A stretch of DNA of 26,346 nucleotides. It comes from a virus. Position 1 is the first letter of the stretch, and the number at the start of each line of letters is the position of its first letter. Positions 1 through 26,346 of this stretch are shown here, in pieces. The stretch is taken from the IMG/VR virus record IMGVR_UViG_3300027969_000379, positions 1-26,346 of that record; one strand, 5' to 3'. The notes below the pieces were generated by a model. It was not told the origin of the DNA. It made no database searches and saw only the letters and a program-made list of their open reading frames with translations. A program made the position numbers and the translations under genes.

Positions 1-1398
1 GTTAACTCATCCTCTGGCAACTTAGGTGCAAATGATATAAAAGTCATCCATGAGTTAGTGCAACTTGATGGAACAATAACTGTATTGTTTGCTGGTAACA
101 ACAAGTTATTCAAGTTAGATGGCTCTAACGCTGTTGTAGAGTTGACCTATGGTGGTGGCGGTACTGCTCCAACTATTACTTCAAGCAATTGGCAATGTGC
201 ATCTTTGAATGGAATTACCTACTTTTTCCAATCTGGTTTTGACCCATTGATCTATGACCCTGCGGTAAGCACAACTACGTTTAGGCGTGTGTCTGAGAAG
301 ACGGGCTATACAGGCACAGTTCCTTTGGGAAACATTGTTATTTCTGCCTTTGGTCGCTTGTGGGTGGCTGATACTACGACAGACAACGTAACGATTAGTT
401 TCTCTGATTTGTTGGCAGGGCATAACTGGACTGCGGGGACATCTGGAACTCTTGATGTTTCTAGGGTTTGGGCTAATGGCGCAGATCAGATCATGGGTTT
501 GGGCGCACACAATAATTACTTGGTTATCTTTGGTAAGCGTCAGATATTAGTTTACTCAGGTGCAACAACCCCTTCCACAATGTCATTGGCTGACACCATA
601 GGCAACATTGGTTGTTTATCAAGGGATTCAATAGTTTCTACGGGTTCAGATATTATTTTCTTGTCTAACTCAGGTGTGCGTAGTTTGTTGCGTACTATTC
701 AAGAAAAGTCTGCCCCATTGCGTGATTTGTCTAAGAATGTGCGTAATGACCTAATGACCTATGTAGCGGGTGAAACATTGTCAAACATCAAGGCGGTTTA
801 CTCAGAAGTCGATGCTTTCTACCTTCTTACCTTGCCTATTGCCAAACAAGTCTATGTATTTGATACAAAGGCTCAGTTACAAGATGGTTCTGCAAGGGTA
901 ACAACTTGGGACTCTATTGAACCAACCTCATTGTTGGCAAGACGAAATGGCGATTTGCTGATTGGTAAGAATGGATATATTGGCAAATATGGGACTTATT
1001 ATGACCATGCTTCTACCTATCGTTTCCAGTATTACACCAACTATGCTGACTTAGGCGATGCAAATATCACATCAATTCTGAAGAAAATTTCTGTTGTAGT
1101 AATTGGTGGTACAAACCAAATATTTACAATAAAATGGTCTTATGATTTTTCTGGTCAGTATTATGCTACACAAGCAATTATTCCTATATCAACAGTAGCG
1201 GAATATGGAATTGCTGAATATGGTGCAAATGGTATTCCAGTTGCATATTATTCTACGGGCGTACAAATTGGGACTTTGGTTGGGCAAGCATCAGGCTATG
1301 GCAAAGTTGTACAAACAGCGTATGAAATTGAGATAAATGGTGCGCCTATAAGTATTCAAAAGATTGAGATTCAGGCTAAAAACGGAAAACTTGGGTAA
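1..1398 (+). CDS. Tail hub / DNA stabilisation protein, P22 gp10-like (5' partial)
   Basis: The reading frame is open from the first base, so the gene starts outside the window; the GTG at 58 is internal. About 465 residues are visible. The protein is rich in Tyr, Thr and Gly and is built from repeated short beta-strand segments (for example NWQCASLNGITYFF, GRLWVADTTTDN, NNYLVIFGKRQILVYSG, KNGYIGKYGTYYDH). This is the pattern of the beta-propeller tail hub or packaged-DNA stabilisation proteins of P22-like podoviruses. Such proteins sit below the portal and close the DNA channel. The tail fibre gene follows 9 bases later, which fits this role. The family assignment is by sequence pattern only; a generic tail tubular protein is the main alternative. 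Confidence 0.6.
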   Translation, partial: VNSSSGNLGANDIKVIHELVQLDGTITVLFAGNNKLFKLDGSNAVVELTYGGGGTAPTITSSNWQCASLNGITYFFQSGFDPLIYDPAVSTTTFRRVSEKTGYTGTVPLGNIVISAFGRLWVADTTTDNVTISFSDLLAGHNWTAGTSGTLDVSRVWANGADQIMGLGAHNNYLVIFGKRQILVYSGATTPSTMSLADTIGNIGCLSRDSIVSTGSDIIFLSNSGVRSLLRTIQEKSAPLRDLSKNVRNDLMTYVAGETLSNIKAVYSEVDAFYLLTLPIAKQVYVFDTKAQLQDGSARVTTWDSIEPTSLLARRNGDLLIGKNGYIGKYGTYYDHASTYRFQYYTNYADLGDANITSILKKISVVVIGGTNQIFTIKWSYDFSGQYYATQAIIPISTVAEYGIAEYGANGIPVAYYSTGVQIGTLVGQASGYGKVVQTAYEIEINGAPISIQKIEIQAKNGKLG

Positions 1399-1407
1399 GG
1401 AATAAAT

Positions 1408-2862
1408 ATGGCAAATTACACAAAAATTACCAACTTTGCGGCAAAGGATGCACTTGCGTCTGGTAACGCAAATAAGGTTGTTAAGGGAACTGAGATAAAT
1501 ACAGAATTTGACAACATTGCTACGGCAGTTGCTACAAAGGCTGATTTAAATTCTCCAACCTTAGTAACCCCTGCGCTTGGAACACCATCATCAGGTGTGA
1601 TGACCAATGTTACAGGTCTTCCCCTAACAACTGGTGTAACAGGTACTTTAGGGGCAAACAATGGCGGTACAGGGGTTGCTAATAACTCTGCAAGCACACT
1701 TGCCATATCAGGTTCTTTTGGAACTACCTTGACTGTATCTGGTACTACGGCATTGACTTTGCCTACTACGGGTACTTTGTCTACTTTGGCAGGTTCTGAA
1801 ACCCTGACAAACAAGACTCTGACTGCTCCCACACTTGCATCTGCCAACATAACAACTGCATTGACCTTAACTGGTGCGTCTGGAACAAGCGGTCAGTTAT
1901 TGACTTCTGCTGGTTCTGGTTCTGCTCCTACATGGACAACAGTTTCTGCTGACACAGTAGGCTTTAAGAACCGCATCATCAATGGTGCGATGGTGATTGA
2001 CCAGCGTAATGCTGGGGCTAGTGTTACTCCAACAAACGGTCTATACACTTTAGACAGATGGGCGGCTGATGTAAGTCAAGCATCTAAGTTCACAGTCATA
2101 CAAAGTTCAACTGCACCTGCTGGATTTTCTAAATCGTTATTAGTTACATCATCATCTGCTTATACCGTAGGCACTAATGATTATTTTGCTTTACACCAGT
2201 TTGTAGAAGGATTTAATACCTCTGACTTTAATTTTGGAACAGCAAGTGCCACATCAATAACTTTGTCTTTCTGGGTTCGCAGTTCACTAACAGGAACTTT
2301 TGGTGTTGGATTAAGAGGCGCATCTGATACTCGCTCATACACAGCCACATACACCATCAATTCTGCAAATACATTTGAATATAAAACAATAATTATTGCT
2401 GGTGATACATCAGGAACTTGGCTAACAAATAATGGTGTCGGTATAGGGTTGTTTTTTAGTCTTGGTGTTGGTTCTGCTAACAGCACAACTGCTGGGTCAT
2501 GGCAGGCTGTTAACGCTACTTCACCAACTGGTGCTGGTTCTGTTGTAGGTACTAATGGTGCTACATGGTATGTAACTGGCGTACAACTAGAAAAAGGCAG
2601 TACCGCAACGAGTTTTGATTACAGACCTTATGGTACTGAGTTTGCTCTTTGTCAGAGGTATTTTCAATCTCACTCTGAAGTTATTGTCGAAACTGGTTCA
2701 AATTTTCAAGGTTGGATGTATCCAGTTCAAATGAGAACAGCACCAACTATTGCGGGTGGCGGTGCAGGATTTACCATAAATGGAAACAATGCGGATTCAT
2801 TTATGTCATATCAAACTAGTCGCGCATCTGTTGCAAAATTAACTTTTTCAAGTGAGTTATAA
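1408..2862 (+). CDS. Tail fibre protein
   Basis: A 484-residue protein with the usual layout of environmental phage fibres. The N-terminal 50 residues probably attach it to the tail. Residues about 50-160 are a Thr/Gly/Ser-rich shaft with motifs such as [10 protein letters not shown] and [11 protein letters not shown]. From about residue 185 there is a globular domain opening with [15 protein letters not shown], a motif widely seen at the start of receptor-binding or carbohydrate-binding jelly-roll domains. It ends in SSEL, like the short acidic endings of related fibres. It probably binds the host surface. RBS-like AAGGAATAA precedes the ATG. The next small gene starts at the base after its stop codon, so the two are translationally coupled. 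Receptor unknown. Confidence 0.8.
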
Positions 2863-3021
2863 ATGTATAAATTAATTAAAAATATATTAACTGACAATAT
2901 CAATAGTGTTTTGCGTATTGCAGATAACGCTTGCATCCCATTTGACCCCGCTAACACAGACTACCAAGCCTATTTAAAGTGGGTGGCTGAAGGCAATACA
3001 CCATTGCCAGCAGAGGAGTAA
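2863..3021 (+). CDS. Small tail-fibre-associated protein, 52 residues
   Basis: The ATG directly abuts the TAA of the fibre gene (TAAATG) and the stop lies 2 bases before the next start. The tail end reads FDPANTDYQAYLKWVAEGN followed by a Pro/Glu-rich end. This motif recurs in small proteins encoded next to phage fibre genes and at the ends of tail fibre assembly proteins. No membrane segment or catalytic motif is visible. A role as a fibre chaperone or minor fibre component is inferred from position and motif. Confidence 0.65.
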   Translation: MYKLIKNILTDNINSVLRIADNACIPFDPANTDYQAYLKWVAEGNTPLPAEE

Positions 3022-3023
3022 GC

Positions 3024-3386
3024 ATGAAAGCATCAGAAATCATTAAAGCAGATGCGGTCAAACGCAAAATTGACCCAGATAAAGCCTTGCGTACTGTTAG
3101 CGCATTGGTTAGTGCTAAGTCTGCGGTTTTGATGCAAGAGAGTGATTCTGTATTGCTAGTTCGCAAGATTAACCCAACATCCGCAGAGATTCACTTGTTT
3201 ACTGAAGATAACCCAAGAACATTGGCAAAGGCTGTTATTGGCTTTGTCAGGAGAGGCAAGGCTTTAGGTATTAAGACTGTATACGGCAAAGCAGATAACC
3301 AAGGGATTGTTGAGTTGATGAAACGAGTTGGCTTGAATGTACAAGCATCTGACTTGCAACAGTACAACTGGAAAGCACAGATATGA
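3024..3386 (+). CDS. Small virion-associated protein, GNAT-like pattern
   Basis: A 120-residue protein. The central and C-terminal part (about residues 45-110) reads as alternating strands and helices, with SAEIHLFTEDNPRTLAKAV followed by a helix and then KTVYGKADNQGIVELMKRVGL. This resembles the acceptor-side half of GNAT acetyltransferases and similar small proteins next to podovirus tail genes. The clear acetyl-CoA P-loop signature (Q/RxxGxG/A) is absent, so enzymatic activity is doubtful. Its stop overlaps the next start (ATGA), so the two are coupled. A structural or internal virion role is the alternative. Confidence 0.55.
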   Translation: MKASEIIKADAVKRKIDPDKALRTVSALVSAKSAVLMQESDSVLLVRKINPTSAEIHLFTEDNPRTLAKAVIGFVRRGKALGIKTVYGKADNQGIVELMKRVGLNVQASDLQQYNWKAQI

Positions 3387-5116
3387 GAAATAGTCTTGCC
3401 CTATTAGGTATACCAGACCTCCCAATCTATGCGTTTCGCCATGTTGGAGACAGAAGAATTCAACCCCAAGGTGGTGGTGGTGGAATTATTGAGAGCGTTT
3501 CAAATGCTGTAAGCGATACAGTCAGTAGCGTTTCAGATGCTGTGGCTGGTATTGATAACACAGTAAATGAGGTAGTACCAGGCGGTTGGGCAACTGTTGC
3601 TTCTGTTGCAGTTCCTGTTGCCGCACCTTATATCCAAGCGGCTAATGTGCTTGACAGGGGTGGAAGTCTTGAAGATGCCGCCAAAGCCGCTGTCATTGGA
3701 CAAGTTGCTGGTGAAGTTGGTGGTGGTGTAGGCGCAGAAACAGGTTCTAGTTTTGCTGGCAATGTTGCTGGTGGGACTACTGGTGGATTGTTAAGTGGCA
3801 AGTCACCAGAAGAAGCATTAAAAAGTGGTGTGATAAGTGGTGGAATAAGCCAAGTAACACCATCTGGTTTATTGACTTCTAGTGGAACAACACCAACACA
3901 AGATTATACGTATTTACCATCTGCAAATGTAACGCCTACAAGTACGGCGCAAGGAACAACGGGAGCGACAAACATGGCTGACTACAACGTAAATGATTTT
4001 GAGAACTATGGGATACCGACTCCTACTTATACGCCTTATGGTTCTGGAGGTGAGGGATTTGACATTCCAAATACCATAAATACCCCAATGACGCAAGCGG
4101 AAATAGATGCAACTATGCAAACGTATGGCGGCAATAGTTCTTTGGATGCGGCTACACAAGCCCTAATCAAACGAGCATTGGCGGCTGGTGGTACTGCGGC
4201 TCAAGGGGCAATGAACTTCCTAAGTCAAAAGGGCGTTGTTCAAGGTGGATTAGGAACTGCCGCTAACTTAATGCAATTGCAAGCGGATAGGCAAGCGGCA
4301 CAGCAAGCACAAGCAAGAATAGGTCAAGCAACACAACAAGCGGTTGCTGGCTCACAGTTCAGACCCGTTGGTACAACTACTCGTTTTGGTACATCTAACT
4401 TCCAAGTTGACCCTGCTACTGGTCAATTGGTAAGTGCTGGCTATACAGCCGCACCTGAGATAACTTCTGCCCAAAATCGTTTATTAGGGCTTGGTGCTAG
4501 TTATTTAGCACAAACTCCTGAAGAGGTTGCTCAACAGTACATGACAAGGCAATATGACTTGCTTGATCCTAGTCGGCAAAGACAGTTGGCTGGCATTAGA
4601 AACGAAAACTTCCGAACAGGCCGTGGTGGTTTGTCCGTAGGTTCTACTGGTTTGCGTCCAAGTGGCGCACAAGGCTTGATGGGTGCTAATCCTGAGTTAG
4701 AGGCGTACTACAACGCCTTGGCACAACAAGATGCACAGTTGGCTGCACAGGCACAACAAGCGGGTCAGCAAAATGTATTGTTTGGCACAGGCTTGTTTGG
4801 TCAGGCTGGTACTTTGGAGAATATGGCACAACAACCATTTACTCTAAGTCAAAGTCTTGCTGAAAAATCTGCTTTGGGTGGTGCAAGATCGGGTCAACTT
4901 GGTATACAAGGTAATGTTTATGGTAATGCCATAGGCTTGTCTGCGGCTAATACTACCAATCCATTTGCTACTGTCTTAGGTGGACTGAGTAGCCCAACAT
5001 CATTGTTAGCGCAAGGTATAGGGTCATACCTTGGTTCGTCTGCGCCATCAAATGTTGGTGGTACTGGTAGCACATTTAATACTGGCTACTATGACCCAAT
5101 GCAACAACAGTTTTAA
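3383..5116 (+). CDS. Putative internal virion / ejection protein 1
   Basis: 577 residues, dominated by Gly, Ala, Gln, Thr and Ser. The N-terminal third has Ala/Gly-rich helices (SNAVSDTVSSVSDAV, AAKAAVIGQVAGEVGGGVG) that could insert into membranes. The middle (about 260-330) is Ala/Gln-rich helix, and the C-terminal half is Gln/Gly-rich with repeated QQA and AQQ patterns. It heads a run of three long low-complexity genes after the tail genes, the place where podoviruses encode proteins ejected with the DNA to span the cell envelope. No lytic transglycosylase motif is seen. ATGA overlap with the previous gene. The function is inferred from context and composition. Confidence 0.55.
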   Translation: MRNSLALLGIPDLPIYAFRHVGDRRIQPQGGGGGIIESVSNAVSDTVSSVSDAVAGIDNTVNEVVPGGWATVASVAVPVAAPYIQAANVLDRGGSLEDAAKAAVIGQVAGEVGGGVGAETGSSFAGNVAGGTTGGLLSGKSPEEALKSGVISGGISQVTPSGLLTSSGTTPTQDYTYLPSANVTPTSTAQGTTGATNMADYNVNDFENYGIPTPTYTPYGSGGEGFDIPNTINTPMTQAEIDATMQTYGGNSSLDAATQALIKRALAAGGTAAQGAMNFLSQKGVVQGGLGTAANLMQLQADRQAAQQAQARIGQATQQAVAGSQFRPVGTTTRFGTSNFQVDPATGQLVSAGYTAAPEITSAQNRLLGLGASYLAQTPEEVAQQYMTRQYDLLDPSRQRQLAGIRNENFRTGRGGLSVGSTGLRPSGAQGLMGANPELEAYYNALAQQDAQLAAQAQQAGQQNVLFGTGLFGQAGTLENMAQQPFTLSQSLAEKSALGGARSGQLGIQGNVYGNAIGLSAANTTNPFATVLGGLSSPTSLLAQGIGSYLGSSAPSNVGGTGSTFNTGYYDPMQQQF

Positions 5117-5125
5117 GGAGTAATC

Positions 5126-6343
5126 ATGGCAACAGATATCGTAGGTGGATTATTTGGAATTACTCCTCAAGCGTATGAAACGCAGCAGTACGAGCGCGCG
5201 TTAAGAGAAGGTCAAGCATTTGGTACACCGCAAGGTCTTTACGCCTCTGCCGCACAACTGGGCCGTGGCATTGGTGGCGCTTTAGGCGCTGAAGACCCAC
5301 AGTTAAAATTAATCAGCGCACGAAACGCAGTAATGCAAGAGGTAGACCCTACTAATCCTGATTCGCTCATGGCCGGCGCGCAAAGGTTATCGCAATTCGA
5401 TCCTGTTGGTGCAAGCGCGCTAGCCAATGCGGCTAGAGAAGCGCAAGTTAAGTTATCTCAAGTCGTACGAAATACACGCGAAGCGCGCGGTTTAAGCGTT
5501 GGTCAAGATGTACTAAAGGCCGAAACGGAAGCAAGCTATTTAGCGGCTATTCGCCAATTACAAGGCATGGAACAAACGCCAGAAAATGCTGCCGCACTTC
5601 AAATTTATAAAGATAAGTTAGCGGCGTTAACCCGCACTAAAGAGGCAGCGCCTCTCGATATCCAGAAAGCGCAAGACTACCGCAAAGCGCTAATTAAAGA
5701 AGGCGCGCCTCCAGCACAGATAGCTGAAGTTGATCGCTACATCAAAGGATTAGAAGGCGGTAGAGGAACTGCGATTACTAACGTCTTGCCTGGTCAAAAG
5801 GAATTTGTTGATATCCCTAAATTTAGGGCAACTGTCCAAGGCACTGTTGATCCGCAATCTAAAACTGTATATGCGGCAGATCAGGCGTTGCAAAACATCA
5901 ATGACTCAATATCTACTAACAACTTCTCCTCGTTTAGGGCAGCGCAAACGGGCTTTGCTAGAGCAATATCCGGAACTGGCGACCTAAGTCAAAAAGAATT
6001 GATAGCGGCTGGCGCCGATCCGTCATTGCTTGGCGGAACGGCCGACACGATATCTAAACTGTTTAGTGGCACGCCAACATTGGATACGCAAGAAAAAATG
6101 CGAAAGACCTTGCAAGCTATTCGTACTGTTGCGGCCAAGAAGGCCACTGATGAAATTGATCGTCAGGCTAAGATAGCAAGTAGACAACCTGGCTACACGC
6201 CTCAAATAATCAACGAAGCGTTAGACTTCCCTGAATTCAAAACGCCTGGTGCCGCGCCAACTGCCGGCGGCCCATTCACAGACGCGGAAAAAGAAAAGCG
6301 CTATCAAGAATATAAAAACTCACGGATAGGACAAAAGCCATGA
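5126..6343 (+). CDS. Putative internal virion / ejection protein 2
   Basis: 405 residues, mostly predicted helix. The N-terminus (VGGLFGITPQAYETQQYERAL) is typical of phage internal virion proteins that begin with a short Gly-rich segment and then long Ala/Gln/Glu helices. It is preceded by AAGGAG eight bases before the ATG. Its stop overlaps the next start (ATGA). Base composition changes at this gene: GGCC and GCGC sites, rare in the preceding 5 kb, become common. Unknown exact role; probably packaged in the capsid and ejected with the DNA. Confidence 0.55.
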   Translation: MATDIVGGLFGITPQAYETQQYERALREGQAFGTPQGLYASAAQLGRGIGGALGAEDPQLKLISARNAVMQEVDPTNPDSLMAGAQRLSQFDPVGASALANAAREAQVKLSQVVRNTREARGLSVGQDVLKAETEASYLAAIRQLQGMEQTPENAAALQIYKDKLAALTRTKEAAPLDIQKAQDYRKALIKEGAPPAQIAEVDRYIKGLEGGRGTAITNVLPGQKEFVDIPKFRATVQGTVDPQSKTVYAADQALQNINDSISTNNFSSFRAAQTGFARAISGTGDLSQKELIAAGADPSLLGGTADTISKLFSGTPTLDTQEKMRKTLQAIRTVAAKKATDEIDRQAKIASRQPGYTPQIINEALDFPEFKTPGAAPTAGGPFTDAEKEKRYQEYKNSRIGQKP

Positions 6344-8976
6344 CCGAACAAGAAGAGTTTGAGTTTCGCCTTCGTTTCGAAAGTGAGCAGGCTACGGCAG
6401 CGCCTGCTGCACCTACACCTGCACCTTCACCATCTATGGGCGCCCTTATAGCTGAAGGCGCGCGTAAAGGTTTTGCAGGTACTGTAGGCGCGGTGTCTGG
6501 GCTGGCTAATGTCATAGATAGGGCCGGCATAAACCCATTCACTATGGGTATGCGCGCTGCAGGCACGCCTATACCTGCGCCCACTGGCGGTTTGGTAGAG
6601 ACATTCCAACAAGGTCGTGAACCAGTTTATGGCGGCCTTATGCGGCTTATGGGGTCTACTGGTGTACAACCTCAGACTGGCCCTGAAAAGATGATATCCC
6701 AAGGCGCTGAAGCAGTTACTTCGCCTGAATCTTATGTATTTCCTGCGCTGTCTGTAATTAAACGTCTAGGCCCTGTTGCCCAAACATTACTGCGCCCAAC
6801 TGAGCAAGCTATTGTTGGCGGCTCTGCGGAAGCTGGCGGTCAAGCCGGCGAATATGCAGGCGAAAAGGTAGGCGCGCCAGGTACTGGGCGATTTCTTGGT
6901 AGTCTGTTTGGCGGTATTGGCGGCGCCTATACCACTGGCGCTGCAATAAAAACTGGCGAATTAACTGGGAAAGGCATTAGTCTGGCAACAAGTCAGTGGA
7001 ACAAAATCCGTGGCACTAACCCTGAAGATGAATTGCTCAAAGACGTTGACAACCGAATTAGCAACATCTTTATAGCTGCCGGTGCGGCCGACCCTAACTT
7101 TATGAAAGTGCTTACTGAGGCGGCCAAAGCGCAGGAAAGCGTCTATCTAAAGGCGCCAGGCGGCACGCCCGTGCAAATGCCACTTAGTTCGTTGTTGGCC
7201 GATAACCCAGTTATCAACAACTTCATCCAAAGCCTGTCGTCTAAAGACCCAGTATTCCGCGCTCAATACAGCGATCAGTTTGAAAAAGCCAAACAGGCCA
7301 TGGTGGCCAACCAGATCAAATTGTTTGGTGATCCATCTAAAGTACAGGTGAGTATTAAGCCTACTGATTTGGCTGCCCCACAAGCGCGCCGTCTTCGCAC
7401 AATTGATGAGCAAATTGCTGACGTATATAGCGACAAGTCTATGGACCCAACTATGTTGGGCAACCGAATTGATAACTTGTTGGCTAAAAAAGAAGACGCT
7501 GCCTATAAAGAAGTGCGGCCGCTTTACACTGAAGCGTTCAATATCGCCAAAGATAAGAATGTCGAATTGCCTTCTACGGCAGTCGATGACATCTTTAACT
7601 CTGTAGCTGGCGCACAAGCGTCTGATATCTTTAAGACGTTCCCGTCTATTTACAACCGCGTACGGGCAAAATTTAAACCAGAAACTGTTGAACCTAGCGC
7701 AATCCTAACGGCCGAGGGTAAACCCGCAATTGAAGGCGGCGTTAAGTTCTCTGCTGCCACAGTAGAAGACTTGGATTCTTTGAAACGCGAGATCAACAAG
7801 CAATTGCGTAAGACCTCGGACCCTGCTGATATTCGTTTATTGACCGAACTCAAAACACGCGTCAGTGGTCACATTGACAACCTCGACCCTGACTTTGTTA
7901 CAGCATACCGAAATGCGGATAATTCTTATTTGCAAAAAGTAGGGCTGCCGTTTAATTCAGATACGCTAAACAACATCGACCGCAAGAAGTTTGTTGAACA
8001 GATTGCGCCTGCATTAATCGGCAACAAGTCCAACGTCAGCCAGTTTATTGACGCTACCGGTCAAGATGGCGTACGCGTAGCGCGCGATGCCTTTATGGAT
8101 AGTTTCAGTCGCGCCGTATTAAAAGACGATGTAATTAACCCTAAACTTGCGGATAAATGGCTTAAAAAGAACCAAGGTGGCGTGTCTTTAATACCTGGTT
8201 TAGAGAATGAATTACGTGGGTCTGTAACTAACGTGCAAGTGTTATTGGCAGAACGTAAACGTTTAGATGACGCATTTAGAGAAGTAGCTGGCAACCAGAT
8301 CATTAAAGGTGAAGGGTTTAACAACGCGCAAGATTTAGTCACCAAAATGTATGGTGATGTTAATTTCACCAACAAATTTATGTCTAAGTCTGGGTACGGC
8401 GAGAATAAGGACGCCGTCAATGCGGTCCGGTCATTTATGTTGGACGATATCGTTAAGTCTGGCGATCCAATTGGGTTGTTAAACGACCGCAGTAAATCAG
8501 CCGTTTTTAACCGCGTGTTTGGGCCTACCTACGCGCAGAAGGTCGCTGATTTTGCAACAGTGTCAAACCGCATAACCAAAGACTTAACTAACGTGCCGTT
8601 TAGGACTGAGACTGTCGCTAAGACGCCGGTAGAAATGCTAACCGGCATTCCACCTGAACAAATCATTTCAAGAATTTACAACCCTGTGTCGGGCGTAACC
8701 TACGCTATTACATCTTTGGCTAGTAAATTCTGGGCTAATCAAGCGTCTAAGATGACTGAGCAACGCATCAAAGAATTGCTGCTTAACCCTACGGATGCGG
8801 TTAAGGTATTTAACGCTGTGCAGCCAAAAATTAATCAGTTTGACCGCACTAAACTTGACGAGGCTATCGCCGTAGGTAAAAAATATGGCATTAATTGGGT
8901 AGCTGATGCGGCCAACGACGCTATGTCCGGCGCGGCCCGTGGTGCAGTGCAGGGCATACCCCAGCCGCAGGAGTAA
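6340..8976 (+). CDS. Putative internal virion / ejection protein 3 (large)
   Basis: 878 residues. After a Pro/Ala-rich linker (about 20-35) comes a long Gly/Ala-rich stretch (about 35-210) with several weakly hydrophobic segments (KGFAGTVGAVSGLANVID, GRFLGSLFGGIGGAYTTGAA), suited to membrane insertion. The rest is charged and helical and forms the bulk of the protein. This resembles the large ejection proteins of podoviruses that help build the DNA conduit during infection. No peptidoglycan-hydrolase signature is evident. It overlaps the previous gene by ATGA. The gene ends GAGTAA, and its last bases supply the AGGAG ribosome-binding site for the next gene. Confidence 0.55.
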   Translation: MTEQEEFEFRLRFESEQATAAPAAPTPAPSPSMGALIAEGARKGFAGTVGAVSGLANVIDRAGINPFTMGMRAAGTPIPAPTGGLVETFQQGREPVYGGLMRLMGSTGVQPQTGPEKMISQGAEAVTSPESYVFPALSVIKRLGPVAQTLLRPTEQAIVGGSAEAGGQAGEYAGEKVGAPGTGRFLGSLFGGIGGAYTTGAAIKTGELTGKGISLATSQWNKIRGTNPEDELLKDVDNRISNIFIAAGAADPNFMKVLTEAAKAQESVYLKAPGGTPVQMPLSSLLADNPVINNFIQSLSSKDPVFRAQYSDQFEKAKQAMVANQIKLFGDPSKVQVSIKPTDLAAPQARRLRTIDEQIADVYSDKSMDPTMLGNRIDNLLAKKEDAAYKEVRPLYTEAFNIAKDKNVELPSTAVDDIFNSVAGAQASDIFKTFPSIYNRVRAKFKPETVEPSAILTAEGKPAIEGGVKFSAATVEDLDSLKREINKQLRKTSDPADIRLLTELKTRVSGHIDNLDPDFVTAYRNADNSYLQKVGLPFNSDTLNNIDRKKFVEQIAPALIGNKSNVSQFIDATGQDGVRVARDAFMDSFSRAVLKDDVINPKLADKWLKKNQGGVSLIPGLENELRGSVTNVQVLLAERKRLDDAFREVAGNQIIKGEGFNNAQDLVTKMYGDVNFTNKFMSKSGYGENKDAVNAVRSFMLDDIVKSGDPIGLLNDRSKSAVFNRVFGPTYAQKVADFATVSNRITKDLTNVPFRTETVAKTPVEMLTGIPPEQIISRIYNPVSGVTYAITSLASKFWANQASKMTEQRIKELLLNPTDAVKVFNAVQPKINQFDRTKLDEAIAVGKKYGINWVADAANDAMSGAARGAVQGIPQPQE

Positions 8977-8979
8977 CCC

Positions 8980-9693
8980 ATTGACCCTTTTTCTCTTCTC
9001 TTACTGGCACAAACTGCTTTCGGCGCTATCAAGCAGGGCTGCGACTTTCTACACCAAGGTCGTATTCAGCTTGAGTCTGCTAAAAAGACCATTGAAGGCG
9101 TGCAGTCAGACATTAAGGCAGTCAAAGGAATATTTGATTGGTTCATTGGCCTCTTTGTCTCTAAGCCAGAAAAAGTCGACGTTGCAAAGCCTGTGGCGCA
9201 AACGAAAGCCAAAGCCGCAGCCAAGCAGTCCTACGAAGTCCTTGAACTGGAACTCATTAAAAGCGTGGGTGACAACCTTGGGACGCTCTTTGACACGCAA
9301 CAACAAATAAACAACTACTACTTAGAACTTGAAGAGGAATCAAAAACCAACTACAACCCAGATCAGAACACCAGCAAGAAGGCTATTGAGCGTGCTTTGA
9401 TTGAGTTGCAGATGGAGAAGTTGATGGAGCAGACTAGAGAGGCGATGGTCTATGCACCGGCAGAGTTAAAGGACTTGTATAGCAGATTCTTGGTAATGCA
9501 TGGCAAGATTGAGCGTGAACAGGAGTGGGCTAGGGCTGAAACGATTCGCAAAGCTAGGCAAGCAAGATGGCAAAAGGAGCGAGAAGAAATTCATAGAATC
9601 GAGATGGTAAGTAGCGCTATTGCTGTGACATTCATTTCTTTATTTTTTGGATGGGCGATGTGGGCAATACAAAACTTATCTGGTGGATTTTGA
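8980..9693 (+). CDS. Coiled-coil membrane protein of the lysis region, probable ATT start
   Basis: The frame is open upstream of the GTG at 9100 and reads IDPFSLLLLAQTAFGAIKQG from an ATT codon at 8980. AGGAG lies at 8969-8973, six bases before it, and no ATG occurs in this segment. The same hydrophobic opening (DPxSLLxLA...GxxQGC) is familiar from phage proteins in this position. The protein (237 residues) has a charged coiled-coil middle (about 80-205, with EREQEWARAETIRKARQAR) and a C-terminal membrane segment (AIAVTFISLFFGWAMWAIQ). It directly precedes the holin and endolysin, so a lysis or envelope role is likely. CTG at 9004 and GTG at 9100 are alternative starts. Confidence 0.6.
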   Translation: MDPFSLLLLAQTAFGAIKQGCDFLHQGRIQLESAKKTIEGVQSDIKAVKGIFDWFIGLFVSKPEKVDVAKPVAQTKAKAAAKQSYEVLELELIKSVGDNLGTLFDTQQQINNYYLELEEESKTNYNPDQNTSKKAIERALIELQMEKLMEQTREAMVYAPAELKDLYSRFLVMHGKIEREQEWARAETIRKARQARWQKEREEIHRIEMVSSAIAVTFISLFFGWAMWAIQNLSGGF

Positions 9694-9827
9694 TAGGAGT
9701 GGCGGTATGCATAACTGTTGGAGTTACATCAATGGCGTACGTGGAAACCCTATACATGCGAGCACAGTTAAAGCAAGAGATAAAAGAACTTCGTAAACTC
9801 AAACGTGAATTGAAGGAAAGTAAATGA
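9651..9827 (+). CDS. 58-residue membrane protein with basic coiled coil, nested in lysis cassette
   Basis: Starts within the C-terminal membrane segment of the previous gene in another frame and ends in the ATGA that starts the holin. It has one strong transmembrane segment (residues 9-31, LIWWILIGVAVCITV) followed by a charged helix (QLKQEIKELRKLKRELKE). A short N-terminal membrane anchor plus a charged helix next to a holin and endolysin recalls inner-membrane spanin subunits, though it is shorter than usual and no outer-membrane lipoprotein partner was found. GTG at 9660 is an alternative start. No strong ribosome-binding site, as expected for a coupled gene. Confidence 0.6.
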   Translation: MGDVGNTKLIWWILIGVAVCITVGVTSMAYVETLYMRAQLKQEIKELRKLKRELKESK

Positions 9828-10321
9828 ATGAACTATTCGGTCTTCTCAAGGGTATCGCACCCACGTTGGCAACTGCTGTCGCTGGTCCTTTGGGTGGGGC
9901 TGCTATTTCCGCTTTGGCTTCTAAGTTTGGTGTTTCTGATTCCGTTGATGCTGTGGCTAAAGCTATCGCGGGTGATCCACAGGCGGCGCAAAAACTCCAA
10001 GAATTAGAGTTAGAGATGGCCAAGCTAGACATGGCTAATACTGCTGACGCGCGCAAAATGAATGCAGATATTCAAAATTCAGCAGTCGCGTCGTGGTTGG
10101 CAAAAAACATTGCCTATGTCATCGACGTCTCAATCATTGCTGGCGCTCTCACCATGACCTTTGTGGTTTTCATAGTCGGCGTCCCAGAACAGAACAAGAG
10201 CATGGCGTTTACAGCTTTAGGGTCGTTGTGGACGTTAACGGGTACTGTTGTAAACTTCCATCGTGGGTCTTCCGCAGGGAGTAAAGCCAAAACCGAAGAA
10301 CTTATGAAAGGCGCAAAATGA
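9824..10321 (+). CDS. Holin, 3TM (gene-transfer-agent type)
   Basis: 165 residues with three hydrophobic segments: a Gly/Ala-rich one near residues 8-35, one at about 90-120 (AYVIDVSIIAGALTMTFVVFIVG) and one at about 126-142 (AFTALGSLWTLTGTVV). These are separated by a charged helix with an AGDPQAAQKLQELELEMAKL pattern, and it ends with NFHRGSSAGSKAK. This layout matches the GTA_holin_3TM family (PF11351). Holins form membrane holes that release the endolysin at the end of infection. GGAAAGTAA lies just before the ATG. It overlaps its neighbours at both ends (ATGA). Confidence 0.75.
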   Translation: MNELFGLLKGIAPTLATAVAGPLGGAAISALASKFGVSDSVDAVAKAIAGDPQAAQKLQELELEMAKLDMANTADARKMNADIQNSAVASWLAKNIAYVIDVSIIAGALTMTFVVFIVGVPEQNKSMAFTALGSLWTLTGTVVNFHRGSSAGSKAKTEELMKGAK

Positions 10322-10635
10322 TTGAATTCTTAAAACAATTGATGATAGCCAGGGTCAACCGGCCACAACCTACTGTCGAAGAAGTCGAAGTCCAAGTATG
10401 GTCTTTTGTTGTTAAGTCGATCACTATCATGGTTCTAGGCATCGCTTTTGGCGTTTTGTATTTGATTGGATTTGAGAAGCAAGACCCAGAACTCGCGCCT
10501 ATTGACTCTGTATTTTTGGAAATCTTAAAAGCCATTGCCTTTATGGGCGTGGGAACAATGGGCGGTATATCTGGACGTAAGGCGTCTACCGCAATAGCAA
10601 AAGCAATCGTAGGAGATCAAAATGAACCTAAGTGA
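10318..10635 (+). CDS. Small two-pass membrane protein, possible second holin / antiholin
   Basis: 105 residues with two hydrophobic segments: about 29-49 (SFVVKSITIMVLGIAFGVLYLIG) and about 68-87 (ILKAIAFMGVGTMGGISG). It overlaps the holin by ATGA and the endolysin gene by 14 bases. Two holin-like genes in tandem before an endolysin often work as a holin and a partner or antiholin. That role is inferred from position and topology; no family was recognised. Confidence 0.65.
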   Translation: MIEFLKQLMIARVNRPQPTVEEVEVQVWSFVVKSITIMVLGIAFGVLYLIGFEKQDPELAPIDSVFLEILKAIAFMGVGTMGGISGRKASTAIAKAIVGDQNEPK

Positions 10636-11050
10636 ACACTTTACTCTTGAAGAACTAACGCACACAGATCACAGAGACTTGGACAATACGCCAAACGAGG
10701 CAGAGTCTGCCAATTTGCGTAGGCTGGCCAGTTTTCTAGAGCAAGTCAAAACTGTACTTGGCGGCAAACCAATCATGGTCAACTCTGCGTTTCGATCTAA
10801 GGCGGTCAATGATGCTGTAGGCTCAAAAGATAGCAGCCAGCACCGCGTTGGTTGTGCAGCCGACATACGCGTGCCTGGCATGACGCCTGATGAGGTAGTG
10901 AAAGCTGTCATTGCGTCTGGTATTGGCTACGATCAAATCATTCGGGAATTTGACCGCTGGACGCATATCTCTGTGCCAAACCTATCCACATCGACGCCAA
11001 GGCAACAAGCCTTGATCATCGACAAACAAGGCACTAGAACTTACGCTTAG
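10622..11050 (+). CDS. Endolysin, peptidase M15 family
   Basis: 142 residues. It contains the zinc-peptidase pattern of M15-type D-Ala-D-Ala or L-Ala-D-Glu peptidases: SAFRS (55-59), SSQHRVGCAADI with H74 and D81, and WTHIS with H115. The three residues are the expected zinc ligands. Together with FTLEELTHTD at the start, this is the Peptidase_M15_3 arrangement common in phage lysins. It cleaves peptide cross-links in peptidoglycan once the holin opens the inner membrane. There is no signal peptide, so it depends on the holin. AGGAG lies 8 bases before the ATG. Its stop codon overlaps the stop of the convergent gene on the other strand. Confidence 0.85.
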   Translation: MNLSEHFTLEELTHTDHRDLDNTPNEAESANLRRLASFLEQVKTVLGGKPIMVNSAFRSKAVNDAVGSKDSSQHRVGCAADIRVPGMTPDEVVKAVIASGIGYDQIIREFDRWTHISVPNLSTSTPRQQALIIDKQGTRTYA

Positions 11051-11148
11051 TCTTCGCTACTTAGCATGAAGATGGCGACGGCGACTGTGACTACCACTAC
11101 GCCCCCCATGACAAGCAGCATGATTGTCCAAGCAATTGTTTCAAGCAT
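11047..11148 (-). CDS. 33-residue membrane peptide
   Basis: MLETIAWTIMLLVMGG followed by a Val-rich stretch and a short SSED end: a single transmembrane segment filling nearly the whole peptide. AGGAG lies 9 bases before the ATG, which sits inside the end of the preceding gene. Last gene of the leftward operon; its stop overlaps the endolysin stop on the opposite strand. Function unknown. Confidence 0.5.
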   Translation of the reverse strand: MLETIAWTIMLLVMGGVVVVTVAVAIFMLSSED

Positions 11149-11257
11149 CTTTGCGCTCCTGGTCGAGTTCACGTTTCATGTAAACAACAAACGCTTCTAC
11201 CAACTTTAAAAAGTATGGCAGTAGCGCGCCTAATACAAATATTAAAACTTCATTCAT
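11141..11257 (-). CDS. 38-residue membrane peptide
   Basis: MNEVLIFVLGALLPYFLKLV continues into a hydrophobic helix and ends in a charged tail (MKRELDQERKDA). One membrane segment with a C-terminal charged helix. AAGGAAA lies 5-6 bases before the ATG. It overlaps the upstream and downstream genes by 8 bases each, so all three look translationally coupled. Function unknown; an envelope or superinfection role is possible but only a guess. Confidence 0.55.
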   Translation of the reverse strand: MNEVLIFVLGALLPYFLKLVEAFVVYMKRELDQERKDA

Positions 11258-11597
11258 TGTTTTTCCTTTTTAATGTAGCGTCGATGTGTCTAACCATTTC
11301 AAATATAGTTGAGCGCCCAGCCCCCGTTTGAAAATCTTCCCAGTCCCAGTAACGCTCAACCTCTTCATCCGTCAGCCCTACCCAAGGCTTCTCCAACTCA
11401 GCAACCCTGCCAGACAAGACACGCACTAACTCAGTTAGCACAGCGACCTCTGCCATTAGTTGTTCTTTGGTTGTGCCATACGCATCTTTGTACAAACCCA
11501 ATCGTTCGTTCTCATCATGCAGTGCTTGCAGTACAGCTTCTTTGCGTTGTTTGCTTTCGCGCTCTATGCGGTTGAACTCCTCGTCTTCTGGTGTCAT
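11250..11597 (-). CDS. Conserved phage protein, coiled coil plus Trp-rich C-terminus
   Basis: 115 residues. The first 70 are a charged helix or coiled coil (IERESKQRKEAVLQALHDENERL); then KPWVGLTDEEVERYWDWED and FEMVRHIDATLKRKN. The second half is a motif I know from many phage early proteins without an assigned function. TAGGAGTTTAATCAA precedes the ATG, giving a good ribosome-binding site. ATGA overlap with the upstream gene. No enzymatic motif. Confidence 0.7.
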   Translation of the reverse strand: MTPEDEEFNRIERESKQRKEAVLQALHDENERLGLYKDAYGTTKEQLMAEVAVLTELVRVLSGRVAELEKPWVGLTDEEVERYWDWEDFQTGAGRSTIFEMVRHIDATLKRKNNE

Positions 11598-11743
11598 TTG
11601 ATTAAACTCCTATAAGCGTTGATTGCATCTTTCAAATCATTCTGTAATTGCTCGATATAGTCCTGCTGCTGTTGCATCTTAATGTAAGACTCTTGAGCAA
11701 ACTTGGCTAGATTCTCTTGGCTCCATGACTCAAATGTTGGCAT
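11594..11743 (-). CDS. Small hypothetical protein, 49 residues
   Basis: Gln-rich helical protein (MPTFESWSQENLAKFAQESY, then MQQQQDYIEQLQNDLKDA). It fits exactly between two other leftward genes, overlapping the upstream one by 14 bases and the downstream one by ATGA. TAGGAGT lies 5 bases before the ATG. No known family. Confidence 0.65.
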   Translation of the reverse strand: MPTFESWSQENLAKFAQESYIKMQQQQDYIEQLQNDLKDAINAYRSLIK

Positions 11744-11921
11744 TTTTACTCCTATCAAGTCTCTTTTGCTGTTCTTGTTTTATGTCCTCTGGCGGCACCA
11801 CGACTTCTTGCGTAGTAAACCTATGCTCATTAGCGCATTCCCGTCTACGGGTGTAGCCAAAGGTTGGCGATTTCTTAGTCTGTTTCACAATAGACCAAGC
11901 GTTACAGATAGGACACTTCAT
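11730..11921 (-). CDS. Zinc-ribbon protein, NrdR-like N-terminal pattern
   Basis: 63 residues. MKCPICNAW (C3, C6) and TRRRECANEHRFTTQE (C29, H33) form one zinc-binding site. The TRRRxC...HRFTTxE pattern is the one at the start of NrdR repressors and of short phage relatives. The ATP-cone of full-length NrdR is missing, so it cannot be a complete NrdR. It probably binds DNA or RNA, perhaps as a small regulator. Coupled to the upstream gene by ATGA. Confidence 0.7.
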   Translation of the reverse strand: MKCPICNAWSIVKQTKKSPTFGYTRRRECANEHRFTTQEVVVPPEDIKQEQQKRLDRSKNANI

Positions 11922-12109
11922 GGGCGTCTGGCCTCCTGCAGTATCTCGATACGCTCTCTCGCAGCGCGCAAGGTTGTGTAGCGCTGGTGCAGCCGCTCCA
12001 AGACGGCCACACGTTTGCCAACTTCGCGTTCGTCGGTCAACATCTCCAACACCTTGACTTCATCCAAGGTCCTAAGTTCAGCGTTTAATTTTCGCCATGT
12101 AAGTGTCAA
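11918..12109 (-). CDS. Conserved phage hypothetical protein, 63 residues
   Basis: Entirely helical and highly charged: LNAELRTLDEVKVLEMLTDE then VLERLHQRYTTLRAARERIE. This pattern recurs in short phage proteins near helicase and nuclease genes, of unknown function. Overlaps the downstream gene by ATGA and the upstream one by 32 bases. Confidence 0.65.
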   Translation of the reverse strand: MTLTWRKLNAELRTLDEVKVLEMLTDEREVGKRVAVLERLHQRYTTLRAARERIEILQEARRP

Positions 12110-12245
12110 TTTTTGTCTCCAGTTTAGTGATTGTGTTTAGGGTTTTTACTAATGTTCGATTGGCGGCGTTAGCGTCTTTCTGATGTATTTTTAAGATGGA
12201 CCGCGCGGCTTTAAGCTGCGCTTTCCACAGGTTTAGTCTAGTCAT
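12078..12245 (-). CDS. Small helical protein, 55 residues
   Basis: Start chosen at the ATG at 12245, which overlaps the helicase stop (ATGA) and has GGAGGAATTGAA just upstream; a longer frame from 12302 would run inside the helicase gene. The protein is basic and helical (LWKAQLKAARSILKIHQKDA, then KTLNTITKLETKIDTYMAKIKR). No family recognised. Confidence 0.6.
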   Translation of the reverse strand: MTRLNLWKAQLKAARSILKIHQKDANAANRTLVKTLNTITKLETKIDTYMAKIKR

Positions 12246-13537
12246 TTCAATTCCTCCATGGCGATATCTGACAAGGCGCGTTTGTCGTGCAGCGCGGCCC
12301 AAATCTTCTCATCTACTGTTTTATTAGAAATCATTACGTAGCACCACACGTCATGCCGCTGGCCGCTACGATGCAGACGCCCGATGGTTTGTTCATACAG
12401 TTCGAGCGACCAGGGCAGGGACAAGAAGACGATTCGACTGCCGCCGTGCTGCAGGTTGAGTCCATGGCCGGCTGACTTGGGGTGGACCAAAAGAAGTTCG
12501 ATGCTCCCAGCATTCCATCGTTCAATAGCGCGGTCGTCGTCAAGGGTGGCGGCTTTGGGGTATCTACGTTTAAGTTCGGCCAACTCTTCTTTGTACGTGT
12601 ACGCCACCAAAGTATTGGCATGTTGGTTTTCCTCCAATAGTTCGTCAAGCCGCTCAAATTTAGACGTGTCAAACCATACGGGTTTATCCGCATATACAAA
12701 GCCCGACGCCATTTGTTGCAGCTTGGCCGTCACGACGCCGGCGTTAACTGCAATCGCGCGGTCGTTAGGAAACTGTGCGACAAACTCAGTCTTCATGTCG
12801 TCATAGGGTTTACGATTAGTTAGGTTACCGCGCACTTCAACTGTGTGCAGGGCCGGCAGTTTGTCTTTGTATTCGCCTGGCTCCAATACAAACGTCGCCG
12901 GCTTGATGCGTTCCATAACCAAAGCCAAGGCGCCAGGGCGCGGCTGCCAATCGTTGTACTCGCGGTTGATCAACGCAAAGTACTGCTGCATAAACGCGCC
13001 CTTGGCGCGGCCAAGCAGGTTTTGGTCGACGATCTTGCACTGGCCAAAGACGTCCTCTAAGCCGTTGCTAGTGAAACTGCCGGTAAGCCCCCAGCGGATC
13101 ACCATGGGCTCGATCACTTTGTTGAGCGCCTTAAACCGCGCGCCTGATGGATTTTTTAGCCGCGTGAGTTCGTCAAACACAATGGCGTCAAAATCAAGTT
13201 CTTGTTCGGCCAGCCACTGCAGGTTGTCGTAGTTAGTCACAACAATGCGCGCGCTAGACGCCAGCGCTGCTAGACGCTCTTTCGGTGAGCCAACGGCCAC
13301 AGCGATCTCTTGACGTGGCGCCCATTTAGGCTGCTCCACGGGCCACACGTCAGTGCAAACGCGTTTAGGCGCCAGCACTAGAAAACGTGTGACCTCGCCA
13401 TTGGCGAGCATGTCTTGCATGGCCGCTAGGGTGATGGCAGTTTTGCCCGCCCCTACCGGCGCCAAGATCATGGCGCGGTCGCGCTCGTACAGAAAGTCAG
13501 CCGCCTCAATTTGATACGGCCTCAATGATCCAACCAT
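12242..13537 (-). CDS. Snf2-like SF2 helicase / translocase
   Basis: 431 residues with ordered superfamily 2 motifs: Q-like RPYQIEAADFL (6-16), Walker A APVGAGKT (26-33), DELTRLKNP (122-130) as motif II, LTGSFTSN (151-158) as motif III, SAGHGLNLQ (355-363) as motif V, and QTIGRLHRSGQ (383-393) as motif VI. The order and the last motif are those of phage Snf2-type DNA translocases. Motif II is DELT rather than DEAH. It is encoded with a VRR-NUC nuclease overlapping upstream, a pair widely conserved in phages that probably acts in replication or recombination. AAGGAG lies 7 bases before the ATG. Confidence 0.85.
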   Translation of the reverse strand: MVGSLRPYQIEAADFLYERDRAMILAPVGAGKTAITLAAMQDMLANGEVTRFLVLAPKRVCTDVWPVEQPKWAPRQEIAVAVGSPKERLAALASSARIVVTNYDNLQWLAEQELDFDAIVFDELTRLKNPSGARFKALNKVIEPMVIRWGLTGSFTSNGLEDVFGQCKIVDQNLLGRAKGAFMQQYFALINREYNDWQPRPGALALVMERIKPATFVLEPGEYKDKLPALHTVEVRGNLTNRKPYDDMKTEFVAQFPNDRAIAVNAGVVTAKLQQMASGFVYADKPVWFDTSKFERLDELLEENQHANTLVAYTYKEELAELKRRYPKAATLDDDRAIERWNAGSIELLLVHPKSAGHGLNLQHGGSRIVFLSLPWSLELYEQTIGRLHRSGQRHDVWCYVMISNKTVDEKIWAALHDKRALSDIAMEELK

Positions 13538-13787
13538 CTATTTGCTCCTTGCTCCATAAACATGCGTACTTCTGATTCATTAGCGCCATGTCTGACGCGA
13601 ATATTTTTTGCAGTTCTGACAAACGCCCATCAGGCGCCTTCAGTTCGATAAACCAAGTCTGGCCATTTGGCAAACAAACTACTCTATCGGCAACGCCTCT
13701 GTGCGCCGGACTAGTAAATTTGTACGCCCTACCGCCAAGGTCCTTGACGCGTTGCACTAAATATTTTTCGATTATTTTTTCTTTCAT
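13506..13787 (-). CDS. VRR-NUC domain nuclease
   Basis: 93 residues, a minimal PD-(D/E)XK nuclease of the VRR-NUC family. Visible: E7 or E8 in the first helix, GVADRVV with D34, FIELKAPDGRLSELQ with E48 and K50, and Q60. Such stand-alone phage domains cleave branched DNA and usually neighbour a Snf2 helicase, as here (32-base overlap). First gene of the leftward operon; no clear Shine-Dalgarno sequence lies before the ATG, and no convincing leftward promoter is seen in the 69 bases to the divergent gene. Confidence 0.85.
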   Translation of the reverse strand: MKEKIIEKYLVQRVKDLGGRAYKFTSPAHRGVADRVVCLPNGQTWFIELKAPDGRLSELQKIFASDMALMNQKYACLWSKEQIDGWIIEAVSN

Positions 13788-13797
13788 GTCAAAAAGT

Positions 13798-13827
13798 TTA
13801 ACACACTATTATTTTTTGTGCTATAGT
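13798..13827 (+). promoter_or_regulatory. Sigma70-like promoter for the replication operon
   Basis: TTAACA (13798-13803), an 18-base spacer, then TATAGT (13822-13827), each one mismatch from consensus, lies 29 bases before the GTG start at 13857, with AAAGGAGA as ribosome-binding site between. The host RNA polymerase is the likely user because no phage RNA polymerase gene is visible. Confidence 0.6.
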
Positions 13828-13856
13828 TCAATCTCAATCAACTAAAGGAGAGTTCA

Positions 13857-14978
13857 GTGCAACACAGTAATATCGTCGGCGGTTCAACCGCAAAGCGTGT
13901 GATCAACTGCCCAGGCTCAGTAGCCTTGGTGCAAAAGATGCCGCCCCAACCAAGTAACAAATACGCAGACGAAGGCACGCTGTTGCACAACGTCATTGCT
14001 GAAATCGTGATGAGCGATAGAACGCCTGAGAGTTTTCTTGGTACTAAATACGAAGACCAAGTTCTTACGCAAGAATTGATCGACAACAAACTCAAAGTCG
14101 CGCTGGCCGCGCTTGATGAGATCGATCCAAACAAAGAGATGCAAATTGAAGCTGAGACTCGCGTCGGCTTTGGTGATCTCTTGCCTGGCGTATTCGGTAG
14201 CACTGACCTTATCGGTCGGATCGGTGACCGCGCTGTCGTTCTAGATTGGAAGTTTGGCGACGGCGTCGCTGTGGAAGCAGAAGAGAATGCACAGCTAATG
14301 TTCTACGCCGCTGCGGCCATGCGTACTGAAGGATCAAAGTGGGCGTTCGATGGTGCTACTGAGATCGAATGCATCATCGTGCAGCCGCCGGCAATCAAGC
14401 GCTGGGTGACTACACCAAAACGCATTGCAGAGTTCGAGGCGCAATTGATGCGTGCGGTTAAAGAAGCAGAGCATCCTAACGCGATGATCCGCACAGGCGA
14501 TCATTGCCGCTGGTGTACCGCCAAACCAATCTGCCCACAGATGACCGGCGCCGCCGACCGCGCGTTGCAAGTAGCGATCAAATCGTTAGACGCAAACATG
14601 ATCGGCAGCTACTTGGCCAATGCTGATATATTAGAAGATTGGATCAAGGACCTGCGCGCCTTGGCCCATCAAATGTTGGATAGCGGCGCCCCTGTGCCAG
14701 GGTATAAACTGGTACAAAAGCGCGCTACACGTCAATGGGTGGACGATAAAAAAGCCGCCGACGCATTGACCGCAATGGGCCTAGAAGCCTATAAAGAACC
14801 AGAGGTCCTATCGCCTGCACAGGCTGAGAAGGAACTCAAAAAGCGCAAGTTGGCATTGCCTGACGATCTTGTCGTGGCAGTGTCTTCAGGCACAACGCTT
14901 GCCCCGGAGAGTGATCCCCGGTCAGCAGTGTTGCAAATCGGGAAGCAGTTAACTGCAGCCCTTTCTAAAATCAACTAA
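13857..14978 (+). CDS. RecB/Cas4-like PD-(D/E)XK exonuclease (DUF2800-like)
   Basis: 373 residues. The fold signature is in order: EGTLLH (40-44 region, H44), GSTDLIG with D117, VVLDWKFGDG with D130 and K132, and AEENAQLMFYA. C18 together with C217, C220 and C226 (HCRWCTAKPIC) gives the four-cysteine arrangement of iron-sulfur-stabilised AddB/Cas4 nucleases. Phages place this gene directly before a ssDNA-binding protein and DNA polymerase, where it probably resects DNA for replication-linked recombination. GTG start, preceded by AAAGGAGA. The next gene follows after 10 bases. Confidence 0.85.
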   Translation: MQHSNIVGGSTAKRVINCPGSVALVQKMPPQPSNKYADEGTLLHNVIAEIVMSDRTPESFLGTKYEDQVLTQELIDNKLKVALAALDEIDPNKEMQIEAETRVGFGDLLPGVFGSTDLIGRIGDRAVVLDWKFGDGVAVEAEENAQLMFYAAAAMRTEGSKWAFDGATEIECIIVQPPAIKRWVTTPKRIAEFEAQLMRAVKEAEHPNAMIRTGDHCRWCTAKPICPQMTGAADRALQVAIKSLDANMIGSYLANADILEDWIKDLRALAHQMLDSGAPVPGYKLVQKRATRQWVDDKKAADALTAMGLEAYKEPEVLSPAQAEKELKKRKLALPDDLVVAVSSGTTLAPESDPRSAVLQIGKQLTAALSKIN

Positions 14979-14988
14979 GGAAAATCAA

Positions 14989-15621
14989 ATGAGTTTAGTA
15001 ACCTTCTCTAAAGCAAACCTCCCCGCAGTCAGTTCGTTGGCAACGTCGTTGCGAACAATCCAATCCGAAGTAGGCGCAGCCGGCGTTGTCATCTTAAAGA
15101 TGGACAAGACCGGTCACTGGGTATTCGGCGCGGATCAAACCGAAGTCGAAGACGACTCTCTGTGGGCCATCAATCCCTTTTCTTTTGTCCACGGCTTTAT
15201 CGCTTGGGGTGACGGCGAAGTGTTAGGTGAAAAGATGGCCAGCGTAAGCCAGCCATTACCTGCATTGGAAGAGGCGCCGCCTCAAGCCAAGAAGGGTTGG
15301 GAGAATCAAGTCGGTATGTCTTTGAAATGCATATCTGGTGACGACAAAGGAATGGAAGCGCGCTACACCACTACTTCGGTAGGCGGTAAGCGCTCAGTGC
15401 AAACGCTCGCAGTGGCATTGGCTGATCAGGTCGACAAAGACCAGACCAAACCAGTGGCCGTCGTGCGTTTGAAGAAAGACCATTACGCGCATAAGTCCTA
15501 CGGCAAAATCTACACGCCTGTGTTTGAGATTGTCGAATGGATTTCTATGGACGCAGATGCAACCGACGTAAAAGTCGAAGCAGAAGCGGAGCAACCTAAG
15601 CGTCGTCGTCGGTCTGCCTGA
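14989..15621 (+). CDS. Putative ssDNA-binding protein (by position)
   Basis: 210 residues. Two halves are joined by a Pro/Ala linker near residue 95. The second half (VGMSLKCISGDDKGMEARY, then KDHYAHKSYGKIYTPVFEIVEW) reads as beta strands with aromatic residues, as in OB-fold ssDNA-binding proteins. The tail is acidic, then ends in an Arg-rich KRRRRSA. It occupies the position held by DUF2815-type ssDNA-binding proteins between DUF2800 nuclease and polymerase genes, but does not visibly match DUF2815. Its TGA overlaps the polymerase ATG (TGATG). Function is an inference from context. Confidence 0.5.
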   Translation: MSLVTFSKANLPAVSSLATSLRTIQSEVGAAGVVILKMDKTGHWVFGADQTEVEDDSLWAINPFSFVHGFIAWGDGEVLGEKMASVSQPLPALEEAPPQAKKGWENQVGMSLKCISGDDKGMEARYTTTSVGGKRSVQTLAVALADQVDKDQTKPVAVVRLKKDHYAHKSYGKIYTPVFEIVEWISMDADATDVKVEAEAEQPKRRRRSA

Positions 15622-17558
15622 TGACTCTCTGGGTTGACTTTGAAACCCGTAGCGCCTGCGACCTAAAAGCCGCAGGCGTTTACAACTACGCACAAGATAT
15701 CAGCACCAAAGTGTTGTGCATGTCTTACGCTTTTGACAACGACGACGTGCAAACTTGGTTGCCAGACCAACCATTCCCCGCTGCCGTAGCCCAGTACACC
15801 GGTTTGATCTACGCCCACAACGCAGCGTTTGAGCGCCTGATCTTTTGGTATGTGCTACAAATGAATTTCAAGCTGGAGCAGTTCTACTGCACAGCAACGC
15901 AGGCCCGCGCCAATTGCGCGCCTGGATCACTAGAAGACGTTGGCCGCTTTGCTGGCGCGTCTATGAAGAAAGACCATCGCGGCGCGCAGTTGATTCGCTT
16001 GCTGTCTATCCCGCAGGCCAATGGATCATTCAGGCAAGACGCTACGCTTATGGCTGAGATGATCGCCTACTGTGAGCAAGACGTGCGCGCCATGCGTGCT
16101 ATCAGTTTAGGTATGCGCCCGTTGAGTAAAGATGAGTTAGCCGACTACCACGTCAACGAACGTATCAACGATCGCGGCGTCATGGTAGACGTGCCACTGT
16201 GTCAAGCTGCGGTTAAATTTGCCAGCGATGAAATGATCGAGATCGAGCAAATCGTCGACGAAGTAACCGAAGGCGCAATCACTAGCGTGCGCTCACCTAA
16301 GATGCGCCAATGGGTGATTGATCGTGTAGGCCCGCAGGCGTTAAAGCTGATGGAGTCTCACAAAGACGGCGAGAAGAAATATTCGATTGACAAAACAGTG
16401 CGGGCTAATTTGCTCGCCATGGAGAATCCAGATGAGATACCGCCCGCTGTTGCCGAGGTTATACAGTGCGCCGATGACCTATGGGCGTCGTCGGTTGCTA
16501 AGTTCAGCCGCCTTGCAGACCTTGCAGACGTCGAAGATCAAAGAGTTAGAGGCGCGTTTGTCTTCTCTGGAGGATCAGCGACAGGCCGCGCTAGTTCATA
16601 CGGCGCCCAGGTCCACAACTTCACCCGTAAGTGCGCTGCCGAGCCCGACGCAGTCCGTAATGCTATGGTCAGAGGCCACACAATCGTCCCCAAGTACGGC
16701 GAACGAGTTACCGACGTACTTAAAGGAATGCTTAGACCAGCGCTCATCCCTGCAGCAGGCAAGCAATTGGTTGTGGCCGACTGGTCAGCAATCGAAGCAA
16801 GGGTAAACCCGTGGCTGTCTAATTGCTTTGCCGGCGAACGCAAACTAGAAATCTTTGCCAAGGGCGAGGACGTTTACAAGGTCAATGCGGCCGCGACGTT
16901 TGGTGTGGCAGTCGATGCGGTAGACGATCGTCAACGTCAAATCGGCAAGGTGCAAGAGTTGGCTTGCGGCTTTGCCGGTGGCATTGGCGCCTTCGCGGCC
17001 ATGGGCCGTGTCTATGGCGTGCATCTACCTGAGTCCGACGCCAAGCGCATGGTGGATGCATGGCGCAGGGCCAATGCTTGGTCGGTGCCTTACTGGCAAA
17101 AGCTAGAGGAATCCTACACGCGTGCCATGCGAAACAAAGGCCATGAGTTCCCCGTCGGCCGTGTAACGTACATGTTCGATGGCCAGCACCTTTGGTACAT
17201 GTTGCCTTCTGGCCGTGTGCTTTGCTACCCGTACGCAAGACTAGAACAAGACGGGATAAGCTATGCCAAGGCGGCATGGAAACCTGCAGCAGATGCAAAA
17301 GAATGGCCGCGTGCAAGACTTTGGAAAGGGTTAGCGTGCGAGAATATCACCCAGGCCGTAGCCAATGATTTGTTGCGTCACGCCCTGCGCCAATTGGATG
17401 ATGTAGTGCTACATGTCCACGACGAAATCGTGCTAGAAAGCGCTGATCCAGTGGAAGCCGCCGCGAGGCTAGAGAAGGTAATGTGTACGCCGCCTGCCTG
17501 GGCCAAGGGTTTGCCCCTTGCTGCCGGTGTGTCGGTTATGACAAGATATGGAAAGTAA
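15621..17558 (+). CDS. Family A DNA polymerase with 3'-5' exonuclease
   Basis: 645 residues. Exonuclease domain: DFET (6-9) for Exo I, AHNAAFE (near 65) for Exo II and YCEQDVRAM (near 150) for Exo III. Polymerase domain: motif A VVADWSAIEARV with D387, motif B with K443 in RQIGKVQELACGF, and motif C VHDE at 599-602 with catalytic D601. Motif A has DWS in place of the usual DYS. The residue matching E. coli Pol I Phe762 is Leu447. It is the replicative polymerase of this phage and is much shorter than bacterial Pol I because it lacks the 5' nuclease domain. ATG overlaps the previous stop. Confidence 0.95.
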   Translation: MTLWVDFETRSACDLKAAGVYNYAQDISTKVLCMSYAFDNDDVQTWLPDQPFPAAVAQYTGLIYAHNAAFERLIFWYVLQMNFKLEQFYCTATQARANCAPGSLEDVGRFAGASMKKDHRGAQLIRLLSIPQANGSFRQDATLMAEMIAYCEQDVRAMRAISLGMRPLSKDELADYHVNERINDRGVMVDVPLCQAAVKFASDEMIEIEQIVDEVTEGAITSVRSPKMRQWVIDRVGPQALKLMESHKDGEKKYSIDKTVRANLLAMENPDEIPPAVAEVIQCADDLWASSVAKFSRLADLADVEDQRVRGAFVFSGGSATGRASSYGAQVHNFTRKCAAEPDAVRNAMVRGHTIVPKYGERVTDVLKGMLRPALIPAAGKQLVVADWSAIEARVNPWLSNCFAGERKLEIFAKGEDVYKVNAAATFGVAVDAVDDRQRQIGKVQELACGFAGGIGAFAAMGRVYGVHLPESDAKRMVDAWRRANAWSVPYWQKLEESYTRAMRNKGHEFPVGRVTYMFDGQHLWYMLPSGRVLCYPYARLEQDGISYAKAAWKPAADAKEWPRARLWKGLACENITQAVANDLLRHALRQLDDVVLHVHDEIVLESADPVEAAARLEKVMCTPPAWAKGLPLAAGVSVMTRYGK

Positions 17559-17583
17559 AAAGCCGCCTTGCCGGGCGGCTTTT
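17558..17583 (+). terminator. Rho-independent terminator after DNA polymerase
   Basis: A 10-base-pair perfect stem, AAAAGCCGCC / GGCGGCTTTT, with a 6-base loop (TTGCCG). It begins at the last base of the polymerase stop codon. The A-tract and T-tract are in the stem, so it could act in either direction. The primase-helicase gene starts 19 bases further on, with no promoter between, so readthrough must occur if that gene is to be expressed from the same promoter. Confidence 0.8.
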
Positions 17584-17602
17584 CTGTCAACAAGGAGATG
17601 AC

Positions 17603-19870
17603 GTGGAGTTTTTAGATTATATCTGCAACCTAGCCCCAGAGGGCGAAACACCTTTAATAGTACGACAAAAACCACAGTTGAGAAACGGCGAAGTGCAGCT
17701 ACACGCTGACGGCGCCATTGTCGCAACGTGGCCGTCGTATCTGCCGACCAAGCAAAAACCCAAAGAAGGCCAAGCGTGGTATGTGAACACCGGCAGCTTT
17801 ATCGTTGACCGATTCAAAGACGGCAAAGTCAGCGCGTCCAAGGACAATATTGAGTTTGTGCTTTGCCTGATGTTGGACGACATTGGAACGAAGTCCAAGG
17901 AGCCGCCATTAGCGCCAACGTGGAAGATCGAATCGTCGCCTGGTAATTTTCAGTGGGGCTACGCATTCAGTGAGCAACCATCCAAGGCCGCGTTTGTTGC
18001 TGCGGTCGACGCAATCGCAGAGGCCGGCTACACCGACCCAGGCGCGCGTAATCCGGTCCGTAACTTTCGACTGCCCGGCTCTGTAAACCTGAAACCTACG
18101 GCAGGCGGCTTTGTTAGCCGGTTAGCTGAATTCAATCCAGAGCGCGAGTACACCCTGCAAGATATCTGCGACGCTCTAGGTGTTATCCCTAAACCGGAGC
18201 AAGGCGACACTTTACGCCCGATTAAGATGGCCGACGATGGCAACGACGATGTTTTACGTTGGCTATCGGATAACAGTTTGCTATTGTCAAAACCTAATGG
18301 GCTAGGTTGGGCCGGCGTCATTTGTCCTAACAGCGCGCAACACAGCGACGGCAACCCAGAAGGTCGCTACATGCCGGCAACCCGTGCATATTGCTGCTAC
18401 CACGGCCACTGCCAAGAGTTAAATTCCCACACGTTCTTAGAATGGGTGGCCGACAACGGCGGCCCTAAACATACGCCAGGGCTGCGCGAGGAACTCTTAA
18501 CCCAAGCTATGGATCAGGCGTTATCTAAACTCACGCCAACCGACATGTTCAAAGACGACGCTGCCGCGATCGTGGCTGAAACTGAACGCAAGGAACTAGG
18601 CCGGGTAGAAAAATCTGAATGGTGGGACCGGTTTGCCTACATCCAAGAAGACGACGCCTATTTTGATATGCAAGACCGGCGCGAACTCGCGCGTGGCACC
18701 TTCAACGCATTGTTTAGGCACATCGGCTGCAAGTCGGTCCACAACGGCCGCAAGATAGAGGCGTCTTACTCCTTTGACGAAAACCGGCAAACCAAAGGCG
18801 CCAAGGCGCTAGTTGGCATCACTTACGCCGCAGGGTCATCGGTGTTAGTCGTGCGCGACGGGCAAACCTACGGCAACCGCTGGCGCGACGCTAGACCTAA
18901 ACCCGTGCCAGGCGACGTCACGCCATGGCTGCGGCACGTCGAGCGCATGGTCCCTGAAGCATTCGAGCGTGAGCACTTACTTAACGCGCTCGCGCATAAG
19001 GTCCAATTCCCAACGCACAAAATAAACCACGCGATCTTAATGGGTGGCAACCATGGCTCCGGCAAGGACACATTATTCGCGCCGTTCTTTTGGGCAATCG
19101 GAGGCGAGGCCAAGCATAATTGCGCGCTAGTCAAAAACGAAGACCTAAACTCGCAGTGGGGTTACGCGTTAGAGTGCGAAGTTATGGAAATAGCCGAGTT
19201 ACGCCAAGCTGAAGCCAAGGACCGGCGCGCGTTAGAAAATACCCTAAAGCCAATCATCGCCGCGCCGCCTGAATTGCTGACAATCAACCGCAAGGGCCTT
19301 CACCCTTACTACGCCCTTAACCGGGTTTTTGTTATCGCGTTCTCAAACGAACGCGTGGCAATCTCACTGCCAAGCGAAGATCGCCGGTGGTTTGTATTGT
19401 GGGCGGAGGCGTCAAAGCTAAACGAAGCGCAGGCAACGGCTTTGTGGAACTGGTACCAAAGGCGCGGCGGCTTTGCTGCAGTGGCTGAGTACTTACACAA
19501 ACGCGACGTAAGCGCTTGGAATCCATCGGCGCCGCCGCCAATGACTGAAGCCAAGGCCATAATGATCGAGCACGGCATGAGCACATCAGAGGCTTTTTTA
19601 GTCGATCTTATTCGCAGGCGCTCCGGTGAATTCTCGCGCGGTGTAGTCGGCGCGCCCTTTCATGGCCTATGCGACCGGCTGCAAGGCCAGGCGCCAACCG
19701 GTGCCAAGATAGTGCAAGGCGCGTTATTGCACGCGTTAAAAGAGGCCGGCTGGAGTGACATGGGCCGCATTAAGTCGCGCGAGTATGACAACCGAAAGCA
19801 TGTATTTTGCGCGCCCGACATGGCCGGCATGTCGAAGTCGGACCTTCGCCGCATGGTCGAGACAACATAA
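17603..19870 (+). CDS. AEP primase fused to helicase (DUF5906-like)
   Basis: The frame is open upstream into the polymerase gene, but AAGGAG at 17592-17597 points to the GTG at 17603, giving 755 residues. The N-terminal part has LMLDDIGTK (D92, D93) and WKIESSPGNFQWGYAF, as in archaeo-eukaryotic type primases of the RepB-primase kind. A zinc-binding segment follows (C241, C264, C265, H267, C270). The C-terminal half has Walker A GGNHGSGKD with K488, then VMEIAELRQAE and SNERVAISLPSEDRRWFV, as in DUF5906/D5-like helicases. It should prime and unwind DNA for the polymerase upstream, replacing a T7 gp4-type enzyme. Confidence 0.85.
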   Translation: MEFLDYICNLAPEGETPLIVRQKPQLRNGEVQLHADGAIVATWPSYLPTKQKPKEGQAWYVNTGSFIVDRFKDGKVSASKDNIEFVLCLMLDDIGTKSKEPPLAPTWKIESSPGNFQWGYAFSEQPSKAAFVAAVDAIAEAGYTDPGARNPVRNFRLPGSVNLKPTAGGFVSRLAEFNPEREYTLQDICDALGVIPKPEQGDTLRPIKMADDGNDDVLRWLSDNSLLLSKPNGLGWAGVICPNSAQHSDGNPEGRYMPATRAYCCYHGHCQELNSHTFLEWVADNGGPKHTPGLREELLTQAMDQALSKLTPTDMFKDDAAAIVAETERKELGRVEKSEWWDRFAYIQEDDAYFDMQDRRELARGTFNALFRHIGCKSVHNGRKIEASYSFDENRQTKGAKALVGITYAAGSSVLVVRDGQTYGNRWRDARPKPVPGDVTPWLRHVERMVPEAFEREHLLNALAHKVQFPTHKINHAILMGGNHGSGKDTLFAPFFWAIGGEAKHNCALVKNEDLNSQWGYALECEVMEIAELRQAEAKDRRALENTLKPIIAAPPELLTINRKGLHPYYALNRVFVIAFSNERVAISLPSEDRRWFVLWAEASKLNEAQATALWNWYQRRGGFAAVAEYLHKRDVSAWNPSAPPPMTEAKAIMIEHGMSTSEAFLVDLIRRRSGEFSRGVVGAPFHGLCDRLQGQAPTGAKIVQGALLHALKEAGWSDMGRIKSREYDNRKHVFCAPDMAGMSKSDLRRMVETT

Positions 19871-19892
19871 AAAAAGGCCCCTTTCGGGGCCT
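19869..19892 (-). terminator. Hairpin terminator, stronger leftward
   Basis: Stem AGGCCCC / GGGGCCT (19875-19881 and 19886-19892), loop TTTC. On the minus strand the hairpin is followed by a run of seven U, a classical terminator for the leftward small-gene operon. Rightward it is followed by CTTACTTTTT, weaker but probably enough to end the primase-helicase transcript. Confidence 0.8.
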
Positions 19893-19893
19893 C

Positions 19894-19965
19894 TTACTTT
19901 TTACGCCTGCCTAGAATAATCTGCAGGGCCAAAGCTGCTAAGGCGTACCACATGTCTGCCCCCAT
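19894..19965 (-). CDS. Possible 23-residue membrane peptide
   Basis: MGADMWYALAALALQIILGRRKK: one hydrophobic segment with a basic end. It overlaps the end of the upstream gene in another frame and stops right at the terminator. No convincing ribosome-binding site, so it may be chance; kept because the operon carries similar tiny membrane genes. Confidence 0.3.
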   Translation of the reverse strand: MGADMWYALAALALQIILGRRKK

Positions 19966-20177
19966 GCGTTGACTAGCGCGTGGGCGTCATATTCCGGCGG
20001 TTTTTCGGCCACAGTAAACAAGCCAGCGCCGCGCCGTATCCGGCCCCAGGCGTCGCGCCGGTTTTGGTTTACAAGCTGGCCGCGCTTAACTGCAGCATAT
20101 ACCTGGTCGCGCGTATAACCCTCAGTTTCGCATTCGTGCATGGTGCGCGGTATCGCACAGTAGTCGGTCAACGTCAT
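19938..20177 (-). CDS. Small putative DNA-binding protein, 79 residues
   Basis: Start chosen at the ATG at 20177, which overlaps the stop of the upstream gene (ATGA) with GGGGG nearby; the longer frame to 20210 lies inside that gene. The segment ECETEGYTRDQVYAAVKRGQ followed by a basic loop (RRDAWGRIRRGAG) reads like a helix-turn-helix with a wing. No family named. It may regulate genes of this operon; inferred only. Confidence 0.55.
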   Translation of the reverse strand: MTLTDYCAIPRTMHECETEGYTRDQVYAAVKRGQLVNQNRRDAWGRIRRGAGLFTVAEKPPEYDAHALVNAWGQTCGTP

Positions 20178-20503
20178 AAGCCGGCCCCCTTCATTGCTGC
20201 GGCTTTGCACTGCTCCACCTGGTCATCGGTTAAACCCTGCGCGAATTCTTCGGCCATGTCCGCGCACTGCTGCGCGGCTTTCGCGTTTGGCGCGGTTAGT
20301 CCCAGCACCAAGGCGCGGATCACTAACTCAGTCGGCGAGGGTTTAGGCGCCGGCTGCAGGTCCTCAGCTTCAACGACGGCCTGCGCGTCGCTGCGCGTTA
20401 GCCCCTCATCTTCAAGCGCTTGCACGCGGGTTTCATAACTAAGCGCAGGCGGCGGCGCGAATGGTTTAAGCGCATCCTGCAAAATTTTAGGTATGTTATT
20501 CAT
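20174..20503 (-). CDS. Hypothetical helical protein, 109 residues
   Basis: The start at 20503 overlaps the previous stop by 8 bases. It contains a short three-helix-like motif, RVQALEDEGLTRSDAQAVVE, a pattern seen in many small phage proteins and reminiscent of UBA-like bundles, then a Pro-rich link and an Ala-rich helical end with one Cys-containing segment (QQCADMAEEFAQGLTDDQVE). No catalytic motif. Function unknown. Confidence 0.6.
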   Translation of the reverse strand: MNNIPKILQDALKPFAPPPALSYETRVQALEDEGLTRSDAQAVVEAEDLQPAPKPSPTELVIRALVLGLTAPNAKAAQQCADMAEEFAQGLTDDQVEQCKAAAMKGAGL

Positions 20504-20786
20504 TGTCGGCCACCTCGCAATAACTGTCTTCACCGACCGGCGCCAGGCACGGCAGCTCGCGCAGCTGGTCCCAAGCTACCGGCAGCAAGTGTTTTACATG
20601 GTTTAGGCTTTCGTATTTGGCCACATAGTCGGCCGTGCTCATGTCGTCAAAGTAAACCGGGTAAAACCGGCGCTCCGGTCCCTTAGACTTAACGCGCTTA
20701 TGTTTACCGGTGCATTTTGCGTGGTGCGCGAATATATCTTCGCGTTTGGTCGTATATCGTGTTTTCCCTATTGTTATCGTTTGCAT
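20496..20786 (-). CDS. Hypothetical protein, 96 residues
   Basis: Start at the ATG at 20786 with GGAGA upstream; a TTG five codons earlier is less likely. The N-terminal half is basic (TIGKTRYTTKREDIFAHHAK, then KHKRVKSKGPERRFYPVYF) and the second half is neutral to acidic. Six Cys/His residues are scattered but form no obvious zinc site. Possibly a nucleic-acid-binding protein; no family recognised. Confidence 0.6.
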   Translation of the reverse strand: MQTITIGKTRYTTKREDIFAHHAKCTGKHKRVKSKGPERRFYPVYFDDMSTADYVAKYESLNHVKHLLPVAWDQLRELPCLAPVGEDSYCEVADNE

Positions 20787-20788
20787 GG

Positions 20789-20866
20789 TTAGATTCTCCA
20801 AATAAATAAATCAAGCGCTAGCACGGCCAGCGCGGCCAGATAAATAAAAATTGTGATGTGTCTCAT
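20789..20866 (-). CDS. 25-residue membrane peptide
   Basis: MRHITIFIYLAALAVLALDL then FIWRI: one membrane-spanning helix with charged ends. GGGGAA precedes the ATG, which overlaps the stop of the upstream gene (ATGA). Its last bases carry the GGAGA ribosome-binding site of the next gene. The precise fit in the operon supports it as a real gene. Function unknown. Confidence 0.5.
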   Translation of the reverse strand: MRHITIFIYLAALAVLALDLFIWRI

Positions 20867-21018
20867 AAATTCCCCAAAAAATAATTATCAAAATCAAATA
20901 CGGCCACATAGAAGCCGCGCGGGCCGGCTTGTACCTCATAGCGCCAGGCGTCGGCATCCTGCGCGGCCAAGCTATCGGCCAGCGCCTGCGCGGCGGCTTT
21001 CGTTTTAAAGTAGGTCAT
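20863..21018 (-). CDS. Small hypothetical protein, 51 residues
   Basis: An Ala-rich helix (FKTKAAAQALADSLAAQDAD) then strands (WRYEVQAGPRGFYVAVFDFD) ending near FLGNL. It resembles small helix-plus-strand phage proteins that begin with a similar KAAAQALAD helix. ATGA overlaps at both ends; GGGAGCAGG precedes the ATG. Function unknown. Confidence 0.6.
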   Translation of the reverse strand: MTYFKTKAAAQALADSLAAQDADAWRYEVQAGPRGFYVAVFDFDNYFLGNL

Positions 21019-21173
21019 GGCGCCTGCTCCCTGGCCAGCGCTTCGCGCGCCCGGTCGAGTGCATATGCTAGGCCGTCAATGCGGGCCGTGTCGGGCAGGT
21101 CTGGCGCCGCCTGGTCGGCGTAGAAAATAAGCGCTTCTAGCGCTTCGCGTAGAGTTTCGGGTTTATCGATCAT
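21015..21173 (-). CDS. Small hypothetical protein, 52 residues
   Basis: Start chosen at the ATG at 21173, which overlaps the upstream stop (ATGA). Helical and acidic: KPETLREALEALIFYADQAA, then IDGLAYALDRAREALAREQ. This amphipathic pattern is common in short phage proteins of unknown role. Stop overlaps the next start. Confidence 0.6.
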   Translation of the reverse strand: MIDKPETLREALEALIFYADQAAPDLPDTARIDGLAYALDRAREALAREQAP

Positions 21174-21409
21174 ATCGTGCAACACCCACAACACGGCGCG
21201 TCGATACAACGGCCGCGCGCGTTACGGGTGAACGTGCGATATCGGCCTTGGTCGTTTAGCGTTATTGTGTTTATTTCCTGCGCGTCATCTTCGCAGGTTA
21301 TATACGCGGTCCGCGTGGCAGTGTCATAAGCTATTTCGTCGCCTGGCCGTATCGGCGCGCCGGTCCGGCTGCAGCGGCCGGCGTATTTGGCTCTCATAAT
21401 TTTAATCAT
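21170..21409 (-). CDS. Small Cys-containing protein, 79 residues
   Basis: The start at 21409 follows a repeated leader with AAAGGAAAG and begins after the stop of the DUF7227-like gene; the longer frame to 21592 would lie within that gene. It reads as a small beta protein (KYAGRCSRTGAPIRPGDEIA, then AYITCEDDAQEINTITLND), and ends CCGCCTI. The CSRTGAPI...GDEI segment resembles small zinc-ribbon or SH3-like phage proteins. Metal binding through the Cys residues is plausible, not shown. Confidence 0.6.
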   Translation of the reverse strand: MIKIMRAKYAGRCSRTGAPIRPGDEIAYDTATRTAYITCEDDAQEINTITLNDQGRYRTFTRNARGRCIDAPCCGCCTI

Positions 21410-21432
21410 GTTTTTACTTTCCTTTAGGTTAT
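21410..21432 (-). promoter_or_regulatory. Repeated leader element, copy 3
   Basis: On the minus strand this reads ATAACCTAAAGGAAAGTAAA then AAC, directly before the ATG at 21409. It matches the leader at 22457-22476 over most of its length. It includes the Shine-Dalgarno-like AAAGGAAAG. Confidence 0.55.
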
Positions 21433-21454
21433 AGCGTGCGATAGTGCGCGCCCA

Positions 21455-21478
21455 TATGCGGCCGTCGCTGGCCGCATA
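21455..21478 (-). other. Intergenic hairpin
   Basis: Perfect 9-base-pair stem TATGCGGCC / GGCCGCATA with a 6-base loop (GTCGCT), lying between the stop at 21490 and the start at 21409. No T-tract follows on either strand, so it is not a standard terminator. It could protect or process the mRNA, or slow transcription. Confidence 0.45.
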
Positions 21479-21489
21479 GAGTCGAGCGC

Positions 21490-22149
21490 TTACGCGGCCA
21501 GCTTGATATCTATAACGCGCTTTCGCGTGCCGTGGGCAGGGAATCCGACAATGGCCGCGCGTTGACGTTGACATAATTGGCAGGTCGCGCACGTCACGTC
21601 GTCGCGTTGTGTGGCCGGGCAGATAACGACGGCACGGCCGGCCGGCGTCGTTGTGTTCTGCGTGGTAGTCGACGGCAGCACCACCACCACCGGACCGGCC
21701 GCATAGTCGGCCAGCCGGTCGGCGTCGTGTAGGTCATTGGCCGATAAGTTAACTGTAAAACCCCAAGCATTCGCGTGGCGTATCCAATTAATGCTTGCGG
21801 CGTCGCGGTGGTGTGAGTAAGTAAAGCCGCGCCGGCCGGTATTGGCCGCGACTAGCTGGCCTAATTTGGCAGCGTCGATTGTCGCGCCGGCTTTCGGTAA
21901 GTCGCCTGCCTGGTTGTGGCGCCACAATTGGCCAGCCGGCAGCTGCGCGACCTGGTCGGTGAACGTCGACCAGTCGGTGCCGCGCGTGCCGGCGCCGACG
22001 GCGCGCCAGTGTAGCGCGAGCGGCCCGCTGGCCGCGTAGCATTCTTTTTTTAGCTTGCAATCATCCGGGCAGCTATCGGGCTCAGTAGTTGATACCGGTA
22101 TTGGACCGGTTTTAGCGTTAGCGCTTTTTAGTGTCATGTGTACTTGCAT
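21490..22149 (-). CDS. Cys-rich DUF7227-like phage protein
   Basis: 219 residues. The N-terminal CPDDCKLKKECYA has C27, C31 and C37; then LWRHNQAGDLP, RRGFTYSHH, FTVNLSANDLHDADRLADY and VVVVLPS, repeating strand-helix units like part of a TIM barrel; then C177 and TCATCQLC (C187, C190, C193) and IVGFPAHG. I associate this arrangement with the phage DUF7227 family. The two Cys clusters could bind metal or an iron-sulfur cluster, and the whole layout faintly recalls radical-SAM-like phage proteins (Gp37/Gp68), but no reaction is known. It is the largest gene of its operon and has the repeated leader upstream. Confidence 0.7.
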   Translation of the reverse strand: MQVHMTLKSANAKTGPIPVSTTEPDSCPDDCKLKKECYAASGPLALHWRAVGAGTRGTDWSTFTDQVAQLPAGQLWRHNQAGDLPKAGATIDAAKLGQLVAANTGRRGFTYSHHRDAASINWIRHANAWGFTVNLSANDLHDADRLADYAAGPVVVVLPSTTTQNTTTPAGRAVVICPATQRDDVTCATCQLCQRQRAAIVGFPAHGTRKRVIDIKLAA

Positions 22150-22165
22150 GTTTACTTTCGTGTAG
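22150..22165 (-). promoter_or_regulatory. Repeated leader element, copy 2
   Basis: Reads CTACACGAAAGTAAAC on the minus strand, immediately before the ATG at 22149. It shares GAAAGTAAAC with copy 1 (22457-22476). Confidence 0.5.
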
Positions 22166-22209
22166 TTGAGTTGATTTTGTGGCCAGGCTGCGCGCTTGGC
22201 CGGTGATGT

Positions 22210-22452
22210 TTAGGCGCTGCGTTTTGCTTTGTGATATGCGTGGTAGGCTTTTAGTCCCTGGTGATCGATTAAAAATTCAGCATGCCGGCGCACGCCGTGT
22301 TCTACGGCCAGCGCTTCGATCGCGTTTTTAGTATCCTGGCCGCGTGCTGCGCGGTGGATCGCGCTCAGTGCGCGCGCTAGATAATCCGGACCTAGTCCGG
22401 CTGCAAAATATTGAATTGTTTTTGTAATCTCGTGTTTTTCTGCTTTTGTCAT
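22210..22452 (-). CDS. Small helical hypothetical protein, 80 residues
   Basis: First gene of the leftward small-gene operon, about 50 bases from its promoter. Helical throughout: KAEKHEITKTIQYFAAGLG, then YLARALSAIHRAARGQDT and FLIDHQGLKAYHAYHKAKR. No motif recognised. The repeated leader (CTAAACGAAAGTAAAC) ends 4 bases before the ATG. As the promoter-proximal gene it may be expressed early. Confidence 0.6.
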   Translation of the reverse strand: MTKAEKHEITKTIQYFAAGLGPDYLARALSAIHRAARGQDTKNAIEALAVEHGVRRHAEFLIDHQGLKAYHAYHKAKRSA

Positions 22453-22456
22453 AGTC

Positions 22457-22476
22457 GTTTACTTTCGTTTAGGTTA
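22457..22476 (-). promoter_or_regulatory. Repeated leader element, copy 1
   Basis: Reads TAACCTAAACGAAAGTAAAC on the minus strand, 4 bases before the ATG at 22452, within the 5' leader of the operon transcript. Related copies precede two other genes of the operon. Confidence 0.55.
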
Positions 22477-22507
22477 GTTAGTGGTTTGTCCGGCGCCCGG
22501 TGTTATT

Positions 22508-22535
22508 ATTGTAAGATAATTCCTTACGTTGTCAA
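22508..22535 (-). promoter_or_regulatory. Strong leftward sigma70-like promoter with operator-like repeat
   Basis: On the minus strand TTGACA (22535-22530, perfect), a 16-base spacer, and TACAAT (22513-22508, one mismatch). The inverted repeat GTAAG / CTTAC (22511-22515 and 22523-22527) fills the spacer and touches the -10 box, a typical repressor site. It should drive the leftward small-gene operon. Confidence 0.7.
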
Positions 22536-22695
22536 GCATTATTTTGCTAGGTGTTTTCCCTAGTAGTTTGTGGGTCACGTGTGGCCGCGTGTGGGTCATG
22601 TTTTTTCGACGTTGTGACCCACCGACGCGCCAATGAATACGCGGGTTTCAGCCTTTTGTGGGTCATGTGGACTATTATTTTATTTTATCCATGAA

Positions 22696-22716
22696 ATATA
22701 TATATATATATATATA
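22696..22716. repeat. AT dinucleotide tract
   Basis: 21 bases of alternating A and T in the middle of the repeat array. Easily melted, so suited to strand opening, but such tracts also arise by slippage. Confidence 0.9.
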
Positions 22717-22756
22717 GTAGTACTAGAGTATACGTCGACGTAAATAAGCCGTGAGG

Positions 22757-22781
22757 GGCCAGCGATTTAAATCGCGTGGCC
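22757..22781. repeat. Palindromic dyad
   Basis: Perfect 14-base palindrome GCGATTTAAATCGC (22762-22775) flanked by GGCC on both sides (22757-22760 and 22778-22781), making a 25-base imperfect dyad. It lies about 38 bases upstream of the small gene start, a position suited to an operator for a dimeric regulator. Confidence 0.7.
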
Positions 22782-22818
22782 ACATGACCCACATGACCCA
22801 CAAATGTAGAATGTGGCC

Positions 22819-23025
22819 ATGGCCCGACCTTGTAAGCCCGACACGAAAGAACTACGCCGATCGCTGACGACCGCGCAGCGCGCGATCATTCGCGCCGCCG
22901 GTGGTGGTGATCTTTCGCGAGGGTTTAACGAATTGATCGTCATATATCACCACCTGCACACAATGGGCTATCGGCCAGGCATGCGGCCCGAAAATATCAA
23001 GATAGTGCAAAATTATGAGCTTTAA
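22819..23025 (+). CDS. Small basic putative regulator, 68 residues
   Basis: MARPCKPDTKELRRSLTTAQ, then RAIIRAAGGGDLSRGFNELI and a helical end. The basic N-terminus followed by a strand (RRSLT) and two helices with GGGDLSRGFNELI resembles short phage ribbon-helix-helix or similar DNA-binding proteins. ATG chosen; GTG at 22813 in the same frame is possible. No Shine-Dalgarno sequence. The tandem repeats and the dyad lie directly upstream and could be its own operators. Function is inferred. Confidence 0.5.
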   Translation: MARPCKPDTKELRRSLTTAQRAIIRAAGGGDLSRGFNELIVIYHHLHTMGYRPGMRPENIKIVQNYEL

Positions 23026-23176
23026 GGACCCTATAGCTTTTTTCTATCATGCATTTGGCCTCCGGCTGGCCGCTGCCGGCCCGATTGCTGGCCAGTGCAT
23101 GGCGCGGTAGCTGGTAGCTGCCGGCGCCTGCCTGCCGGCCGCCTGGCCGGTTTCCTGCCGGTCCGAATTCGCTGGC

Positions 23177-23201
23177 CACATGGCCCACATGGCCCACATG
23201 G
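23177..23201. repeat. Three tandem 9-base repeats CACATGGCC
   Basis: CACATGGCC at 23177-23185 and 23186-23194, then CACATGG from 23195. One base different from the CACATGACC tandem at 22781-22801 and with the same 9-base period, so the two arrays on either side of the small gene are probably related. Confidence 0.75.
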
Positions 23202-23266
23202 CGCGCCCGGCCGCTGGCCGCCTGCCGCTGGCCGTGCGGCGCCTGGCCGCCTGCCGTGCGGAATAG

Positions 23267-23297
23267 TTGACACGGGGGGAGGGGTATTGGCTATGAT
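23267..23297 (+). promoter_or_regulatory. Possible promoter for terminase genes
   Basis: Perfect TTGACA (23267-23272) and TATGAT (23292-23297) with a 19-base spacer, longer than the optimum and G-rich. About 60 bases before the small terminase ATG. Weak but well placed. Confidence 0.4.
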
Positions 23298-23358
23298 GAA
23301 ACTTTTGCAGGAGCCACCTACCCACATAAAAAAGAAAATGGGGTTATAGTACGCAGCT

Positions 23359-23658
23359 ATGAGTTATAGGCCACCAAAAGTACTGCCAAAGACTGACTAT
23401 CAAAAAGTTAAAGAACTTAAAGAGTTGATGTTGAAGTCTGGCGGCAAGCAGGTAGCGCAAAAAGTCATCGACATTGCGCTAAATGATGAGCATCCCGGAC
23501 AGATGGCAGCGCTAAAGATGTGTATGGACCGGACGCTGCCGATCAGTATGTTTGAGAAAGACAAAGCGCAACGCGGCGCAGTGACGATTAATATCACTGG
23601 AATTGGTGCTACCACCATGGTAGAAGATATAACGGACATCGAACCAAAAGATGAGTGA
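23359..23658 (+). CDS. Terminase small subunit-like protein
   Basis: 99 residues directly before the large terminase, which it overlaps by 8 bases. It opens RPPKVLPKTDYQKVKELKEL, then KVIDIALNDEHPGQMAALKMCMDRTLPISMFEK, a pattern typical of short small-terminase-like proteins in environmental podoviruses, followed by a strand-rich tail (VTINITGIG). Small terminases recognise the phage DNA and feed it to the large subunit. No strong ribosome-binding site. Assignment rests on position and pattern. Confidence 0.7.
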   Translation: MSYRPPKVLPKTDYQKVKELKELMLKSGGKQVAQKVIDIALNDEHPGQMAALKMCMDRTLPISMFEKDKAQRGAVTINITGIGATTMVEDITDIEPKDE

Positions 23659-24910
23659 ACTTAACTTTAGCCTACTGCCCTGGCAGCAAGAGGTGTTCAA
23701 GGACGAGACGCGGTTCAAAGTTATAGCTGCCGGCAGGCGGTGTGGTAAGTCCAGATTGGCGGCAACTACTTTGCTAATAGAGGCGTTGCGTTGTCCGGTT
23801 GGCAGCGCGGTATTGTACGTCGCCCCGACGAATGGCCAGGCGCGGCAGATTATTTGGGACGTCTTGATGGAACTTGGGCGGGAGGTGATCCAGTCCAGTC
23901 ATATTAATAATCAGAACATTATGACGATCAACGGCGCCAGTATTTATGTCAGAGGCGCAGACCGGCCGGACACGTTACGTGGTGTTAGCTTGACCTACGC
24001 CGTACTGGATGAGGTGGCCGACATTAAGCCCGAAGCGTGGGAGCAGGTCATAAGAGCCTCACTTTCTGACAAAAAAGGCAAAGCCATGTTTATTGGTACG
24101 CCGAAAGGGCGAAATTGGTTCTACGACTTGTACAAGCTAGGGCAAGAGGAGTCAGACCAAGATTGGAAGTCTTGGCACTTCACCACTAAAGACAACCCCT
24201 TGATCGACCCGACTGAGATTGAGTCAGCCAAGAAAACCTTGTCTACCTTTGCTTTCAAGCAAGAATACATGGCTAGTTTCACCAATGCTGGTAGCAACGT
24301 GTTCAAGGAAGAATGGATTAAGTACGGGGAAGAACCTCAATATGGCAGTTACTACTTAGCCATTGACTTGGCGGGATTTGAGGAAGTTGCCAAACAAGCG
24401 GCTAATTCCAAGAAGAGGCTAGACCAGACGGCTATTGCTGTGGTGAAAGTTACAGATGATGGCAAATGGTTTGTCAAAGAGATTGTCTATGGGCGTTGGG
24501 ACATCCGTGAGACTGCGGCAACCATCCTAATGAAGATGAGAGATTACCGACCTTTGGCTGTTGGAATTGAGCGAGGTGCGTTAAAAAATGCAGTTTTGCC
24601 TTACCTTTCTGACCTAATGCGTAAAAATAATGTATATTCGCATATAGTTGACTTAACGCATGGCAACAGGAAAAAGGCTGACAGAATTATCTGGAGCCTC
24701 CAAGGTCGATTTGAGCATGGGCGTATTGTGCTGAACTCTGAGGAGGATTGGGATGAATTTAAAGATCAACTTCTTTTATTTCCCGCCATTGGTGTGCATG
24801 ATGACTTGCCAGATGCTTTGTCATATATTGACCAGTTAGCCGTGACTTCTTACTTTGAGGATGTTGAAGAAGATGAGTGGGAGCCAGTTGACATAATTAG
24901 TGGGGTTTAA
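23651..24910 (+). CDS. Terminase large subunit
   Basis: 419 residues. ATPase domain: Walker A AAGRRCGKS (26-34, K33), Walker B AVLDEVAD with D120 and E121, and FIGTPKGRNWFYDLY (147-161). Nuclease domain: YYLAIDLAG with D239, RLDQTAIAVV (D257), GIERGAL (E306) and HDDLPDAL (382-389). The motor packages DNA into the prohead and cuts it at the ends. Complete. Base composition changes within the gene: GGCC and CCGG sites occur up to about 24020 and are nearly absent beyond. Confidence 0.95.
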   Translation: MSELNFSLLPWQQEVFKDETRFKVIAAGRRCGKSRLAATTLLIEALRCPVGSAVLYVAPTNGQARQIIWDVLMELGREVIQSSHINNQNIMTINGASIYVRGADRPDTLRGVSLTYAVLDEVADIKPEAWEQVIRASLSDKKGKAMFIGTPKGRNWFYDLYKLGQEESDQDWKSWHFTTKDNPLIDPTEIESAKKTLSTFAFKQEYMASFTNAGSNVFKEEWIKYGEEPQYGSYYLAIDLAGFEEVAKQAANSKKRLDQTAIAVVKVTDDGKWFVKEIVYGRWDIRETAATILMKMRDYRPLAVGIERGALKNAVLPYLSDLMRKNNVYSHIVDLTHGNRKKADRIIWSLQGRFEHGRIVLNSEEDWDEFKDQLLLFPAIGVHDDLPDALSYIDQLAVTSYFEDVEEDEWEPVDIISGV

Positions 24911-26346
24911 ATGGCAACAGACAAAGAAGTGAAGATTGAAAACGAAGGTGGTTACGATGAGCCTACACAGGCTGACAAAGACTTAACTGCCTTTGTTGTT
25001 GACCATTGTGATCGTTGGCGTGACTATCGAGATACCAACTTCCTTCCCTATTGGCTAGAGTACGAGCGTATCTTCCGTGGCGAATGGGCAGTAGAAGACA
25101 AAACCCGTGAATCTGAGCGTAGCCGTATTGTTACCCCCGCCACCCAACAAGCAGTAGAGACTCGCCATGCTGAGATCATGGAAGCAATCTTTGGTCAGGG
25201 CGACTTCTTTGACATTGAAGACAATATTCAAGATGTCAATGGCAACCCCATAGATGTGGAGATGATTAAGCGTCAACTCACAGAAGACTTCAAGAAAGAC
25301 AAAATCCGCAAAGCCATTGACCAGATTGAATTGATGGCTGAAATCTACGGCACAGGCATAGGCGAAGTTGTCGTAATGACTGAGACAGAGTATGTTCCTT
25401 CCACTCAGCCAATCCCTAATCAGATGGGGCAAGCGGCTATTGGAGTGTTGGAGAGAGAAAGAATTTCTGTCAAGATTTCTCCTGTAAACCCAAAGAACTT
25501 CTTGTTCGATCCCAATGGTGTTTCTGTTAGCGACTGTATGGGTGTGGCGATTGAGAAATATGTCTCTATCCACAAGGTTGTTCAAGGCATTGAGGCTGGT
25601 ATCTACCGCAAGGTAAACATTACCACTACTGGTGACGATTCTGACCTAGAACCTACCCAAGAGGTAAGCCAGTATCAGGACGAGAAGGTTCTACTCCTGA
25701 CCTACTACGGCTTAGTTCCACGGGAATACCTAGAAAATCTTGAGGAAAACAAGGAGATTGTTGACCTTTTCCCAGATAACTCTGAGGCAGATGAGTATTC
25801 TGACTTGGTAGAAGCCATTGTGGTGATAGCGAACGATGGGCAACTGCTAAAGGCTGAAGCGAATCCTTATATGATGAAGGACAGGCCCGTCTTGACCTAT
25901 CAGGATGACACAGTACCAAACAGATTGCTAGGCAGAGGCACAGTAGAAAAAGCGTTCAATATGCAAAAGGCTATTGACGCACAGACTCGTAGCCACCTTG
26001 ATTCCTTGGCACTTACCACTAGCCCCATGATTGCAATGGACGCTACTCGTTTGCCAAGAGGAATGAAGTTTGAGGTAAAGCCTGGCAAGGCAATCCTTAC
26101 CAATGGCGCACCTTCAGAGATTCTCTATCCCTTCAAGTTTGGTCAAACTGACCCCAACAACTTGGCTACGGCTAAAGACTTTGAGCGTATGTTGTTACAA
26201 GCAACGGGAACATTGGATTCTCAGGGCATGATTAGCAATGTGGCTAGAGATGGTGGTCAAGGCGGTATGTCTATGGCTGTCGCTTCTATCATCAAGAAAT
26301 ACAAACGCACTTTGGTGAACTTCCAAGAAGATTTCTTGATCCCGTT
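24911..26346 (+). CDS. Portal protein (3' partial)
   Basis: ATG at the base after the terminase stop (TAAATG); the frame stays open to the window end, giving 478 codons. It contains CDRWRDYRDTNFLPYWLEYE, SRIVTPATQQAVETRHAEIM and EAIFGQGDFFD near the start, then FNMQKAIDAQTRSHLDSLAL about residue 350. This fits the portal (head-to-tail connector) of P22-like podoviruses, and the position after terminase supports it. The portal ring is the DNA entry and exit channel and the docking site for the terminase and tail. Confidence 0.85.
   Translation, partial: MATDKEVKIENEGGYDEPTQADKDLTAFVVDHCDRWRDYRDTNFLPYWLEYERIFRGEWAVEDKTRESERSRIVTPATQQAVETRHAEIMEAIFGQGDFFDIEDNIQDVNGNPIDVEMIKRQLTEDFKKDKIRKAIDQIELMAEIYGTGIGEVVVMTETEYVPSTQPIPNQMGQAAIGVLERERISVKISPVNPKNFLFDPNGVSVSDCMGVAIEKYVSIHKVVQGIEAGIYRKVNITTTGDDSDLEPTQEVSQYQDEKVLLLTYYGLVPREYLENLEENKEIVDLFPDNSEADEYSDLVEAIVVIANDGQLLKAEANPYMMKDRPVLTYQDDTVPNRLLGRGTVEKAFNMQKAIDAQTRSHLDSLALTTSPMIAMDATRLPRGMKFEVKPGKAILTNGAPSEILYPFKFGQTDPNNLATAKDFERMLLQATGTLDSQGMISNVARDGGQGGMSMAVASIIKKYKRTLVNFQEDFLIP

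Follow-up and report, generated by a model that had tools for sequence, protein, structure and literature searches.

A repeat-rich non-coding region proposed as the replication origin of a water-dwelling phage, with iterons probably bound by the C-terminal domain of its primase-helicase

Between a leftward gene that starts at 22452 and a rightward small ORF that starts at 22819, an uncultured virus record carries a non-coding region (22453-22818) crowded with short repeats in both orientations, which raises the question of what reads these repeats and for what purpose. The window, meaning the whole stretch of DNA analysed here, is the 26,346-base IMG/VR virus record IMGVR_UViG_3300027969_000379, a fragment of a genome; its genes include a family-A DNA polymerase (15621-17558), a primase-helicase, a nuclease, an SNF2-type helicase, a terminase, and a portal protein, and INPHARED gave no nucleotide match among known phage records. 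From comparison with relatives, we propose that the region is quite probably the replication origin of a water-dwelling phage and that its repeats are iterons bound by the C-terminal domain of the primase-helicase.

An exact search of the 26.3-kb record returned six copies of GTGGGTCA within 232 bp of non-coding DNA, three on the plus strand (starting at 22570, 22591, and 22658) and three on the minus strand (22615, 22785, and 22794), with none outside 22453-22818 in the whole record (chance expectation 0.55). Six copies were reached in 0 of 100 shuffles, and when the region was simulated 1000 times with a first-order Markov model, any non-simple 8-mer recurred at most 3 times, versus 6 in the real sequence. 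The real repeat unit is the 9-mer TGTGGGTCA, in tandem with a 9-bp pitch. It forms boxes 1 (22569-22577), 2 (22590-22598), and 4 (22657-22665, adjoining the AT-rich spacer) on the plus strand, and boxes 6 (22785-22793) and 7 (22794-22802, at a 9-bp pitch from box 6) on the minus strand; box 3 (22615-22622, minus strand) reads GTGGGTCA, the first base of its 9-mer being G in the window and T in relatives, and box 5 (22666-22674, plus strand), in tandem with box 4, is a degenerate version, TGTGGACTA. A 16-base arm at 22655-22670 has an exact reverse complement at 22789-22804. Further to the right, 3' of the small gene, a second box pair consists of two GTGGGCCA at a 9-bp pitch on the minus strand (23181-23198) and occupies an equivalent place in L007, L009, L010, L022, L094, and other loci; the window ORF 23095-23349 appears spurious, its HGPHGPHG being this second pair translated in frame. 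An earlier, sequence-only reading had described the six copies in two orientations and the 16-base inverted repeat, both of which stand, and had named frequent occurrence elsewhere in the genome as a refuting finding, whereas the record has no further copy; it had overlooked the 9-mer unit, the degenerate box at 22666, and the second pair at 23181-23198.

The opposed clusters are separated by an AT-rich spacer (22675-22784), a candidate unwinding element, which holds a 21-base AT tract (22696-22716) and whose AT-richest 40 bases are 92.5% AT. Three perfect palindromes were located, TACGTCGACGTA at 22731, GCGATTTAAATCGC at 22762, and GTGGCCAC at 22776; the two larger ones are imperfect in relatives and therefore less informative than the boxes. 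ORFs inside 22453-22818 look unconserved, with stops or low identity in relatives; the same reading had listed the AT tract, several perfect palindromes, and no gene within the region. The left border of the array is a conserved element, CTAGGTGTTTTCCCTA (22547-22562, plus strand), found with 0-3 mismatches in many relatives, not all; in many of them this element (variant CTAGGGGTTTACCCTA) adjoins the leftward promoter and borders the array. The promoter itself, a sigma-70-like TTGACA-N16-TACAAT (22508-22535, minus strand) with 11 of 12 consensus matches, is kept in close relatives. The array overlaps two divergent promoters, and since the leftward one lies at its left edge, binding at the boxes may affect transcription too. 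Scanning the window for Rfam families and tRNAs found nothing.

Are the repeats kept in related phages? They are, in the sense that spacing and orientation are preserved and letters changed. The boxes of the close relatives L007-L010 and L022 stand at equivalent places, mostly with T/C variation at one position, and the AT tract and TTTATTTTATCCATGAA are kept as well. A scan of viral contigs with the right-hand box pair yielded 32 stretches. Most of these also carry genes of this phage group, the helicase or others, and some consist of just a contig end with the array. A helicase-anchored sample added 80 further loci; searched without reference to the motif, most of them proved to have a box cluster 3' of the helicase with its letters changed, the array being unclear by automatic search, or the sequence too short, in the remaining ones. 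In dozens of relatives, a homologous SF3-type primase-helicase is followed, some 1.5-3.7 kb further downstream, by an array of one layout: plus boxes, a single minus box, plus boxes, about 110 bp of AT-rich spacer, and minus boxes, with a pitch that is usually 9 bp and 8 bp in a few. Box offsets from CTAGGTGTTTTCCCTA (22547 in the window), signed by strand, are about +22, +43, -67, +110, +119, -238, and -247 across types; the AT content of the spacer exceeds that of its flanks in 52 of 54 loci, with a median cluster-to-cluster length of 110 bp. It should be remembered that the relatives are uncultured contigs, many of them partial and related, so that locus counts are not independent. The complete circular podovirus MW202483, whose helicase is 51% identical, shows an equivalent anatomy with TTGGTAGTG. 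Taken at sequence level, the common theme is thus one of 9-bp iterons in two opposed clusters that flank an AT-rich spacer at conserved distances and accompany one SF3-type primase-helicase family. Two side observations concern the same relatives: a palindromic repeat family, GTTAGTG-GC-CACTAAC, directly follows the array in many of them (L144:9267-9337, L129:13688-13920, L141:9528-9740) and is absent from the window, and L203 (MW202483.1) encodes at 7083-7379 a 98-aa protein with a Bac_DnaA_C helix-turn-helix match (E 1e-17), the rest of DnaA being absent.

Which gene does the array travel with? The terminase is one candidate, as its genes come next: the array could be a packaging start (cos or pac) read by this enzyme, and the lambda cosB likewise lies upstream of terminase genes. 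We examined 48 loci having the window terminase at 86-99.8% identity together with at least 1.5 kb of upstream sequence, among which L022 alone has the helicase and the boxes; boxes occur in 0 of the 47 loci with a terminase 86-97% identical and no detected helicase, some of these contigs being short. Among 73 helicase-bearing loci, on the other hand, 59-61 carry a different terminase, and L099 and L110, with an unrelated one, keep their boxes. A site that is missing beside the same terminase and kept beside a different one is not inherited with it, and we rejected the packaging site as having next to no likelihood. Judging from these distributions, the array is evidently inherited with the helicase and not with the packaging genes.

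The small ORF (22819-23025, plus strand, 68 aa) had been put forward as an alternative origin binder; it is ribbon-helix-helix-like by eye only and has no match in Pfam or PHROG. Small DNA-binding proteins often occupy repeated sites, and an array that overlaps two divergent promoters and adjoins such a gene could be a many-site operator through which the protein represses its own promoter and the leftward one. Its family is, however, present in 21 of the 81 loci having the region and absent in 60, so that the small ORF is not supported as the iteron reader; boxes persist without it in L097, L101, and L103, and in L012 the protein is 76% identical and yet the box is different. The site is, therefore, not inherited with this regulator gene, and we consider the operator improbable, although the small protein may have a dual role in those phages that have it. 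The other neighbouring small genes fare no better as readers, as none of five neighbour families is universal (54, 37, 43, 26, and 40 of 62 loci) and none correlates with the boxes once the helicase C-terminal domain is controlled for.

The box sequence is mostly uniform inside one phage and different between phages, with at least a dozen types at fixed positions, including TGTGGGTCA, TGTGGGCCA, TGTGGACAA, TGTGGGCAA, TGTAGGCAA, TGTAAGCAA, TATGGACAA, TAATTGTCA, TGTTGGCTA, and TTTGGGTCA. This diversity bears on another possible reader, the host DnaA, which would open the origin at DnaA boxes of its own. Indeed, the reverse complement TTGTCCACA of many relatives has 1 mismatch to the DnaA box TTATCCACA, and TGACCCACA of the window has 2. 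Against this, host DnaA specificity is nearly constant, whereas the boxes vary among close phages, following the helicase domain; TAATTGTCA, TTTGGGTCA, and similar types bear little resemblance to a DnaA box, and a pattern of TTATNCACA or close to it has no match in 22453-23360, which therefore does not qualify as a DnaA-box origin. Host DnaA boxes are in our view a very improbable explanation.

This leads back to the primase-helicase as the proposed reader. Its gene (17564-19870, plus strand) matches DUF5906 at 42.7 bits, above the cut-off of 27.6, which identifies an SF3-type helicase domain; the PHROG DNA primase match spans the helicase part, RepB_primase scores 22.5 bits, under its cut-off of 24.3, and the NrS-1 polymerase helicase is matched with E values of about 2e-8 to 2e-6. 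The frame is open from 17483, and residues are numbered here by counting codon 17564, the putative start, as 1. Box sequence tracks the last ~90 residues of this protein: box distance and C-terminal domain distance correlate at 0.33-0.39, and partial correlations are 0.30-0.34 for the C-terminal domain and -0.05 to 0.05 for neighbour genes with the C-terminal domain held constant. The helicase body also correlates with box distance, as expected from shared descent. A sliding partial Mantel analysis over the whole helicase alignment gave the C-terminal domain no special prominence (0.15-0.18, with two other stretches at 0.38); being dominated by distant types, it is not decisive.

Two recombinant loci help here. 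In L195, the helicase body is 3-5% off that of TGTGGACAA/TGTGGGCAA phages and the C-terminal domain 35-38% off; this domain resembles that of TGTAAGCAA phages, and the boxes of L195 are TGTAAGCAA. L179 compared with L144/L145 follows the same exchange pattern, the C-terminal domain differences over both cases being 33-38%. C-terminal domain and array are, by every appearance, exchanged together in L195 and L179. The exchanged stretch presumably continues through the array, so that the intervening genes are swapped too, and these genes are disfavoured by the other tests.

Covariation could be narrowed down to single residues. Among 300 variable helicase columns, the seven that best predict box base 4 (742, 737, 763, 740, 755, 754, and 756) all fall within residues 737-763, and inside groups with a body identity of at least 93%, residue 737 by itself reaches an adjusted R2 of 0.88. 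Defining the boxes to be counted required a rule that was tightened post hoc by excluding second-cluster and GTTAGT palindrome words (six loci affected), with which an anchor-based box listing agrees; under this rule, Lys737 goes with G4 in 165 boxes and A4 in 0 (32 loci) and His737 with G4 in 13 and A4 in 0 (2 loci), that is G4 in 178/178 boxes for the two combined. Ala737 goes with A4 in 102 of 122 boxes and with G4 in 20, at least one A4 box being found in 22 of 23 loci; exceptions are L138 (G4 only), L311/L312 (TTTGGGTCA), and L266 (TGTTGGCTA). Residue 737 and base 4 each change 9 times on the helicase-body tree, and well-supported independent pairs agree in 5 of 5 cases in most pairings, for a p value of 0.0625 at best, the pairs being too few to fall under 0.05. 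An advance prediction, scored with the same script in four new loci, agreed with all of them, and the later loci with K737 (L259, L305, L341, and L346) all have G4; in a free search of the remaining later loci, K737 was always accompanied by G4 and A737 by other bases too, which showed Ala737 to be apparently permissive rather than specific for base 4. An A at box base 2 pairs with Ser739, in one clade only.

The C-terminal domain in question (residues 660-768; 19541-19867, plus strand) adopts a winged-helix topology in an AlphaFold2 prediction made on 32 aligned domains (pLDDT 90.3, pTM 0.81), the full-length helicase model having a pLDDT of 42. Its wing hairpin (residues 731-749; 19754-19810, plus strand) carries the main residues covarying with base 4, Lys737 (19772-19774) and Asp742; in the predicted model, residue 737 closes the first wing strand and residue 742 is in the wing loop. 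Foldseek matches to the PDB are weak (best E 0.056) and fall on winged-helix proteins and related DNA binders. From the covariation, we infer that the winged helix binds the iterons and that its wing reads at least box position 4. RFX1 contacts bases mainly through its wing, which would fit the covarying wing residues of the helicase domain. The origin-binding domain of P4 alpha is described as an RFX1-like winged helix (PMC10516667).

Of the three options in the earlier reading, an origin with the primase-helicase, an origin with the small protein, and a many-site operator, the first is favoured by family-wide linkage, by persistence of the array through terminase exchange and loss of the small gene, and by C-terminal covariation; iterons surround an AT-rich region near the gene of the putative initiator. 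By analogy with P4 alpha, SaPI Rep, and Cch2, helicase subunits would gather on both iteron clusters and open the AT spacer, and the helicase would load as hexamers, with priming to follow; on the analogy of P4 alpha and SaPI Rep, bidirectional or unidirectional replication might then begin with the phage's own family-A polymerase. GC skew was expected to turn at the region and does so neither in the window nor in the complete relative MW202483, so the skew test lends no support to an origin. Iterons can also exert control through pairing of bound origins, and the helicase-bound boxes might instead be a regulatory or copy-control site, replication starting elsewhere; the second box pair 0.4 kb off and the strong leftward promoter beside the array would suit this. 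However, an AT-rich spacer between opposed clusters at a fixed distance is the anatomy of an origin, and the window showed no other array of this kind, so that we hold copy control to be unlikely. Second clusters (23181-23198 in the window, and L144, L155, L185, and L190) are often TGTGGGCAA TGTGGGTCA (TGTAAATCA) whatever the main box type; this indifference would allow another reader or a relaxed reading.

How does the proposed origin compare with known systems? Iteron plasmid origins have repeated initiator sites adjoining an AT-rich unwinding region, and in SaPIs two sets of iterons lie on either side of an AT-rich stretch; unlike plasmid Rep initiators, which are not helicases, the initiator proposed here is the helicase itself. 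P4 carries short iterons both at ori and at crr, to which the main array and second pair of the window may be likened, whereas the iteron differs and the second pair often departs from the main box type. P4 alpha also combines primase and helicase in a single chain and binds its origin through a C-terminal winged helix, an architecture that the window protein may share; the P4 origin-binding domain was absent from the sequence matches and from the 50 Foldseek matches listed. The NrS-1 phage polymerase (PDB 6k9c, 6k9e, and 6lrb) has a related SF3 helicase, the match being limited to the helicase domain. In SaPI Rep and SCCmec Cch2, the helicase C-terminal domain recognises short iterons downstream of its own gene, and SaPI5 Rep unites primase and helicase in one chain (PMC7581432). 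The window resembles them in having its iterons downstream of the helicase gene, with C-terminal reading proposed; it differs in belonging to a tailed phage that encodes a family-A polymerase of its own, in the place of the putative origin, which lies behind leftward genes at 2.7 kb from the helicase gene, and in the wide variation of the iterons among close relatives. No sequence match was obtained between its C-terminal domain and SaPI Rep or Cch2. An origin read by the primase-helicase is well supported by comparison and would work like a known kind, the iteron origin of a primase-helicase initiator, although sequence comparison gave no link between the binding domain and those families.

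So far, helicase-type initiators that recognise iterons are known from a few satellites and islands, and a large family of uncultured tailed phages would offer a ready series on the joint change of initiator and origin specificity; a candidate origin is also placed for a phage group without a described one. More tentatively, a changed wing, or exchange of the whole domain plus array, could shift the 9-mer that is read, residue 737 setting base 4, to give a series of mutually incompatible origins, an idea we find conceivable and rather doubtful. If true, co-infecting relatives would be unable to fire one another's origins, the origin type being a private replication key, which suggests a way for close phages to keep their replication separate. 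The wide, orderly variation of boxes and domain is a reason to follow up.

As to hosts, helicase relatives with 52-70% identity (L347, L348, and L349) occur in bins named Rhodoferax and uncultured Betaproteobacteria; MAG contigs with relatives hint at Betaproteobacteria, the binning of phage contigs being uncertain. Finally, the structural half of the window (1-11000) has a GC content of about 0.39-0.52, compared with 0.48-0.61 for the replication half (12000-23300). This contrast, together with a terminase that recurs, 86-97% identical, in phages lacking this helicase, makes the window look like a modular recombinant with the putative origin near one junction.
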